This document shows, one piece after another, positions 1 through 64,000 of a stretch of DNA of 64,000 nucleotides. This DNA is from Arthrobacter sp. TMP15. Lineage in GTDB: Bacteria; Actinomycetota; Actinomycetes; Actinomycetales; Micrococcaceae. Under the pieces are notes generated by a model. That model had not been told where the DNA came from, did no database searches, and was given only the letters and a program-made list of their open reading frames with translations. Position 1 is the stretch's first letter. Each line of letters begins with the position of its first letter. The position numbers and the translations under genes are program-made. Location: NCBI RefSeq assembly GCF_039529835.1, contig NZ_CP154262.1, forward strand, positions 2,728,001 to 2,792,000, given 5' to 3'.

Positions 1-555
1 TGCATGCCGGTAGCCCCACACCTGTTCCAACAACAGCTCACGGGAGAAAACCTGCCAGGGCTTGCGGGCAAGCGCAACTAAGAGGTCAAACTCAAGAGGG
101 GTCAGCGAAACCTTTTCACCTGCCCGGTGAATCGAGTGCCCTGCCACATCAATGGTGATCTCACCGATTACCAGCGTTTCAGGAGCCTTGACGTCCCCCG
201 GGCGCAGCCGTGCACGGACACGAGCAACCAGCTCAGCGGGCTTGAAGGGTTTGGCGACGTAGTCATCGGCACCTGATTCAAGACCGCGGACAACATCAGA
301 AGTGTCAGATTTGGCCGTCAGCATCACTATAGGCACATCCGATTCGGCACGAATAAGCCGACACACTTCTATGCCGTCCATTCCGGGCAGCATCAAATCA
401 AGCAAGACCAAGTCTGGGTTGCTTGCTTGGAATACCTCAAGTGCTTTTGTTCCGTTAGCGCAAAAAACGGGGTCGAACCCGTCATTGCGGAGCACTATCC
501 CGATCATTTCGGATAGCGCCTCGTCATCGTCAACAACTAAAATGCGTGCCTTCAT
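1..555 (-). CDS. mtrA: MtrA-type DNA-binding response regulator (partial)
   Basis: OmpR/PhoB-family response regulator, cut by the window edge: 185 codons are visible from an ATG at 555. The N-terminal receiver domain has the acidic pocket in KARILVVDDDEAL, the phospho-acceptor Asp in LVLLDLMLPGMDG and the conserved Lys in VAKPFKPAEL. The start of the winged-helix domain (SLTPLEFDLLVAL) follows. The receiver is very close to actinobacterial MtrA as I remember it. MtrA works with the sensor kinase MtrB in cell-wall and division control; mtrB would be expected just outside the window. The gene is divergent from the envelope cluster starting at 1016. Confidence 0.9.
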   Translation of the reverse strand, partial: MKARILVVDDDEALSEMIGIVLRNDGFDPVFCANGTKALEVFQASNPDLVLLDLMLPGMDGIEVCRLIRAESDVPIVMLTAKSDTSDVVRGLESGADDYVAKPFKPAELVARVRARLRPGDVKAPETLVIGEITIDVAGHSIHRAGEKVSLTPLEFDLLVALARKPWQVFSRELLLEQVWGYRHA

Positions 556-1015
556 ACCTCTATATTTGCCTATTACCTTCGCAATGTCCCCATCGGCGCT
601 CCACCGGGGGTGTCACTTCTCGATTTTTGGGTCCATATTTCCTGGTTTTGGCAGCGCTTGCGTATCCTTGCTGTCCACTAACTTTTCACCCACGTCTGCC
701 AGCACAATGAGACGTGGGGCCCATGTTCTTTTAGGCCTTTGCCGCAGCTTCGGATTTGGCCCGGTTGCGCTGAGCCGTGAACGGGTCCTGAAAAGGGCAG
801 ATCGGCTCGGCTCCAGTACCCAAACGGCTAAATTTTTTCCAATACCTAGGGTATTCACAGAACATATTTGGCTGTTCCCGATAGGGTTTGATGATGGACG
901 GGGCAGAACAACGGGCTTCTTGGCCGGTGATCGCGGTGACACACGCAATCAAGCGGTAAAGATCAGCAGTTATTCGCGCCACCGGAGTTTTAACGGGGGA
1001 ATCTTTGAGGGGAAC
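556..1015. other. mtrA / envelope-cluster divergent intergenic region
   Basis: This 460-bp stretch between divergent genes has no convincing gene. It should hold both promoters. Visible structure: a hairpin at 689-718 with 9-bp perfect arms (CCCACGTCT / AGACGTGGG, 12-nt loop) and a dyad at 841-855 (AATACC-TAG-GGTATT). A minus-strand frame at 731-982 ends 12 nt before the hairpin and could be a small gene with a terminator, but I see no ribosome-binding site and do not call it. Confidence 0.5.
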
Positions 1016-2599
1016 ATGATGCCACAGGAACCACAGCAGCCAGAGAGCGGGCCAGAGGGCCAGAGCCCCCAGCCGGGACAGTCACCGCCGCCTCCCCCGC
1101 TGCCGCCGCAGCAGCCGCAGCAGTCTCAGCAGCCTCAATGGGGCCAATACTCTCAGCCCCAGCAACCCCAATACGGCCAGCAGGGTCAGCAACCGCCGCA
1201 CCCTGGGCAACAGCCCCAGCAACCCCAGCAACCTCAATGGGGCCAATACTCTCAGCCTCAGCAACCCCAATGGGGCCAGCAGGGTCAGCAACCGCCGCAC
1301 CCTGGGCAACAGCCCCAGCAACCCCAGCAACCTCAATGGGGCCAATACTCTCAGCCTCAGCAACCCCAATGGGGCCAGCCGCAGTATGGCCAACCCCAAT
1401 ACGGCCAGCCCCAGTACGGCCAGCCCGGTATGGCTCCCGGTTTCAACAATTATCTGCCACCGCCAAAACCTGGTGTGATTCCTTTGCGACCCTTGGGCCT
1501 GGGCGAAATTTTGGATGGCGCGTTTCAAGCCGCTCGCCGCAATGGAAAAGCCATGTTTGGCTCAGCATTAATTTTCCAACTTGCCACGGTTGCTGTGACG
1601 ATGGCCGTCATGTTCATCATCTTCGGCCGTTTCATGACCGATATTTTCGACATGGAATCCAGCCTACAGAGCAACGATCCCGCGGCTATGGAAGCTCTGG
1701 GCGGTGGATTACTCACGCTCTCGCTCTCTATGCTGCTCACCGGTTTCCTTGCCGTGCTGATCCAGATGGTTCTACAGGGCGCATTGGTGGTACCGGTGCT
1801 GCGCTCGGTGTTGAACCGTAAAACCAGCTTCGGGCAAATGTGGCGCCTGACTAAACCACGAGTGGGCAGCCTACTTCTGCTGGCCGTCCTCTATGCGGTT
1901 GCCACCGTTGTGGCCGTTGCGGCCTACGCAGCAATCGTTGTGGGACTGATTGTGGCATTGGACCCACAGGATTCGGGTTCAGCAATTTTAGGTGTCATTG
2001 CCTTGTCCATACTGCTGAGCTTGCCGTTCGTGGTGCTGGCCGTATGGATTGGCACCAAGGTCCTGCTTGCCCCGGCCGCCATTGTTGTTGAAAATGTGGG
2101 TGCCATCGCCGGCATCAAGCGTTCCTGGCAGCTGACGAAGCGAAATTGGTGGCGGACCTTTGGCACCTCGTTTCTGGCCGCTCTCATCGCCGGCATCATT
2201 GGCGGGGTTATCACCACACCTGTGAGCATGCTGGTCAGCTTTGTCATGCCACTGATGCTCGGTAGTGAGCCCACCACCGATCAAACCATCACGGTGCTGC
2301 TCATTTCCCAGGCCCTAACAAGTATTGTCAGCGCGGTGGTTGGAGCGGTGACCCTGGCCTTCCAAACCGGTGTCATGGCGCTGATTTACGTGGACTTGCG
2401 CATGCGCCGAGATGGTTTTGACATTGCTTTGCTCAAGGAATCGGAAACAGGCAAGGACGACGGCGGAATCCCCGGTTCGCCTGTTCCTGGCGCTTTAGTG
2501 AGCGAAAACTCTGCCCCCTACGGAAATACAACGTACGGCAATTCAAACGGCACTACTGGTGTAGAAACGCCATACCAGCCCGGAAACTACGGATCGTAG
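1016..2599 (+). CDS. Pro/Gln-rich multi-pass membrane protein
   Basis: 527-residue integral membrane protein of unknown function. The frame is open further upstream, but that part is antisense to mtrA. The ATG at 1016 has a GAGGGG ribosome-binding site and begins MMPQEPQQPES. Residues 1 to about 150 are low-complexity Pro/Gln/Gly/Tyr with tandem repeats. About six hydrophobic segments follow, after a GLGEILDGAFQAARRNGKAM motif. That motif and the membrane region resemble the glycerophosphodiester-phosphodiesterase membrane-domain family often found beside MoxR/DUF58 genes; this is a family impression. It is the first gene of a five-gene plus-strand cluster. The tail is presumably cytoplasmic. 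Confidence 0.75.
   Translation: MMPQEPQQPESGPEGQSPQPGQSPPPPPLPPQQPQQSQQPQWGQYSQPQQPQYGQQGQQPPHPGQQPQQPQQPQWGQYSQPQQPQWGQQGQQPPHPGQQPQQPQQPQWGQYSQPQQPQWGQPQYGQPQYGQPQYGQPGMAPGFNNYLPPPKPGVIPLRPLGLGEILDGAFQAARRNGKAMFGSALIFQLATVAVTMAVMFIIFGRFMTDIFDMESSLQSNDPAAMEALGGGLLTLSLSMLLTGFLAVLIQMVLQGALVVPVLRSVLNRKTSFGQMWRLTKPRVGSLLLLAVLYAVATVVAVAAYAAIVVGLIVALDPQDSGSAILGVIALSILLSLPFVVLAVWIGTKVLLAPAAIVVENVGAIAGIKRSWQLTKRNWWRTFGTSFLAALIAGIIGGVITTPVSMLVSFVMPLMLGSEPTTDQTITVLLISQALTSIVSAVVGAVTLAFQTGVMALIYVDLRMRRDGFDIALLKESETGKDDGGIPGSPVPGALVSENSAPYGNTTYGNSNGTTGVETPYQPGNYGS
1133..1430. repeat. 99-bp and 15-bp in-frame tandem repeats
   Basis: A 99-bp (33-codon) unit starting at CCTCAATGGGGCC recurs at 1133, 1232 and 1331, the last copy partial. 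It encodes QPQWGQYSQPQQPQ-type peptide. It is followed by 15-bp units encoding QYGQP up to about 1430. All periods are multiples of three, so copy-number change would lengthen or shorten the Pro/Gln-rich tail without a frameshift. Confidence 0.9.
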
Positions 2600-2611
2600 G
2601 CAGCTTCCCCT

Positions 2612-3286
2612 ATGGTCTTGACACTGCTTGGAACCGCCATGTGCGTGGCCGAGATTCCGGTGACCCCTGATGCCGAGGAGGCTCGGCGGTGGGCGCAGGA
2701 TGAACTGGCTCAAAAGGTTTATCAGGATGCCAAGCCAGGGTGGGCAGAACAGCTCGCGGCGCTCATCACCAAAGCACTAAAGGAACTACTGAACAACGTC
2801 GGTGTTGCCAGCGGTCACACGGGCCTGGCCATTGTGGCCGGCCTGATAATAGTGGCCATTATTGCCATCATTGTTATCATCAGGCCCCGGCTCAATAGAA
2901 GAAATGCTGCCCAGGAGCCTGTCTTTGCCGATGTGCTCTTACTGACCGCCGAGCAGCACCGGACACTGGCACAGCATGCGGCACGTGAAGCGGACTTCAA
3001 CACCGCCGTCACCGAACAGTTTCGGGCCATTGTTCGTGCTGCCGAGGAGCGGGACGTGAGCATCACCGCCCCAGGCCGCACAGCCGTGGAAATCATGGCT
3101 GAACTAATTCTGGCGTTCCCACAACAGGGCGGCCTACTGGGCCACAGCGCCGAACTGTTCAACGCCGTGCGCTACGGTCATGTGCCGCCCACGCGAGAAA
3201 TGTATGAGGAATTAGTAGGCACTGACCATGCCGTCGCTCGGACAAAACCCTTATATTCCCGGGGATTCCAGGAGGCGCAGCTATGA
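2612..3286 (+). CDS. DUF4129-type membrane protein
   Basis: 224-residue protein with a short hydrophobic N-terminus, then a strong transmembrane segment (TGLAIVAGLIIVAIIAIIVI, about residues 70-90), then a soluble C-terminal part. The C-terminal region (LAQHAAREADFNTAVTEQFR to VRYGHVPPTREMYEEL) matches the DUF4129 pattern as I recall it. DUF4129 proteins accompany MoxR ATPases and DUF58 proteins and may act in transglutaminase- or chaperone-like envelope assembly, but the function is not established. It starts 12 nt after the previous stop. Its stop overlaps the next start by 4 nt (ATGA at 3283), which suggests translational coupling. Confidence 0.75.
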   Translation: MVLTLLGTAMCVAEIPVTPDAEEARRWAQDELAQKVYQDAKPGWAEQLAALITKALKELLNNVGVASGHTGLAIVAGLIIVAIIAIIVIIRPRLNRRNAAQEPVFADVLLLTAEQHRTLAQHAAREADFNTAVTEQFRAIVRAAEERDVSITAPGRTAVEIMAELILAFPQQGGLLGHSAELFNAVRYGHVPPTREMYEELVGTDHAVARTKPLYSRGFQEAQL

Positions 3287-4590
3287 GCGCCACCAAAGGA
3301 ACCTACCGAACGGACACACCGCTGGACTCCGCCCACAGCGATCCGAGCGTGTTTCGTGCAGAGAGTCTCAGCACAGCTCAACGAGCAGGCCAATGGTGGA
3401 AGAAGTATAAATTCTGGTTGCTCTGCGCTGTTGTTTTCATTGTCCTTTCACTGCTTGGAGTCATTCTTGCCGGCACTGGCGAGCGTTCCTTGGGAACGCT
3501 TTCAATCACCAATCCCGCCCCAGCAGGAGCGCAGGCCGCGGCCTCGGTGCTGCGCAACCAAGGCGTCAATGTCACCTCTACTGCTTCCCTCACAGAAACC
3601 AACCTGGCACTGGCCGCCAATGGGAATGGCAACAGCACAGTGCTCTTCTACGATCCGAATAATCTCCTCACCCCCGAAAAAACAGCCGAACTCTCAGAAT
3701 CGGTGCAGAGTTGGGGCGGAAAATTGGTAGCAATTACACCGGGCCCGCTAGCCGTGAAGAAGTTAAGTTCCGAGCTTTCCAGCACAGGCACAACGGCTGG
3801 CACGCCATCAGTTGCCGCCCATTGCACCAACCCGGCTGCGCTGGCTGCAGGAACCATTGACGGAGGTTCCCCTGCCACTGGATCTTTGGCCACTGGATCT
3901 CCAGCTAGTACAGCGAACGTTCCGCACCGCCTCTACACAGGCACCGAGACGTGTTTTAGTTCCGATGAACACAGTGCTGCAGGCGGCTACCTGGCGACCA
4001 ACAGCTCAGGTGAGATCGCCGTGTTGGGTAATCCCGGCGTCGTTATTAACCAAAATCTTGCTAATCGTGGCAACGCTGCACTGACTTTCACACTGCTGGG
4101 AAGTACACCAAACCTGCTCTGGTACACAGCCTCCGTGCAGGACATTCCCGTGGCGAAGCAGCAGCCTTCGCTTTCCGAATTTACTCCCGAGTGGATCTTT
4201 CCAGCGTCAGCCTGGCTGCTACTGGTTGCCACACTTGGGATGCTCTGGCGTGGGCGAAGGTATGGGCCACTGGTGAGCGAGCCTCTTCCCGTCATTGTCA
4301 AGGCCTCCGAAACCCTCTCCGGCAGGGCCCGGCTCTACCAGAACGCAAGGGCTACCGATACGGCCGCGCGCACACTCCAGCACGGCACGCTAACCCGGTT
4401 GGCTCGCCAGCTCCGACTCGGTATTTCTGCTGACCCAACAGCCGTGGTGGAAGCGGTGGCCACCGCTACCGGGCGCAAGCACCAACAAGTGCATGCGCTG
4501 CTGCTAGGCGAAGCACCAACCACTGAAAAAGACATGTTGTCCATGGCCGTGCAACTCACGGCATTAGAGGAAGAAGTGGCACAGAGATGA
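3283..4590 (+). CDS. DUF4350-domain membrane protein
   Basis: 435-residue protein. A transmembrane helix near residues 43-65 (FWLLCAVVFIVLSLLGVILA) precedes an extracytoplasmic region with the DUF4350 signature: a loop beginning with conversion of two-copy Ala/Val residues, then NSTVLFYDPNNLLTPEKTAE. A second helix (WIFPASAWLLLVATLGMLW) is near residue 310, and a cytoplasmic tail ends in LTALEEEVAQR. Family members sit in MoxR-DUF58-DUF4129 operons; their function is unknown. The coding sequence contains a near-perfect 15-bp duplication at 3874-3903. It overlaps the genes on both sides by ATGA. Confidence 0.75.
   Translation: MSATKGTYRTDTPLDSAHSDPSVFRAESLSTAQRAGQWWKKYKFWLLCAVVFIVLSLLGVILAGTGERSLGTLSITNPAPAGAQAAASVLRNQGVNVTSTASLTETNLALAANGNGNSTVLFYDPNNLLTPEKTAELSESVQSWGGKLVAITPGPLAVKKLSSELSSTGTTAGTPSVAAHCTNPAALAAGTIDGGSPATGSLATGSPASTANVPHRLYTGTETCFSSDEHSAAGGYLATNSSGEIAVLGNPGVVINQNLANRGNAALTFTLLGSTPNLLWYTASVQDIPVAKQQPSLSEFTPEWIFPASAWLLLVATLGMLWRGRRYGPLVSEPLPVIVKASETLSGRARLYQNARATDTAARTLQHGTLTRLARQLRLGISADPTAVVEAVATATGRKHQQVHALLLGEAPTTEKDMLSMAVQLTALEEEVAQR
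3874..3903. repeat. 15-bp tandem duplication in DUF4350 gene
   Basis: Two adjacent 15-bp units share the first 12 bases, GCCACTGGATCT, and encode the peptide ATGSLATGSP. The duplication is in frame, so it inserts five residues in a Gly/Ser-rich linker. Confidence 0.8.
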
Positions 4591-5669
4591 GCCTTCCCAA
4601 TCAGGAGTCCGCAACTCCGGCACCCATTCACGCAGCCCAGGAAATCCAAGAAGTCCACGAAGTCCAGCACCAGCAAAACCCGGAAGCCTACGCCGCCCCC
4701 GCCCAGGGTTCGTTTGTTATGAGCCCTGCGGCGCGGTCCCTGCTGGCCGTGCGCAGTGAAGTGGCCAAAGCCGTAGTAGGCCAAGATGCCACTGTCACGG
4801 GGTTGCTCATTGCCCTCCTTGCCGGTGGGCACGTGCTCTTGGAGGGGGTGCCGGGTGTGGCCAAAACTTTGCTTGTCAGGGCATTGTCAGCGGCGCTGAG
4901 CCTTGACACCAAACGCGTTCAGTTCACTCCTGACCTGATGCCCGGCGATGTCACGGGATCTTTGATTTACGACGCCAGCACCTCTGCTTTCACCTTCCGG
5001 GAGGGTCCGGTTTTTACCAATATCCTGCTTGCCGATGAGATCAATAGGACACCACCTAAAACCCAGGCATCCCTGTTGGAAGCCATGGAGGAACACCAAG
5101 TTTCCGTTGACGGTATTTCACGGCGTTTACCTTCACCGTTCATGGTTGCCGCCACCCAAAACCCTATTGAATACGAGGGCACCTACCCGCTGCCCGAAGC
5201 TCAATTGGACCGTTTTCTGCTCAAGCTCACCATGGACCTGCCGGGACGTGAGGATGAAATTGAGGTGATCCGCCGGCACAGTCTCGGCTTCGATCCGCAG
5301 GATTTGCAGGGCGCAGGTGTACGTGCCGTGGCTGGCGCCGCCGAACTGGCCCAGGCACGCAAGGAAGTAGCCCAGGTGGGTGTTGACAGAGAGCTGCTGG
5401 CGTACGTGGTTGACCTGGTCAGAGCCACCCGCACCGCCCCGTCCTTCCAACTGGGAGTCTCCCCTCGCGGGGCAACAGCCATTCTCAAATCAGCCCGCGC
5501 CTACGCCTGGCTTTCGGGCCGAGGGTTCATCACCCCCGATGACATTAAAGCCCTGGCACTTCCCACGCTGCGCCATAGGGTTGCCTTGCGCCCTGAAGCA
5601 GAGATGGACGGCGTTGCGGTGGATGACATCCTTCTCTCGATTTTGGCCACTGTGCCAGTGCCGCGCTGA
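4587..5669 (+). CDS. MoxR-family AAA ATPase
   Basis: 360-residue AAA+ ATPase of the MoxR group. After an N-terminal Gln-rich extension (residues 1-45) come Walker A (LEGVPGVAKTLL), the MoxR motif RVQFTPDLMPGDVTGS, Walker B (ILLADEINRTPPKTQ), sensor 1 (AATQNPIEYEGTYPLPEAQL) and an arginine-finger region (LDRFLLKL). The C-terminal lid has SPRGATAILKSARAYA. MoxR ATPases are thought to act as chaperones for metal-binding or VWA/DUF58 partners; the DUF58 partner follows directly. Its start overlaps the previous stop (ATGA), so the cluster is probably one transcript. Confidence 0.93.
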   Translation: MSLPNQESATPAPIHAAQEIQEVHEVQHQQNPEAYAAPAQGSFVMSPAARSLLAVRSEVAKAVVGQDATVTGLLIALLAGGHVLLEGVPGVAKTLLVRALSAALSLDTKRVQFTPDLMPGDVTGSLIYDASTSAFTFREGPVFTNILLADEINRTPPKTQASLLEAMEEHQVSVDGISRRLPSPFMVAATQNPIEYEGTYPLPEAQLDRFLLKLTMDLPGREDEIEVIRRHSLGFDPQDLQGAGVRAVAGAAELAQARKEVAQVGVDRELLAYVVDLVRATRTAPSFQLGVSPRGATAILKSARAYAWLSGRGFITPDDIKALALPTLRHRVALRPEAEMDGVAVDDILLSILATVPVPR

Positions 5670-5687
5670 CGGCGGAATAAGAACACA

Positions 5688-6980
5688 ATGGCCATTTCGG
5701 GCAGGTTCTTTTTCTTGGCGTTGGCAGCCCTGGTGCCGATCATTATGTGGCCCGGGGTAGTCACCTGGCTGCTGTCGTTGGCTGTGCTGATACTCGTTTT
5801 GCTCTTTGACCTGATTTTTAGCGCATCCCCTCGTCTGGTGGCTCTTCGCCGAAGCCTTCCGGCCGGGGTCCGGTTGGGGGATCAAAGTGTTTCTGTGCTG
5901 CGCCTTGCCAACGAATCAAAGAAGGTTTTGCGCGCTTGGGTCAAGGACGGGTGGCAACCATCAGCTGGAGCTTCCAACGCGTTGTCTTCAATCCGGATCC
6001 AGCCGGGGGAACGTGCAACGGTGAGCGTATTGTTATCCCCTTCTCGGCGCGGAGACTTACTCACACACCATGTTTCCATCCGTTCCTTTGGCCCCTTGGG
6101 GATGGCTGCACGGCAAAGCACCATTAGCGCACCGGGTAGGTTGCGGGTGCTGCCACCGTTTAGTTCAAAGCGCCACCTGCCCTCCAAGTTACGCAAATTG
6201 CGCGAACTCGACGGGAGAGCCGCAGTACAGCTTCGTGGTGCCGGAACTGAATTTGATTCGTTGCGTGACTATGTGCGTGGCGATGATGTGCGTTCAATCG
6301 ACTGGCGCGCCACCGCAAGACGCCAAGAGGTGGTAGTACGCACCTGGCGTCCTGAAAGAGACCGCCGTGTAGTGATAGTCCTTGACACCTCACGGACCTC
6401 AGCCACCCGCATTGAAGACGAGACTGCCCTGGACACAGGCATCGAAGCGTCACTGCTTTTGGCGGTTTTGGCTGAACGCGGCGGTGACCGAGTCAGCCTG
6501 GTGGCGTACGACCGCAGAGTACGGGCCAAGGTTTCCTCCACTGGCAAGGGCAATATGCTCAATGCCATGGTGCAGAGCCTCGCCCCGCTGGAACCTGAAC
6601 TGATTGAACTAAACGCCTCAGCAATCACCGGACAGATCCGCGACGTGACAGCCCACCGGGCCCTAGTGGTACTGGTGACATCCTTGGACGCCGGCGCGGC
6701 AGAGGACAACCTGATCCCCCTCGCCTCGGCCCTGGCTCAAAAGCATGTGGTGGTGGTTGCCGCTGTTCGCGATCCTGCGGTAGATCAGGCACGGCTTGAC
6801 CGCTCCAGCACCACAACAACCTACCGTGCTGCCGCCGCCGAACATGCGCTGAACCGCAGAGCAGCCATCACTGCCGTCCTCAAGCAAGCCGGGGTGGAAG
6901 TAGTTGATGCTCCTCCGCAGGAGCTTCCGCCCCAGCTGGCAGACATGTATATCAGGCTCAAAGCCGCAGGACGACTCTAA
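5688..6980 (+). CDS. DUF58-domain protein
   Basis: 430-residue protein, last gene of the MoxR cluster. Two hydrophobic segments in the first 50 residues (FFFLALAALVPIIMW and VTWLLSLAVLILVLLFDLIF) anchor it. The DUF58 core motif is GTEFDSLRDYVRGDDVRSID followed by WRATARR. A VWA-like region (VVIVLDTSRTSA, residues 230-240) carries the DxS part of a MIDAS. DUF58 proteins are the usual partners of MoxR ATPases. The gene starts 18 nt after the MoxR stop. The cluster ends here, facing the convergent gene at 7024. Confidence 0.9.
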   Translation: MAISGRFFFLALAALVPIIMWPGVVTWLLSLAVLILVLLFDLIFSASPRLVALRRSLPAGVRLGDQSVSVLRLANESKKVLRAWVKDGWQPSAGASNALSSIRIQPGERATVSVLLSPSRRGDLLTHHVSIRSFGPLGMAARQSTISAPGRLRVLPPFSSKRHLPSKLRKLRELDGRAAVQLRGAGTEFDSLRDYVRGDDVRSIDWRATARRQEVVVRTWRPERDRRVVIVLDTSRTSATRIEDETALDTGIEASLLLAVLAERGGDRVSLVAYDRRVRAKVSSTGKGNMLNAMVQSLAPLEPELIELNASAITGQIRDVTAHRALVVLVTSLDAGAAEDNLIPLASALAQKHVVVVAAVRDPAVDQARLDRSSTTTTYRAAAAEHALNRRAAITAVLKQAGVEVVDAPPQELPPQLADMYIRLKAAGRL

Positions 6981-7023
6981 GCAGTCAAAACCGCCGTTGC
7001 ACAAGATTAGGTCGTGGAAATGA

Positions 7024-7941
7024 CTACCCTTGTTTTTGTGTGCTTTGTTGGGGGATCTGGAGTTGCAACGCTCCTAGTTTGGAAACAAGCACTTTACTCA
7101 GGACCTCATGCCCCTTTGCGTTCAGATGCACGGCATCAGCCATTTTGTTCGTGACGGCATAGCGGGTCACCCAGTCCCCGGCGCTGAGAAACAACACCCC
7201 GTTACGCTTGGCAAAGCTGGCCAACAGCGCATCGACGTGACTGCGTCGGGAGCCTGCTTCTCCCTTGGCCAACGTGCCCACGATCAAGAATTCGGACACC
7301 GGATAGCTGGACTTTAAGTCCCGCAGAAGACGCTCCGCATTGGCCAGCACCTGCGCGTCAGGAACCTTGGCCGCCGCATCGTTGCCCCCGCCTTGCACAA
7401 CGACCAGGGCCGGATTCCCATACGGGAGCACCACAGCTCCGCTCTCCACGGAATCAGGATAATTAGCTGAGGCTGATGTTTTAGCCACAAACCCAATCCC
7501 GCCGGCACCCACAAAACGGACCTTGTAGCCGGAATTCCGCAGACCTTTCTGCACCCAGGTCTCAGCCCCGGTCACGCCTGAGGCTCCGCCGGCCTGAGAA
7601 TCTCCAAAAAGTAAAGCTGTTCTGGCAATCGACGGATCTATGACTTCAGTGCGGCCCGACACCGGGTTGAAAACTGGGGAACCGGGCGGCAGGTCCCACA
7701 CCGTGATCTGCTCTTCCTTGATGATCGGTGTGGTAGCCCTGCCACCATCGTCAACGGCGTTGTGTTCGGGAAGTGCCGGAGCCTTGGCCCGCGGTGCCGC
7801 ACCTTCAACCGCTACAGCATCCAACACTGGCAACTCTGCTTGGGCTTGTCCCTGCACCGCTGAGCTTGGACTACTGAGCGCCAGCGACACGGCCAGTGTC
7901 AAAAGAAGAACCGCACCGCGTGCGAACCTGCCGTGAACCAT
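7024..7941 (-). CDS. Secreted SGNH/GDSL-type hydrolase
   Basis: 305-residue exported esterase/lipase-like protein. I place the start at 7941 (MVHGRFARGAVLLL), because AGGAAGG lies 11 nt upstream and the product begins with a classical signal peptide ending near SSPSSAVQG. The SGNH blocks are LLFGDSQAGG (nucleophile Ser), GAGGIGF, VVVQGGGNDAA (Asn) and DAVHLNAKGHEVL (Asp/His). The substrate cannot be told from sequence; acyl or acetyl esters on cell-wall or external polysaccharide are typical. It is a single gene, separated from the next minus-strand gene by 68 bp. Confidence 0.85.
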   Translation of the reverse strand: MVHGRFARGAVLLLTLAVSLALSSPSSAVQGQAQAELPVLDAVAVEGAAPRAKAPALPEHNAVDDGGRATTPIIKEEQITVWDLPPGSPVFNPVSGRTEVIDPSIARTALLFGDSQAGGASGVTGAETWVQKGLRNSGYKVRFVGAGGIGFVAKTSASANYPDSVESGAVVLPYGNPALVVVQGGGNDAAAKVPDAQVLANAERLLRDLKSSYPVSEFLIVGTLAKGEAGSRRSHVDALLASFAKRNGVLFLSAGDWVTRYAVTNKMADAVHLNAKGHEVLSKVLVSKLGALQLQIPQQSTQKQG

Positions 7942-8009
7942 GGGAATGAACCTTCCTGACCGAGCTGTAGAAAGGCAAGCATATGCAACAGAAGTTAACA
8001 TTCATCCAA

Positions 8010-9152
8010 CTACTGGTAACGAATTACGCTCAATTCCTCCGCTACCTCAAGTGCCCGGTTTAGCACTGCCCGAGCCTCCGGCGCAGTGATGGTTCCCAGG
8101 CCGGTTTCAGGGGTTATACGTAGCTGATTCAAGGCCGATTTGTTCAATCCCAATCCGCGCCAGGGCCGCATGACCGTCTCCACTAAAGCAGCGTACGACG
8201 GCGGTGCTTGGCCCGATCGGCCAGGAACAGTTCCAGCCCACACACCCATGCCGGATTCGATGGCCCCGGCCAGCTGTTCCCAGTGTCCGGTGTCCAAAAT
8301 GTGCAAAGGAATAGCGAGCGCATCTATGCCGCATTCAAGAGCCGTTTCAAGGGCTACGCGCCAGCTGGCTGATTCGGCTCGTGCCGAACTTGCATCCTCC
8401 ACACCCGCGCTACCGTCCTGAGAGGCGCTGGCAGGAGCTAAGTTAATGGCAACCTTGGCGAAGCCTGCTTTCCGGGCTTCGCCTACTAATGCACTCCAGC
8501 TTTGCCGTAGCTCCGTGACAGGGATTGAGCGCAACGTCCTGTATCCGGACGCTGTGGGGATTGTACCCGCCAAAGCCGCAGCCACAGCGGGTTCGTCAAT
8601 TTGCAGTGTCAGCGCAGCCCCGGGAACAGCGGCACCCAACTTCTGTGCATGGATGGCTAGTCCTGCGGCCAGCGACTGGCCAATATCCCGTCTTGCCCCG
8701 TAATCGCGCAGAGACCGTTCGCCATAGTGCAAATGGATTGCCGCAGCCAAGGAAACCGGTCCGCTGATACAGACTTTAAGTTCAGGAGGCGTTATTCCGC
8801 TATCTCCGGCAACGTCAGCCAACACGTTAACATCAGTGGACAGCGCGGAAACGGCACGGCGGTGGTCATGACCGGCCCTGTCAACGAAGCGCCAGCCGTA
8901 GGGTTGCATATCAACGGCCAATTCAACGAGCAAAGCAGCTGTGCGACCAATGGGGTCAGAACCTACCCCGCGTGCGGGCAGGTCAACAAGGCAAGGGAGG
9001 TGGGGTGAGCCCAGGAGCCCCAGCGAAACCTTAGTAGCCTCCACCGGGTCCGTGCCGGGCCATTGGCCCAAGGAGGTAGCTGTGACGATCTCCGGGAACG
9101 GTGCCTGGTGTGTTATCCCAGGCTGTTGGGACTGATTAGGTGAGGGACTCAC
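8010..9152 (-). CDS. MetE-like (UROD/MetE fold) protein, zinc ligands not evident
   Basis: 380-residue protein resembling the C-terminal half of cobalamin-independent methionine synthase: LTLQIDEPAV matches the QIDEPA motif, and ITPETGLGTITAPEARAVL aligns with the SPDCGLKT region. In true MetE that region supplies a zinc Cys, and an earlier His-x-Cys pair supplies two more ligands. Here the positions read PETG and VAINLAPAS, so I see no zinc site. Automated annotation would probably say methionine synthase; I would call it a MetE-like protein of unknown activity. It uses a GTG start that overlaps the chorismate mutase stop (GTGA), so the two are translationally coupled. Confidence 0.75.
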   Translation of the reverse strand: MSPSPNQSQQPGITHQAPFPEIVTATSLGQWPGTDPVEATKVSLGLLGSPHLPCLVDLPARGVGSDPIGRTAALLVELAVDMQPYGWRFVDRAGHDHRRAVSALSTDVNVLADVAGDSGITPPELKVCISGPVSLAAAIHLHYGERSLRDYGARRDIGQSLAAGLAIHAQKLGAAVPGAALTLQIDEPAVAAALAGTIPTASGYRTLRSIPVTELRQSWSALVGEARKAGFAKVAINLAPASASQDGSAGVEDASSARAESASWRVALETALECGIDALAIPLHILDTGHWEQLAGAIESGMGVWAGTVPGRSGQAPPSYAALVETVMRPWRGLGLNKSALNQLRITPETGLGTITAPEARAVLNRALEVAEELSVIRYQ

Positions 9153-9625
9153 TTAAGGGCTGCGCCGCCGTCGTCCGTGATTGAGGTGGGGGCATCGGCG
9201 ACAAACCCTTGGCCGTCAAGGCTCACCACGGGAACAACTCCGGTGGCTGCCACATCCGAGTGGCTCTGCGAAATCGCCTGGTGGTGATGGATGACCTCGC
9301 TGATGATGAAGTTTAAGAACTTCTCAGCGAACGCGGGGTCAAGATTGGCGGATTCCGCCAGGGCGCGCAACCGCTGAATCTGAGCCTTCTCACGGCTGGG
9401 GTCAGCCGGGGGCAGCTGGTGCCGCGCCTTGAGAATCCCCACCCGTTGGGTGGCCCTGAACCGTTCAGCCAGCAGATAAACAAGAGTTGCATCAAAGTTA
9501 TCGATGCTCGAGCGAATAGAAAGCAGCTCTGCCATGACGGCGGGGTCCACAGCATCCGTGAGTGAGCTGGCGGCTGGGTCAAAATCTTCCACGGACAGGT
9601 GCTGCGTGTGGCTCGGTTCGGTCAT
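9149..9625 (-). CDS. Chorismate mutase (AroQ type)
   Basis: 158-residue protein with the AroQ helical fold. ELLSIRSSIDNFDATLVYLLAERF carries the first helix signature, RVGILKARHQLPPADPSRE carries the Lys/Arg residues that bind chorismate, and FLNFIISEVIHHHQAI is the C-terminal helix. It would convert chorismate to prephenate for Phe/Tyr synthesis. About 35 N-terminal and 30 C-terminal residues lie outside the domain. It is the first gene of a two-gene unit with the MetE-like protein downstream. Confidence 0.9.
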   Translation of the reverse strand: MTEPSHTQHLSVEDFDPAASSLTDAVDPAVMAELLSIRSSIDNFDATLVYLLAERFRATQRVGILKARHQLPPADPSREKAQIQRLRALAESANLDPAFAEKFLNFIISEVIHHHQAISQSHSDVAATGVVPVVSLDGQGFVADAPTSITDDGGAALK

Positions 9626-9716
9626 AGGGACAGTTTAGGCGGTGCACCGGGCGGAGAAAACTCCTGTCCACTTAAGGCACCGCCTAAACGTTATTCGCTG
9701 GGCAAAAACATGCGAG

Positions 9717-11426
9717 CTACTTTGCCGCCAGGAGTCCCTGGTGTGCCACTCGCCGTCTCGCCTGCTCTGCGGGGTTAGGGACGGGCAAGGAGGCTAGTAG
9801 CCGCTTTGTGTAGTCGTCCTTGGGACTGCCCATGATCTGGGAGCCGATCCCCTGCTCCACCAATTTGCCTTTGTAAAGAACCCCCACCCATTCGGCCAAA
9901 ATATCCACCACGGCGAGGTCGTGGCTGATAAACAGCGCGGCGAATCCCATCTCGGTTTGAATTTCCCGGAACAGTTCAAGCACCTTGGCTTGCACTGAAA
10001 CATCCAGTGCCGAGGTAGGCTCATCGGCGACCAACAGCTTGGGCTTAAGCGCCAGCCCGCGTGCAAGGGATGCACGCTGACGCTGGCCACCTGAGAGTTC
10101 ATGCGGGAATCGTTTGGCGTAAACAGCCGGTAGTTGCACCGATTCAAGCAGTTCCTGGACTTTTTTGGTGATGGCCGGACCTGACAGATCGGTATGGATG
10201 ATCAGTGGCTCGGCCACACATTCGCCAATGGTCAGGTGTGGGTTGAAGGATGCGGCCGGATCTTGGAACACAAACCCAATATCCTTACGCAGCGGACGGA
10301 ACGTGCGCTCTTTGTAGTTCCGCATCTCATAGCCCAGGACCTTCAGTGAGCCTCCGGTTGTCCGGTTCAGCCCGGCAATGGCACGGCCGATGGTTGTTTT
10401 CCCCGAACCGGACTCCCCCACCAACCCAAAGACTTCGCCGGCTCTGATGGTGAAAGAAACCTTATCCACCGCTTTGAAGGCGGCACTACCCAGGCGCCCC
10501 GGGTACTCAATCTCCAGCTCGCGAGCTTCCACAAGCACTTCGTTGTCCTGAAATGCACGTTCGGTGAAGCCTGCTGAGGCGGAGTTTCGCCCCAAATGGG
10601 GCACGGCGGCCAGCAACTTTTGGGTGTATTCCTGCTTCGGGGCGGCAAAAAGTACCTCAGCGCTGGCTTCTTCCACAACGTCGCCCTCAAACATCACCAC
10701 CACCCGGTCCGCCAAATCTGCCACAACGCCCATGTTGTGGGTAATCAGCACAATGGAAGTACCGTATTTATCACGCAAATCACGCAGGAGTTCAAGGATT
10801 TCAGCCTGAACAGTGACATCGAGTGCCGTGGTTGGTTCATCGGCCACAATCAGTCCCGGGTTCAAGGCCAACGCTGCAGCAATGACGACTCGCTGTTTCT
10901 GCCCGCCAGAGAACTGGTGCGGATAGTAGTCAACACGTTTTTCCGGTTCCGGGATGCCCACCTTTCCCAGAGCCTCAATGGCTAGCTTGCGGGCTTCCTT
11001 CTTCCCTACCCGTTTGCCCTGTGGCCTGTGTGCCCGCAGTCCCTCCGCGATCTGCCACCCCACCGTATAAACGGGGTTGAGAGCTGTGGATGGTTCCTGG
11101 AACACCATGGCCACATCACGTCCGCGGATCTGACGCAGTTGGTGGGGGCTGACCGTGATGACATCGTTGCCGCTGATGATCACCGCCCCGCTGCTGTGGG
11201 CGGTTTCCGGTAGAAGACCAAGAATAGCCTTGGCCGTAACCGTTTTACCCGAGCCGGATTCGCCCACAATGGCCACGATCTCACCGGGTGCCACACTGAA
11301 GGAAACATCCTTAACGGCGTGTACGTCCCCTTGATCGGTGGCGAAGTTGATTTTTAGATCGGAGATCTCCAGTACGGGCGCCACTGCGGGCACCACCGCT
11401 GGGCTGTTCTGTGTGGAGCCGCTCAT
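9717..11426 (-). CDS. Oligopeptide-type ABC transporter, fused double ATPase
   Basis: 569-residue fusion of two ABC ATPases, equivalent to DppD+DppF or OppD+OppF. Domain 1: Walker A GESGSGKTVTAK, signature FSGGQKQRVVIA, Walker B GLIVADEPTTALD. Domain 2 (from about residue 290): GESGSGKTTIGR, LSGGQRQRASLARGLA, KLLVADEPTSALD. Both halves look catalytically complete. It energises uptake through the permeases at 11423-13477 with the binding protein at 13614. Its start overlaps the upstream permease stop by 4 nt. Substrate is probably peptides, though nickel or other solutes are possible for this family. Confidence 0.93.
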   Translation of the reverse strand: MSGSTQNSPAVVPAVAPVLEISDLKINFATDQGDVHAVKDVSFSVAPGEIVAIVGESGSGKTVTAKAILGLLPETAHSSGAVIISGNDVITVSPHQLRQIRGRDVAMVFQEPSTALNPVYTVGWQIAEGLRAHRPQGKRVGKKEARKLAIEALGKVGIPEPEKRVDYYPHQFSGGQKQRVVIAAALALNPGLIVADEPTTALDVTVQAEILELLRDLRDKYGTSIVLITHNMGVVADLADRVVVMFEGDVVEEASAEVLFAAPKQEYTQKLLAAVPHLGRNSASAGFTERAFQDNEVLVEARELEIEYPGRLGSAAFKAVDKVSFTIRAGEVFGLVGESGSGKTTIGRAIAGLNRTTGGSLKVLGYEMRNYKERTFRPLRKDIGFVFQDPAASFNPHLTIGECVAEPLIIHTDLSGPAITKKVQELLESVQLPAVYAKRFPHELSGGQRQRASLARGLALKPKLLVADEPTSALDVSVQAKVLELFREIQTEMGFAALFISHDLAVVDILAEWVGVLYKGKLVEQGIGSQIMGSPKDDYTKRLLASLPVPNPAEQARRRVAHQGLLAAK

Positions 11427-12385
11427 GCCTGTACCAACTCCTTTTGATCTGCAAGCTTGCTTCTCCGGGCCTTTTTCGCAGCCCGTTTACGCCCGCGCAG
11501 GCGTGGATCGTTCAAGTCATTCATGGACTCGCCCAACAGGGTCAGACCAAGTACCGTCAACACAATCGCAGCACCGGGGAACACCCCTGTCCACCAAATA
11601 CCGGAGGTGGCATCTGACTGAGCATGGTTAAGGTCATAACCCCATTCCGCAGCGGTGGAGGGTTCAATGCCGAAGCCCAGGAAGCCAAGGGCTGCCAACG
11701 TCAAAATGGCTTCGGAGGCATTCAGTGTGAAGATCAACGGCAGCGTCCGGGTGGCATTTTTGTAAATATGTCGGGCCATAATGCGCACGCTTGAGGCACC
11801 CACAACCACAGCCGATTCCACGAAGGGTTCGGCTTTCAGGCGAATGGTCTCCGCCCGGATCACACGGAAGTACTGCGGAATAAACACCACAGTGATGGAG
11901 ATCGCCGCAGAGAAGATCCCGGACCACATATCCGAACGACCCTGGCTCAAAGCAATGGACATGACCATGGCCAGCAGCAGTGTGGGGAAAGCGTAGATCG
12001 CATCCGCGACCACCACCAGGATTCGGTCCAGCCAGCCGCCAATGTAGCCGGAGAGCAAGCCAAGAATCACACCCAGGAAAATGGACAGCGAAACCGCCAC
12101 CACAATCACCAAAACGGCTGTTTGTGCCCCCCACAGGGTGCGGGAAAGGACATCGTAGCCTCCCGCCGTTGTCCCCCAAAGGTGAACGGATGACGGCGGA
12201 GACTGGGCTTCATTAAAGCGTTGAGTGGGGCCGTAGGGAGAGATCAACGGCGCCAGAGCTGCGGTGAGCAGGAACATCAATGTCATGATGATGCCCGCCA
12301 CAAGCATGCCGCGTTGGAGCCCAACACTCTTTTTTAGTTGGGAAATGATGGGCAGACGAGAGAAAAGGGACTGCTTGCGCTCCAT
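11423..12385 (-). CDS. ABC transporter permease (DppC/OppC type)
   Basis: 320-residue inner-membrane permease. The N-terminal OppC-type segment is around residues 30-50 (MLVAGIIMTLMFLLTAALAP), the periplasmic loop has SPYGPTQRFNE, and the EAA-type cytoplasmic loop is near VVGASSVRIMARHIYKN. The tail is strongly basic (RLRGRKRAAKKARRSK). It partners the DppB-type permease 3 nt upstream and overlaps the ATPase gene downstream. Confidence 0.92.
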   Translation of the reverse strand: MERKQSLFSRLPIISQLKKSVGLQRGMLVAGIIMTLMFLLTAALAPLISPYGPTQRFNEAQSPPSSVHLWGTTAGGYDVLSRTLWGAQTAVLVIVVAVSLSIFLGVILGLLSGYIGGWLDRILVVVADAIYAFPTLLLAMVMSIALSQGRSDMWSGIFSAAISITVVFIPQYFRVIRAETIRLKAEPFVESAVVVGASSVRIMARHIYKNATRTLPLIFTLNASEAILTLAALGFLGFGIEPSTAAEWGYDLNHAQSDATSGIWWTGVFPGAAIVLTVLGLTLLGESMNDLNDPRLRGRKRAAKKARRSKLADQKELVQA

Positions 12386-12388
12386 AAT

Positions 12389-13477
12389 TTAGTACCTCAC
12401 CCTCGGGTCAATGAGCGCGGCGATGACATCCACAATGAAGTTGGTCAGGGCCACGATGACGGCGAGCAGGGCCACGATGCCCTGGACTGCCACGAAGTCA
12501 CGCGCCGTGAGGTAGTGGGCCAGCTGGAACCCCAGCCCCTTCCACTCGAAAGTGGTTTCTGTCAGCACCGCCCCTCCCAACAGGAGTGCAATCTGCAAGC
12601 CCATGACGGTGATGATGGGGATCAACGCCGGCTTGTAAGCATGCTTGGTCAGCAAACGGTATTCGCTGACGCCGCGGGAGCGTCCGGCCTCAACGTAATC
12701 CTTGCTGAGCGTGCCGATGACGTTGGTACGAACCAGGCGCAAGAAAATTCCGGCTGTCAGGAAACCCAATGCAACAGCGGGCAGTACTGAATGCTGCGCC
12801 ACATCCCAAAAAGCGTCCATATTTCCGCTGCGCAGGGCATCTATCCAATAGATTCCCGTAGGAGATTGAAGTTGGGTCATATAAATTTCGGTGGAGATGT
12901 TAGCTCTACCGGCCACAGGGAACCAGTCCAACCAGACGGAGAAGAGCAGTTTCAGCAACAGCCCGGCGAAGAAGACCGGGGTGGCGTAGAAGGAAATAGC
13001 CAGGACACGCAAAATAGCGTCGTGCCACTTGTCACGCTTGTACGCTGCCAGCATGCCCAACGGGATACCGATGGCTAGGGCCACGATCAAAGAGTTGAAG
13101 GCGAGTTCAAGAGTTGCCGAGCCGTAAGTGGCCAGCATCTGGCTGATCTCCTGATTATCAGAGATAGTGCGGCCAAAGTTGCCTGTGGCGATTTGTCCCA
13201 AGTATTCGAAATACTGCACAAAAAGTGGCCGGTCATAACCGGCCTCATGAATGCGGGCTTCCAGCTGATCAGGTGGTAAGCGTCCACCCAATGCGGCCGT
13301 GATGGGATCACCTGTGAGCCGCATCAGGAAAAAGACCATGGTGACGAGAATAAAAATGGTGGGGAAAATCAGGACAAAGCGGACGGCAAGGTATTTGCCC
13401 AGGCCACCGCCTGACTTCTTGCTTCTGGGTACCAACGCGGCGGGTTCTTCCGCCGGCAGGTCAATCATTGCGGTCAT
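12389..13477 (-). CDS. ABC transporter permease (DppB/OppB type)
   Basis: 362-residue permease. DppB features are a first membrane helix (FVLIFPTIFILVTMVFFLMR), the RLTGDPI motif just after it, and the EAA loop in AGRSRGVSEYRLLTKHAYKP. It is followed directly by the DppC-type gene. A strong terminator (13545-13579) separates it from the upstream binding-protein gene, so read-through is probably limited and the permeases are made in lower amounts than the binding protein. Confidence 0.92.
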   Translation of the reverse strand: MTAMIDLPAEEPAALVPRSKKSGGGLGKYLAVRFVLIFPTIFILVTMVFFLMRLTGDPITAALGGRLPPDQLEARIHEAGYDRPLFVQYFEYLGQIATGNFGRTISDNQEISQMLATYGSATLELAFNSLIVALAIGIPLGMLAAYKRDKWHDAILRVLAISFYATPVFFAGLLLKLLFSVWLDWFPVAGRANISTEIYMTQLQSPTGIYWIDALRSGNMDAFWDVAQHSVLPAVALGFLTAGIFLRLVRTNVIGTLSKDYVEAGRSRGVSEYRLLTKHAYKPALIPIITVMGLQIALLLGGAVLTETTFEWKGLGFQLAHYLTARDFVAVQGIVALLAVIVALTNFIVDVIAALIDPRVRY

Positions 13478-13544
13478 GTACGCCTATTTCTTTTTATGCA
13501 CAGAGCCAGGGCTTCCATGTAGTTCCGTGCAGGAACGGTTCGTG

Positions 13545-13579
13545 AAAAAGGCGGGGCATCCTTTGCAGAAAGCCCCGCC
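13545..13579 (-). terminator. Intrinsic terminator between binding-protein and permease genes
   Basis: Read on the minus strand: 8-bp perfect GC arms (GGCGGGGC / GCCCCGCC), a 14-nt loop and then TTTTT. It follows the binding-protein stop (13614) by about 35 nt. It lies inside the transporter operon, so it probably acts as an attenuating terminator that sets gene dosage. Confidence 0.88.
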
Positions 13580-13613
13580 CTTGCGCCAAGTGCCTATGAA
13601 TGCATGGCTGGCA

Positions 13614-15254
13614 TTATTTAGACAGAACGCCCAAACGGAACTTGAACGATGCATCCAAGGTGTCCTTGGTGCCCTTGACATCAACACCGGAGACGGCAAC
13701 CTGAGCACCCTGCAACAGAGGCAGTGTGGAAAGGTCCTTGGCCTCGGCGGTCTGAATATCCTCAATCAGCTTGGTGCGCTTTGCTTCATCATTAGTGGTC
13801 AGCTGTTCGGTGATCATGTCCTGGACAGCGGTATTGCTGTAATGGTTCTTCAAGAAGTTATCCGTGCTGAAGAACGGCGTCAAGTAGTTATCAGCGTCGG
13901 AATAGTCCGGGAACCAACCCAACTGGTACATGGGATAGGCGTCAGCTGTACGCTGCTTGGAATAGGAAACCCACTCCGTGGACTGCAGATTTACCTTGAA
14001 CAACTTGGTTGCCTCGAGCTGTGCCTTGATGGCAGCGTACTCATCTCCTGAAGAAGAACCGTAGTGGTCAGGGTTGTACTGCAGGTCCAAAGTCACAGGA
14101 GTTTCCACGCCAGCATCGGCGAGAGCCTTTGTAGCCTTGTCCACATCGGGGCCGCCATTGCCGTCTCCGTAGACTTCCTTCAACGGCTCAATGGCCCCGG
14201 TGAAACCTGCCGGTACGTAGGAGTACAACGGCAGGTAAGTGCCCTTGTAAACCTGGTCAGCGATCGCTGCACGGTCAACCGAGTCTGCCATGGCCTGGCG
14301 CACTGCCAGTGATTTGGCCGGATCGGCGTTGGCCGTCTTGGCACCAAACGGCATGGTGTCAAAGTTAAAGACGATGTAGCGGATTTCGCCACCGGGGCCA
14401 ATATCAACCTTGACATTTTTCTTGGTCTTGAGGCTGTCGATGTCCGTTGCTGTCAGGGAGCGCCACGCAACATCGATGCCACCTTTCTCAACTTCAAGTT
14501 TGAGGTTATTGGAATCGGCAAAGTACTTCATGATGACTGAATCGGACTTGGCTGCACCCAGCAAACCCTTGTAGTCCGGGTTCTTTTTGAAGGAGATGAG
14601 CTCGTTCTTCTTGAACGTGTCTATGGTGAACTGGCCACCAAACGCCTTGCCCTTGATGATGTCTTCATCCGTGGTGACGGCATCAGCACTGAACACAGAA
14701 TCATCCACAATGGGTCCGGCCGGGCTGGTCAGTACCTGCGGGAACGTCTGATCGTTGCCGAGCTTGAGCTTGAACACCACTGTGGTGGCGTCCGGGGCTT
14801 CAACGCTGTCCAGGTTTGCAAGCAGCGTTGCGGGCCCGTTGACGTCATTGATCTTCAACTGGCGATCGAAGGAGAACTTCACATCCTTGGAATCAAGTTC
14901 GGAGCCGTTGGCCCACTTCAGGCCGGTCTTGAGCTTCACTGTGTATTCGGTAGGAGACGTGAACGACGCCGATTCCGCCAAGTCAGGCTTGGGGTCCGCG
15001 CTTCCCGCGGCTGAGTTCAGCACGAAGGGGTAGATCTGGTTCATGACCATGAACGAACCATTGTCGTAGGAAGCGGCCGGGTCCAGGAAGGTGGTTTTGT
15101 CGGTGGTACCAACAACTACCGGAGCGCCGGTTGAGGCGCCCCCACTTTCGGAGCCGCCATCATTGGCAGCGGGTCCGGTGCATGCCGTCATCGCCAAGAC
15201 GGAAACACCGGCGACGGCAATGACCGATTTGAATCCAAATTTATTCTTAACCAT
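13614..15254 (-). CDS. Oligopeptide-type ABC transporter binding lipoprotein
   Basis: 546-residue extracytoplasmic solute-binding protein of the DppA/OppA family. I start it at 15254 (MVKNKFGFKSVIAVAGV); the frame is open a little further upstream. The lipoprotein signal ends in LAMTACTG, with Cys as the lipidated residue. Family blocks include YTVKLKTGLKWANGSELDSK and AVRQAMADSVDRAAIADQVY. It captures substrate outside the membrane for the two permeases and fused ATPase encoded downstream. An intrinsic terminator follows it. A dyad (15287-15310) lies in its leader. Confidence 0.93.
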   Translation of the reverse strand: MVKNKFGFKSVIAVAGVSVLAMTACTGPAANDGGSESGGASTGAPVVVGTTDKTTFLDPAASYDNGSFMVMNQIYPFVLNSAAGSADPKPDLAESASFTSPTEYTVKLKTGLKWANGSELDSKDVKFSFDRQLKINDVNGPATLLANLDSVEAPDATTVVFKLKLGNDQTFPQVLTSPAGPIVDDSVFSADAVTTDEDIIKGKAFGGQFTIDTFKKNELISFKKNPDYKGLLGAAKSDSVIMKYFADSNNLKLEVEKGGIDVAWRSLTATDIDSLKTKKNVKVDIGPGGEIRYIVFNFDTMPFGAKTANADPAKSLAVRQAMADSVDRAAIADQVYKGTYLPLYSYVPAGFTGAIEPLKEVYGDGNGGPDVDKATKALADAGVETPVTLDLQYNPDHYGSSSGDEYAAIKAQLEATKLFKVNLQSTEWVSYSKQRTADAYPMYQLGWFPDYSDADNYLTPFFSTDNFLKNHYSNTAVQDMITEQLTTNDEAKRTKLIEDIQTAEAKDLSTLPLLQGAQVAVSGVDVKGTKDTLDASFKFRLGVLSK

Positions 15255-15286
15255 CAACAAACTTTCTCTTGTGCCAAACATGGAAC

Positions 15287-15310
15287 GGGCCACACTTCAT
15301 TGTGTGACCC
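15287..15310 (-). promoter_or_regulatory. Dyad in the leader of the binding-protein gene
   Basis: On the plus strand GGGCCACAC, 6-nt spacer, GTGTGACCC: 9-bp arms with one G-T type mismatch. It is 33 bp upstream of the ATG at 15254. It could be an operator or an RNA hairpin in the 5' leader; nothing seen decides which. Confidence 0.4.
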
Positions 15311-15389
15311 GGCTCATATCTTTGATAGTCAACATTTACCAGACTTTGTTACGCCAGATTGCATCAAATCCAAAGTTGCAACCAGAAGG

Positions 15390-16007
15390 TTACCTAAGCG
15401 AGGCTGCACGCGGTCCGGCTTTAAAGTACGGACTGCGACCAAACCAGCCTGCGAGCCTTGCATAAGGGTCGGCTGCGACGGGGACTCGAACCTCCGGCCC
15501 AATTCCTCTCTCAACGTCTCGGTACTCTGGTTTGAGCATCCGCTGGGCCCACGCGAGCGACTGATCGGCAAGGACAGGGTCTAAAATGATGGGCACACCT
15601 GTAGCTTTCACCAGGTCCCAGGCATGGACGGTAAATTCGGATATTTGCAGGCCAATACGGCTGCGCAAGGGTGCTTCTCCGCCACCCGGCAAAGCCACTT
15701 GGGCGCTGAGGTCGGCGCTAGACCAAGCCCGCATTAGCAGTGAGGCTCCATCGCTAAAACGCGTGGACCAATCGGCGCCGAACATTGCTTCGGGGTTTGG
15801 TGGGTCAACGTTGTGCCCGCGAGCCATGATGGTGAATTTGTGCAGGTCCTGCACCACAAGGTGGTGCAGGAGATCCTGAACACTCCAATCAACGCATGGA
15901 GTAGGCCAGTCTGCCTGGTTTGAGGAGATGGCGCTGATGGTTTCGGCGCACTGATTAAGCGCACTTTCCAAAAATTGCAGCGGGTTGGGAATTGTATGCG
16001 GGGGCAT
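15390..16007 (-). CDS. DinB-like (maleylpyruvate isomerase-type, TIGR03086-like) protein
   Basis: 205-residue protein of the DinB/maleylpyruvate-isomerase N-terminal superfamily common in actinobacteria. WPTPCVDWSVQDLLHHLVVQ carries the first metal-binding His, and ISEFTVHAWDLVKATG carries the second conserved His with the HxWDL pattern. Many relatives use mycothiol or a divalent metal; the substrate here is unknown. It is 71 bp downstream of mnmA on the same strand. Confidence 0.8.
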   Translation of the reverse strand: MPPHTIPNPLQFLESALNQCAETISAISSNQADWPTPCVDWSVQDLLHHLVVQDLHKFTIMARGHNVDPPNPEAMFGADWSTRFSDGASLLMRAWSSADLSAQVALPGGGEAPLRSRIGLQISEFTVHAWDLVKATGVPIILDPVLADQSLAWAQRMLKPEYRDVERGIGPEVRVPVAADPYARLAGWFGRSPYFKAGPRAASLR

Positions 16008-16078
16008 TGTGTAAACCTTCCGTGTGGCAAGTCACCTTTTAAGGGAAGCTTACGCCAGCACCACAAGCGCCCGGAGCG

Positions 16079-17218
16079 CTACGGCAATTGCGGCCGTGCC
16101 AATGACCTCGCCGTGTCGATAGTTGCCTGCCCCAACACCCGTGTTCCCTGGTACAGCACGATCGTCTGACCCGGCGCCACACCGCGTAACGGCTCGACCA
16201 AGGTGACATCCAGGACTTGGCGGGACACGCCGTCGTCCATCACTTCAGTGACAAAAGCGCGGGCAGGCACGGGGTCGCCATGCGCACGGACCTGGGCGTA
16301 ACAATCGAATTCGGCGCCAGTGGCGACCTCGGCAATGGGCAGCCCGGCCCAAGAAACCTTGATTCCTTGGATCGCCTCAATGGCCAGCAACGCATGTGGG
16401 CCCACAATAACTTTATTTTCCTTGGGCCGGATTTCAAGCACAAAGCGAGGCTTGCCATCAGCGGCGGGGGTGCCGAGTTTAAGCCCGCGACGCTGGCCTA
16501 CGGTGAACTGGTTGGAGCCGGTGTGGCCGCCAACCTTGGCACCACTTTCATCAACAACATCACCGTCGCTCATTTCAATTTTTTCAGCCAACCATCCGGC
16601 GGTGTCCCCATCTGGAATGAAGCAAATGTCATGGCTGTCAGGCTTCTTCGCCACTGACAAACCACGGGCCTCGGCTTCGGCGCGCACCTCTGCCTTGGAG
16701 GGGGTATCGGCAAGCGGGAACATGGAGTGTTTAAGTTGCTCATGGGTCAGCACACCGAGCACATAGCTCTGGTCCTTAGCCCAATCTGCGGCGCGGTGGA
16801 GTTCCGGGCTCCCGTCGGCGTTGGTGATGACCTTGGCATAGTGGCCGGTGCAAACGGCGTCGAAGCCCAGCGCTATGGCCTTTTCCAGCAGAGCAGCGAA
16901 CTTGATCCGTTCATTGCAGCGCATGCAGGGATTGGGGGTACGCCCGGCGGTGTACTCGTCGATGAAGTCCTGAACCACATCCTCCTTGAAGCGCTCGGAG
17001 AAGTCCCAGACGTAATAGGGAATGCCCAACAGGTCGCAGGCACGCCACGCATCATTGGAGTCCTCCACAGTGCAACAACCTCGACTGCCGGTCCGCAAGG
17101 TGCCCGGCATCCGTGAGAGGGCCAGGTGGACGCCCACCACGTCATGCCCGGCATCTACGGCCCGGGCTGCGGCTACGGCGGAGTCAACCCCGCCACTCAT
17201 GGCTGCCAATACTCGCAT
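16079..17218 (-). CDS. mnmA: tRNA-specific 2-thiouridylase MnmA
   Basis: 379-residue enzyme that thiolates U34 of tRNA for Glu, Gln and Lys. The start is set at 17218 ([20 protein letters not shown]): an AAAGG lies 7 nt upstream, whereas the ATG 15 nt earlier overlaps that site. Visible motifs: the PP-loop [19 protein letters not shown] with the catalytic region, TGHYAK, and [10 protein letters not shown] with the second cysteine. The cysteine desulfurase 87 bp upstream (17306) is the expected sulfur donor. This pairing is also common in actinobacteria. Confidence 0.94.
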
Positions 17219-17305
17219 TACATACCTTTCCATTGGTGCAAAAAAATCAAATCAATTTGGTACAGCTGCCGTTGTTGGTGCAGCAGGTGTGATTACCGGT
17301 TTTAA

Positions 17306-18526
17306 TTACTGTGTGCTGGCGGTTTGGATGGAGGATTGATGCCCAGCCATCCCGGCCGTTTTTGCTCGCGCATGGGCGTCTGGCAGAGCCGCCACAAAGG
17401 CGTCAACGTCTCCCGGGCACGATGTATGCCCCAAACTAAAGCGTTGTGCCCCACGGGCCGTATTCTCATCCAAACCCATGGCCAGGAGTACGTGGGAGGG
17501 TCGAGGCACCCCGGCTGTGCAGGCCGAGCCGGTGGAGGATTCTATCCCGGCCATATCGAGTAGGAACAGTAGCGAATCTCCCTCGCAGCCGGGGAAAGTG
17601 AAATGCGCGTTTCCCGGGAGCCGCTGAGCCGGGTCATCCATCGGGTCAGGGCCGCGGAGCACCGCCTCCGGAACGGCTGCACGGACAGCGGATATGATTC
17701 GGTCGCGAAGTCCGCCAATGCGCGCGTTTTCTGTTTCCAAGTTGCTGGTGACGTCTTGGGCTGCTGCCGCGAAGGCCGCTATACCGGCCGTATCCAGCGT
17801 GCCGGAGCGAACCGAGCGTTCCTGTCCCCCGCCGTGCTGGACAGCTGTCAGTTTCACGGCACGGCCCAGCAGCAACGCGCCAACACCAACAGGGCCACCA
17901 ATTTTGTGGCCACTGATGGACATGGCGGCCAGGCCTGAGTCCTTGAAGTTCACAGCGATGGAGCCGAAAGCCTGGACGGCGTCCGAATGAACGGGGATGC
18001 CATATTTCTTTGCGAGCGCCACAATCTCGGCAATCGGCTGAACAGTGCCAACCTCATTGTTGGCCCACATGCAGGTAAGCAGCGCAACCGAGTCCGCACC
18101 GCCGCGGTCCAGCTCCTTTTCCAAGGCATCCATCAGGATCCTGCCATTGCTATCCACGGGTAGCCAGACGGCGTGAGCACCCTCATGCGCAGCTAGCCAC
18201 TCCACGGTGTCCTGGACGGCTGCATGTTCCACGCTTGAGACAAGAATACGAGTGCGCTGCGGTTCGGCGCCGTTACGTGCCCAATACAAACCCTTGACAG
18301 CAAGGTTGTCAGCCTCGGTGCCACCGGAGGTGAAGATCACCTCCGTGGGGTGGGCGCCGGCAGCCTTGGCGATGGTTTCCCGGGCGGCTTCGACGGTTGC
18401 ACGGGCGCGGCGGCCGGAGCCATGCAGTGATGACGGATTGCCGCTACGGGCAATAACGGAGGTGAGTGCGGCGAGGGCAGGGGCCGAGATAGGCGTGGTC
18501 GCCGCGTGATCAAGGTACACGGGCAC
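17306..18526 (-). CDS. Cysteine desulfurase (IscS/NifS family)
   Basis: 406-residue PLP enzyme that removes sulfur from cysteine. It uses a GTG start (MPVYLDHAATTPIS). The PLP lysine is in MSISGHKIGGPVGVGAL, and the catalytic Cys is in ESSTGSACTAGVPRPS. FTSGGTEADNLAVKG is the phosphate-binding part. The mobile catalytic loop looks intact. Co-direction with mnmA suggests a main role in tRNA thiolation; Fe-S assembly is also possible. Confidence 0.92.
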   Translation of the reverse strand: MPVYLDHAATTPISAPALAALTSVIARSGNPSSLHGSGRRARATVEAARETIAKAAGAHPTEVIFTSGGTEADNLAVKGLYWARNGAEPQRTRILVSSVEHAAVQDTVEWLAAHEGAHAVWLPVDSNGRILMDALEKELDRGGADSVALLTCMWANNEVGTVQPIAEIVALAKKYGIPVHSDAVQAFGSIAVNFKDSGLAAMSISGHKIGGPVGVGALLLGRAVKLTAVQHGGGQERSVRSGTLDTAGIAAFAAAAQDVTSNLETENARIGGLRDRIISAVRAAVPEAVLRGPDPMDDPAQRLPGNAHFTFPGCEGDSLLFLLDMAGIESSTGSACTAGVPRPSHVLLAMGLDENTARGAQRFSLGHTSCPGDVDAFVAALPDAHARAKTAGMAGHQSSIQTASTQ

Positions 18527-18614
18527 AGAGCAATTCTACGCCACGAGGCCGATACCAGTTTCCGCGGCGTTGTACCCTTACCCTTTGTTCCTCGAAGGGC
18601 AATCATGTGGACTT

Positions 18615-19258
18615 TTATTGCTGTGAACCGTTGATGGTGTCTGCTTTGAACCCCAGGCTCGTAGCGGCCCCCACCTCTAGTGCCTCCAAATCCGGTGACG
18701 TGATGATCGCCGCGATGAGCTCTGCTGTACCGCCCACCAGGGTGGAGTCAAAGTCGATCTCCGTGGCCGTGCACCAGGACCTATCCGCTGGCCAAGCCAG
18801 GTTGGCGGTTTGAAAGTTAGAGCCACCATCGCCGTCAAGCCACGTATCGAACCACGGCGGGCTGGCCAAATCACCGCTCGTGCCGTGAAACACAAAATAC
18901 TGCCGCAGTCCGTGAGCTACATTGAGCTTCCCAGCTTTGGCACAAGGAACTCCTTCGGTGACACCAGGGTCAAATCCACCCCATTGATCACCACCGATTT
19001 GTAAAGGCCGGTCCGTGCCATCGAGTGGAACTGCACCTCGGGATGAACAAGCGTTTTCTTTTCCGCAGCAACATCAGCCCACCGCAGAACCGGTGTTTGG
19101 CCCACGTTGACTCTGTGCAGGATCCGGGCATAAGCCTGGAAATGCTCGGGAAGGGTTGCCGCGACGGTGCCAATCCACTGTTCATAGCGTTCCTTGTTCA
19201 GGTACCGCTCCAAAGCGTCAGCGATCCACTGGCCGGTGCTTCCATCAACCTGTTCCAT
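18615..19258 (-). pseudogene. Conserved actinobacterial hypothetical, split by a frameshift
   Basis: Two minus-strand frames appear to be one gene. The first (19258-18917, 113 aa) begins MEQVDGSTGQWIADALERYL and stops shortly after VNGVDLTLVSPKE. The second frame is open across the same stretch and continues TEGVPCAKAGKLNVAHGLRQ to the C-terminal block with WPADRSWCTATEIDFDSTLV, ending at 18615. That block is, from memory, the hallmark C-terminus of a conserved actinobacterial family of about 210-260 aa. The frame change lies around 18915-18990, most simply near 18957. It could be a genuine inactivating indel, with or without loss of internal residues, or a sequencing error. Function unknown. 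Confidence 0.6.
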
Positions 19259-19343
19259 GGGCTCACCCTACAGGCGCCCGTGGACTCAACTAACCCTGGC
19301 GATTCCATGGTTCCAGAGCGCATCCATTACCTCTGTGGTGGGC

Positions 19344-19373
19344 GCCGCACTCTAAGCCGCCGCACTCTAAGCC
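19344..19373. repeat. Perfect 15-bp tandem duplication over a stop codon
   Basis: GCCGCACTCTAAGCC occurs twice in a row. The second copy contains the stop codon of the regulator gene on the minus strand (TAG at 19367-19369), so the duplication extends just past its 3' end. Confidence 0.9.
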
Positions 19374-20158
19374 CTGGGAACGAGCCGGGCACAGCAGTGA
19401 GAGATTTCTGCATCTGGCGCCAGGTCGTGACAGGTGTCCGCGCATCCCTCTAGAGCGCCGCTGAGCAGCGAGCCGTTGAGTGAGCAGACAACGTTGGTAT
19501 GAGCTTTGGACAGGCTATGAAACGGGCAGTTGGCCATGATGGTGCCGCCGGCACCGTCGGGCTCGGGGCTGTATCCCGTGGCGGCCAGTAATTGATGGAT
19601 ATTGCCGGATTCAGCCCCTAAACGGCGACCCTCCTCGAAGGCAACTTCTACCAGGGCTGCAGCAATACCGATCCCTGTATCAATGCAGTGCTGGACAGCT
19701 GCAGCAAGCACGCCTGCGGCAAGATCATAGTGCCGCGGCGGAACGGAGGCGCTAACCTCGTTCTGCGCCACTGTGTACAGCTTGGTGGGCCGTCCCGAAC
19801 CTGGCCCGGTCTTAGCGCCCACTTTGCGAAACTCTACGAGTAGCAAGTGCTCATCCACCAACCGGTCAAGGTGCGCACGGATGGTGCTCTTGGGTAGTTC
19901 CAGCTGCTCCGCGCAGTCATCGCGGCTAAGAGCTTCTCCGGAATCGCGCACCAGCTCAAACACTGTTCTGCGAATAGGGTCCCCCAGTGATGCCACGGCT
20001 TGCAGGCGCTGCGCGTCGTCAAGCTTGGCCCTTGTGGTGTTGGCGCTTGTGGTGTTGGCGCCAAGATGCTTGGCTGTGTGGAGAGTGGAGGGGGTTTGCT
20101 CCGCGTTGTTCATGACCGCTGGCCTTGTGCTCTCTTGCCAGTGCATGCTCCGCTGCAT
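19367..20158 (-). CDS. HTH regulator with C-terminal Cys cluster (COG2345-like)
   Basis: 263-residue regulator. A winged-helix region at about residues 50-110 (RLQAVASLGDPIRRTVFELV, then AEQLELPKSTIRAHLDRLVD) precedes a sensory domain. The C-terminus is Cys/His-rich: MANCPFHSLSKAHTNVVCSL, GCADTCHDL, SHCCARLV. This resembles SufR/COG2345-type regulators whose cysteines can hold an Fe-S cluster or metal. It is divergent from the folE operon and probably controls it through the dyad at 20206-20234. The start is uncertain (20158 or 20113); a -10-like AATACT lies close to 20158, so a nearly leaderless message is possible. An exact 15-bp duplication lies in its N-terminal linker. Confidence 0.8.
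   Translation of the reverse strand: MQRSMHWQESTRPAVMNNAEQTPSTLHTAKHLGANTTSANTTRAKLDDAQRLQAVASLGDPIRRTVFELVRDSGEALSRDDCAEQLELPKSTIRAHLDRLVDEHLLLVEFRKVGAKTGPGSGRPTKLYTVAQNEVSASVPPRHYDLAAGVLAAAVQHCIDTGIGIAAALVEVAFEEGRRLGAESGNIHQLLAATGYSPEPDGAGGTIMANCPFHSLSKAHTNVVCSLNGSLLSGALEGCADTCHDLAPDAEISHCCARLVPRA
20031..20060. repeat. Perfect 15-bp tandem duplication in regulator gene
   Basis: CTTGTGGTGTTGGCG occurs twice in tandem. It is in frame and gives ANTTSANTTR in the linker before the HTH domain. Confidence 0.9.
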
Positions 20159-20185
20159 GGCAGGTTAAGTATTGTTTGGACTTAC

Positions 20186-20234
20186 TTGACGCTTTGAGTC
20201 TGCGCTTCTAAAGTCAATAATACAAGCTTTAGAA
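20186..20234 (+). promoter_or_regulatory. folE operon promoter with overlapping operator-like dyad
   Basis: Candidate -35 TTGACG (20186-20191), 17-bp spacer, -10 TAAAGT (20209-20214). A perfect 8-bp inverted repeat, TTCTAAAG-N13-CTTTAGAA (20206-20234), covers the -10 and start-site region and ends just before the ribosome-binding site (AAAGG) of the ATG at 20245. This placement fits repression by the divergently encoded HTH regulator. Direct binding is inferred. Confidence 0.65.
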
Positions 20235-20244
20235 AGGTTTGGAA

Positions 20245-20853
20245 ATGTCCATCTCCAGTGCTTCCCTCCCAGATCTGCTCACTTACGACGATGCCGAGTC
20301 GTTGGTGGGCCCATCTTCCATTGATCTGCCGCGTGCTCAGGCCGCCATTGCCGAATTCCTGCGGGCACTGGGCCGTGATGAAACCGATCCTCACCTCTTG
20401 GACACTCCCCGCCGGGTGGCAGCCGCCTACGCAGAAATGCTGACCCCTCGCGAAACAACATGGACCACATTTCCCAATGACGACGGATACCAAGGTCTAG
20501 TGCTGGTGAAGGACATTCCCTTCCATTCATTGTGCCAGCACCACTTGCTGCCGTTCCGGGGTGTGGCTCATGTGGGCTACCTGCCAGGGGATCGTCTTTT
20601 TGGCCTGTCCAAGATGGCCCGCGGTGTTGAGCTCTTCTCCCGGGATCTGCAGGTCCAAGAACGACTCACCCAGCAGGTGGCAGACTGGCTCGAGGACACC
20701 TTGGCGCCCCGCGGAGTAGGCGTAGTCATGGAGGCGGAGCACATGTGCATGTCGTTGCGCGGGGTGCAAACCTCCGGCACCACCACCCGCACATCGGTTT
20801 TCACTGGTTTGTTATCCCAGGGCGGGCCATTGCGCGGGCAGTTCCCGCAGTAA
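20245..20853 (+). CDS. folE: GTP cyclohydrolase I
   Basis: 202-residue enzyme making 7,8-dihydroneopterin triphosphate from GTP. Zinc and substrate motifs are present: FHSLCQHHLLPFRGVAHVGY (Cys and His ligands), LSKMARGVELFSRDLQVQER, and MEAEHMCMSLRGVQTSGT with the second Cys. I use the ATG at 20245, with AAAGG 7 nt upstream, rather than the TTG at 20239. It opens a four-gene operon that does not look like the classical ftsH-folE-folP-folB-folK set, so it may be a second folE. A missing or present canonical copy elsewhere would decide this. Confidence 0.93.
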   Translation: MSISSASLPDLLTYDDAESLVGPSSIDLPRAQAAIAEFLRALGRDETDPHLLDTPRRVAAAYAEMLTPRETTWTTFPNDDGYQGLVLVKDIPFHSLCQHHLLPFRGVAHVGYLPGDRLFGLSKMARGVELFSRDLQVQERLTQQVADWLEDTLAPRGVGVVMEAEHMCMSLRGVQTSGTTTRTSVFTGLLSQGGPLRGQFPQ

Positions 20854-20955
20854 TGCTTTTCTGGCCACTGGCAGATGCGGGGCTGGTTTAAGAGCATTAG
20901 TTTTCACCAAGTTTTATCTAAGAGACATAAATTTCCACCGGAAAGAGTTTCGATC

Positions 20956-22236
20956 ATGACCACCTCACCCAGCACCTCATCCCCCACCGATTCAGCCACC
21001 GATTCCCCCACCCCGAATGCGGGTATGGTGATCATCGGCGGTGGCCTCACAGCGGCCACCGCTGCGGAAACGCTGCGGAAAGAAGGCTATGCCGGTGCTG
21101 TGACAATCGTGGCGGACGAACCGGAAACCCCCTACCAGCGTCCGCCGCTTTCCAAGGGTTTCCTGGCCGGCAAAGAGGACGCTGACTCGTTGCTGCCGCT
21201 TCCCGCCAGCTGGTATCCCGAACACAATGTCACGCTTCTGAAAGGAACTGCAGCAACTGCACTGGATCCCCAGGCGCACACCGTCACCCTCGCCGATGGA
21301 ACTACGCTTGCCTATGACAAAGTGCTTCTGGCAACAGGGGCCGCACCGCGTCATATCCCCTTCCCTGGCGTTGACCTCAAGGGTGTTTACACGTTCAGAA
21401 CCAAGGCAGACAGCGTTGCCGTGAAAGAGCTGTTCACTGCCGGAAACAAGAATGTAGTAATGATTGGCTCAGGCTGGATTGGCATGGAAATTGCCGCCAC
21501 AGCAACAGAACTCGGCAACCATGTGGCATTGCTTGGTCTGGAAGATGTTCCACTATCAACTGCCATTGGCTCCACGTTGGGTGCTGTCTTCACCAACAGG
21601 CAAAAGGAAGCCGGCGTCCGCTTTGAACTGCCTGCCACCGCGGAGAAAATTCAAGGCAGTGACGGTGCCGTGACCTCAGTTCTGACCAACACAGGTGTGA
21701 CGCTGCCAGCTGACATTGTCATTGTGGCTGTGGGCGTGGTCCCCAACACAGGGTTGGCCAAGGACGCCGGATTAACAATCAATAACGGGATCGAGGTCAC
21801 AGCCAGCCTGCAAACTTCCGCAGCGGATGTATTTGCCGCAGGCGATGTGGCCAACTCCCTGCACCCGGTCACCGGAGCCTACGCCCGCTCCGAGCACTGG
21901 GCCAACGCCATTGCCAGTGGCAAAGTTGCGGCAAAATCAATGCTGGGTCAGAACGCCGTCCTTGACGACATCCCCTACTTCTATACTGATCAGTTTGATT
22001 TGGGCATGGAGTATTCCGGCTTTGGAGCCCTGACCAAGGATGCCGAACTCGTCATCCGCGGGAGCTTGGAAAAGCGCGAGTTTGTTGCTTTCTGGCTACT
22101 TGAAGGCCGCGTTGTTGCCGGCATGAACGTAAACGTTTGGGATGTCCAGGATGCCATCAAGGACCTCATCATCTCAGCGCGCACGGTGAACAAAGTCCAG
22201 CTGGCTGATGAACACACTGCTATTGAGGACATTTGA
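20956..22236 (+). CDS. FAD/NAD(P)-dependent ferredoxin-reductase-like flavoprotein
   Basis: 426-residue flavoprotein of the BphA4/putidaredoxin-reductase class. FAD-binding Rossmann motif at residues 24-45 (GMVIIGGGLTAATAAETLRK), PYQRPPLSKGFLAG loop, NAD(P) motif VVMIGSGWIGMEIAATATEL, and DVFAAGDVAN near residue 290. The C-terminal reductase domain (YFYTDQFDLGMEYSGFG) is present. Such enzymes pass electrons from NAD(P)H to ferredoxins or small proteins. I start at 20956, preceded by GGAAAGAG. It overlaps the next gene by one base (TGATG). No ferredoxin gene is next to it, so the partner is unknown. Confidence 0.9.
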   Translation: MTTSPSTSSPTDSATDSPTPNAGMVIIGGGLTAATAAETLRKEGYAGAVTIVADEPETPYQRPPLSKGFLAGKEDADSLLPLPASWYPEHNVTLLKGTAATALDPQAHTVTLADGTTLAYDKVLLATGAAPRHIPFPGVDLKGVYTFRTKADSVAVKELFTAGNKNVVMIGSGWIGMEIAATATELGNHVALLGLEDVPLSTAIGSTLGAVFTNRQKEAGVRFELPATAEKIQGSDGAVTSVLTNTGVTLPADIVIVAVGVVPNTGLAKDAGLTINNGIEVTASLQTSAADVFAAGDVANSLHPVTGAYARSEHWANAIASGKVAAKSMLGQNAVLDDIPYFYTDQFDLGMEYSGFGALTKDAELVIRGSLEKREFVAFWLLEGRVVAGMNVNVWDVQDAIKDLIISARTVNKVQLADEHTAIEDI

Positions 22237-23207
22237 TGGCAACTACGAGGACCTCCGCAACGCCGGAAGCCCCCGCAACAGCAGCGCCGTTTTATACCCC
22301 GGAGCTCTTGCATCCCATCCATCAATTTGGACCACGCACCATCGATTTCAGTCGGCAGGTGGCCCTGATGGCCATCATCAACCGCACCCCTGATTCCTTC
22401 TACGACGGCGGGACCACGTTTGCGTTGGATGCCGCGGTTAACGCTTCGCTTGCGGCGGTGCGAGACGGAGCCGATTGGGTTGATATTGGCGGCGTTCCCT
22501 TTGCTCCCGGGCCTGCTTTGAGTGCTGAGGAAGAAAGTGAGCGAGTGGTTCCGGTGATTGCTGCCGTGGCGGCGGCAAGTGATGTGATCATTTCAGTTGA
22601 CACGTTTTTGCCTGAAGTGGCTGCCCGCAGTATTGCGGCAGGCGCCAACGTCATTAACGACACCACCGGTCTCTCCAACCCGGAGCTGGCATCGGTGGTG
22701 GCAGAATCTGGCGCACATTTAGTCATCACCCATTCACTGGCCAAGCCGCGTACCGTGTACCCGCGGCCGTACTACAACGACGTTGTTAGTGAGGTTGCGG
22801 CGTTCTTAGCCGAGCGGGTTGAGCTTGCCCTTTCGTTGGGTGTCCCTGCCGAGAAGATCATCATTGACCCCGGCCATGACCTCAATAAGAACACCCTGCA
22901 CACCCTTGAGATTACGCGCCGCTTCAACGAAATCGCCGCTTTAGGATTTCCGGCTCTGGCCGCCGTGTCCAACAAAGATTTCATCGGCGAAAGTCTCAAC
23001 CAAGCAAAGACGGAGCGCCTTGAAGGCTCCTTGGCTGCTGGCGTCATTTGCATTTTAGGTGGCGCAAGGATTCTACGAATGCACAATGTTGCTGCGGCCA
23101 GCTCAGCCATCGGCATGACCGAAACAATTTTGGGTTGGCGGGAACCGGCGTATCTTCTGCACAATATGGGCGAGGCCAATCAGCCGGCCCGCCCGATCGC
23201 CCAGTAG
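22236..23207 (+). CDS. FolP2-type dihydropteroate synthase-like protein
   Basis: 323-residue TIM-barrel pterin-binding protein. Canonical blocks are modified: MAIINRTPDSFYDGG instead of NVTPDSFSDGG; DIGGVPFAPGPALSAEE where true DHPS has DIGGxSTRPGA; INDTTGLSNPE; IIDPGHDLNKNTLHTLEITR; NKDFIGESLN. These follow the M. tuberculosis FolP2 (Rv1207) pattern as I remember it, a protein reported to lack DHPS activity. The Ser-Thr-Arg-Pro loop that helps bind pABA is missing, so folate synthesis or sulfonamide sensitivity should not be assumed. It lies between a flavoprotein and an Rv2671-like reductase in the folE operon. Confidence 0.85.
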   Translation: MATTRTSATPEAPATAAPFYTPELLHPIHQFGPRTIDFSRQVALMAIINRTPDSFYDGGTTFALDAAVNASLAAVRDGADWVDIGGVPFAPGPALSAEEESERVVPVIAAVAAASDVIISVDTFLPEVAARSIAAGANVINDTTGLSNPELASVVAESGAHLVITHSLAKPRTVYPRPYYNDVVSEVAAFLAERVELALSLGVPAEKIIIDPGHDLNKNTLHTLEITRRFNEIAALGFPALAAVSNKDFIGESLNQAKTERLEGSLAAGVICILGGARILRMHNVAAASSAIGMTETILGWREPAYLLHNMGEANQPARPIAQ

Positions 23208-23260
23208 CCAAGTAGCCAAATAGCCAAATAGCCAAATAGCCAAATAGCAAAGTAGCCAAG
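23205..23260. repeat. 8-bp tandem repeat (TAGCCAAA-type), 7 units
   Basis: Seven 8-bp units starting with the FolP2-like stop codon: TAGCCAAG, four TAGCCAAA, TAGCAAAG, TAGCCAAG. Because 8 is not a multiple of 3, a TAG occurs in each frame. The array ends 6 nt before the AAGGAG of the next gene (ATG 23278). Length variation would alter spacing between the two genes only. Confidence 0.92.
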
Positions 23261-23277
23261 TCACTAAGGAGATTTTC

Positions 23278-24096
23278 ATGATTGAGCGGATCTTCCCCAC
23301 CCCCTCGATTCTCTCCGGAGCAGATCTGGAGCAGGAACTGCTCGCGCCACCTCCGGAAGGACGCCTGCGTGGCAAACCATGGGTGAGCTTTAACTTTATT
23401 GCCAGTATTGATGGTGCCGCTTCCATGGATGGCGTCTCAGGGAAACTGGGAAATGCGTGGGACCAACGTATTTTTTCATTGTTACGGCAAACCGCGGATG
23501 TTATTTTGGTGGGTGCTCAAACCATCAGGGTAGAAGGTTATGGCGGTCAATTGCTGAGCGAGTCGGCACAAAAGTGGCGTGCGGAGAACTGGCTCTCGGA
23601 GCACCCACCCTTGGCGATTGTTTCTGGTTCTCTAAATTTGAATCCCGGTCTTGAAGTGTTCACCAGGGCACCCGTTCGCCCGTTGGTTTTGACACTTGAG
23701 TCTGCCCCGCAAGAAAGCAAAAGCGCCCTGTCCAAGGTGGCCGATCTGGTCATGGTGGGCAAGGATACCCTCGAGGTGGAACTGATCATTTCTGCACTTG
23801 CCGAGCGAGGATTTAAAAAGATCCACTCCGAGGGCGGACCGACTCTGCTCAATACCTTCGCTAAAGCCGGAAAAGTGGATGAGCTTTCCTTGACTGTCTC
23901 TCCGCTCCTGGTGGGCGGGTCAGCCGGGCGAATCGCGCACGGGGCCGACCGGGATTCTGATACTAGCGGCGAAGGCGGTGTGCCTAAAAGTCAACCCGTG
24001 GCAAGCGCTGATATGACGTTGACAAGGGTTCTCAAAGCTGACTCAATGCTGTTCCTGCGCTACGTAAGCCACAACTCGCAGCCCCCGGCTTCTTAG
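23278..24096 (+). CDS. RibD C-terminal/DHFR-family reductase (Rv2671-like)
   Basis: 272-residue reductase of the pyrimidine-reductase (RibD_C/DHFR-like) fold. SFNFIASIDGAASMDGVSG is the N-terminal block, DVILVGAQTIRVEGYGG follows, and KKIHSEGGPTLLNTFAKA binds NADPH phosphate. This arrangement resembles M. tuberculosis Rv2671, reported from memory to reduce dihydrofolate as well as having RibD ancestry. There is no deaminase domain and no rib neighbour, so a pterin or folate-like substrate from the same operon is more likely than riboflavin precursor. AAGGAG lies 6 nt before the ATG. Confidence 0.85.
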   Translation: MIERIFPTPSILSGADLEQELLAPPPEGRLRGKPWVSFNFIASIDGAASMDGVSGKLGNAWDQRIFSLLRQTADVILVGAQTIRVEGYGGQLLSESAQKWRAENWLSEHPPLAIVSGSLNLNPGLEVFTRAPVRPLVLTLESAPQESKSALSKVADLVMVGKDTLEVELIISALAERGFKKIHSEGGPTLLNTFAKAGKVDELSLTVSPLLVGGSAGRIAHGADRDSDTSGEGGVPKSQPVASADMTLTRVLKADSMLFLRYVSHNSQPPAS

Positions 24097-24150
24097 CATC
24101 AAGCTGCGGCGAACCAGCTTTAGCCGCCAGTGAACTCCCCGGCGCGCCGG

Positions 24151-24882
24151 CTAGTTCGACGGCGGGGCAACCGACAATTTTGCCATCACCTTGGGTGTGG
24201 TGGCTGCCAACAATTCATCTGTTGGACAGGCCAAGCTCACCAACAAAGAGGTATCAGCACTTCCCAGCATGCGCCCCCATACAGTGCTTGCCATAACATC
24301 TTTGCCAGCTTTGGTGCCGAAGGACAAGAAGGAAATCAGCGGTCCTGCTTTTCCTGCCTCGGCCACCCAGGGCAGCAGCGCCTCCGGCAAGGATTCTTCC
24401 ATCACCGATGGAATGAGGTATTTCATTAACTCAAGTGTGGAGGATTTGTCATCACCGTGAGTGATCAGAGGGCCCTGGTTGGTAGCGATCCAATACGCTA
24501 CTTGGCAGCCCGCAGCGTTGGTATATTGGGTCTGGCCGGCCACGTTGTTCTTCACCAGATTCCACTCAGGCGGCCCCGGTGTCTGCGAATACTCCTGGGG
24601 TGGCTGGCCCAGCACGTCACTAAAACCAACCGGCACGCCGGGGACAAGCGTTTTGCCTGCTTCGAAAGTCATTGGCGCGCCAGCCACAGCGGCAGCGTCA
24701 TGCCCGGGAACAATAGTTGGCGGAGCGTAGCTGGTAGGTGCAGCTGAGGGTGCAATGCTGGGAGGAGACTGGGACGGAACCGAAATACTGCACCCGGTCA
24801 GCGCCGCAATCATCAGAAAGACTACTCCTGTAGCCGCAAGCGTTTGCTTCTTCGGCCCCTTTGGTTGATCCACAGGATCCAC
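24151..24882 (-). CDS. Predicted lipoprotein of unknown function
   Basis: 243-residue protein with a lipoprotein signal (TGVVFLMIAALTGC; Cys about residue 31), a Pro/Ser-rich linker, and a globular domain with conserved-looking cysteines in NAAGCQVAYW and SLACPTDE. I do not recognise the domain. A GTG at 24882 gives the longest product; the exact start is unclear because no good ribosome-binding site is visible. A palindrome (CCGGCGCGCCGG, 24139-24150) follows the stop. It is divergent from the J-domain gene. Confidence 0.7.
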   Translation of the reverse strand: MDPVDQPKGPKKQTLAATGVVFLMIAALTGCSISVPSQSPPSIAPSAAPTSYAPPTIVPGHDAAAVAGAPMTFEAGKTLVPGVPVGFSDVLGQPPQEYSQTPGPPEWNLVKNNVAGQTQYTNAAGCQVAYWIATNQGPLITHGDDKSSTLELMKYLIPSVMEESLPEALLPWVAEAGKAGPLISFLSFGTKAGKDVMASTVWGRMLGSADTSLLVSLACPTDELLAATTPKVMAKLSVAPPSN

Positions 24883-25044
24883 TGTACAGATCCCGCCCCA
24901 TCCTCAGCCACATCTCAAGTCACCGCCGCCCCAGAGCAGAGACACCAGAGCAGCGGCCCGGGGAGACAGCACCATGGAGGGGAACAAAGCGCTTCTGCGG
25001 CTAGACTGAACTCTTGGCAAAACAGGGCTAGCGAAAGGCCACCC

Positions 25045-26073
25045 GTGGGCGAGACGTTCCTTACGCACTATCAAGTTCTCGGTCTTGCACGTTCTGCCAC
25101 GGAGCAAGAGATCAAGATCGCGTACCGCAAAGCAGCCAAGACTGCCCACCCCGACAGGGGCGGTGCCCCTGAACTCTTTCATAAAATTGCAGAAGCCTAC
25201 GAGGTCCTCTCTGACCCTGTCCGCAGACAGGCGTATGACAGGTCCTACGGTTCACCAAGCCGCCCGGGTACTTCGGCAGGTGCCAGCACGCGAACCGGCT
25301 CATACGGCGCTCCAGGAACGGAGGGCTCTTCCGTGCGTGAAGGAACTGCTGCCGGTGCGGCTAACAGTTTTGGGGCTTTCAATACCCGCCGCGCCCCTGA
25401 AACACGACGCACGGCCGGTGACCCTGCCGTTTATATCCCCGCCTACGAGGAGCCCTCAAGCGGTTCAGTAGAGAATTCAGCACAGCAGCAAACTCCGCTG
25501 ATGCCACGGATGACTGCGGCGCAACCTGTCCACGGTGCACCGCGAAAACGTGGCGTCTTTGGTGCGGCGTCGCGACTGGCCCGGGAAGCGCGGACTGCCC
25601 AGCTCATAATGCAGCAGGTCCTGCCGGGCATCCCGGCCGCAAGGCTCATCAACGGTCTCAGTGCTCCCATGGGCAGTGGCTATCTGGATCATGTTTTGGT
25701 TTCGGGGTACCGAATCGCGATCATTGGTTCAATGCTGGTGCCCGACGGCGCCTTCCGCTGGGACGGGAGCATGCTGGTCCATGGCGGCAAGGTTGCAGCA
25801 CCGCCACAACTGATCCCCGCCACACGCAAGATGCAAGAACTCTTCCCCGAATGCAATGTCACAGCCTGGGTCTGTGTGCACAGCAAGACGGGAAACCTGT
25901 TCGAACCGGTTATTGATTACGCCAAGGGCACTGACCCAGATGGTTCAAACACGCTCAATGTGGCTAACGCTGCCCGTTTTGTGCGTGAGGTCAAGCATTT
26001 CTTAGCCTCAGGGCCTTCTCCCAACGTGGTTGATTTACACGTTCTGGACAGGCTCCTGGGCGGCATGTACTAG
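25045..26073 (+). CDS. J-domain protein with C-terminal NERD-like region
   Basis: 342-residue protein. Start at the GTG 25045 (AAAGG 6 nt upstream); the longer upstream frame lacks support. The J domain (residues 1-65) has the HPD motif in KTAHPDRGGAPELF and ends near AYEVLSDPVRRQAYD. After a Gly/Ser/Arg-rich linker, the C-terminal half (SGYLDHVLVSGYRIAIIGSM) resembles the IDHVVV.. core of NERD nuclease-related domains. The usual ExK catalytic residues are replaced by Gly-Ser-Met, so any nuclease role is doubtful. It has no zinc-finger region and is not DnaJ itself. It probably recruits DnaK. Confidence 0.82.
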   Translation: MGETFLTHYQVLGLARSATEQEIKIAYRKAAKTAHPDRGGAPELFHKIAEAYEVLSDPVRRQAYDRSYGSPSRPGTSAGASTRTGSYGAPGTEGSSVREGTAAGAANSFGAFNTRRAPETRRTAGDPAVYIPAYEEPSSGSVENSAQQQTPLMPRMTAAQPVHGAPRKRGVFGAASRLAREARTAQLIMQQVLPGIPAARLINGLSAPMGSGYLDHVLVSGYRIAIIGSMLVPDGAFRWDGSMLVHGGKVAAPPQLIPATRKMQELFPECNVTAWVCVHSKTGNLFEPVIDYAKGTDPDGSNTLNVANAARFVREVKHFLASGPSPNVVDLHVLDRLLGGMY

Positions 26074-26178
26074 AGCAGGCATCCTGAGCCCGCCTCTGCG
26101 CAACGGGCCAAAATTCAAATGAGCCCCCTCGCGTCCTTCTGGTTACAACCGGCTAGTGCCTGGCGGTAGGATAAAACA

Positions 26179-26646
26179 GTGTTTCGCATCCTTTTCCTGA
26201 CCCCTGAGATCCCTGGCAACACCGGAAATGCCATCCGGTTGGCCGCCATCACTGGTGCCGAGCTGCACCTTGTCGAACCCTTGGGCTTTGACTTCTCTGA
26301 CGCTAAATTGCGAAGAGCCGGACTTGATTATCACGATCTTGCGGTGATGAGAGTTCACCCCAGTCTCGAAGCGGCGTGGGCCGCGCTGGCTCCCGAACGG
26401 GTCTTTGCGTTCACTGCCGATGGCGAGAGAAGCTACACAGAGATTGCCTACCAGCCCGGAGATGTGCTGATGTTTGGCCGCGAATCCGAGGGGCTGCCAG
26501 CTGAAGTGAAACAGGATCCGCACGTCACCGCCAGAGTACGGCTGCCCATGCTTCCCTCATTACGTTCCCTGAACCTGGCCAATGCAGCCTCGATCGCAGT
26601 TTTTGAGGCGTGGCGCCAAAACAACTTCGCCGGCGCACAGCGCTAA
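26179..26646 (+). CDS. trmL: tRNA (cytidine/uridine-34-2'-O)-methyltransferase TrmL
   Basis: 155-residue SPOUT enzyme, full length for the family. IPGNTGNAIRLAAITGAELH and LVEPLGFDFSD form the first block; VLMFGRESEGLP and SLNLANAASIAVFEAWRQN form the SAM-binding knot. It methylates the wobble ribose of tRNA-Leu. GTG start at 26179. A weak hairpin (GGCCCG / CGGGCC, 26663-26687) lies after the stop. Confidence 0.92.
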   Translation: MFRILFLTPEIPGNTGNAIRLAAITGAELHLVEPLGFDFSDAKLRRAGLDYHDLAVMRVHPSLEAAWAALAPERVFAFTADGERSYTEIAYQPGDVLMFGRESEGLPAEVKQDPHVTARVRLPMLPSLRSLNLANAASIAVFEAWRQNNFAGAQR

Positions 26647-26733
26647 GCCGAAATTTGTTGGCGGCCCGCAACTATAGCTTTCGGGCCATAACTCAAGGCT
26701 CATTAGAATTTATTTCATCAATTGGAGGCATGC

Positions 26734-27537
26734 ATGTCCGCTCGCGATCCTGGCTTGGCGTTCACCGACGGTGCACTGCAATTTGAGGCGTGGTCAGAGA
26801 AACTCTGGGATCCGATGGGCCGGGGCGTGGTTACTGAAGCCATGTTGCAGCCGGGTGAGAAAGTTTTGGATGCTTGCTGCGGCACAGGTGCGGCCACCAT
26901 TCCTGCCGCGTTGGCCGTGGGCCCCGAAGGTAGTGTGGACGGCGTTGACCTTTCCACCGGTCTGCTGCGCATTGCCGCTGCCAACCTGGCCGAGAATGGC
27001 ATCCTGAACACAACCTTGACGGAAGCAGACGTCACAGCATGGCGCGGACACCGCACCTTTGACGCTGTCCTGTGCTCCTACAGCATGTTCTTCTTTGCCG
27101 ACATGGAGGCAGGAGTGGAGCATTTGGCTTCAATGTTGCGTCCCGGCGGGCGCCTCGTGACAAGCACGTGGATTGAGGGCGCCTTGGAACCGTTCGCCAC
27201 ACGCATCTTTGAAGCTGCCATCAAGGAACGTCCACGCCTGGCCAACGTGGTTCCACTGGCAAACCAAAACATGGCACGCGTGGCCACCGTGGAATCACTA
27301 ACCACGTGGCTTGGAGCGCGCGGCTTCGAAGACGTGTCAGTATCCACACATCCCCTCACACTGACAGTTGATGACGCCATGGCCTGGAACCTTGTCATGG
27401 GCAGCGGCTGGCGGACTTTCCTGCCCCGGGATCCTGAGGCAATCGCCAGGGTTCGCCGCGAGTTCATCCAATCAGTGGGCCCGCGCATTGAAATGAACTC
27501 CGACGCCATGATCGCCACGGCATCGGTCCCCCGCTAA
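26734..27537 (+). CDS. Class I SAM-dependent methyltransferase
   Basis: 267-residue methyltransferase. ATG at 26734 follows GGAGG by 6 nt (the open frame extends 12 nt further through a TTG). The SAM motif I is EKVLDACCGTGAATIPAALA; the acidic motif is SVDGVDLSTGLLRIA; FDAVLCSYSMFFFAD is motif IV. Related to UbiE/Methyltransf_11 enzymes; substrate unknown. It is a single plus-strand gene ending at a strong hairpin and facing etfA. Confidence 0.85.
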   Translation: MSARDPGLAFTDGALQFEAWSEKLWDPMGRGVVTEAMLQPGEKVLDACCGTGAATIPAALAVGPEGSVDGVDLSTGLLRIAAANLAENGILNTTLTEADVTAWRGHRTFDAVLCSYSMFFFADMEAGVEHLASMLRPGGRLVTSTWIEGALEPFATRIFEAAIKERPRLANVVPLANQNMARVATVESLTTWLGARGFEDVSVSTHPLTLTVDDAMAWNLVMGSGWRTFLPRDPEAIARVRREFIQSVGPRIEMNSDAMIATASVPR

Positions 27538-27575
27538 GAAATCTTGGACACACAAGAAATTTTGGGCACATAAGA

Positions 27576-27617
27576 AACTGCCGTGGTCAAACGTTTTAGC
27601 GTCTGACCACGGCAGTT
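27576..27617. terminator. Bidirectional hairpin between convergent genes
   Basis: Perfect 14-bp arms AACTGCCGTGGTCA / TGACCACGGCAGTT, loop 14 nt with a further ACG/CGT pairing. It lies 39 nt after the methyltransferase stop and 47 nt beyond the etfA stop. No U-tract is obvious on either strand. Confidence 0.78.
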
Positions 27618-27663
27618 GTGGTGTTGGCTAGTTAACCTAGCTACACACTGCGCACTTCACCGG

Positions 27664-28632
27664 TTATGCCCTGCGCTTTTTAATCTCTGCAACGGCTTGC
27701 GGCAGGACCTGGAACAAATCGCCCACAATGCCGAAATCCGCAATCTCAAAAATCGGAGATTCCGAGTCCTTGTTAACAGCCACGATGAGCTTGGACGTCT
27801 GCATTCCGGCCTTTTGCTGGATGGCCCCTGAAATTCCAACAGAAATGTACAGCGCAGGAGCAACCTTCTTGCCTGTCTGACCCACCTGGGAGGCGTGCGA
27901 GATCCAGCCTGCATCAGTAGCTGCACGTGAGGCACCCACAGCAGCTCCAAGGACATCCGCCAGCTCTTCAATGGGGGTGAAGTCACCATCAACGCCGCGG
28001 CCCCCAGCCACAATAATGCGGGCATCTTCAAGTTCGGGCCGTCCCGAAGCCGGTCGCGGTGTCCGTGCTGTCACTCGGGCACTCAGACTCGCCGGGGCAA
28101 AAGCCACGTTTACCACCTCAACGGCGGGCACGCTCGCCTCTGGGGCCGGGTTCGCTTCAACCGCGTGCGCCTTAACAGTGAAGACACCGAGCGCTGAAGT
28201 AGCCCGCGCCTGCACACTATAGGACCCGGCAAGGACAGACTTGTGCGCAACGAAGGCTTCGCCGTCGTACATCAGGGACACGGCGTCGGTAATGACACCG
28301 GCGTTCAGTGTGACACCGGTGCGGGCGGCGATTTCCTTTCCGGCAGCACTGTTATCAAGGAGTACGGCGCTGGCGCTGACAGCAGCGGCGGCCTGCGCCA
28401 CAAGATCTGCTTTGGGGGCAACCAGGAACTCGCCCAGCTCGGCTTGCTCCGAGTGCAGCACCCGCTGTACTCCATAGGCGCCCAGCTCCGCCAACACCTC
28501 GGCTCCAACCGGACCGGCCACAACAGCCACTGGTTCACCGGCGCCACGAGCCAAGGTCAGAAGCTGCGCGACAGTGTTTGAAAGCTTGCCCGGGACATCG
28601 AGCTGATCAATGTAAACAACAATTGCAGTCAT
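27664..28632 (-). CDS. etfA: Electron transfer flavoprotein alpha subunit (copy 1)
   Basis: 322-residue FAD-binding subunit of ETF. The FAD domain is diagnostic: [60 protein letters not shown]. It forms a heterodimer with the EtfB encoded 10 nt upstream and carries electrons from acyl-CoA dehydrogenases to the respiratory chain. A second pair is at 48520-50280, and no acyl-CoA dehydrogenase is adjacent to this copy. Confidence 0.94.
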
Positions 28633-28642
28633 GAATGGTTCC

Positions 28643-29449
28643 TTAGATCAGTTTCGCAGCGGCCAGGAAGTCAACCAATTGGATACCGGCATCGCCTGAG
28701 TCAGTGATGATAGTGCCGGCCGTGCGGGCGGGGCGTTCTGCTGCCGAGGTGACCTGGGTCAATGACCCGGCATGTCCGACGGCGGATGGTGCCAACCCCA
28801 GGTCAGCCAGGGACACTGTTGTCACCTTCTTTTTCTTCGCAGCGATGATGCCCTTGAAGTTGGGGTAACGCGGCTCGTTGGCTTGATCTGTCACCGAAAC
28901 TAGCGCAGGCAACACGGCCTGGATCTCTTCTGAGAAGTCATCGCCGTCACGGCGGGCTGTGACGGTATTGCCCGTAACATCCAGTGCCGAGGCGAAGGTG
29001 ATCTGGGCCAGGCCCAGACGGGCTGCCAGCTGAGCCGGGATGATGGAGGTTTCCCCGTCGGTTGAGGCCATACCGGTGATCACGAGGTCTACCGGGCCAA
29101 GAGATTTGATGGCCGCAGCCAAAGCCAGTGAGGTGGCTGAGGCATCGGAGCCTGCGAGCGCTTCGTCGCTGACATGCAAACCCTCCGTTGCACCAATCTG
29201 CAACGACTTCTTGACGGCTACGGCGGCGGAGGCCGGGCCAAGTGTCAGAGCCGTGACGGTGTTCCCGCCCTTGGCGCCGCCCCGGGCATCGGTCAAAGCC
29301 AATGCCGCTTCAAGTGCGTATTCATCCAATTCTGACAGGATGCTCTCACCACGGTCGATGCTGTGGTCCTCACCTGTGAGGTGTCGATCAAACTGTGCAT
29401 CTGGCACATATTTGACCAGTACGACAATGTTCAGTGCTGAATTTTCCAC
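28643..29449 (-). CDS. etfB: Electron transfer flavoprotein beta subunit (copy 1)
   Basis: 268-residue AMP-binding ETF beta subunit. Start chosen at the GTG 29449 (MENSALNIVVLVKYVPDAQF), with AAAGGA 5 nt upstream; the frame stays open far upstream but the extra sequence looks non-coding. Family motifs: VKYVPDAQFDRHLTGEDHSI, SELDEYALEAAL and DLVITGMASTDGETSIIPAQ. Its 266-bp upstream region is shared with the divergent ABC gene at 29716 and holds only short hairpins (for example GCCCAG / CTGGGC, 29558-29580). Confidence 0.92.
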   Translation of the reverse strand: MENSALNIVVLVKYVPDAQFDRHLTGEDHSIDRGESILSELDEYALEAALALTDARGGAKGGNTVTALTLGPASAAVAVKKSLQIGATEGLHVSDEALAGSDASATSLALAAAIKSLGPVDLVITGMASTDGETSIIPAQLAARLGLAQITFASALDVTGNTVTARRDGDDFSEEIQAVLPALVSVTDQANEPRYPNFKGIIAAKKKKVTTVSLADLGLAPSAVGHAGSLTQVTSAAERPARTAGTIITDSGDAGIQLVDFLAAAKLI

Positions 29450-29715
29450 TGCTGTCCTTTGTGTCATGGACGATTGGTTACCCTGCACTCTTCCCCTTGG
29501 CGGGGTTGGATGCAGCGGGTTCGTCCTTGGCCTACCTGACCAGCTTAGTTCGAACAGGCCCAGAGCCAGAATCCCTGGGCATAATTCTTCACCCGCAGTA
29601 GCCCTTAACACTTGGCTTCGAGGCGTCCTGCCTCCTCCCTCGGGTTGAGAAAGCCGCCAACACTTCCCACCCCTGGCCCGATGCAGCAGCCAGCGTCTAA
29701 GCACAAACTTAAAAC

Positions 29716-30438
29716 ATGACTTCAACACTTTCTTCACCCCTTCTGAGCGCACGCTCACTATCCAAACGCTATGGCGGCGGGATCGCCTTGAACAAAGTGG
29801 ACCTTGACATTGTTTTAGGCGAGTCGGTGGCCATCATGGGTGCCTCAGGTTCCGGCAAGACGACTCTTCTGCACGCCCTTGCCGGCATCACCACCCCCGA
29901 TGCCGGCACCGTGACCTACGCGGGCACAAACGTCACAGCACTCAGCGAGAGAGGACGCTCACAGCTGCGCCGAGAAGCCTTTGGTTTCGTTTTCCAATCA
30001 GGGCTGCTCATTCCCGAACTGACAGCCGTTGAAAATGTGGCTTTGGCACTCATGCTCAACGGGATCTCCCGCCGCGAGGCAGAAGCGCAGGCGGCCGGTT
30101 GGCTGGCTGCGCTTGGTCTGGCAGGCATGGAAACCCGGCGTATTGGCGAGCTCTCAGGCGGGCAAGCCCAGCGTGTTGCCATCGCCCGGGCACAGGTGAC
30201 CGAGGCACGCGTTGTCTTTGCTGACGAGCCCACCGGCGCCCTTGACTCCCACACCTCCGCGGATGTCATGTCAGCTCTTTTGAGCGCCACGACCGGCCGC
30301 GGCAACACACTTATTCTTGTCACCCACGATTCCACCGTTGCCTCGCGATGTGCCCGCACCTTGTTTATGCGCGACGGCGTCCTCTCCCTCACACCGTTAT
30401 CTCACCCAACCCCTGTGCTGGCAGCGAATCAGGCGTGA
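29716..30438 (+). CDS. ABC transporter ATP-binding protein (LolD/MacB-FtsE type)
   Basis: 240-residue ATPase: Walker A MGASGSGKTTLLHAL, signature [15 protein letters not shown], Walker B VVFADEPTGALDS and H-loop LVTHDSTVAS. Sequence type is that of LolD/MacB/FtsE-like exporters paired with FtsX-like permeases. Its stop overlaps the permease GTG start (GTGA), so the two are coupled. No sensor kinase pair is adjacent, unlike bacitracin-type modules. Confidence 0.9.
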   Translation: MTSTLSSPLLSARSLSKRYGGGIALNKVDLDIVLGESVAIMGASGSGKTTLLHALAGITTPDAGTVTYAGTNVTALSERGRSQLRREAFGFVFQSGLLIPELTAVENVALALMLNGISRREAEAQAAGWLAALGLAGMETRRIGELSGGQAQRVAIARAQVTEARVVFADEPTGALDSHTSADVMSALLSATTGRGNTLILVTHDSTVASRCARTLFMRDGVLSLTPLSHPTPVLAANQA

Positions 30439-31784
30439 AAAAGATCCGTACAACGTTCTCGATTCCGTGGATGCTCTCCCGACCCGCTCCTGGAAACAAG
30501 GCTGTGGTAGCCCTGCCGGCAGTGGCCTTTGCTCTTGTCACGGCGCTGTCGTTGATAGTGCTGGCCGGGGCGTTGAGCTTTTTCACATTCCCTGCAGTTG
30601 GCGTTAGCACGGACACAGTCGGCATCTACCAGATATTGGCGCTGGTGGCTTTGGCCCTTTTGGTGTTGCCGCTGTTAACCCTGGGCGGGTCAGCAGCACG
30701 CCTGTCGGCCCGGCGCCGCGATGAGCGGCTCTCAACTTTGCGCCTGCTCGGCGGAACACCGTCACTGGTCGGTGCCATGGCCCTTATGGAATCCACGGCA
30801 GTGGCCACACTAGGTATCTGTGCCGGAGTCATCGTTTATGTAGCTGCTGTGCCCGTTGTTGCCCTCATCCCTTTCCAAGGTCAGGGCCTTGGTCTTGCTC
30901 AACTCTGGCTGAGCCCCGTTGTGGTTCTCTCCACGGGAGCGGCTTTGGTGTGGCTTGCCGCCATCAGCGCTGCCATCGGCTTGCGCCAAGTTGTTCTTTC
31001 TCCGCTGGGGGTACGCACCAGGGCGAAGGCGCCCGCAGTGCACTGGGTGAGATTCGCTCTGGGTGCCGGCGCCGCCGTCGTACTGTATGTGGGGATGGCC
31101 ACCATGACTGCCAGCGGATCGGTTGCCGTGATGGTCCTGATCATCTGCGCCAGCTTTGCCGGTGGGTTGGCGTTGCTGAACCTGATGGGTCCCATGGTGC
31201 TCAGGTGGCTGGCGGGATGGAGCCTGCGTAAAGCAGCTACCCCTGCCAGACTTTTGGCGGCCCGAATCATTCTTGAGTCCCCCAAAGCCGCGTGGCGGCA
31301 GGTCAGCTCGCTGTCGATGACAAGTTTCATAGCAGTAGTGGCCGGTACGGCACTGGCTCTTCTCAGCTCCGCGAATATCGAAGGCACCGCATCAGATCTG
31401 AACCTGGTCAATGACATGCGCACAGGGGTGTTAATTATCGTAGTGGCCTCATTCCTGCTGGTTGCCTGCAGTGCCGGGTTAAACCAGGCGGCAGCCATCT
31501 TGGACAGGGCCGATCTCTATGTCAGCCTTGACCGGCTTGGCATGCCCCGTACTGTCATGGACGCGGCTCGTAAACGAGCGGTGCTCTCCCCCGTACGAAT
31601 TGTCACTGTTGGCTCTGCAGTCTTGGCGGCCATGCTGTTGTTTCCATTGACGGGCATGGCCGCGATCATCGCACCCTTGTCGCTGCTAATCATTGCTGCC
31701 GTGCTGGCCTCCGGTATTGGGTTGGTGTGGTTGAGTCTGGCAGCGTCCGCTCCGGTGTTGACCAAGGTTCTGCGGCAGGCTTAG
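30435..31784 (+). CDS. ABC transporter permease (FtsX-like)
   Basis: 449-residue membrane protein with about ten hydrophobic segments. Starts at the GTG 30435 that overlaps the ATPase stop. The cytoplasmic region after the first helices reads SAARLSARRRDERLSTLRLL, which is typical of FtsX-like permeases. A second such motif is near DRADLYVSLDRLGMPRTVMD. It probably exports or extracts an amphipathic compound, perhaps an antimicrobial peptide. A long hairpin follows the stop. Confidence 0.85.
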   Translation: MKKIRTTFSIPWMLSRPAPGNKAVVALPAVAFALVTALSLIVLAGALSFFTFPAVGVSTDTVGIYQILALVALALLVLPLLTLGGSAARLSARRRDERLSTLRLLGGTPSLVGAMALMESTAVATLGICAGVIVYVAAVPVVALIPFQGQGLGLAQLWLSPVVVLSTGAALVWLAAISAAIGLRQVVLSPLGVRTRAKAPAVHWVRFALGAGAAVVLYVGMATMTASGSVAVMVLIICASFAGGLALLNLMGPMVLRWLAGWSLRKAATPARLLAARIILESPKAAWRQVSSLSMTSFIAVVAGTALALLSSANIEGTASDLNLVNDMRTGVLIIVVASFLLVACSAGLNQAAAILDRADLYVSLDRLGMPRTVMDAARKRAVLSPVRIVTVGSAVLAAMLLFPLTGMAAIIAPLSLLIIAAVLASGIGLVWLSLAASAPVLTKVLRQA

Positions 31785-31800
31785 CCGCAAGTGGCAACTA

Positions 31801-31852
31801 AGGAGTCCCTCTGCACAAGACCCAGGTTTGGGCCTTGCGCAGAGGGACTCCT
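31801..31852. terminator. Long hairpin between convergent ABC and htrA genes
   Basis: 14-bp perfect arms AGGAGTCCCTCTGC / GCAGAGGGACTCCT with an inner 9-bp near-perfect stem (CAAGACCCA / TGGGCCTTG). It is 16 nt past the permease stop and 33 nt past the htrA stop. It serves both directions; a T-tract is absent on both. Confidence 0.75.
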
Positions 31853-31885
31853 CTAGTACCGGTGTGCCCGCTAGCTGGCCGGCAT

Positions 31886-33496
31886 TTAGCTAGCCGGCAT
31901 TGTGTCAAGGGTAATGTCCACTGACTGCGCCTTGCCGTTGCGGATGAAGTCCATTTTCACTGTGGCTCCACCGGCTTGTTCGCGAACAGCGGCCGTCAGG
32001 TCCGCTGGGTCGCTGATGGCGCGGTTGCCCAATTGAGTAATGACATCGCCCTTGTTCAACCCGGCCTTGGCGGCTGCGCTTCCGGCCGTCACATCCGCCA
32101 CTGTGGCGCCGGTAGAGAACGCGCTCTTGGCTCCGGTAGAGGAGGTCCCGCCTACCGAAACTCCGAGCTGGCCGTGAGTGGCTGCGCCCGTTTTGATTAT
32201 GTCCTGAGCAACCCGCTGGGCATGATCAATTGGGATGGAAAAGCCCACCCCAATGTTGCCGCTTTGGCCGCTGGATCCTGATGAGCTAGAGGTTGAGGCA
32301 ATAGCCACATTCACACCAACAACCTGGCCCTGCGCATTCACTAAGGCCCCACCGGAGTTACCCGGGTTGATGGCCGCATCCGTTTGAATCACATTCAAAT
32401 TCACTGTGCCTTGGCCTGCTGCGGGCTCCTGCCCACCCCCTGGAGGGGAGAACCGGAACCCATTGCCGCCGTCGGAGGGGTCCTTAGAGGTATCGCTGGG
32501 TGTTTTCGGCACAGCCGAGGAGGCCACCTGGATGGTGCGGTTCAGCGTAGAAACAATACCGTCGGTAACAGTGCCGTTCAAGCCCAGCGGAGAACCGATA
32601 GCGATCACTGTGTCACCAACGTTGATCTTGCTCGACTTGCCCAGCGTGGCAGGCACAAGGTTCGGTGCATCAATCTTCACCACGGCAAGATCAGACAGCG
32701 GGTCGGTGCCCACAATGGTGGCCGGATAAACTTTGTTGTCGCTCATTTGCACTTCAATAGTTGCGTGCGCGGCTGCCCCGTCAAGGGTCACAACGTGGGT
32801 GTTGGTGAGGATATGACCCTCCGTGTCCAAAATGATGCCCGAGCCTGTGCCGCCCGAGGAACCGCTCGTGGCAGAAATGGTTACCACTGAAGGCATCGCT
32901 TTAGCCGCTGCCGCGGAAACTTCATTCACCGATGTGGGGTTATTGATCACCAAAGGTGAACTCTGCTGGCTCGAACCGGCCACGGTGGTGTTGTTCTGCT
33001 GGTCCACCAAGAGCACCGAGCCGCCACCCACAAGACCGCCGATCAGGGCTGCCGCCAGGACTCCGCCGGCAAACATTCCCATGCCAACTTTTTTTCGTTC
33101 TTTGGGATGGGCTGTGACGGCTGGGGCCAGGGTGTGTGGGTATGCGTTCGACGCCGGGTACCCCGGTCCTGCCTGTCCACCGGGTTGCTGATGCTGGGTG
33201 GGCTGCTCAGGGTGGTTGGCTTGGCCGGGATATCGCGGCTGCTCCGAATAGCTGGGATAGCCGGGTTGGCCCTGTTGGCCAGCATACGGCTGGTGCTGGT
33301 AGGTAAAATCGTTGGGGATCGGCGCCGTCTCTGCAGGGTTCGACAATGCAGGAGTGGCTCCGAGGGGAGGCGTGGCCGTTTGGGACTCATGCGATGTCTG
33401 GGGAGCGTCCGTGGCAGCAGACATGCCAAGACCGTGATCCGCGTGCTTGGCCTGTTCCTCGCTGGGGGTGGTGTCTTCACCGTTGTTCTGTGACAT
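31886..33496 (-). CDS. HtrA/DegP-like serine protease with PDZ domain
   Basis: 536-residue membrane-anchored protease. Start at 33496 (MSQNNGEDTT; AAGGGAAA 6 nt upstream). A cytoplasmic Pro/Gln-rich tail (residues 20-135) is followed by one membrane helix (MGMFAGGVLAAALIGGLVGG). The trypsin-like domain shows all three catalytic residues: His in GHILTNTHVVT, Asp in PLSDLAVVKID, Ser in GNSGGALVNAQG. The C-terminal PDZ domain has QLGVSVGGTS and AGLNKGDVITQLGN. It acts outside the membrane in protein quality control or signalling. Confidence 0.93.
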   Translation of the reverse strand: MSQNNGEDTTPSEEQAKHADHGLGMSAATDAPQTSHESQTATPPLGATPALSNPAETAPIPNDFTYQHQPYAGQQGQPGYPSYSEQPRYPGQANHPEQPTQHQQPGGQAGPGYPASNAYPHTLAPAVTAHPKERKKVGMGMFAGGVLAAALIGGLVGGGSVLLVDQQNNTTVAGSSQQSSPLVINNPTSVNEVSAAAAKAMPSVVTISATSGSSGGTGSGIILDTEGHILTNTHVVTLDGAAAHATIEVQMSDNKVYPATIVGTDPLSDLAVVKIDAPNLVPATLGKSSKINVGDTVIAIGSPLGLNGTVTDGIVSTLNRTIQVASSAVPKTPSDTSKDPSDGGNGFRFSPPGGGQEPAAGQGTVNLNVIQTDAAINPGNSGGALVNAQGQVVGVNVAIASTSSSSGSSGQSGNIGVGFSIPIDHAQRVAQDIIKTGAATHGQLGVSVGGTSSTGAKSAFSTGATVADVTAGSAAAKAGLNKGDVITQLGNRAISDPADLTAAVREQAGGATVKMDFIRNGKAQSVDITLDTMPAS

Positions 33497-33703
33497 CAGC
33501 TTTCCCTTCATTGAAATCTCATGTGATGAATTGTTTCTTGAGTTTCATCATCTCGGCTGTGGCTGGTGCCTTGACGAACGTTGGCTGGAAGGCAGCTGTG
33601 AAGGTTCCTCAGCTTCCATTATCTCCTACACCTGGCGCTAGTGGCGTTGTTCGCTGAATGCAAAATTCAGGACCCTACCTCCAAGCTTGGCAATAGCATG
33701 GGC

Positions 33704-33711
33704 CATAGTAT
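33704..33711. repeat. Left copy of 8-bp target site duplication
   Basis: CATAGTAT directly before the left inverted repeat. The same 8 bp occurs at 34997-35004 after the right inverted repeat. Confidence 0.93.
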
Positions 33712-33748
33712 GGGTTAGCGGCCAAAATGTGTGTACAGCCCGGGCGTG

Positions 33749-34906
33749 TCAGTGGCTTCTTCCGCCCCATCCTTGTTGAATTCCATTGCCGTCTTCTGGG
33801 CTGAAGGCTGTGTCGTAGAGGGCAGGGCCGATGGGCTCGTGAACCATTTGTCGTTTCTTCTTTTTTGGTTGCCAGTGGTGGGCCTTCACTAGGTCCCAGG
33901 GATCTTTAGGGGCCTCGGTGTGGTGGTAGAGGTACCAGTCCACGGCTCGTTTGGCATGATCATCGCTAAGACCTCGATGGTCCCGAAGAAGGTGCTTCAA
34001 GCCAGCATTGATCCCACCCTCGAGCGGGCTCGTTGTCCTAGGGAGTTTCTGGTCTTCGGTGGCGTGGGTGAGCCAAGTAAACAGATGATCGTTCTGCAGG
34101 ACTGTGGCTAGTGTTCCACGGGCTTGGCGCAGACGAAGATGCGTGAACCACCAGTTCTGGTTTGCCCGCACGTGTGAGGGCCTTTCACCGTTCTTCTTCG
34201 CGTAGGTGCGGTCCTTCAAGAACTTCTCCCAGCGTGCTTCCCAGGACGCGAACTCACCGACCCACACAGCGGCTTGATCCAGGGACTGGATCGGTGTTAA
34301 AGCCTTCGCTAGGGCCAGTAATTCCTTGCCAGCATCGAGTTTCGGACGCATCGTGAGGTGGGTACGGATGTTCTGTTGAATATGAAACAAACACCGCTGC
34401 ACTCTTGTTTCTGGCCAGTGCTGACCCAACGCACTCTCGAGGCCTTTGTGCCCGTCGATGACGACCATGGCAGGGGCCGGGAGTTGCTTGAGTAACGCTG
34501 ACCAGGAAGCATGTTTTTCCCGATCGCACCACTGCCAGCCAACAACGTGATCACCGGTGTAAGCAATGAGCACGCACCAGCCGTTGAAGTACGTTCCATC
34601 GAGGATGAGCACCGGGTGAATTTCCCCGGTCACAGGGGCTTGTGGGGCCACGTTCCAACACCAAGCACTCTGTCTCCGAAAGGTCCGTGATGAGCTGGCA
34701 TGGGCGTCCTGACGGGTCTTGCCAGTGATCCATGACTGGAAAGCGGCGAACTCTGCTTTCTTGCTGATATCAACCCTGGATTGAGTACTGGAAGCACCAC
34801 AGGATTTACACCGCCACCGGGTTTTACCTGCACTGGTCGAACCGTTCTTCACAAGCTTCTGAGCACATACACCACAACGGGGGTGGTTCTTGGGAACTGT
34901 CACCAT
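33749..34906 (-). CDS. IS1249-family (IS256 group) transposase
   Basis: 385-residue DDE transposase. I start at 34906 (MVTVPKNHPRCGVCAQKL); the frame is open to 34939. An N-terminal zinc ribbon (CGVC and CKSC) precedes the catalytic core: Asp in VLILDGTYFNGW, Asp in MVVIDGHKGLES, Glu in TSPLEGGINAGL. CLFHIQQNI matches the C/D...H motif of the group. No frameshift or internal stop is visible, so it may be functional. A 21-bp palindrome spans its start codon. Confidence 0.93.
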   Translation of the reverse strand: MVTVPKNHPRCGVCAQKLVKNGSTSAGKTRWRCKSCGASSTQSRVDISKKAEFAAFQSWITGKTRQDAHASSSRTFRRQSAWCWNVAPQAPVTGEIHPVLILDGTYFNGWCVLIAYTGDHVVGWQWCDREKHASWSALLKQLPAPAMVVIDGHKGLESALGQHWPETRVQRCLFHIQQNIRTHLTMRPKLDAGKELLALAKALTPIQSLDQAAVWVGEFASWEARWEKFLKDRTYAKKNGERPSHVRANQNWWFTHLRLRQARGTLATVLQNDHLFTWLTHATEDQKLPRTTSPLEGGINAGLKHLLRDHRGLSDDHAKRAVDWYLYHHTEAPKDPWDLVKAHHWQPKKKKRQMVHEPIGPALYDTAFSPEDGNGIQQGWGGRSH

Positions 34907-34926
34907 ACATGCTTTCAAAGCATGTA
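34906..34926. promoter_or_regulatory. 21-bp palindrome at the transposase start
   Basis: TACATGCTTT-C-AAAGCATGTA: 10-bp perfect arms with a 1-nt centre. Its edge falls on the first base of the likely start codon (34906). As RNA it could mask translation of read-through transcripts; as DNA it could be an operator. Confidence 0.55.
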
Positions 34927-34996
34927 CAAGGCCCTGCATCCCATATGATTACTGGTCAAAAGCCACTTTGCATACACACATTATGACCGCTAACCC

Positions 34997-35004
34997 CATA
35001 GTAT
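34997..35004. repeat. Right copy of 8-bp target site duplication
   Basis: CATAGTAT, identical to 33704-33711. Removing the element and one copy restores a continuous promoter-like sequence (TTGGCA, 16-bp spacer, TATCGT). Confidence 0.93.
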
Positions 35005-35056
35005 CGTTTGGAGTATTAAGCTCGAACTCCCCAGGGCCCCACATCAAAGGTGAGCG

Positions 35057-37081
35057 ATGTTTGCAAAAATAAAGCTGTTGTCCCCCATTCTGGCCGTGCT
35101 GGCCCTCATGGCCCTCATGCTGGGCCCGGTCGGGTTTGCACAAGCTGAACCACCGGTGAGCATTGCCGGGGGCACCTACATTGTTGATAACTCCAATGTT
35201 CTTGGCGGCCAAAAGGCGGATGTCCAAGCAGCCATCGACACGTTGGGCAAAGACCACGGGTTGACGTTCTTTGTGGTCTATGTCGACTCCTTTGACGGCC
35301 TCAGCGGTGTGGATTGGGGAACCCAGGTTGCCCAGAGTAAACACTTGGGTACCAATGATGCACTGCTGGTGGTTGCCACCCAGGACAAGGCATACGCACT
35401 TCTAGCTGATAAGTCAGTCATCCCGGATAGCAAAAACCAAAATATCCAAACCAAAGTGATCAAACCCCAGCTTGCCGAAGGCAACTGGGCCGCGGCAGCT
35501 ATCGACGCTGCCGCCGCATTGGGCGATGCAGCGGGCGGCGGAAAAGGCAATGTTCCTGACCCGACGGGAGGTTTCATCGCTCTGGGTGTTGGTGGAGTCA
35601 TTGTTGCCGGTGGCGCCGGAACAGCCCTGTATTTGTGCAACAAACGCAAGAAATCTGCGGCAGAGGCCACAGCCAAGGGTTATGGAGCTGACGGTTCTCC
35701 GCTTGATCCCAACGCCGGCATGAGCATTTCGGAGCTACGCTCCAAGGCCGGATCATTGTTGATCGCCGCTGATGACGCCATCAACACCAGTGAACATGAG
35801 ATTGGTTTTGCCCAGGCGTCGTACGGGATTGCAGCCATCAAGCCGTTCCAAGCCGCACTGGATGACGCCAAAAAACATCTCTCCGAATCCTTCAAACTCC
35901 AACAACAACTAGATGATGAAATTCCTGACAGTATCGAAGAGCAACGCACGTGGCTTGGTGAAATCATTAAGCGAAGTGAAGATGCCAACGCCGCCCTCGA
36001 AGCCGAAAAGGCTGCCTTTGATGAGTTGCGTGAACTGGAGCGCACTGCCCCGGAAGTCTTGGCCGCTATCCGCGCTCAAGTTGCCACGGCACAAAATGCC
36101 GTGGCTGAAACTGAGCACAAGCTACTGACACTGACTTCGCAATACTCGGATGCTGCGTTGAGACCCGTCCGTGAGAATGTGGCTGAGGCCAAGGAGCGCC
36201 TTGACTTTGTGGAGACCGCGGCCGCTGATGCCGACTCCAAGCTAGCGGCTTCTGACACCGCAGGAGCGGCCCTGTCAGTGAAGGCGGCGCAGGAGAGCCT
36301 GCTGCAGTGCACGGTGCTGGTGGAGGCCGTTACTAAGACTGAAAGTGCCATTGGCGAGGCTGCAACAACGTTGACAACGGCCCTCCCGGACGCGTTGGCT
36401 GACTTGGCGCAGGCAAAATCCATGGTGGCCTCAGATCGGTTTGCCCGCTACGCACCAACCGTCCAAGGCGCCGAAGCGCAGCTCGATGACGTGCGTATGA
36501 GTGCAGCAGCAAAGAAACCTGATCCTGTCGCTGAATTAGCTGCCGTGCAACAAGCGCATGGACAGCTGGATGAACTACTGACAGGCATTCGTGACCAACA
36601 ACAGCAGGCACTACGGGCCCAGGCATCATTGCAACAAGCTATTGCTGGTGCGCAGGCCACCATTTCCACTGCAAAGGACTTTATCGCAGCCCGTCGTGGC
36701 GGGGTACGATCGGCCGCCAGAACCCGCTTATCTGAAGCCGAGCGGAACTTTGACTACGCAGTTTCCATTGCCGAAACTGATCCGAGCAATGCCCTGAACT
36801 ATGCACAGCAGGCACAACAGTTGGCACAGCAAGCCATCAATTACGCACAAGATGATGTCGATAGCTTCGGGGGCACAGGCGGTCCTATGGGTGGCGGCCG
36901 CGGTTCCATGGGCGGCGGCATGGGCGGTGCCATCCTCGGTGGCATCATCGGTGGCCTGCTCTCCGGCGGCGGGGGTGGAGGCGGCTTCGGCGGGGGCGGC
37001 TTTGGCGGAGGTGGCGGCGGTGGCTTCGGTGGAGGTGGCGGCGGTGGCGGTGGCTTCGGCGGAAGCGGCGGAAACTTCTAA
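35057..37081 (+). CDS. TPM-domain protein with coiled-coil and Gly-rich tail
   Basis: 674-residue exported, membrane-anchored protein. Signal peptide (residues 1-30, ending GFAQAEPP); TPM domain (about 35-150) with YIVDNSNVLGGQKADVQAAI and NDALLVVATQDKAYALL; one membrane helix near residues 175-195 (ALGVGGVIVAGGAGTALYLC). A long Ala/Glu/Lys-rich, probably coiled-coil region follows. The last 70 residues are mostly Gly with Phe. TPM proteins were once linked to photosystem II repair (TLP18.3) and in bacteria are envelope proteins of unclear role. The pspA gene follows on the same strand. The IS ends 60 bp before its ATG. Confidence 0.88.
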   Translation: MFAKIKLLSPILAVLALMALMLGPVGFAQAEPPVSIAGGTYIVDNSNVLGGQKADVQAAIDTLGKDHGLTFFVVYVDSFDGLSGVDWGTQVAQSKHLGTNDALLVVATQDKAYALLADKSVIPDSKNQNIQTKVIKPQLAEGNWAAAAIDAAAALGDAAGGGKGNVPDPTGGFIALGVGGVIVAGGAGTALYLCNKRKKSAAEATAKGYGADGSPLDPNAGMSISELRSKAGSLLIAADDAINTSEHEIGFAQASYGIAAIKPFQAALDDAKKHLSESFKLQQQLDDEIPDSIEEQRTWLGEIIKRSEDANAALEAEKAAFDELRELERTAPEVLAAIRAQVATAQNAVAETEHKLLTLTSQYSDAALRPVRENVAEAKERLDFVETAAADADSKLAASDTAGAALSVKAAQESLLQCTVLVEAVTKTESAIGEAATTLTTALPDALADLAQAKSMVASDRFARYAPTVQGAEAQLDDVRMSAAAKKPDPVAELAAVQQAHGQLDELLTGIRDQQQQALRAQASLQQAIAGAQATISTAKDFIAARRGGVRSAARTRLSEAERNFDYAVSIAETDPSNALNYAQQAQQLAQQAINYAQDDVDSFGGTGGPMGGGRGSMGGGMGGAILGGIIGGLLSGGGGGGGFGGGGFGGGGGGGFGGGGGGGGGFGGSGGNF

Positions 37082-37118
37082 CCCGCCCCCGACGGTAAGG
37101 ATGGAGTGCAGGTCATGA

Positions 37119-37178
37119 GATTGCACTGGTCATTGCACTGGTCATTGCACAGGTCATTGCACAGCAAATTGCACTGAG
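37119..37178. repeat. 12-bp tandem repeat upstream of pspA
   Basis: Five 12-bp units around the core ATTGCAC (GATTGCACTGGT, CATTGCACTGGT, CATTGCACAGGT and two more diverged). It begins 38 bp after the TPM stop and ends 115 bp before the pspA ATG. Units are close to one helical turn apart, so repeated protein sites are possible. Confidence 0.88.
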
Positions 37179-37293
37179 AGGTGCCTAAAGGGAAGAATCG
37201 GAACAGGTGCTCTAGACTCGCCTGACGAGGACCACCTTGGTAGCAGCTATTGAGTTTTCATTTGATACAACCAGCAAACATAAGGGGTAAAGA

Positions 37294-38070
37294 ATGGCAA
37301 AGCAATCAATTTTTGGTCGGATGGCGCAGCTGGCGAAGGCCAATATCAATGCGCTATTGGACCAGGCCGAGGACCCGCAGAAGATGCTTGACCAGATGGT
37401 GCGGGATTACAAAGCCAACATCAACGAGGCTCAATCAGCGGTTGCCCAGACCATTGGCAACCTGCGCATGCTTGAAGACGACTACAACGAGGACATCAAG
37501 GCAGCTTCGGACTGGGGCTCAAAAGCTCTTGCGGCCAGCCGAAAAGCAGATGAATTCCGTAACGCCGGTGACGCAAGCGACGCGCAGAAGTTTGACAATT
37601 TGGCCAAAGTTGCCCTGCAGCGTCAGATCTCAGCAGAAAATGAAGCCCGCTCCGCTGAACCCAACATTGCCGCCCAGAATGATGTTGTGGAAAAGCTCAA
37701 GACTGGACTTGCGCAGATGGACGTCAAGCTCAATGAGCTCGCTAGCAAGCGCAACGAGCTCATTGCCCGTTCCAAGACTGCCGCTGCCCAGACCCAGGTC
37801 CATGATGCGCTCAAGAGCATTGACATCATGGACTCCACCAGCGAGGTGAGCCGCTTCGAAGAAAAGATCCGTCGCGAAGAAGCCAAGGTGCGCGGACAGA
37901 ACGAGCTCGCTGCTTCTAGTCTGGACGCCCAGTTCAACTCTTTGGAGGATTTAGGCGAACAAACTGAGGTGGAGGCCCGGCTTGCGGCCCTGAAGTCAGG
38001 CGGAGCTCCATCACAATCAGCAATTACCGCTCCATCCACAGTGGATGAAGACGAATTCGAGAACTTGTAA
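37294..38070 (+). CDS. pspA: PspA/IM30-family membrane-stress protein
   Basis: 258-residue ESCRT-III-like protein. MAKQSIFGRMAQLAKANINA is the amphipathic membrane-binding helix, and DQAEDPQKMLDQMVRDYKAN is the PspA hallmark. Long Ala/Lys/Glu helices form the coiled-coil hairpin. The C-terminus ends TVDEDEFENL. It protects membrane integrity by oligomerising on damaged bilayers. Its 213-bp upstream region contains a tandem repeat and probably its own promoter, although co-transcription with the TPM gene is also likely. A strong hairpin follows. Confidence 0.93.
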   Translation: MAKQSIFGRMAQLAKANINALLDQAEDPQKMLDQMVRDYKANINEAQSAVAQTIGNLRMLEDDYNEDIKAASDWGSKALAASRKADEFRNAGDASDAQKFDNLAKVALQRQISAENEARSAEPNIAAQNDVVEKLKTGLAQMDVKLNELASKRNELIARSKTAAAQTQVHDALKSIDIMDSTSEVSRFEEKIRREEAKVRGQNELAASSLDAQFNSLEDLGEQTEVEARLAALKSGGAPSQSAITAPSTVDEDEFENL

Positions 38071-38082
38071 GAGAAGATCCAC

Positions 38083-38129
38083 AACGAACGGGTGCACTGC
38101 CTTTGCTGAAGGCAGCGCACCCGTTCGTT
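38083..38129. terminator. Bidirectional hairpin between pspA and aldo/keto reductase genes
   Basis: Outer arms AACGAACGGGTGC / GCACCCGTTCGTT (13 bp, perfect) and inner arms CTGCCTT / AAGGCAG, split by one mismatch, loop TGCTG. It starts 13 nt past the pspA stop and ends 19 nt before the reductase stop. The T-tract is weak. Confidence 0.82.
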
Positions 38130-38147
38130 CTTACATCTGTTCTGTTT

Positions 38148-38999
38148 TTACATCTGTGTGAACGCTGCCACGGCAGGGTCGGCACCGATGCGTTCACCGC
38201 TCTCGAGAGCAGAAATCCGGCCTAGATCTTCGGCACTGAGTTGAATTCCGGTGGCCGCCAAGTTCTCGCTCATGCGTTCTGGCGTGACAGTTTTCGGAAT
38301 CACAATATTTCCCAGTCCCAAATGCCAGGCAAGCACAACCTGGGCGGGTGTGGCACCGTATGTGGCCGCTAGCTCGCTCACCACCGGGTTCTCGAGATCC
38401 TTGCCTTGGCCAAGGGGACTATACGCTTCCACAGCAATGTCCAGGTGCCTGCACTTTTGTGCCAGTTCACTCTGGTGGAATGTTGGGTGCGCTTCAATTT
38501 GATTCACCGCGGGGATTACCGTGGAGTTAGCCAGTAGCTCATCCAAGTGCTCCGGCAGGAAATTTGAAACACCAATCGCGCGGATCACCCCTTGTGCGTA
38601 GAGCGATTCCATTTCCTTCCACGCTTGCGTGAACAAACCCTGTGAGGGCACCGGCCAGTGGATCAAGTACAAATCAATCCAGTCCACGCCGAGGGCCTTG
38701 CGGCTGGCTTCGAAGGCAGCACGCGGGCTGCCTTGATCCCCGTTACGGAGCTTGGTGGTGATGAAGATTTCTTCGCGTGCCAGTCCCGATTCGGCAATGG
38801 CGGCACCCACCCCGGATTCATTGCCATATGCAGCTGCTGTGTCGATATGGCGGTAGCCGGCAGCCAATGCCTGCCCAACTGCCACACGCGTTTCTTCGGG
38901 CGGAATCTGGAAAACGCCAAACCCAAGCTGCGGAATGGTCACGCCATTGTTCAATGTCAGCTCTGGAACTGCCGCTGGTGAGGTTTTGGACTCGGTCAT
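38148..38999 (-). CDS. Aldo/keto reductase
   Basis: 283-residue NADPH oxidoreductase with the AKR tetrad: Asp and Tyr in HIDTAAAYGNE, Lys in FITTKLRNGD, His in DLYLIHWPVP. VIRAIGVSNFLPEHLDEL and HLGLGNIVIPKTVTPERM complete the barrel. Resembles 2,5-diketo-gluconate reductase-type (DkgA) and actinobacterial general AKRs; the physiological substrate is uncertain. AAAGGA precedes the ATG. Its upstream region contains a perfect AGCCTAGGCT palindrome at 39048-39057. Confidence 0.92.
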   Translation of the reverse strand: MTESKTSPAAVPELTLNNGVTIPQLGFGVFQIPPEETRVAVGQALAAGYRHIDTAAAYGNESGVGAAIAESGLAREEIFITTKLRNGDQGSPRAAFEASRKALGVDWIDLYLIHWPVPSQGLFTQAWKEMESLYAQGVIRAIGVSNFLPEHLDELLANSTVIPAVNQIEAHPTFHQSELAQKCRHLDIAVEAYSPLGQGKDLENPVVSELAATYGATPAQVVLAWHLGLGNIVIPKTVTPERMSENLAATGIQLSAEDLGRISALESGERIGADPAVAAFTQM

Positions 39000-39206
39000 G
39001 AAAATTGGTTCCTTTCATTCGCTCCGCCGTTGAGGGCGGTTTCCCCTAGCCTAGGCTCATCACAGCATTGACGCACATTGAAAGTCGCCAAAATTCCTCC
39101 GAACTAAAACTGCCACGCTGGCGTTGTACGCCATGGGTGTAGGGTCTGCCGGCACGTATAAACACGGCTGCAAATACCACGTATGTATTGGCGATCGTTT
39201 CAGCAT

Positions 39207-39247
39207 TTGCATCAGGTAAATCAACGAATATCCTCATATGCGGATAT
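39207..39247 (+). promoter_or_regulatory. mod-operon promoter with dyad operator
   Basis: Candidate -35 TTGCAT (39207-39212), 16-bp spacer, -10 TATCCT (39229-39234). A 20-bp dyad, ATATCC-N8-GGATAT (39228-39247), with an inner CATATG, overlaps the -10 and start region, 10 bp before the regulator ATG. The first gene encodes an HTH plus molybdate-binding domain, so autorepression is likely. Confidence 0.6.
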
Positions 39248-39257
39248 AGTCACCATT

Positions 39258-39668
39258 ATGACCCTTATTCGAGTTTCTGAAGCCGCCAGATTTTTGGGTG
39301 TGAGTGATGACACTGTGCGCCGCTGGTTGGATAACGGCACGCTGCACGGCAGTAAAGACCGGCAAGGTCGCCTGGTTATTCCTGGTGTGGAGTTGGCGGC
39401 CCTTGCCCAGAAGCAAGCCCAGCTGCCGCAAGATCCAACTGGGATTGGCAGTTCAGCCCGCAACCGCTTTGTGGGGCTGGTGACCAATATTGTGATGGAC
39501 ACGGTTATGGCACAGGTTGACCTGCAGTGTGGTCCGTTCCGCGTTGTCTCACTCATGAGCAGTGAAGCCGTTCGGGACCTGGGCCTTGCGCCAGGTTCCG
39601 TGGCCACCGCTGTGGTTAAATCCACTAACGTCATCATCGAAGTGCCACACACCAGGAGCGAATCATGA
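39258..39668 (+). CDS. HTH-Mop molybdate-responsive regulator
   Basis: 136-residue two-domain protein. Residues 1-55 are a MerR/excisionase-type HTH (LIRVSEAARFLGVSDDTVRR, then WLDNGTLHG). Residues 68-130 are a Mop/TOBE domain (SSARNRFVGLVTNIVMDTVM and VVKSTNVIIEV) that binds molybdate. Functionally a small ModE analogue made from different parts. It is the first gene of the modABC operon and overlaps modA by ATGA. Confidence 0.88.
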   Translation: MTLIRVSEAARFLGVSDDTVRRWLDNGTLHGSKDRQGRLVIPGVELAALAQKQAQLPQDPTGIGSSARNRFVGLVTNIVMDTVMAQVDLQCGPFRVVSLMSSEAVRDLGLAPGSVATAVVKSTNVIIEVPHTRSES

Positions 39669-40501
39669 GGCTATTCACTGCTAACCGCGTCAGGGGTTAC
39701 CGCTTGTGGGTCGGAGCTACCGTTGCCATCTTGACTTTGGGAGTTAGCGCTTGCGCACCACCTGCAGATACAGCTTCCGGGACCGGTTCTGCCCCCAGCT
39801 CTTTGGAGGTTACCCCAAACGAGCTCTCCGGATCACTCAACGTTTACGCTGCCGCTTCCTTGAAAACTACTTTCACGACGTTGGCCTCGGAATTTGAGTC
39901 CGCGCACCCACACGTAAAAGTTTCTGTCAGCTTTGATGGCTCCTCTACCTTGGTCACACAGATCATTCAAGGAGCTCCGGCCGACGTTTTTGCATCAGCC
40001 GATACCGCCAATATGACTAAACTTAGCGAGGCTGGCCTCACTGGTGGATCCCCTACCGATTTTGCCAGCAATGTCCTGACACTAGTAGTTCCGCCGAACA
40101 ATCCGGCAAACATTTCCAGTTTTGCTGATGTCAGCAAGCCCGGCGTGAAACTTGTGGTTTGTGCTCCACAGGTGCCGTGTGGAAGTGCCACGGTCTCAGA
40201 TGCCGCCAGCGCTGGGCTATCCCTGACTCCAGTGAGTGAGGAACTTTCAGTGACTAGTGTTCTGGGCAAAGTCATTTCCGGAGAAGCTGATGCCGGGCTG
40301 GTCTACGTCACCGATGCGAAAAAAGCTGGCGATAAAGTACGCAGTATCCCGCTGGAACTAGCGAAGCAAACTGTCAATCACTACCCGATTGCCTCCGTTA
40401 AAGACTCCAAGAATGCGCAGCTAGCGCAGGCTTTTATTTCCCTTGTTGCAAGTGACGACGGTCAAAAAGTACTCAGGGATGCAGGGTTTGGCGCACCCTA
40501 A
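39665..40501 (+). CDS. modA: Molybdate-binding lipoprotein ModA
   Basis: 278-residue lipoprotein. The lipobox is LGVSACAP (Cys about residue 30). Oxyanion-binding features: [17 protein letters not shown] and [20 protein letters not shown] (Ser residues), [13 protein letters not shown] and [20 protein letters not shown]. It captures molybdate (or tungstate) outside the membrane. Its start overlaps the regulator gene stop; modB starts 1 nt after its stop. Confidence 0.93.
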
Positions 40502-40502
40502 C

Positions 40503-41357
40503 ATGTCAGCAAAACGCCAGACTGTGTGGGAGTACAGGGCTATTCCACGATGGATTTATCTCGTGGGCGCACTTGGTGCCGCCTTTATTATGTTGCCATT
40601 GATCGGCATGGTGGCCCAGGTAAATTGGGGCCAGTTCCTGACGTTGATTACCTCTGAATCATCACTTGCAGCGTTGGGCCTGAGCTTAAAAACGGCCACG
40701 GCCAGCACTGCCTTGTGCATTACATTCGGTGTTCCGCTAGCTTTGCTCCTGGCCCGGGCTCAGTTCGTTGGCCAACGAATCCTGCGTGCACTCATTTTGT
40801 TACCCCTAGTGGTGCCACCGGTAGTGGGCGGGTTGGCACTGCTGTACACCTTTGGCCGGCAGGGTTTGATTGGCAAATCCCTGAACATAGTAGGCATTAA
40901 CGTGGCCTTTTCCACCACTGCCGTCGTCATGGCGCAGACTTTTGTAGCTCTGCCATTTCTAGTGCTTAGCTTGGAAGGCACGCTGCGAACGGCTGGTCAG
41001 AAGTATGAGGCTGTAGCCGCCACTCTAGGCGCACGACCTTCCACAGTGTTGCGCCGAATCACTCTGCCGCTGGTTCTCCCTGGTCTTATCTCCGGGGCCG
41101 TGCTCTCCTTTGCACGCAGCTTGGGTGAGTTCGGTGCGACACTGACTTTCGCGGGCAGCTTACAGGGTGTCACCCGGACGCTTCCTTTGGAGATATATCT
41201 CCAGCGTGAGAGCGACCCGGATGCCGCCGTGGCCCTGTCTTTCCTGCTGATTGCCGTCGCCGTCATAGTTGTTGCCCTGACCTACCGAGCGCCAAAAGCC
41301 CCGTTGCGGGCACTATCTGGGCACCGCAGGGCAGATCATCCGGTGTCTTCGCCATGA
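40503..41357 (+). CDS. modB: Molybdate ABC transporter permease ModB
   Basis: 284-residue permease with about six helices. The EAA loop is [20 protein letters not shown] followed by [12 protein letters not shown] and [16 protein letters not shown] start at the ATG 40503; an ATG at 40479 overlapping modA is an alternative with AGGG directly before it. Overlaps modC by ATGA. Confidence 0.93.
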
Positions 41358-42418
41358 CTCTTGAGCTCAATGCCATCCTCACCCTACGAAATCTGGATAT
41401 TTCCTTGTCTGTGGGAGCCACAGAGACCGTCGCTATCATGGGGCCCAATGGTGCGGGGAAGTCATCCATTATCCAGATCCTTGCCGGACTGCTGAAACCC
41501 GATTCTGGCCAGGCCAGCCTCAATGGAGAGGGTTTGTTCCGGATCTCCCCCGGCACCACATGGCGTCCACCGCATGAACGCGGAATCGGTCTTTTGGCAC
41601 AGGAATCGTTGCTCTTTCCACACTTGAGTGTCCTTGAGAACGTGGCGTTTGGTCCGCGGAGCCGGGGAGAATCTAAAGCAGATAGCCGTGCTGCTGCCCA
41701 TCACTGGTTAGCTGAAGTTGATGCCTCTGTTCTGGCCAAGCGGCTACCCGCGGAACTTTCCGGTGGTCAGGCTCAGCGGGTGGCACTCGCCCGTGCTTTG
41801 GCAACAGATCCCCAACTGTTGCTGCTCGATGAGCCCATGTCCGCCCTGGACGTGAATAACGCTCCGTTCCTGCGCAGTCTGCTGAAACGTGTTTTGTGCG
41901 GACGTCGCGCCATCATCGTCACCCACAGCGTCTTGGACGCGCTCATGCTCGCGGACAGGATTATCATCATGGACGCAGGACGCATCGTGGAAGCTGGCCC
42001 CACAGCCGCTATTCTTGCACGGCCACGCAGTTCCTTCGCTGCCTCCCTCGCGGGACTCAATGTCCTGCCCGGCACCATGAGCGGTTCCAGTCTTTGCACC
42101 TCCGATGGCAACCAGGTCACGGGCGTTCCTATCGCTGGTTTGGCACCAGCGCCCACAGATCAGCCCCACCAGGCAGGCATTGGCGCCTTCCCGCCGTCGG
42201 CTGTTTCCGTATTTTTAACACCACCGCAGGGAAGCCCACGCAATTGTTTTAGCGTCCGCGTGGACGAGCTGGAACCGCAGGGAGCCCTGATCCGGGTCAG
42301 GGCCGGGAATCTCTCTGCGGACATCTCACCCGCCGCCACGGTTGATCTGGGTTTGGCGCCGGGAACCGAGGTTTACTTTGTTGTCAAAGCTGCCGAAGTG
42401 GTGCTGTACCCGGCCTAG
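41354..42418 (+). CDS. modC: Molybdate ABC transporter ATPase ModC with TOBE domain
   Basis: 354-residue ATPase: Walker [16 protein letters not shown], signature [15 protein letters not shown], Walker [14 protein letters not shown]-loop [10 protein letters not shown]. The C-terminal TOBE domain (about residues 290-350: [20 protein letters not shown]) is intact. The last codons, including the TAG, are part of a 14-bp direct repeat (42402-42415 and 42422-42435). Confidence 0.93.
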
Positions 42419-42435
42419 GGTTGCTGTACCCGGCC
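42402..42435. repeat. 14-bp direct repeat across modC stop
   Basis: TGCTGTACCCGGCC at 42402-42415 and again at 42422-42435, a 20-bp period. The first copy encodes the last residues of ModC (VLYPA) and is followed directly by the stop. Confidence 0.85.
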
Positions 42436-42455
42436 GCCATGGACGCAATCGCCTC

Positions 42456-42794
42456 TCACGGTCTCTGATCCACCGGCAGTGACCGGTGCAGCTGCCACGC
42501 TTTCTGCAGTTCGTTGCGGGTGCCATCGGGGTGTTCAGCAAACCACGTGCGCGTGAACCAGGCCCGCAGGATTTGGCGCCAGCGCTGACCTTCTGGCACA
42601 ACCGTTGCAGCGCTCAACGCCTCGCTCAGTTGTTCCTTCCCACCTGTTGTTGAGAGTCCATGGCTGCGCGCAAAGACGGCAAGTTCGGTTTTGAGCCAGC
42701 ACCAACGTAAAAATTCGGCTCCCGAGATGGACCTCTCTAAGGACGGCCGCTGGAAATCTTCGCCGGCAGGTTGACCCACTTTGGCATACGGCAT
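42456..42794 (-). CDS. Small SAP-like domain protein
   Basis: 112-residue protein. Start at ATG 42794 (MPYAKVGQPAGEDFQ), with AGGAG 7 nt upstream; the frame is open to 42911 but overlaps the tRNA region. Residues 18-65 (SISGAEFLRWCWLKTELAVF, then ARSHGLSTTGGKEQLSEAL) resemble the SAP-like helix-extension-helix found in DUF6434-type proteins. The C-terminal part with RAWFTRTWFAEHPDG is the other conserved half. SAP folds usually bind DNA or RNA. Function unknown. Convergent with modC. Confidence 0.6.
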   Translation of the reverse strand: MPYAKVGQPAGEDFQRPSLERSISGAEFLRWCWLKTELAVFARSHGLSTTGGKEQLSEALSAATVVPEGQRWRQILRAWFTRTWFAEHPDGTRNELQKAWQLHRSLPVDQRP

Positions 42795-42912
42795 TTCTGT
42801 GCTCCTGGCCAGTTTTTCCGGCGTATTTTCCGCGAGGTTCATCTCGGCGCAAGTATAAATGGGCCGGGATACGAAAAATCCCCGGCCTACATGGCCGAGG
42901 ATTTTCCTCATC

Positions 42913-42989
<77 letters not shown>

Positions 42990-43075
42990 TTGCGTCCTCA
43001 ACAGTACATGCGATTTCTCCAATCACCAACTCGAGGAGGTACCCGCACCAGAAACGGGACACTTTCTCCCTGACG

Positions 43076-43852
43076 CTAGCGGTGCTTGAACTCCGCCGGA
43101 CGCTTTTCAGTGAAAGCTTTCATGCCTTCACTTTGATCTTCCGTAGCAAAGCAGGCGAAAATTGAACGGCGTTCCATGCGAACGCCTTCAGCCAAGGTGG
43201 TCTCAAACGCAGCATTAACCGCCTCCTTGGCGATCATGGCCACAGGCTTTGACATCCCCGCAATCGTCGCGGCGGTGGCCAGCGCATCCTCCATCAGTGA
43301 ATCCACGGGAACAACGCGGGCAACAAGGCCCGCCTGTTCGGCTTCGTGTGCTCCCATGACCCGTCCGGTCAAGACCATTTCCATGGCTTTGGCCTTACCG
43401 ATAGCACGAGTCAACCGTTGCGAACCGCCCATACCGGGGATAACGCCAAGCTTAATTTCGGGCTGACCGAATTTGGCGTTATCAGCGGCGATGATGAAGT
43501 CCGCGATCATTGCCAGTTCGCAGCCACCACCTAGTGCATGGCCTGCCACTGCAGCGATGATCGGCGTGCGAACCCGTGCCAACTCATCCCACGCTGAGAA
43601 CCAGTTGGCTTGGTACATCTCCACCGCGGACTTGTTCACCATCTCCTTGATGTCAGCCCCCGCAGCAAAAGCCTTGGAGGACCCGGTGATAATAATGGCC
43701 CCGATACCAATATCGGTATCATACTGCTGCGCTGCCGTAAGGATCTCACGGCCCATGGCATCGCTGAGTGCGTTCAATGCCTCGGGACGGTTCAGCGTAA
43801 TAATGCCTACACGGCCACGTTGTTCGGTCAGGATCAGGGAGTTTTCAGTCAT
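43076..43852 (-). CDS. Enoyl-CoA hydratase
   Basis: 258-residue crotonase, full length for short-chain ECH. Oxyanion-hole sequences [14 protein letters not shown] and [18 protein letters not shown]; the two catalytic glutamates are in GGGCELAM and [16 protein letters not shown]. It would hydrate enoyl-CoA (for valine, methacrylyl-CoA to 3-hydroxyisobutyryl-CoA). It lies 90 nt downstream of mmsB and may be in the same operon. Confidence 0.92.
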
Positions 43853-43942
43853 GGAGAAGTTCCGTTCGTTTGATCGTGCGCAGGTTAATCGCGAAGAAAA
43901 TAATTGGTTGAAGCTCTATCGGCTCTGATTCAAACGCGGGGC

Positions 43943-44902
43943 TCAGTCCGCCTCGGTTTTGCTAGAGGCCGCTCTGATGCTGTTGATGATGGAGGAAAAG
44001 TCAGTGCTGGCTCCGCCGTCCAAGGAGAATTCGCGGTAGATTTCTTCAGCAGTACGGCCCATGACGGCATCCACCCCGGTGGCATTGAGCGCCTCAACGG
44101 CCAGTCCCAGGTCCTTGGCCATCAGTGAGCCGGCAAATCCAGGCTGGTAATCGCGGTTTGCGGGGCTTGTTGGCACTGGTCCGGGAACGGGACAATTGGT
44201 TGTCAGGGACCAGCATTGCCCTGAGGCATTGGCGGCAACATCAAAGAGTGCCTGGTGCGTGAGCCCAAGCTTTTCGCCCAGCACAAACGCCTCACTGACG
44301 GCGATCATGGACACGCCAAGAATCATGTTGTTACACACTTTGGCCGCTTGTCCCGCGCCGGGCCCGCCGCACAACACAATGCGTTTGCCCATCACCTCAA
44401 ACAGGTTCTTCGCCGCCGCAAAGTCCTCTTCGGATCCACCCACCATGAACGTCAGCGTTCCGGCCTGGGCACCCATGACACCGCCAGAAACTGGCGCATC
44501 AAGTGCCCTGTGGCCACGCCCACTGACCAATTTATGGGTAGCGCGGGCATCTTCCACAGAAATGGTTGAGCATTCAAGGAACAGCGCCTCTGGTTTGGCC
44601 GCGGCCAGAAGCCCACCGCCTGGCCCTTCGCCTTCCAAGGCAGCAAAGACGTGCTTTCCCGCCGGCAGCATGGTGATGATGACATCGGCGTCCATGGCCG
44701 CTTGCCCTGATGAGTCGCAAACCACCACCCCGGCCTCCGCGGCAGCAGCCAGCGCAGCGGGCACTACATCGAAGCCGTGCACCTGATACCCGGCAGCCAC
44801 CAGGTTCGCCGCCATAGGTCCGCCCATATGGCCGAGCCCAATGAAAGCAACCTTCTTACTGGCGCCTTCAGTGTCATGTGCTGTGATTGATTCTTCGCTC
44901 AT
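43943..44902 (-). CDS. mmsB: 3-hydroxyisobutyrate dehydrogenase
   Basis: 319-residue NAD-dependent dehydrogenase. NAD motif KVAFIGLGHMGGPMAANLVA, DAPVSGGVMGAQAGTLTFMV substrate loop, and catalytic Lys in GAGQAAKVCNNMILG. It oxidises 3-hydroxyisobutyrate to methylmalonate semialdehyde in valine degradation. An AAGGAG sits 7 nt before the ATG. The hydrolase that supplies its substrate is upstream, separated by a 15-bp tandem repeat array. Confidence 0.92.
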   Translation of the reverse strand: MSEESITAHDTEGASKKVAFIGLGHMGGPMAANLVAAGYQVHGFDVVPAALAAAAEAGVVVCDSSGQAAMDADVIITMLPAGKHVFAALEGEGPGGGLLAAAKPEALFLECSTISVEDARATHKLVSGRGHRALDAPVSGGVMGAQAGTLTFMVGGSEEDFAAAKNLFEVMGKRIVLCGGPGAGQAAKVCNNMILGVSMIAVSEAFVLGEKLGLTHQALFDVAANASGQCWSLTTNCPVPGPVPTSPANRDYQPGFAGSLMAKDLGLAVEALNATGVDAVMGRTAEEIYREFSLDGGASTDFSSIINSIRAASSKTEAD

Positions 44903-44955
44903 GGTCCCGCTCCTTCACCGTTCGCTGACCTACCGTTTACGCAACTGCTCCCTGC

Positions 44956-45060
44956 CACATTTCCGTGGGCAACATTTCCGTGGACCACATTTCCGTGGAC
45001 CACATTTTCTTGGCCCGCACTTCTTTGGCCCGCACTCCCGTGCGCCGCATGCCCCTGCTT
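44956..45060. repeat. 15-bp tandem repeat array, 7 units, between HIBCH and mmsB
   Basis: Units: CACATTTCCGTGGGC, AACATTTCCGTGGAC, CACATTTCCGTGGAC, CACATTTTCTTGGCC, CGCACTTCTTTGGCC, CGCACTCCCGTGCGC, CGCATGCCCCTGCTT. The array is degenerating towards the right. It fills most of the 183-bp spacer in the valine operon. On the plus strand it reads as GPHFR-type peptide, but no ribosome-binding site supports translation. Confidence 0.93.
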
Positions 45061-45085
45061 CAAACTCGCTCCCCTGAAGAGGGGA

Positions 45086-46180
45086 TTACTGCATGTCAGT
45101 GTCCTGATCAGGTGCAGTTAAATTCAGCTCGCGGTCACCCAAATCAGCAAATGCCCCCTCCACTACGTCGTGGGGAACTTCTGCAGCAGAGGCAGGGGAC
45201 CACTGCGGATTTCTGTCCTTGTCCACAAGCTGCGCACGGATTCCTTCGGCAAAGTCGGGCCAGCGCAGGGCACGCAGCGACACGCGCAGTTCTTGGTTCA
45301 ATCCCGCCTCCAAAGAAGGCTGTAGCCGTGCCCGCCGCAGTGCGGCCAACGTGACAGCTACCGCAGTTGGTGACTTCGCCGCGATCTTTTCCGCTGCCGC
45401 GGTGGCGGCAGGGTCGCCAACACGGGCCAGGCGCTCAAGGATGGTTTCAACGCAGTCCGGAGCGTACGCCTCATCAATCCACCACCGCTGCTTGCCAAGG
45501 GCAGACTCGGGTGGGAGCTGGCCATACCGTGCAACTACGGTGCTTGCGTTGCGTTCGGCCAGCTCAGCAACCAGCGTGGGCAGCAGCCCGGAATCCACAT
45601 AGTGGCTGGCCATCCCCATGGCGATGGCATCGGCCCCGCTGACCATGGATCCGGTAAGGCCCGCGTGCGTCCCCATCTCACCTGGGGCTCGAGAAAGCAG
45701 GTAGGTGCCGCCCACATCCGGGACAAAGCCGATCCCGGTTTCCGGCATGCCAATTCGGGAGCGCTCGGTGACAATGCGGTGGGAGGCGTGCGCTGAAATT
45801 CCCACCCCACCACCTAAGACAACCCCATCCATCAGTGTCACAATGGGTTTGGGATAGCGTTTGATACGTGCGTTCAGGTGGTATTCATCGCGCCAGAACT
45901 GCTCGCTGGAGTTCCCTCCGGTGCGTGCGTCGTGGTAGATCGAGACAATGTCTCCGCCAGCACACAAGCCGCGCTCACCGGCGCCGGAGATGAGCACTGT
46001 TGCAACGCCGTCGTCCGTTTCCCACTCATCCAACGCCTGTGCCACAGCCTTGACCATGGCGTGGTTAAGTGCATTCATGGCCTGAGGCCGGTTGAGCACC
46101 AAGTGCCCCAGCTGGCCGCTGCGCTCTATAAGTACGTCGTTGTGCTCCACGTTTCCATCCTCCACGTTTCCATCCTCCAC
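45086..46180 (-). CDS. 3-hydroxyisobutyryl-CoA hydrolase
   Basis: 364-residue crotonase-fold thioesterase. GLCAGGDIVSIYHDARTG, VVLGGGVGISAHASHRIVTE and GMPETGIGFVPDVGGTYLLS are HIBCH motifs. It releases 3-hydroxyisobutyrate for mmsB. Three GTG starts (46180, 46165, 46150) are each preceded by a GGAG-type site about 8 nt upstream, because a 15-bp unit is tandemly repeated. I list the longest; the true start is open. It begins 4 nt after the acyl-CoA dehydrogenase stop. Confidence 0.88.
   Translation of the reverse strand: MEDGNVEDGNVEHNDVLIERSGQLGHLVLNRPQAMNALNHAMVKAVAQALDEWETDDGVATVLISGAGERGLCAGGDIVSIYHDARTGGNSSEQFWRDEYHLNARIKRYPKPIVTLMDGVVLGGGVGISAHASHRIVTERSRIGMPETGIGFVPDVGGTYLLSRAPGEMGTHAGLTGSMVSGADAIAMGMASHYVDSGLLPTLVAELAERNASTVVARYGQLPPESALGKQRWWIDEAYAPDCVETILERLARVGDPAATAAAEKIAAKSPTAVAVTLAALRRARLQPSLEAGLNQELRVSLRALRWPDFAEGIRAQLVDKDRNPQWSPASAAEVPHDVVEGAFADLGDRELNLTAPDQDTDMQ
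46145..46180. repeat. 15-bp tandem repeat carrying RBS and start codon
   Basis: GTTTCCATCCTCCAC at 46151-46165 and 46166-46180 plus a partial third (CTCCAC, 46145-46150). On the minus strand each unit reads GTGGAGGATGGAAAC, which joins a GTG start with a GGAGG for the next GTG. Confidence 0.9.
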
Positions 46181-46183
46181 GGT

Positions 46184-47320
46184 TCAGCGCTCCACGGCCA
46201 GACGGCCCACGATTAAACGCATAATTTCATTGCTGCCTTCAAGAATTTGATGCACCCGCAGGTCCCTGACAAGCTTTTCCAGCCCATACTCGCTGAGGTA
46301 CCCATAGCCGCCGTGCAGTTGCAGTGCCTGGTTGGCCACCTGAAACCCTGCATCCGTGGCAACAAGTTTGGCCATGGCGCATAGTTTCACGGCGTCACCG
46401 GCACCAGTATCCAGGGCGTTGGCGGCACGCATCAGCATGGTCCTGGAGACCTCAAGATCGGTGTCCATCTGGGCAATCTCGAAGAGCAGGTGTTGCTTTT
46501 CAATGAGCGGGCCACCAAACGCCTGCCGTTCTTTGAGGTAAGCGATGGACTTTTCCAGCGCAGCCCTGCCCCCGCCCAACGAACAAGCGCCAATGTTCAC
46601 ACGCCCACCGTTCAGGCCCTTCATGGCAATACCGAACCCATCGCCTTCTTCACCCAGCCTGTTGGTTACGGGGATGCGAACATTGTCAAAGACCACCTGG
46701 CGGGTGGGCTGAGCTCGCCAACCCATCTTCTTTTCATTGGCACCAAAGCTCAGCCCGGGGGCGTCATGGGGAACTACGACGGCGGTGATTCCGCGCCCGC
46801 CCAGATCGGCTGTCCTGACCATCACCAAATACCAGGCGGAGGAACCCGCGCCGGAAATAAATTGTTTGGTTCCGTTAATCAGGTAATCATCGCCATCAAG
46901 CACCGCTTTGGTGGTGATAGCGGCGGCATCAGAGCCAACACCGGGTTCGGAGAGACAGTAGCTTGTCAGCTCGCTCATGGCGGTAATGCCAGGGAGCCAT
47001 TGCTGGCGCTGAGTATCATTGCCGAAGGCGTCGATCATCCACGCAACCATGTTGTGGATGGAAATATAGGCGGCGATGGTGGGGTCAACGGCAGCGAGCT
47101 CTTCAAAGATCAGAACAGCGTCGGTGCGGCTTAGTCCGGAGCCGCCATGCTCCTCACCCACATAAATACCACCCATGCCAAGGGCCCCGGCCTGGGCCAG
47201 CACATCCACCGGGAAGTGCTTATCCTCATCCCATTGCGCCGTGTGCGGGGCTAGTTCGGTGGCGGCAAAGTCGCGCACCATTTCTACCATTGCTTCTTGA
47301 TCGGGTGTGAGCTCGTTCAT
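46184..47320 (-). CDS. Acyl-CoA dehydrogenase (isobutyryl-CoA type)
   Basis: 378-residue flavoenzyme. YCLSEPGVGSDAAAITTKAV, RQAFGGPLIEKQHLLFEIAQ, LQLHGGYGYLSEYGLEKLVR and HQILEGSNEIMRLIVGRLAV match ACAD8 and related dehydrogenases; the catalytic Glu is in LEGSNEIMR. An AGGAGG precedes the ATG. Operon position upstream of 3-hydroxyisobutyryl-CoA hydrolase and dehydrogenase suggests isobutyryl-CoA as substrate. Electrons would go to ETF. Confidence 0.92.
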   Translation of the reverse strand: MNELTPDQEAMVEMVRDFAATELAPHTAQWDEDKHFPVDVLAQAGALGMGGIYVGEEHGGSGLSRTDAVLIFEELAAVDPTIAAYISIHNMVAWMIDAFGNDTQRQQWLPGITAMSELTSYCLSEPGVGSDAAAITTKAVLDGDDYLINGTKQFISGAGSSAWYLVMVRTADLGGRGITAVVVPHDAPGLSFGANEKKMGWRAQPTRQVVFDNVRIPVTNRLGEEGDGFGIAMKGLNGGRVNIGACSLGGGRAALEKSIAYLKERQAFGGPLIEKQHLLFEIAQMDTDLEVSRTMLMRAANALDTGAGDAVKLCAMAKLVATDAGFQVANQALQLHGGYGYLSEYGLEKLVRDLRVHQILEGSNEIMRLIVGRLAVER

Positions 47321-47396
47321 GGCGCCTCCTAGTACCGCATCGTTGCGGCGTCAGTTGTTGGGCTCCCTGTTGGTCACCCGGATTGTGGGCGGACTA

Positions 47397-47427
47397 TTTT
47401 GGCCGCCCAGATCATGGGCGGCCAAAA
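47397..47427 (-). terminator. Hairpin after the cytochrome b gene
   Basis: TTTTGGCCGCCC / GGGCGGCCAAAA, 12-bp perfect stem, 7-nt loop. It begins 6 nt beyond the stop at 47433 on the minus strand and lies upstream of the acyl-CoA dehydrogenase gene. There is no following U-tract. Confidence 0.7.
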
Positions 47428-47432
47428 AATAT

Positions 47433-48386
47433 TTACTTGGTGACCTTGCCCATCAGGGATGCAACGGGTCGAAGGAACAATGGTTGGGCCAGGAACCAGG
47501 CAGCAGCAATAACAACCAGGGATGCCGCAAAGATACCAAAGCCCCACCAGTTCACAGCGTCACTTGAGGCATACATGTGGTTGAGGTTGCGCAGGGCGCC
47601 GGTGGCCAGGACCAGGGTCACGTGCACCACGATGAATCCTACGAAGTACAGCATCACCGGAAAGTGCAGGGCCCGGGCGGCTTGGATGGGGTAGATCTTA
47701 TTCAACGTGGTGGCGTTCTTTGGCCAGGCACCTGACATCCGCAGGCCTGTGGCGATGGCTAGCGGAGCGGCAATGAAGACGGTGATGAAGTAGGTCAGCA
47801 GCTGTAAGCCGTTGTAATTCACCCAGCCGTTATCAGTTGGCCAGTCAAGGGAGAGATACTGCAGTCCAGCCGAAAGGGCGTTCGGGAAAACGTCCCAGCT
47901 CGTGGGCACAATACGCATCCACTGGCCTGTGAAGAACAGCGCCACAATGAAGATGGCGCCATTGAGCACCCACAGGGCATCCAGGGTGAGGTGAAACCAC
48001 AAATCGAGGCTGATCTTGGTTGGCGAATTCTTTGTTTTGATCAGCCCTTTGTTGTTGCGCACCCAGTGGGCGGACGGGCGCTTGGTGGTGCGCACCTGCC
48101 AGCCCGAGCGGATGATCAAAAGGATCAAGAACGTGTTCACGAAGTGCTGCCAGCCAAGCCAGGCGGGCAACCCAACCGGAGCTCCGGGCGGTAACTCAGA
48201 GGCTCCCGGATAGGTCTGCATGAAAGAGGCAACCGGCGCCAAACCGGTAAGCCAGCGAGCCACAAGAACGGCTATTAGCAACATAAGCACCAAAATTGCA
48301 GCAGAGACAGTAATTTTGGTCCACAGGCCCATGGCCTGCCACCTAGCCTGGATGCCGGCGGCCTGCTTATTTGTGGGGGTCGACAT
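47433..48386 (-). CDS. Cytochrome b/b6-domain membrane protein
   Basis: 317-residue integral membrane protein with about five helices. His residues that could ligate heme lie in WLGWQHFVNTFLIL, LDLWFHLTLDALW and ARALHFPVMLYFVGFIVVHV. Resembles di-heme cytochrome b561/formate-dehydrogenase-gamma-type subunits. It sits between etfBA copy 2 and the isobutyryl-CoA dehydrogenase gene, on the same strand. It may link electron donors to quinone, but no iron-sulfur or catalytic partner subunit is next to it. Confidence 0.82.
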   Translation of the reverse strand: MSTPTNKQAAGIQARWQAMGLWTKITVSAAILVLMLLIAVLVARWLTGLAPVASFMQTYPGASELPPGAPVGLPAWLGWQHFVNTFLILLIIRSGWQVRTTKRPSAHWVRNNKGLIKTKNSPTKISLDLWFHLTLDALWVLNGAIFIVALFFTGQWMRIVPTSWDVFPNALSAGLQYLSLDWPTDNGWVNYNGLQLLTYFITVFIAAPLAIATGLRMSGAWPKNATTLNKIYPIQAARALHFPVMLYFVGFIVVHVTLVLATGALRNLNHMYASSDAVNWWGFGIFAASLVVIAAAWFLAQPLFLRPVASLMGKVTK

Positions 48387-48519
48387 GGTCTAAAAAACCT
48401 CTTTCAAGAACTTCTAAGGAAGTCACAGCCTCCAGGGCCGTTGCATAATTTCGCTGCGCGATCAGTCTCTATTTGTTAGAGCCTGTAAATGAGGAACAAG
48501 TGATGATCTGCACTACATA

Positions 48520-49500
48520 CTAGGACGGGCGGGCTGCCAGTGCCTCAAGGAATTGCGGCACCACAGTGAACACATCCCCCACAATACCCAGATCTGCCAC
48601 ATCAAAGATGGGCGAGTCTGCGTCCTTGTTGATAGCCACAATTGTTTTTGCCGTCTGCATACCAGCCCGGTGCTGGATGGCCCCGGAAATTCCCAAGGCG
48701 ATGTACAGCTGAGGGGAGACGCTCACACCGGTCTGTCCAACCTGCGCATGCTCATCAACAAAACCAGCGTCAACAGCGGCCCGGGAAGCTCCAACGGCTG
48801 CCCCCAACGCATCCGCAAGCTGTTCCACCAAAACAAAGTTCTCTTTGGAGCCCAGTCCACGGCCACCTGAGACAACCGTCTTGGCAACTCGCAGTTCTGG
48901 CCTGCTGCTGGTGGCAGGGGCGTCTTTGCGCGAATCGATCTGTGCACCTATACCGGCACCGGTCAGTGCCACTGTTGTTGTTTCAACAGCGCCGGCGGTG
49001 TTGGCGTTCTCCGTCAGACCGTCGATGGCGCCTTGGCGCACTGTGATGATGGGCAAACCACCCTCCACGCCAGACTCAACGTCGTATGCCCCACCAAAGA
49101 TGGAGTGTCCGGCAACAATGCGATCTCCGTCAAGGCGCAATGAAACGGCGTCCACCAACAGTGCCCCGCCAACGCGGACAGCTAGACGGGCAGCAATTTC
49201 TCGGCCGTCTACTGAGTTTGCTGTGAGGATCGCGGAGGGCGAAAAAGCGGCAACGGCGCCTTCCAAGGCTTCTACGCCAGGGGCTGTCAGCACGGATCCG
49301 GCCAGGGGACCCACTGCTTGATAGATGGCAGCCGCGCCGGATTGGCCCAGCTGCTCCACCACGTCGGCAGCTAGCTCGTTTTCTACGGCAAGCACGGCAA
49401 CGGGTGTGCCCAGCGAGCTTGCAGCTCCAAGGAGTCCACGGGCGGATGAAGCAATACCGCCCTGATCGGTGAGTTCAATAAGTGTTAGTACATGAGTCAT
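48520..49500 (-). CDS. etfA: Electron transfer flavoprotein alpha subunit (copy 2)
   Basis: 326-residue FAD-binding subunit. [40 protein letters not shown] and [20 protein letters not shown] mark the FAD domain. It is distinct from copy 1 at 27664 but shares its core. The upstream etfB ends 12 nt before it. Acyl-CoA dehydrogenase genes in this half of the window are likely partners. Confidence 0.94.
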
Positions 49501-49512
49501 GGGATGCCCTTC

Positions 49513-50280
49513 CTAAACCAAGCGATTTTCAATGAGGTATGCAGCGAGCTGTGAACCGGCCGTGCCATCGTCAACAATTTTGCGTCCTGCCTCACGTGGT
49601 GGCCGCTCGCTGTGTGAAAGTACAACAGCATGTGCCGGCGTTGCCGTTACATCCAGATCCGCCAACGAAAGTGTTGTCACAGGCTTGCGTTTGGCTGTCA
49701 GGATGCCCTTAAAGTTGGGGAACCGTGCCTCGGCGGACCACTCAGTGACAGTGACAACGGCAGGCAGAGGTGCGCTGATGATGAGCGAACCGGTTTCACC
49801 CTGTCGCTCCCCGGATACTGTGCCAGAGCTCAAGTCAACTGTGGAGAGCCCACCAACCAGGGGCAGGCCCAAGTGTTCGGCAACCATCGCGGGAACGACC
49901 CCGCCACGGCCATCGGTTGATTCTTTGCCTGCAAGGATCACATCTGCGGAAACGGTGCGCAAGGCCGCGGCCAAAACGGCTGCGGTGCGTGCGGCATCCG
50001 CGCCGGCCAACGTATCATCCAGTACGTGAACTCCGGAGTCAGCACCCATTGACAGGGCTTTACGAATCGCCTTGGTGGCTTCATCCGGGCCCATAGCCAA
50101 GGCAATAATCTCGGTGGATTTATCCGCGTCCTTGACGCGTAGAGCCACTTCCAGCGCACGCTCATTGACCTCGTCAACGAGGTTATCCGCCGCGTCACGA
50201 TCCAGCCAACCGGTTTCCGGGACGAGCGTACGCTCATCCGCAGTGTCGGGAACTTGTTTGATAAGTACAACGATCTTCAT
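49513..50280 (-). CDS. etfB: Electron transfer flavoprotein beta subunit (copy 2)
   Basis: 255-residue subunit. Start at 50280 (MKIVVLIKQVPDTADERTLV) with AAGGAG 6 nt upstream. DLVDEVNERALEVALR-type helix and DVILAGKESTDGRGGVVPAM are the AMP-binding motifs. It differs from copy 1, which starts with KYVPDAQFDRH. Its promoter region is shared with a divergent MarR gene and holds a 22-bp palindrome. Confidence 0.93.
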   Translation of the reverse strand: MKIVVLIKQVPDTADERTLVPETGWLDRDAADNLVDEVNERALEVALRVKDADKSTEIIALAMGPDEATKAIRKALSMGADSGVHVLDDTLAGADAARTAAVLAAALRTVSADVILAGKESTDGRGGVVPAMVAEHLGLPLVGGLSTVDLSSGTVSGERQGETGSLIISAPLPAVVTVTEWSAEARFPNFKGILTAKRKPVTTLSLADLDVTATPAHAVVLSHSERPPREAGRKIVDDGTAGSQLAAYLIENRLV

Positions 50281-50329
50281 TGACAGCTCCTTATGAAGTA
50301 TTTGCATGATGCCTAGCTCTCATTTAGAG

Positions 50330-50351
50330 AATACTAGGTACCACTAGTATT
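50330..50351. promoter_or_regulatory. MarR-type operator palindrome
   Basis: AATACTAG-N6-CTAGTATT, perfect 8-bp arms, in the 169-bp spacer between etfB copy 2 (minus) and the marR gene (plus). TAGTAT, a possible -10, occurs in both arms. A further TTACTAG half site follows at 50351. Size and symmetry fit MarR dimers. Confidence 0.72.
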
Positions 50352-50449
50352 TACTAGGGATTCCAAGTAAATTGTTGTGACGAAGTAATTTTTGTTTCTT
50401 TCACAGCTGCGCCGGCCAGGTGCTCACCCACGTAGGAAAGGTGCTTGCA

Positions 50450-50986
50450 ATGGTTCCCGCGTCTCCACTGCCCATAGACCCCATTGCCGAGGCCAAACGC
50501 CAGTGGATTGCTCACGGCTGGACCGACGCCGCCGACGCCATGGCCGCGTATTCCTCCGTCATGCGCGCCCATCAGTTGATGTACAGCAGGGTTGACGCTG
50601 CACTTAAACCATTGGGTCTGTCCTACGCTCGCCTTGAACTGCTGCGACTTTTGTCCTTCACCCGCGACGGCGCCCTGCCGATGACAAGCGCCAGCGCCCG
50701 CCTTCAGGTCCATCCCACCTCGGTGACAAGCGTTGTGCACCGACTGGAAAAAGATGCCTTGGTGCGCCGGGAGGCCCACCCCACGGATGGCCGTGCCACC
50801 TTGGTGATTGTGACCGGTGCCGGGCGGCTCCTTGCCGAAGAGGCGACGGCGGCGCTGAACTCCGGCGTCTTTGCCGACCCTGGCATTCCGGCGGCAGATC
50901 TGCAGGTCCTGACGCAGATCCTTGCCCGCTTCCGCCGCGCTTCCGGTGACTTCATAGACCCCGTTCAGTACCCGGATCCGCTCTAA
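50450..50986 (+). CDS. MarR-family transcriptional regulator
   Basis: 178-residue winged-helix regulator. ATG at 50450 with GGAAAGG 7 nt upstream. The recognition helix is in LQVHPTSVTSVVHRLEKDA; the wing is in REAHPTDGRATLVIVTGAG. Likely binds the palindrome in its own upstream region and controls both itself and etfBA copy 2; ligand unknown, probably an acyl-CoA or aromatic acid. Confidence 0.9.
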   Translation: MVPASPLPIDPIAEAKRQWIAHGWTDAADAMAAYSSVMRAHQLMYSRVDAALKPLGLSYARLELLRLLSFTRDGALPMTSASARLQVHPTSVTSVVHRLEKDALVRREAHPTDGRATLVIVTGAGRLLAEEATAALNSGVFADPGIPAADLQVLTQILARFRRASGDFIDPVQYPDPL

Positions 50987-51054
50987 ACCCCTTGGGGCAC
51001 CGTATTTTAAGGTGTCGTATTTTGGAATATTAGAGGTACATGGGCGCAGCAGCA

Positions 51055-52107
51055 TCAGCGTGGGACCGGGGTGCCGCGTGAAAGATCAATCTCAACAGCC
51101 ACGCCCTGTCCCTTTACATAGACAAGGTGGCTAGCAGTTTCCGCCAGCGCCAGGCGCAGTGTGAACCCTCGCAAGGACGGGAATCCGCGCGACCACGTCA
51201 GCTCCCGGGCAACATCCCACACGGTTTTTGCAGAGCCCGCATCCAGCACTGTCATGACTTCGCGGGACCGTTCTAGAGTATGCTCCTTCAGTTCTCCCAC
51301 ACGGTCAATCAGGCCGCGGAAACGGTATTCATGTGCCGGCAGCACCTCCATCTGCGCACCTGCACCCATAATCTCCAAGGAACGCAAATAATCGGCCAGC
51401 GGGTCCAAGTGGTTTTGTGCTTCGAGGGAGACATGCGGTGTGATCCGGGGCAGCACGTGGTCACCGGTAAGAATGAGTTCATTCGCCTCATCAACGAGGC
51501 AGATATGCCCGGGAGTGTGCCCGGGAGTGGCCATAACACGAACTTTCAACCCTGCGATGGGCACCAGCTCGCCATCAGCCAAACGATGTTCCGGCTCTTC
51601 AACGTTTGTCATTTGCATCCACATGTGAGCGTCAAAAGTCACCTCATCCAAATATTCGGCGGGCACACCCCACTGGGTAAATTGAATTTTGTCTTCAGCC
51701 ACAAACCGATCCGAGTCACTACGCCACTGCGAAGGTAGCGGCTCGTTCTCCCCCAATGCCACCCATGCCCCGGAGGCGGCCCGCAACCGAGCCGCCATGC
51801 CGAGATGGTCGGGGTGGAAATGGGTAACAATGATCCCTGTGATGTCAGCTGGCTCCAACCCCGCAACTCTTAGTCCGGACTTGAGAACGTCCCAACCCTC
51901 CTCAGAGTCCCAGCCCGGATCCACCAACGCCACCTCCCGCACGCCGTTAGATTCCTGGCCCACAAGCACGTAACACAGCGTGTAACGCATGGGGTTGTTA
52001 AAAAAAGGAACAGGGATCGACCAGACACCGGCACGCACCTCTTCCACGGCAGGGATCACCTTGTCCTGCCACGCTTGGAATTGTTCGGTGCCGGTGATGG
52101 TGATCAT
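51055..52107 (-). CDS. MBL-fold metallo-hydrolase
   Basis: 350-residue protein with the metallo-beta-lactamase metal site: VTHFHPDHLGMAARL, ATPGHTPGHICLVDE, TGDHVLPRITPHV and LPAHEY. C-terminal winged-helix-like tail follows (TVWDVARELTWSRG). Such hydrolases include glyoxalase II-like and acyl-CoA thioesterase-like enzymes. GGAGG precedes the ATG. Convergent with marR and upstream of the acyl-CoA ligase gene on the minus strand, so an acyl thioester substrate is possible. Confidence 0.87.
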   Translation of the reverse strand: MITITGTEQFQAWQDKVIPAVEEVRAGVWSIPVPFFNNPMRYTLCYVLVGQESNGVREVALVDPGWDSEEGWDVLKSGLRVAGLEPADITGIIVTHFHPDHLGMAARLRAASGAWVALGENEPLPSQWRSDSDRFVAEDKIQFTQWGVPAEYLDEVTFDAHMWMQMTNVEEPEHRLADGELVPIAGLKVRVMATPGHTPGHICLVDEANELILTGDHVLPRITPHVSLEAQNHLDPLADYLRSLEIMGAGAQMEVLPAHEYRFRGLIDRVGELKEHTLERSREVMTVLDAGSAKTVWDVARELTWSRGFPSLRGFTLRLALAETASHLVYVKGQGVAVEIDLSRGTPVPR

Positions 52108-52198
52108 GATGCCCTCCAGGAGCTAAAAATGCTGACAAAAATTTGGTACTGGTGTGAGCCCTTGCCGCTCAGCTACTGCCAACTCGGGCCCACACTCG

Positions 52199-53731
52199 TT
52201 ACGCCTGCGATGCGGTGTAGTTATCCCGCAGCTCGCGTTTGAGAATTTTGCCGGCACCGGACATGGGCAGGGCTTCTGGAAATTCAAAACTCCGCGGCAC
52301 CTTATATCCTGCGATGTGCTCCCGGCAATGCAGTTGAAGATCCTCGGCTGTGACACCCTGTCCCTGCGCCAGAACCACAACAGCATGCACGCGCTCCCCG
52401 TATTTTTCATCAGGGACACCAATGATCGCTGAAGACGCCACAGCCGGGTGCTTGCTCAGCGCATTTTCCACCTCTGCCGAATACACATTTTCACCGCCGG
52501 TGACGATCATGTCTTTGAGGCGGTCCACAACGTAAACAAAACCTTCATCATCTAAGTAGCCAAGGTCTCCTGTATGCAGCCAGCCGCCGCGCAAGGCTTG
52601 TGCAGTTTGTTCCGGGTTATTCCAGTAGCCCCGCTTGACGTGGGCACCTTTGGCACAGATCTCGCCAACCTCGCCAACGGTGACTTCTTTTCCATCCAGG
52701 TCAAGAATGGCGACCTGGCAGTGCGGCGCCGCCCGGCCACCCGAGCGCATCGGCACCCCCTCGTGATCATCTGGCAACAGCAAAGTGATAACAGGGGCGG
52801 CTTCTGTCTGGCCGTAGGCCTGAGTCAGACGGATACCTGGGAAACGCTGTTTGGTACGCTCCAGCACTCCCTCGGATATAGAAGATCCACCGTAGAGCAT
52901 TCTTTGCATGGAGGACAGATCATAGTTTCCACTATCAGGGTGGTCCACCAGGATTTGGATCATGGTGGGCACCAGCAGTACATCGGTAGGTTTGTGCTCT
53001 TCCATCGCTTTAAACACGCTGGTTGGCTCAAAGTAAGGCACCATGACGTGGGTTCCGCCAAGAATTGTTAGTCCGCACCAAGCAGCAAGATCGGCAAGGT
53101 GGAACATGGGTGCTGCATGCAGTAGCACCGAACCCGCGCGCAATAACTCGCCCGAGGCTGTTGTGCCCAGCCCGGACGTGACAAAGTTGGTGTGGCTGAG
53201 CATCACGCCCTTGGGGAATCCGGTGGTGCCACCGGTGTAATAAACACCGGCCAAATCATCACCGCTGCGGTAGGCATCCTCTACCGGCTCACTACCGACC
53301 ACCAGTTCTTCGTATGAGAGCATGCCTTCCGGTGTGGGCCCGTCACCACAGTGGATGAGCGTTGTCAGCACGGGCGCCTTCTCACGCAGCAGCGCAGCCA
53401 TGGGCACAAATGCGTCGTCAATTAATAAGATCCGCGTGTCCGAGTCATTCAAAGAGTACGAAATTTCCGCCGGGCTCCACCTGATGTTGACAGGGTTCAC
53501 CGCCGCGCCTGCCCACGGTACGGCCAGCAGGTACTCAGCATATCTGTCACTATTCATGGATAGGATCGCCACCCTGTCCCCTGCTTGCACACCCAAGTTC
53601 TGGAGTGCTCCAGCAAAGCGAGCTATCCGATCAGCGTGTTGGGCATAAGTGCGAACCCGGTCCTTGAAGATGGTGGCCACGCCCTGCGGGTCGCACTGCA
53701 GGGAACGGTGTAAACCTTGGGTGAGATACAT
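52199..53731 (-). CDS. Acyl-CoA ligase (AMP-forming)
   Basis: 510-residue enzyme. ATG at 53731 (MYLTQGLHRSLQCD) has GAGGAG upstream; the open frame extends 78 nt earlier. P-loop VYYTGGTTGFPKGVMLSHTN, A5 motif GWLHTGDLGYLDDEGFVYVV, hinge DRLKDMIVTGGENVYSAEVE, and the catalytic Lys in GAGKILKRELR. It activates a fatty or related acid to its CoA thioester for the fadBA enzymes encoded upstream in the same unit. Confidence 0.92.
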   Translation of the reverse strand: MYLTQGLHRSLQCDPQGVATIFKDRVRTYAQHADRIARFAGALQNLGVQAGDRVAILSMNSDRYAEYLLAVPWAGAAVNPVNIRWSPAEISYSLNDSDTRILLIDDAFVPMAALLREKAPVLTTLIHCGDGPTPEGMLSYEELVVGSEPVEDAYRSGDDLAGVYYTGGTTGFPKGVMLSHTNFVTSGLGTTASGELLRAGSVLLHAAPMFHLADLAAWCGLTILGGTHVMVPYFEPTSVFKAMEEHKPTDVLLVPTMIQILVDHPDSGNYDLSSMQRMLYGGSSISEGVLERTKQRFPGIRLTQAYGQTEAAPVITLLLPDDHEGVPMRSGGRAAPHCQVAILDLDGKEVTVGEVGEICAKGAHVKRGYWNNPEQTAQALRGGWLHTGDLGYLDDEGFVYVVDRLKDMIVTGGENVYSAEVENALSKHPAVASSAIIGVPDEKYGERVHAVVVLAQGQGVTAEDLQLHCREHIAGYKVPRSFEFPEALPMSGAGKILKRELRDNYTASQA

Positions 53732-53808
53732 GAAAAGCTCCTCGTGATAGAAATCGACATTGACTTGTAATAAGGAAATTTCAAACTGATCCTGCGTACT
53801 TCCGAGCA

Positions 53809-54705
53809 CTATTTACCGTGAAAAACTCCCTGTCTTCGCTCACCCATGGCGGCCACTGCCTCAAGCAGATCCTCACTATGTAAAAAGGATGAGTTCCATA
53901 GGGCCACGTGGCGCAGCCCCCGGGCAATGGTTTCTTCGCGGCCCTCATTCAGCACGGCCTTGGTCCCGGCCACCGCCAACGGGGAGTTGGCGGCAATCTC
54001 CGCAGCCATCGCCAATGCGGCACTCATGAGTGATTCCGGGTCGGCATAGCTCTGGTTGACCAAACCGATACGCTCGGCCCGCTCGGCGGCAATGTCCTTG
54101 GCGGTGAAAGCCAGCTCGCGCAAATGGCCCTCACCAACAATTCCGCGGAGCCTTTGCAGACTGCCCACATCGGCAACGATGGCAAGCCGCGCTTCTCTGA
54201 TGCTGAACTTTGCTTCCGCGGAGGCGAGCCGAATATCTGCGGCGCTGATCAGATCCACGCCCCCACCGATGCACCAGCCGGAGATTGCTGCAATGACCGG
54301 TTTACGGCAACTGGCAACGGCCGTAACACCGTCCTGAAGCGTCCGAATCATCCCGAGCAGCTCGGTGCGCTGCGTTGCCTGGGCGGTGGCACCGGCACTG
54401 AGCCTTCCCAGCCAACCGCCTAACACCTCTTGCACGTCCAGGCCGGTGCTGAAGTGCGCTCCGGAGCCCGTCATGATCACTGCTCGCACGCTTTCATCAG
54501 CGTCCAAGGCCGCGAAAACCTGAGGTAGCTCCGCCCAGAAGGCCAACCCCATCATGTTTCCGCGGCCCGGTCCAAGCAGACGGACGACGGCGACTGCCGG
54601 GGCGGGTGCCGTCGTCACTTCAAAGGCGGTCCAGGCACGGGTAAAAACGGACCCAGCGGTGCCAAAGTCCGCAGCGGCACCCACCGCTGGAGCACCTGTT
54701 TCCAT
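53809..54705 (-). CDS. Crotonase, dienoyl-CoA isomerase-like
   Basis: 298-residue crotonase. SGAHFSTGLDVQEVLGGW and ISGWCIGGGVDLISAADIRL, then FSIREARLAIVADVGSLQRL. The pattern D...D with an Glu and IVADVGSLQRL matches Delta3,5-Delta2,4-dienoyl-CoA isomerase (ECH1) more than hydratase. That would help degrade fatty acids with odd-numbered double bonds. Its ATG overlaps the fadB stop (TGATG). The Leu/Val-rich fadB and this gene are probably translated together. Confidence 0.85.
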   Translation of the reverse strand: METGAPAVGAAADFGTAGSVFTRAWTAFEVTTAPAPAVAVVRLLGPGRGNMMGLAFWAELPQVFAALDADESVRAVIMTGSGAHFSTGLDVQEVLGGWLGRLSAGATAQATQRTELLGMIRTLQDGVTAVASCRKPVIAAISGWCIGGGVDLISAADIRLASAEAKFSIREARLAIVADVGSLQRLRGIVGEGHLRELAFTAKDIAAERAERIGLVNQSYADPESLMSAALAMAAEIAANSPLAVAGTKAVLNEGREETIARGLRHVALWNSSFLHSEDLLEAVAAMGERRQGVFHGK

Positions 54706-56915
54706 CAGTACTGCTCGCCCTTTTCAGCCTTGGCAACAAGTGATGCTGGCGGCAGGAAGTGCTCGCCATACTTGGCCGCGAGCTCACGGGACCTAGCCAC
54801 AAAACCAGCTAGGCCGCCGTCGTACCCGTTCATGTACTGCAGCACCCCGCCGGTCCAGGCCGGGAACCCAATGCCAAGGATGGAGCCAATATTGGCATCA
54901 GCTGCACTGCGCAGGACTCCCTCGTCAAGGCACCTGACGGTCTCCAATGACTCGGCAAAGAGCATGCGCTCTTTCATGTCCTCGAACGGAATCTCCGATG
55001 TACCGCCAAAGTTCTCCTTCAGGCCTCCCCAGAGGCCGTCACGGTGGCCATCAGCGTAATTGTAGAAGCCCGAACCACCCAGTTTGCCCTTACGGCCAAA
55101 CTCTTCGATCATCCGATCAAGAATCCCATAAGCTGCGTGGTCCTGATACTTCTGCACACCGGATTCGGCCTCCAGACCGGCCTTGGTCTCCTTCTGGATT
55201 TTGGACATGAGCGTCAGATTCAACTCATCAGCCAGCTGCAAGGGCGCGGCAGGATATCCCGCCTGCAAACCGGCCTGCTCGATGGACGGGGCAGCAATAC
55301 CTTCACCCAACATGGCGATGGCCTCATTCATGAACGTGCCAATCACCCGGCTGGTGAAGAAACCACGGGAATCATTGACCACAATGGGGGTCTTGCGGAT
55401 TTGCATGGCGATGTCGAAGGCCTTGGCCAGCGTGGCATCGGAGGTGTTTTTACCGGCAATGATCTCCAATAGAGGCATCTTATCCACGGGGGAGAAGAAA
55501 TGCAGGCCAATGAAATTTTCTGCCTTGTTTACACCTTCTGCAAGCGTAGTGATCGGCAGGGTTGAGGTGTTGGAACCCAAAACCGCATCGGGACCAACAA
55601 TGTCCTGGATGTCCGCGAAGGCTTTTTGCTTGACTTCCACATTTTCAAAAACGGCCTCAATGACAAGATCACATCCAGCCAAGTCTGCAGCCTCGGTGGT
55701 GGGCGTGATCTTTGCCAGCAGGGCATCAGCCTGCTCCTGCGTTGACTGGCCCCTTTTGATTGCCTTGTCGGTGAGCACCTTGGAGTAGTTCTTGCCCCGC
55801 TGCGCTGACTCGAGGGAGACGTCCTTGAGCACCACGTCCATGCCGCCACGGGCACACACATAGGCGATACCTGCGCCCATCATGCCGGCACCAAGCACCG
55901 CCACTTTTTTGGCCGTGTACTTCTCGAAACCCGCCGGGCGGCTGCCACCGGAGGTGATATGAGCCATGTCAAAGAAGAACGCCTTGATCATGTTCGTTGA
56001 GACCTGTCCCGTCACCAGCTCAACGAAGTAGCGTGATTCAATCTCCAGCGCCGTATCAAAGTCCACCTGGGTACTTTCAACCGCGGCGGCCAGAATGGCG
56101 CGCGGCGCCGGGTAGTTTGCACCTTTGAGTTGCTTGCGCAGATTGGCTGGGAACGCCGGCAGGTTAGCGGCAAATGCTGGAGTGCTCGGTGTGCCTCCGG
56201 GGATCTTGTACTTGGGCACGTCCCAGGGCTGTACCGCCTCTGGATTGGCCTGGATCCAGGCCTTTGCGGCGGGGATGAGTTCTTCCACCGTGTCTACTAC
56301 GTCATGGACCAGACCAATCTCTTGGGCCTTGCGTGGCTTGTACTTTTGACCTTGAAGCAACACCTTCATGGTGGCATCAGCAATGCCCATCAAGCGCACA
56401 GTGCGGACAATGCCACCGCCGCCGGGAAGCAGACCCAGTGAAACCTCGGGCAGTCCAATGACCGAGCCCCGGGTGTCCGCTGCAATGCGGTGGTGAGCGG
56501 CCAAGGCAATTTCAAGCCCACCGCCCAGTGCCGCACCGTTGATGGCTGCCACAACAGGCTTACCCAGGGTCTCCAAAGTGCGTAGCTGCGTCTTGATGCT
56601 CTTGCCGAGCGAGTAGATTCTCTCTGCATCGGCAGCAGTAGCACCCACCAAGTCCTTCAAGTCGCCACCGGCAAAGAATGTCTTCTTAGCTGAGGTTAAA
56701 ATGATGCCTGTAATGCTGGCCTGGTCGGCTGCAATTTCCGCACTGAGCCGATCTATGACTTTCTGCATGGACGCAATGTAATTCGCGTTCATGGTGTTAG
56801 CTGACTGAGCCGGATCATCCATGGTCAGGATGATGACGCCATCAGCGTCCTTCTCCCAGCGAATGGTGTTTGCCTTCTGCACTGTTGCCTGATTCATCTG
56901 CCCTGTCTCACTCAT
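54705..56915 (-). CDS. fadB: Trifunctional-type fatty acid oxidation complex alpha subunit
   Basis: 736-residue fusion of enoyl-CoA hydratase and 3-hydroxyacyl-CoA dehydrogenase. Hydratase: TFFAGGDLKDLVG, Glu in GGGLEIALAAHH and Glu in GLPEVSLGLLPGGGGIVR. Dehydrogenase (from about residue 330): NAD motif KVAVLGAGMMGAGIAYVCA, GSNTSTLPITTLAEGV, catalytic His in FIGLHFFSPVDKMPL. Start at 56915 (MSETGQMNQATVQK), 4 nt after the thiolase stop; a TTG 18 nt earlier would overlap it. It works with the thiolase in each beta-oxidation round. Confidence 0.93.
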   Translation of the reverse strand: MSETGQMNQATVQKANTIRWEKDADGVIILTMDDPAQSANTMNANYIASMQKVIDRLSAEIAADQASITGIILTSAKKTFFAGGDLKDLVGATAADAERIYSLGKSIKTQLRTLETLGKPVVAAINGAALGGGLEIALAAHHRIAADTRGSVIGLPEVSLGLLPGGGGIVRTVRLMGIADATMKVLLQGQKYKPRKAQEIGLVHDVVDTVEELIPAAKAWIQANPEAVQPWDVPKYKIPGGTPSTPAFAANLPAFPANLRKQLKGANYPAPRAILAAAVESTQVDFDTALEIESRYFVELVTGQVSTNMIKAFFFDMAHITSGGSRPAGFEKYTAKKVAVLGAGMMGAGIAYVCARGGMDVVLKDVSLESAQRGKNYSKVLTDKAIKRGQSTQEQADALLAKITPTTEAADLAGCDLVIEAVFENVEVKQKAFADIQDIVGPDAVLGSNTSTLPITTLAEGVNKAENFIGLHFFSPVDKMPLLEIIAGKNTSDATLAKAFDIAMQIRKTPIVVNDSRGFFTSRVIGTFMNEAIAMLGEGIAAPSIEQAGLQAGYPAAPLQLADELNLTLMSKIQKETKAGLEAESGVQKYQDHAAYGILDRMIEEFGRKGKLGGSGFYNYADGHRDGLWGGLKENFGGTSEIPFEDMKERMLFAESLETVRCLDEGVLRSAADANIGSILGIGFPAWTGGVLQYMNGYDGGLAGFVARSRELAAKYGEHFLPPASLVAKAEKGEQY

Positions 56916-56919
56916 CGTC

Positions 56920-58143
56920 CTAGACCCTCTCAATCAATGTAGCCACGCCCATGCCTCCGCCAATGCACAAGGTGATAACCGCCCTGCGCTTTTCCGTGCG
57001 TTCAAGTTCATCCAGCACGGTGCCCAGAATCATGGCCCCGGTGGCACCGAGCGGGTGCCCCATGGCGATGGCCCCGCCGTTGACGTTGAGCTTCTCATCC
57101 GGGATGCCCAGGTCCTTCTGGTACTTCAACACCACGGAGGCGAAGGCCTCGTTAATTTCAAACAGGTCAATATCTGCAACACCCAGGCCGGCCGTTTTCA
57201 GCAGCTTCCTGGTGGCAGGGGTGGGGCCTGTGAGCATGATGGTTGGGTCAGCACCAGAGGTTGCTGTAGCCACAATCCGTGCCCGTGGTTTTAGCCCAAG
57301 TTGCTCTCCCACCTCAGCGCTGCCCACAAGGACCAAGGCGGCGCCATCGACAATCCCTGATGAGTTCGCAGCAGTGTGCACGTGATCAATTTTCTCTACA
57401 GCATGGAACTTCTGCAGTGCCACGGCGTCAAAGCCGCCTGCTTCACCCATGGCAGCAAAGGCGGGGCGCAGCCCGGCCTGGGATTCGGCAGTGGACTCGG
57501 GGCGCATGTGTTCATCATGGTCGAGAATGACAAGGCCATTTTGATCCTTGACGGGGATGACGGAGTTGGCGAAGCGCCCCTCTTTCCATGCTTTAGCTGC
57601 CAGCTCCTGCGAGCGCACAGCATAAGCATCCACGTCTACCCGGCTGAAGCCTTCCGTGGTGGCGATGAGGTCCGCACCAACACCCTGGGGCACAAAGTAG
57701 CTGTCATAGTTAGTGGCCGGGTCCATGGCCCAGGCACCACCATCGGAACCGATCGGCACCCGTGACATGGACTCCACGCCTCCGGCAATAATGAGTTGAT
57801 CCCAACCGGAGCGCACGTTTGCAGCTGCCATATTCACCGCTTCCAACCCTGAGGCACAGAAGCGGTTGACTTGAACGCCACCCACGGTGTCCGGCAACCC
57901 TGCAGCGAGGACCGAGGTGCGGGCAATGACAGCGCCTTGGTCACCAACAGGTGAGACCACCCCGAGGATGAGATCGTCAATCAGGGACTCATCGAGTGCA
58001 GGATGACGTTCACGCAGTGCCTGGATCAAGCCCACCACTAGGTCGATGGGCTTGGTGCCATGCAAGGCACCCTTTTTTCCTTTGCCGCGAGGAGTGCGAA
58101 TGGCGTCGTAGACAAATGCTTCCGGTACAGCGTGTTGGCTCAC
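56920..58143 (-). CDS. fadA: Acetyl-CoA C-acyltransferase (thiolase)
   Basis: 407-residue thiolase with all catalytic residues: Cys in [17 protein letters not shown], His in [17 protein letters not shown], Cys in [16 protein letters not shown]. It cleaves 3-ketoacyl-CoA. It is the first gene of the minus-strand unit fadA-fadB-crotonase-ligase. Its upstream region contains a minus-strand promoter candidate overlapping the 23-bp TetR-like palindrome. Confidence 0.94.
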
Positions 58144-58342
58144 GTGAGCTTTCCTTCCATTGTCTTCCCAGCCGCACGGGTGCAGGGCGGGACGGTGGGT
58201 AGAACTGTTGGTGGTTACGGTTTTGACGTATGTTGCCGTGACAAATGAGGGCAGACTTACAGCCAGCCGGTGAAGAATTCTCCGTGCAACAAGGATTCAT
58301 CGGGTAGATCCGCATCGATCCCGACGAAGGAAAACCAACTTG

Positions 58343-58389
58343 TTGACATAACGCCAATAGTGCAGGACTATTGACACCGTGTCAATAGT
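58343..58389. promoter_or_regulatory. Divergent promoters with a 23-bp TetR-type palindrome
   Basis: Palindrome 58367-58389: ACTATTGACAC-C-GTGTCAATAGT, perfect 11-bp arms. Plus promoter: TTGACA (58343-58348), 17 bp, GACTAT (58366-58371), so the -10 lies in the palindrome. Minus promoter: TTGACA (58385-58380), 17 bp, CACTAT (58362-58357), so its -35 lies in the palindrome. One bound dimer could block both the crotonase-tetR pair and the fadA operon. The rest of the 279-bp spacer (58144-58342) shows nothing certain. Confidence 0.82.
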
Positions 58390-58422
58390 TGATGCAAGTG
58401 ATTACTTTCCGCACTGAAAGCG

Positions 58423-59283
58423 ATGACCATGCCAGCGCAGCCTTACACCCCCTACTCGGCCATCACCTATGTCGTCACCGACCGTATTGCGACGGTTGCG
58501 CTGAACCGTCCGGAGGCTCGCAATGGGTACACACTTACCATGGCGGATGAGCTGGAGCACGCCTTCACGGGCGCAGATGCTGACCCGGATGTACAGGTTG
58601 TGGTCTTCACAAGCGTGGGCAAGAACTTCTCCGTTGGTGCCGAGCTCAGTGGCGGGCGCTTTGTCATGTCAGACTTCTCCGATGCAGAGCAATGGCAGGA
58701 GCCTGCCGGACGCTGTTCAAAAACCATCTATGCCATGAACAAGCCTGTCATTGCGGCCATGCGCGGAGTAGCGGTGGGTGGCGGGCTAACCATCACGCTC
58801 TCCTGTGACTTCCGGCTGGCCGCACACGACTCCCGTTTCTCCTTCCCTTTCAGCCGTCGCGGAATCTTCCCCGAGGGCGGCTCGGTCTGGTATCTACCTC
58901 GTCTTGTGGGCGTTTCAAAAGCAACAGACTGGATGCTCACGGGCAGGCTCTTTGGGGCCGCTGAAGCGCTCGACGCCGGACTACTCACCTCATTGCACGA
59001 ACCCGAGGACGTCCTTGAAGCCGCATACACCCTGGCCCGGGACCTCATAGAGAACACCTCCGAGGTCTCTACTGCCGTCATCAAACAAATGCTCAATAGG
59101 CTCAGCGGCCTTGACTCCCCTCTTCCCGCCCATGCTATTGATTCGCAACTGATCTCCGGGGTGGGAGAGCATAAAGACGCTGCTGAGGGCGTGGAATCGT
59201 TCCTTGAAAAGCGTCCTCCTCACTTTCCGTTGAGCGTGCCAAACGACCTGCCACAATGGTTGCCGTGGATAAAGACAGATTGA
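58423..59283 (+). CDS. Enoyl-CoA hydratase/isomerase family protein
   Basis: 286-residue crotonase. KNFSVGAELSGGRF and MRGVAVGGGLTITLSCDFRL form the CoA-binding and oxyanion pocket. The FPFSRRGIFPEGGSVWYLPR motif has the Glu and resembles the GIVPEACSSW type of mycobacterial EchA proteins. The first catalytic Glu of ECH is replaced by Thr (GGLTITLS), so hydratase activity is uncertain. It is co-transcribed with tetR, 4 nt downstream. Confidence 0.87.
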   Translation: MTMPAQPYTPYSAITYVVTDRIATVALNRPEARNGYTLTMADELEHAFTGADADPDVQVVVFTSVGKNFSVGAELSGGRFVMSDFSDAEQWQEPAGRCSKTIYAMNKPVIAAMRGVAVGGGLTITLSCDFRLAAHDSRFSFPFSRRGIFPEGGSVWYLPRLVGVSKATDWMLTGRLFGAAEALDAGLLTSLHEPEDVLEAAYTLARDLIENTSEVSTAVIKQMLNRLSGLDSPLPAHAIDSQLISGVGEHKDAAEGVESFLEKRPPHFPLSVPNDLPQWLPWIKTD

Positions 59284-59287
59284 CACC

Positions 59288-59908
59288 ATGAAACCTCTTG
59301 AGAGTGAAATAGTTGAACCGCGCCGGCAACGCCTCAACCCCGACGAGCGACGACAGCAGATCTTTTTATGCGCCCAAAAACTCTTCAACGCTCGCCCGTA
59401 TGAGGAAGTTTCGGTCACAGACATTGCCGCGGCTGCCGGTGTTGCCCGCGGATTGATCAACCACTACTTTTCCAACAAGCGCGGGCTGTATCTAGAAGTC
59501 ATCAAGGTCAGCTCAACTGTCTCCGAGGTGGCCGTGACACTGCTGCCCGAAGGATCCATCCACGAGCGCATAAATCTCGCTGTGGTGTGGTTCTTGGATT
59601 CATTGGAGCAATCCGGAGCTACCTGGCTGGCTTTAGGCTCGAGCGGTATGGGCCGCGATCCAGATCTTGAGAGAATCCTCATCGAGGCCGAGAACGATTC
59701 CATCGAGTTACTGATCGAGGCGTGCGGGCTGGGCGGGCGCACACAGGACCAAGAGCAAATCAAGGCCATGTTCAGGGTTTACACCCAACTTGCTCGCAGT
59801 GGCGCCCGTGAATGGTTACTGCGCAAGTCACTGACCCGCCCGCAGGTGCACGCCCTGTTGGCAAGCACGCTGCGGGCGATCGTCAAGGAAGCAATCCCGG
59901 CCATCTGA
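59288..59908 (+). CDS. TetR-family transcriptional regulator
   Basis: 206-residue repressor. The N-terminal HTH (YEEVSVTDIAAAAGVARGLI, then NHYFSNKRGLYLEVIK) is typical of TetR. The C-terminal half is a helical ligand domain (WLALGSSGMGRDPDLERILI). Located right after the crotonase it probably controls, with a matching palindrome at the promoter. Acyl-CoA is the probable inducer, as for FadR-type TetR proteins, but this is inference. Confidence 0.92.
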   Translation: MKPLESEIVEPRRQRLNPDERRQQIFLCAQKLFNARPYEEVSVTDIAAAAGVARGLINHYFSNKRGLYLEVIKVSSTVSEVAVTLLPEGSIHERINLAVVWFLDSLEQSGATWLALGSSGMGRDPDLERILIEAENDSIELLIEACGLGGRTQDQEQIKAMFRVYTQLARSGAREWLLRKSLTRPQVHALLASTLRAIVKEAIPAI

Positions 59909-59929
59909 TTTCACATCACCTCTGGGCGG

Positions 59930-60778
59930 TTAGGGGTCCACATAGAGATCGATCATCAGCTCCGCTGACGGGTCAACGGCGTAGCTCGCGAAATCGCTCA
60001 CGCCGCGAGCACGCAAGAATTCCTCGTCAATGAGGCTCTGGCCAGTCAGCTCCTTGCTGGGCGTAGTGAGGATTGCATGCGCGGCGTCCGCCATGATGGC
60101 AGCGTGCCGTGAACGCTGGATCATCCCCTGCCCGCCCAGCAGGTTTGCCACAGCTGCTGTGGCGATGGTGGTGCGCGGCCACAGGGCATTGGATGCCACA
60201 CCCTGGCCGGCAAATTCTGCTGCGAACCCCAGAGCCGCCAGCGTCATGCCGTACTTGGCCAGCGTGTAGGCCGGGTGCCCGCCCAGCCACTTCGGGTCTA
60301 AATTCAGCGGCGGGCTCAGCGTGAGGATGTGCGGATTAGCTGCCTGCAAGAGGTGGGGCAGGGCTGCTTTGCTGAGCATGAACGTGCCGCGCACGTTGAC
60401 ATCCTGCATGAGGTCATAGCGTTTGGCCGCCACTTTCAACGTTCCATCCAGGGAAATCACGCTGGCATTGTTAACCACGATGTCGATCCCGCCAAAAGTG
60501 TCCACAGCGTTCTGCACGGCCGAGGCGATGGTCTCGTCGTCGCGGACGTCGCCCACCACCGCGAGCACCTTCCCACCTGCCGCTTCAATCTCAGCCGCCG
60601 CAGTGTGGATTGTTCCTTCCAATCGCGGATCCGGGCTGTCCGTTTTCGCAATTAGCACCACATTCGCGCCGTCGCGGGCGGCCCGGCTGGCAATGGCCAA
60701 GCCGATGCCGCGCGAACCTCCTGACATGAGGATTGTCTTTCCCTTCAGTGTTGAAATTTCACTAGATGTTTCGCTCAT
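59930..60778 (-). CDS. SDR-family oxidoreductase (HSDL2-like)
   Basis: 282-residue short-chain dehydrogenase. ATG at 60778 (MSETSSEISTLKGKT) with GGAGTGG upstream. The cofactor motif is LMSGGSRGIGLAIASRAARD; NNASVISLDGT is the NNAG-like motif; the catalytic Tyr and Lys are in HPAYTLAKYGMT. The pattern follows HSDL2-type SDRs. Overlaps the 3' end of the ligase gene 60762 and is convergent with tetR. Confidence 0.87.
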   Translation of the reverse strand: MSETSSEISTLKGKTILMSGGSRGIGLAIASRAARDGANVVLIAKTDSPDPRLEGTIHTAAAEIEAAGGKVLAVVGDVRDDETIASAVQNAVDTFGGIDIVVNNASVISLDGTLKVAAKRYDLMQDVNVRGTFMLSKAALPHLLQAANPHILTLSPPLNLDPKWLGGHPAYTLAKYGMTLAALGFAAEFAGQGVASNALWPRTTIATAAVANLLGGQGMIQRSRHAAIMADAAHAILTTPSKELTGQSLIDEEFLRARGVSDFASYAVDPSAELMIDLYVDP

Positions 60779-62339
60779 GACCACTCCAATACGGTGCACG
60801 CAGATCGCGCTTCAGAATTTTTCCTGTCGCATTACGCGGCAGTTCGTCAATAAAATCAACTGAGGTGGGGCACTGGTAATGCGCCAAACGTTCACGGCAA
60901 AACGCGATGATGTCAGCTTCGCTCACTGTACTGCCCGGAGCGCGGACAACAACAGCTTTGACAGTCTCTACCCATTTGGGATCTGGGACACCCATGACGA
61001 TTCCCTCCGCGACTTCGGGGTGGGACATGAGCGCATTCTCCACTTCGGGACAGTAGATGTTTTCGCCACCGGAGATGATCATGTCCTTGAGCCTGTCAAC
61101 CATGTACAGGTAGCCGTCTTGGTCCATGTGCCCGATGTCCCCGGAACAAAGGAAGCCATCCGCGGTGATGGAGTTGGCTGTTGCCTCCGGCTTATTTAGG
61201 TACCCCTTCATATTTTGCCCGCCGCGGATCTGGATCTCGCCATTGACACCGGTCGGGAGTACCTCGTGTGTAATGGGGTCCGCGATTCTCATCTCCACAC
61301 CTGGCAGGACCCTGCCTACTGACTGCAAAACTTCCGGACGTGGAGGGTTTCGGTGATCCGAATCTTGGAGCATTGTGCCGATTCCGGACATTTCAGTCAT
61401 CCCAAAGACATGCGCCAGCTCAGTATTGGGCCACGCTGTGAGTGTTCTGGTAAGCAGTGGTAATGGCATGGGTGAGGCACCGTAGGCAATCTTTTTCATC
61501 GGAGCAAAAGCCGCCGCTGCCTGAGGACCGCCGGCCAGAACAGCATGGATGACAGCCGGGACTATGAAGGAGTGAGTGGCACCGTCGGCAATAGCTTTCA
61601 TCATGGCCGGACCTGAGGCATCTCGAAGAAAAATGGTCTTGGCACCGGCATAAACACCCACCTGGAAATAGCATGAGCCACCCACATGGAACATGGGCAT
61701 CCCCACCATACTGACATGCTCCGGTGCCATCCCCAATCCGTAGTTGGAGACAACACTGTGCATGTTCACGCTCTTGTGAGTCAGCTCCACACCCTTGGGG
61801 GTTCCCGTTGTTCCGGAGGTGTAAACGACAAGAACTGTGTCATCGGGGTTAACGTCCTGGTCTACTTCTGCCTCAGCTGCGGTCGCTGCACCGCTAGAGA
61901 AGAATGCCTCAAACTCGTCATTGTCTCCACCAATGACAACTGTGCGCGGTAGGGGCGTTTCGGCGTTTGCTGCCTCCACAACGCTATGTAACTCCGCTCC
62001 ATAAAAAACAATCTTCGGCGCGGAGTCCCTCAGAACGTACGCCAGTTGGCTTGGTGCCAGACGGTAGTTGCCCACCACAGTGCCTGCACCTAGTGCCGAA
62101 GCCGCGTACGTTAGCTCAATAATGGCGAGGTGGTTTAAATCGAAGGTGAGAATGCGCTCGCCACGCTTGATCCCTGCGGCACGCAAGGCTTCGGTGAGCT
62201 GCAGGATCCTTGGACGCCATTGCGCCCATGTGTAGCTGACGTCACCAAAGGTGATTGCTGGAGCATCGGGGCGGTGCTGCGCCCAATGATCAAGTCGGTC
62301 CTGGAGGAATACTGGGGGCGCAAGGGCGTCAAGGGTCAT
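60762..62339 (-). CDS. Acyl-CoA synthetase (AMP-forming, FadD-like)
   Basis: 525-residue enzyme. LVVYTSGTTGTPKGVELTHK (P-loop), GFLCSGDIGHMDQDGYLYMV, DRLKDMIISGGENIYCPEVE, and catalytic Lys in PRNATGKILKRDLR. Activates a carboxylic acid, probably the substrate degraded by the crotonase and dehydrogenase encoded upstream. Start at 62339. Confidence 0.92.
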   Translation of the reverse strand: MTLDALAPPVFLQDRLDHWAQHRPDAPAITFGDVSYTWAQWRPRILQLTEALRAAGIKRGERILTFDLNHLAIIELTYAASALGAGTVVGNYRLAPSQLAYVLRDSAPKIVFYGAELHSVVEAANAETPLPRTVVIGGDNDEFEAFFSSGAATAAEAEVDQDVNPDDTVLVVYTSGTTGTPKGVELTHKSVNMHSVVSNYGLGMAPEHVSMVGMPMFHVGGSCYFQVGVYAGAKTIFLRDASGPAMMKAIADGATHSFIVPAVIHAVLAGGPQAAAAFAPMKKIAYGASPMPLPLLTRTLTAWPNTELAHVFGMTEMSGIGTMLQDSDHRNPPRPEVLQSVGRVLPGVEMRIADPITHEVLPTGVNGEIQIRGGQNMKGYLNKPEATANSITADGFLCSGDIGHMDQDGYLYMVDRLKDMIISGGENIYCPEVENALMSHPEVAEGIVMGVPDPKWVETVKAVVVRAPGSTVSEADIIAFCRERLAHYQCPTSVDFIDELPRNATGKILKRDLRAPYWSGHERNI

Positions 62340-62481
62340 GGCAAGCCTTTCTTTGGCGCCGGCATCATTGCCGGCTTCTGGTCTGCGAGGTTCTATCTTG
62401 TGTGGATCGAGTGTTGCGCCAAACCACGGCGTGTTGTGAAGGAGCGTTGGTGCAAAGTGAACGTTGCCTGAAGGAGCGTCA

Positions 62482-63294
62482 CTAGGAAGTGGGGAGTTGC
62501 CAGGACGGTTGACGGCGTTCCAAGAATGCCGCCATGCCTTCCTTAACCTGATCAGTGGTGAAGAGTCTGGTAGAGAGTGCCGTCATTTCTGCAACCCCCG
62601 CATCCAACTGGGCCAGCATGGGTGCCGCCGCCACCTTCTTGCTTTCGGCCAGCCCCTGCGGGGCACCCAGGCGGAGATTTTCCAAAATAGGTTCAAGGAC
62701 GCCATCCACATCCTCCGCAGCGCAGGTGATGAGTCCGCACTCCTGCGCAGCAACAGCATCAAAGCTCTCCCCCGTGAGGTAATAGCGTGACACCGAACGG
62801 CTGCTCATGCGCCCCATGGTGGTCAGGGAGATGATGGCCGGGCCCAGCCCAATCCGCACTTCAGAGAAGGCAAAGGTGGCAGCCGTATGGGCCACAACTA
62901 TGTCTGCGGCACCCAAGATGCCCAGCCCCCCTGCCCGGGCCACGCCGTCGACCCGGGCAACCACCGGCACCGGGGCGCTCAGGATGCTGCGCATAATCTT
63001 CGCCAGATTCTGCGCGCCCTCCGCAACTCCTTGCGCACCAGCTTCTTTCAGGTCCGCTCCAGCGCAAAAGACCTTGCCTGTATGGGCCAGCACAATAACG
63101 CGCACACTGCCATCGGCCGCCTCGGCACAGGCCTGTTCCAACCTGGCCAGTAACTGCGCCACTAGCTGTTGTGAGAGCGCATTGCGGTTGGCCGGTGAGT
63201 CCAGGGTGATAGTGGCAATTCCGGCTGCAAGGCCATAATGCACCAGCTCAGCGTCAGCTGACCCACTGCGCCCCGGCTGGGATTCAGTAGCCAT
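62482..63294 (-). CDS. Enoyl-CoA hydratase family protein (LiuC/EchA-like)
   Basis: 270-residue crotonase. KVFCAGADLKEAGAQG and ARAGGLGILGAADIVVAH, then FAFSEVRIGLGPAIISLTTM. The first catalytic Glu position is Gly (GGLGIL), while SEVRIGLGP keeps the second Glu. The GPAIIS pattern resembles methylglutaconyl-CoA hydratases of leucine or terpenoid pathways. ATG at 63294, 3 nt after the acyl-CoA dehydrogenase stop. The spacer 62340-62481 shows no structure I recognise. Confidence 0.86.
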   Translation of the reverse strand: MATESQPGRSGSADAELVHYGLAAGIATITLDSPANRNALSQQLVAQLLARLEQACAEAADGSVRVIVLAHTGKVFCAGADLKEAGAQGVAEGAQNLAKIMRSILSAPVPVVARVDGVARAGGLGILGAADIVVAHTAATFAFSEVRIGLGPAIISLTTMGRMSSRSVSRYYLTGESFDAVAAQECGLITCAAEDVDGVLEPILENLRLGAPQGLAESKKVAAAPMLAQLDAGVAEMTALSTRLFTTDQVKEGMAAFLERRQPSWQLPTS

Positions 63295-63297
63295 GGA

Positions 63298-64000
63298 TCA
63301 GTAGCTCTTGGGCAGACCGAGGGAATGCTGGGCCACAAAGTTCAGCACCATTTCCCTGCTCACCGGGGCCACCCTGCCGATCCTGGCCAGTCCCAGCATC
63401 TGTGCCAGCCCATATTCCTTGCTCAGACCATTCCCGCCCATGGCCTGGATAGCCGTATCCAAGGCATTAATGCTGGCTTCGGCTGCAGAATATTTGGCCA
63501 TATTCGCGGCTTCCCCGGCAGCCATATCTTCACCCGCATCGTACAAAGCTGCGGCGCGCAGCATCATGAGCCGGCTCAGTTCAAGCTCAATATGACTCTT
63601 GGCAAGGGGGTGGGCAACACCTTGGTGCGCTCCAATGGGCTGACCCCATACCTCCCGTTCCTTGGCGTACGCAACCGCCTTGTTGATGGCGTAGCGGCCC
63701 GTGCCGACAGCTATGGCCGAAGCCATAATGCGCTCCGGGTTCAGACCGGCAAATAATGCTTCTAAGGGTGCATCCGTCCCTCCCACCAGAGCCTCGGCTG
63801 GCAGGCGAACATCGTCCAGGAAAAGCAGGTACTGTTTCTCGGACTCAATGATGTCCATCTCCACTTCCCTGTATTCAAAACCCGGTGTTTCCCGAGGCAG
63901 CACAAACATGGCTGGACGGAGGCGCCCACTGCGCTCATCCACCGTGCGGGCAACTATCAGAACGTAGTCGGCACTATTGACGCCTGTCACGTAGACCTTG
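63298..64000 (-). CDS. Acyl-CoA dehydrogenase (partial)
   Basis: C-terminal 233 codons of an acyl-CoA dehydrogenase; the start lies beyond the window. The in-frame sequence continues past the right edge as KVYVTGVNSADYVLIVA. Motifs: VTGVNSADYVLIVARTVDER, AYAKEREVWGQPIGAHQGVA, QAMGGNGLSKEYGLAQMLGL. Operon order acyl-CoA dehydrogenase, crotonase, ligase, SDR suggests one catabolic pathway. It will need ETF. Confidence 0.92.
   Translation of the reverse strand, partial: KVYVTGVNSADYVLIVARTVDERSGRLRPAMFVLPRETPGFEYREVEMDIIESEKQYLLFLDDVRLPAEALVGGTDAPLEALFAGLNPERIMASAIAVGTGRYAINKAVAYAKEREVWGQPIGAHQGVAHPLAKSHIELELSRLMMLRAAALYDAGEDMAAGEAANMAKYSAAEASINALDTAIQAMGGNGLSKEYGLAQMLGLARIGRVAPVSREMVLNFVAQHSLGLPKSY

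What the first reader, a model, noticed from the sequence alone, without database searches (positions are those of the whole stretch)
20186..24096. Second-folate-like operon: FolE + flavoprotein + FolP2-type protein + Rv2671-like reductase
FolE, a ferredoxin-reductase-like flavoprotein, a DHPS-like protein with the STRPG loop replaced (DIGGVPFAPG), and a RibD/DHFR-fold reductase lie in one operon, with overlapping or tightly spaced genes. The DHPS-like protein follows the FolP2 pattern, whose role is unknown and which I recall as inactive in DHPS assays. Rv2671-like reductases can reduce dihydrofolate. Together they could make a modified pterin or folate-like cofactor, or a reductase-coupled pterin repair route, separate from canonical folate synthesis.
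Basis: partly seen in the sequence, partly recalled or inferred. Interest (0 to 1): 0.72.

Follow-up and report, generated by a model that had tools for sequence, protein, structure and literature searches.

The report
Second, altered folate-like gene operon
Beside a complete normal folate pathway, this Arthrobacter-like bacterium carries a second set of folate-type genes whose core, a DHPS relative with a rebuilt binding pocket and a DHFR-like reductase, stays together across related bacteria and probably makes an unknown pterin compound.

Summary
The operon is real: folE-like 20245-20853, FAD oxidoreductase 20956-22236, DHPS-like (FolP2) 22236-23207, Rv2671-like reductase 23278-24096, with a divergent Cys-rich HTH regulator at 19367-20158. 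The genome also holds ftsH-folE-folP-folB-folK and thyA-folA, so this is a second set.

The conserved core is folP2 plus the Rv2671-like gene. In 148 family genomes, 77 have FolP2, and all 77 have the reductase gene just downstream. The pair occurs at several unrelated loci, in another family and in another class. FolE is beside it in 11 of 77 and the flavoprotein in 21 of 77. The flavoprotein and regulator also persist without folP2, so the four-gene picture is only partly conserved.

FolP2 keeps ten aligned FolP residues, among them the recalled pterin-site ones (140 of 140 non-redundant rows), but lacks the pABA loop (Thr62 in 0, Arg63 in 1 of 140), with Asp at two nearby positions.

Best reading, inferred: FolP2 joins dihydropterin diphosphate to a nucleophile other than pABA, and the reductase finishes the product. 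Substrate and product are unknown. No held open-licence paper contains both names, FolP2 and Rv2671.

The parts
19367..20158 (-). divergent HTH (ArsR/HTH_20-like) regulator with Cys-rich C-terminus, C-x13-C-x13-C-x15-CC; SufR-like iron-sulfur sensor by resemblance (recalled)
   Evidence: HTH_20 26.0 bits, cut-off 27; HTH_5 22.1 bits, cut-off 22; five Cys columns kept in 23, 23, 22, 23, 23 of 23 rows
20159..20244 (.). intergenic region with weak sigma-70-like matches, presumably the divergent promoter region
   Evidence: 3 promoter-like matches in 19200-24600; shuffles mean 1.9, sd 1.2, so not above chance
20245..20853 (+). second GTP cyclohydrolase I (FolE paralogue); ORF tool starts it at TTG 20239, ATG 20245 is likelier
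   Evidence: clade apart from canonical FolE, 100/100; zinc-ligand motif CxHH in 23 of 24 rows
20956..22236 (+). FAD/NAD(P) oxidoreductase of the ferredoxin-reductase (BphA4/putidaredoxin reductase) type; start could also be ATG 21025
   Evidence: best PDB 3lxd, 231.7 bits
22236..23207 (+). FolP2-type DHPS homologue with STRPG loop replaced by VPFAPG
   Evidence: (best PDB 2vp8, 202.4 bits)
23205..23259 (.). 8-bp tandem repeat (TAGCCAAA, 6.9 copies) in the folP2-reductase spacer
   Evidence: spacer 24 bases shorter in near-identical strain L145
23278..24096 (+). RibD_C-fold (DHFR-like fold) reductase, Rv2671-like
   Evidence: (profile A2 best PDB 4xrb = Rv2671, 240.2 bits)

Best explanation
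FolP2 and the Rv2671-like reductase are most likely consecutive enzymes of a second, folate-like pathway. FolP2 would take 6-hydroxymethyl-7,8-dihydropterin diphosphate (from the shared FolB/FolK) and join it to a nucleophile other than pABA. The reductase would then reduce the dihydropterin ring with NADPH to give a tetrahydropterin conjugate. In Arthrobacter and a few relatives a dedicated FolE adds its own GTP-to-dihydroneopterin step, and the FAD oxidoreductase supplies redox maintenance or serves the enzyme that uses the product, under a Cys-rich, probably iron-sulfur regulator. Shown by sequence: the pairing, the kept pterin-site residues, the lost pABA loop, the complete canonical pathway elsewhere. 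Inferred: substrate, product, reaction order, the roles of FolE, the flavoprotein and the regulator.
For: Canonical folE/folP/folB/folK and thyA-folA are elsewhere in the genome; a canonical DHFR match is in 148 of 148 family genomes, so the reductase is not filling a DHFR gap. FolP2-type in 77 of 148; the Rv2671-like gene is on the same strand, with matches 5-252 bp apart, in 76 of 76 fetched loci plus the window, at mnmA/iscS in 64, a trmL/DnaJ-side site in 2 and other sites in 11. The pair appears in named Microbacteriaceae (L215, L219, L221, L222), in unnamed family f4 of the same order (L236-L239) and in another class (L231, L232). The same four rows, three in this family and one in f4, form one clade in both protein trees, consistent with transfer as a unit. 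In 140 non-redundant FolP2 rows E. coli N22, D56, D96, N115, D185, K192, S219, K221, R255, H257 are kept in 140; T62 in 0, R63 in 1 (Lys in 2), R220 in 4; 189 is Asp in 140 and 222 Asp in 139 (Glu in 1); FolP1 rows keep E60-R63 and R220 in 21 of 21. PMC1971073 (passages read): M. leprae folP2 does not complement an E. coli folP mutant. PMC12855090 (passages): rv2671 encodes a DHFR.
Against: No product, substrate or activity is known. In other actinobacterial families FolP2 can sit away from the Rv2671-like gene: none was found within 13-14.5 kb in 8 loci that I picked (L233-L235, L240-L244). The flavoprotein and regulator occur without folP2, and 8 of 71 FolP2-negative genomes have the reductase alone. 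Deleting folP2 raises sulfamethoxazole sensitivity in M. tuberculosis H37Ra (PMC7809127, abstract) and, as that paper reports, in M. smegmatis, which links it to ordinary folate metabolism. The co-occurrence counts are not corrected for shared descent.
Confidence: 0.45

Rival explanations
1. Backup folate set: FolP2 is a poor or drug-insensitive DHPS and the Rv2671-like protein a spare DHFR, kept for antifolate or pABA-analogue stress.
For: Gene set FolE-FolP-DHFR mirrors folate synthesis; folP2 loss raises sulfamethoxazole sensitivity (PMC7809127, abstract and passages); Rv2671 called a DHFR (PMC12855090, passages); the DHPS equivalog model scores FolP2 above its cut-off.
Against: pABA loop lost across the family (T62 0 of 140, R63 1 of 140); M. 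leprae folP2 fails to complement (PMC1971073, passages); canonical DHFR match in 148 of 148 genomes.
Confidence: 0.2
2. Pterin repair or salvage: FolP2 binds or hydrolyses dihydropterin diphosphate or damaged folates, and the reductase and flavoprotein restore the reduced state; no new conjugate is made.
For: Two reductases in one operon; new conserved polar residues H188/D189/N220/D222 could place water; possible redox-sensing regulator.
Against: The ten aligned residues listed, Lys221 among them, are kept as in a condensing enzyme; a dedicated FolE fits synthesis better than repair (inference).
Confidence: 0.17
3. Two unrelated units that happen to abut: a folP2-reductase pair, and a regulator-flavoprotein (-folE) unit that belongs to the iscS/mnmA iron-sulfur neighbourhood.
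For: Flavoprotein beside mnmA or iscS in 7 of 8 FolP2-negative loci that I chose for their high flavoprotein scores, regulator matched in 5 of the 8; folE-flavoprotein with regulator apart from folP2 in L225 and L226.
Against: Flavoprotein-folP2-reductase order also where no mnmA/iscS gene was seen among the neighbours: L043, L067, L109, L187, L222, L238, L236, L239; all 14 genomes with this FolE also have FolP2; flavoprotein stop overlaps folP2 start.
Confidence: 0.18

Closest known systems
M. tuberculosis FolP2 / Rv1207 (PDB 2vp8)
   Same: best solved-structure match (202.4 bits; E. coli-type DHPS 5u0v/1aj0 183.7; mycobacterial DHPS I 1eye 110.3); pABA loop replaced
   Different: window clade has GGVPFAPG where 2vp8 has GGVKAGPG; in 2 of 8 non-paired FolP2 loci examined (L235, L243) a family-2 glycosyltransferase gene, GpgS-like by recall, is the neighbour instead of the reductase
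M. tuberculosis Rv2671 (PDB 4xrb), DHFR-analogue of RibD_C fold
   Same: best solved-structure match of the profile, 240.2 bits, next 122.8
   Different: here it is in an operon with folP2; below the NCBIfam equivalog cut-offs (173.4 of 184, 170.6 of 226, 167.7 of 274)
Canonical folate operon ftsH-folE-folP-folB-folK
   Same: contains FolE and FolP homologues; present elsewhere in this genome
   Different: no folB or folK here; both shared members fall in separate clades from the canonical ones
BphA4/putidaredoxin-reductase type FAD reductases
   Same: Pyr_redox_2 + Reductase_C domains, 3lxd and 1d7y matches
   Different: none of the four operon genes is a ferredoxin or oxygenase
SufR-type iron-sulfur repressors (recalled)
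   Same: N-terminal HTH and four spaced C-terminal cysteines
   Different: no NCBIfam or PDB match supports the name; cluster binding untested

Membership tests
FolP2 (Rv1207-type) | Pterin_bind domain | tested here: met
   PF00809 215.3 bits
FolP2 (Rv1207-type) | closer to Rv1207 than to canonical DHPS | tested here: met
   202.4 bits against 183.7 (E. coli-type) and 110.3 (1eye), a modest margin over E. coli; FolP2 and FolP1 rows split 100/99, but Rv1207 itself was not in that tree
FolP2 (Rv1207-type) | STRPG loop absent | tested here: met
FolP2 (Rv1207-type) | lack of DHPS activity | not testable with these tools
   literature only (PMC1971073, passages)
canonical DHPS | pABA-binding loop Thr62-Arg63 | tested here: not met
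   T62 0 and R63 1 of 140 rows
canonical DHPS | NCBIfam DHPS equivalog TIGR01496 above cut-off | tested here: met
   249.7 against 162.6; judged an over-call because the loop is missing. The other DHPS equivalog, NF008625, is not reached (203.5 of 455)
canonical DHPS | clustering with folB/folK | tested here: not met
   the other copy has them
Rv2671-type reductase | RibD_C fold and Rv2671 as nearest solved relative | tested here: met
Rv2671-type reductase | NCBIfam pyrimidine reductase equivalog cut-off | tested here: not met
   173.4 of 184 at best
Rv2671-type reductase | reduces dihydrofolate | not testable with these tools
   no assay
GTP cyclohydrolase I | domain and zinc-ligand motifs | tested here: met
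   NF006826 197.5 against 162 and NF006825 186.9 against 174, but TIGR00063 172 of 181.6 and NF006824 122.2 of 202 not reached; CxHH in 23 of 24 rows (L037 has CQRH) and HxCM seen in the 24 printed rows (whose tally of the second motif used a wrong pattern and reads 0)
SufR-like iron-sulfur regulator | HTH plus spaced C-terminal cysteines | tested here: met
   motif name recalled
SufR-like iron-sulfur regulator | binds a [4Fe-4S] cluster | not testable with these tools
   none

The most novel reading that the evidence does not exclude
Many Actinomycetota make an unrecognised folate analogue: FolP2 joins the pterin to a non-benzoate, perhaps cationic, amine, and the Rv2671-type enzyme is its dedicated reductase rather than a spare DHFR. 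In Arthrobacter the pathway has its own FolE, flavoprotein and redox- or iron-responsive control.
Probability: 0.33. Interest if true: 0.85.

Novelty: new variant of a known kind. Interest (0 to 1): 0.6.

Why it matters
FolP2 and Rv2671 are two long-known proteins of unsettled physiological role. A gene pairing kept in every FolP2-bearing genome sampled in one family, and recurring in another class, gives a concrete, testable hypothesis: they act in one pathway. It would point to a folate-like compound not yet described, explain why FolP2 looks catalytically intact yet fails as a DHPS, and warn that automatic annotation (TIGR01496) calls it dihydropteroate synthase.

Tried and rejected
Sole folate operon: rejected, canonical genes are elsewhere. 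Reductase replaces a missing DHFR: rejected for this family, 148 of 148 genomes have a canonical DHFR match. Link of FolP2 to a GpgS-like gene as in mycobacteria (recalled): a match above 240 bits to the glycosyltransferase of L235 occurs in only 3 of 148 genomes, 2 of them FolP2+, so 75 of 77 FolP2 genomes do without it. Riboswitch or known RNA: none at E up to 1 in 14000-28000. Recent duplication of canonical folE or folP: rejected by trees. Plasmid carriage: the two records with FolP2 matches (E up to 1e-40) in the plasmid collection are 11.9 Mb and 2.7 Mb long; reductase matches (E up to 1e-20) are in six records, four of them Streptomyces plasmids of 33-407 kb, none of which is among the FolP2 records. 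So the reductase type can travel alone, and there is no support for the pair on ordinary plasmids. Promoter scan: not above chance. Structure model: could not be made.

The second-FolE count uses the listed rows; weaker extra matches in G096, G056 and G133 were not shown; L045 (G056) holds only a folE fragment and is not counted. Loci outside the family and the FolP2-negative loci were picked by me, so their ratios are not frequencies. The window genes at 16079-17233, 17306-18526, 24844-26073 and 26179-26646 are tRNA_Me_trans, Aminotran_5, DnaJ and SpoU_methylase by Pfam; the names MnmA, IscS and TrmL are my reading, and gatCAB in L231 is recalled. The roles of the E. coli FolP residues are recalled; their conservation was computed. 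The FolE tree's bootstrap had not settled and three operon rows (L222, L227, L187) have long branches.
Full report
What is there. The operon at 20245-24096 (+) holds a FolE paralogue, a ferredoxin-reductase-type FAD oxidoreductase, a DHPS homologue and a RibD_C-fold reductase. The flavoprotein stop and folP2 ATG overlap (TGATG), and 70 bases, mostly an 8-bp tandem repeat, separate folP2 from the reductase. A divergent HTH regulator at 19367-20158 carries C-x13-C-x13-C-x15-CC, kept in 22 or 23 of 23 rows at each of five cysteines. The window's folP2 is 99% identical to that of Arthrobacter sp. H35-MC1 (L145).

It is a second set. The genome (3.7 Mb, 99.98% complete) has ftsH-folE-folP-folB-folK at C1:3464130-3467864 (HPPK, FolB and Peptidase_M41 by Pfam) and thyA-folA. 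In trees the operon FolE (24 rows) and the canonical FolE (21 rows) each lie on one side of a branch with support 100/100 (8 duplicate rows of the 53 hits left out; bootstrap not settled). FolP2 (37 chosen rows) and FolP1 (22 rows, one of them E. coli) split at 100/99. These are old paralogues, not recent copies.

The pair. In 148 genomes of the family, 77 have a FolP2-type match (351 bits or more; the next match scores 150). I fetched all 76 other loci (4 further loci with the reductase but no folP2 were also fetched). The Rv2671-like gene lies downstream on the same strand, matches 5-252 bp apart, in 76 of 76, plus the window. In three of them (G035, G058, G087) the genome-search match is split or partial and below 100 bits, so at that cut-off 74 of 77 would count. 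Among the 71 FolP2-negative genomes 8 have a match of 125 bits or more; the next such match is 42 bits. Fisher p is 2e-33 without correction for descent. The pair is at an mnmA/iscS locus in 64, a trmL/DnaJ-side site in 2 and other places in 11. In the named set 79 of 80 could be scored and all 79 have it. Outside the family, the listed places lie side by side in G462, G414, G371 and G489 (same order) and in G233 and G255 (another class), confirmed in L231, L232 and L236-L239. Eight other FolP2 loci that I picked (L233-L235, L240-L244) have no Rv2671-like match in 13-14.5 kb. The rows from G104, G001, G118 and G462 (three in this family, one in f4) form one clade both for FolP2 (100/100) and for the reductase (98/95), as expected if the pair moves as a unit.

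The looser parts. The flavoprotein is next to folP2 in 21 of 77, folE in 11, and the regulator lies in the stretch in 13. A second FolE of this type (190 bits or more) is listed for 14 of 148 genomes, all FolP2+; in 3 it lies apart from folP2. Full regulator-folE-flavoprotein-folP2-reductase order also occurs in a Microbacteriaceae MAG (L222), with a weakly DoxX-like gene inserted (21.3 bits, cut-off 23.6). Against a tight four-gene unit, eight FolP2-negative loci, chosen for high flavoprotein scores, keep the flavoprotein, seven of them beside mnmA or iscS, and five match the regulator.

The active site. Aligned with E. coli FolP (L266), 201 FolP2 rows (155 distinct, 140 below 95% identity) keep N22, D56, D96, N115, D185, K192, S219, K221, R255 and H257 in 140 of 140. 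T62 is kept in 0, R63 in 1 (Lys in 2) and R220 in 4 (N in 135); position 189 is Asp in 140, 222 is Asp in 139 and Glu in 1, 188 is His in 138. The 21 FolP1 rows keep E60, S61, T62, R63 and R220 in 21; seven of their local alignments stop before R255. That D96, N115, D185, K221 and R255 bind the pterin and that the TRPG loop meets pABA is recalled knowledge. Rows were collected by similarity to FolP2, so degenerate members may be missed. I infer an enzyme that still handles dihydropterin diphosphate but whose second pocket changed from basic to acidic, which argues against a benzoate.

Mechanism. GTP to dihydroneopterin triphosphate (either FolE), then the shared FolB and FolK, then FolP2 with an unknown nucleophile, then reduction by the Rv2671-like enzyme. 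The FolE, FolB and FolK steps rest on homology; the nucleophile, product and order are inference. A canonical DHFR match is in 148 of 148 genomes, so the reductase is not a replacement.

Literature. [quoted passage not shown] leprae folP2 does not complement an E. coli folP mutant. PMC7809127 (abstract and passages) reports that folP2 deletion raises sulfamethoxazole susceptibility, and calls folP2 a DHPS gene. PMC12855090 (passages) and PMC10530724 (passages) treat Rv2671 as able to reduce dihydrofolate. The primary papers on Rv1207 (2008) and Rv2671 (2016) were not held and are known to me only from reference lists and recall. No held paper contains both names, FolP2 and Rv2671 (0 papers); the listings of searches (10 of 49,837 shown) gave no title or abstract about the pairing, and most of those papers were not opened. 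This covers open-licence papers only, and other gene names could hide a mention.

Verdict. The firm point, new as far as these searches go, is the folP2-reductase pairing together with the consistently rebuilt pocket.

Noticed in passing
window 23205-23259: TAGCCAAA repeated 6.9 times in the folP2-reductase spacer; the near-identical strain L145 has a spacer 24 bases (three units) shorter, so the repeat number varies.
   Followed up: partly
window 18615-19258: Two short ORFs on the - strand match two parts of one 284-aa protein of L064 in different frames: a disrupted neighbour gene or a sequencing fault.
   Followed up: partly
L227 (G136) 4679-7471: The second folE stands next to a 669-aa chorismate-binding (anthranilate/aminodeoxychorismate synthase-like) gene, away from folP2.
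   Followed up: partly
L231 4712-8824: In another actinobacterial class a FolP2-type gene (GGVKAAAG loop) and a RibD_C gene overlap by 4 bases, between an IlvD-like and a class V aminotransferase gene; L232 has the pair too.
   Followed up: partly
L150, L174, L176: Records titled Sporosarcina, Acidobacteria MAG and Vibrio cholerae strain 35D carry Micrococcaceae-like folP2 loci (71-87% identical): probably mislabelled or contaminated.
   Followed up: no
L268 3964-4407 and L222 5406-5867: A weakly DoxX-like gene (22.1 and 21.3 bits, cut-off 23.6) lies next to the Cys-rich regulator in both, without and with folP2 nearby.
   Followed up: partly
L112 (G057): Keeps the Rv2671-like gene at the mnmA/iscS locus without folP2, leaving a gap of 1093 bases.
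   Followed up: no
L037 (G052) folE: The zinc-ligand motif of this operon FolE reads CQRH instead of CxHH.
   Followed up: no
window 22236-23207: NCBIfam equivalog TIGR01496 calls this protein dihydropteroate synthase (249.7 against cut-off 162.6) although the pABA loop is missing.
   Followed up: yes
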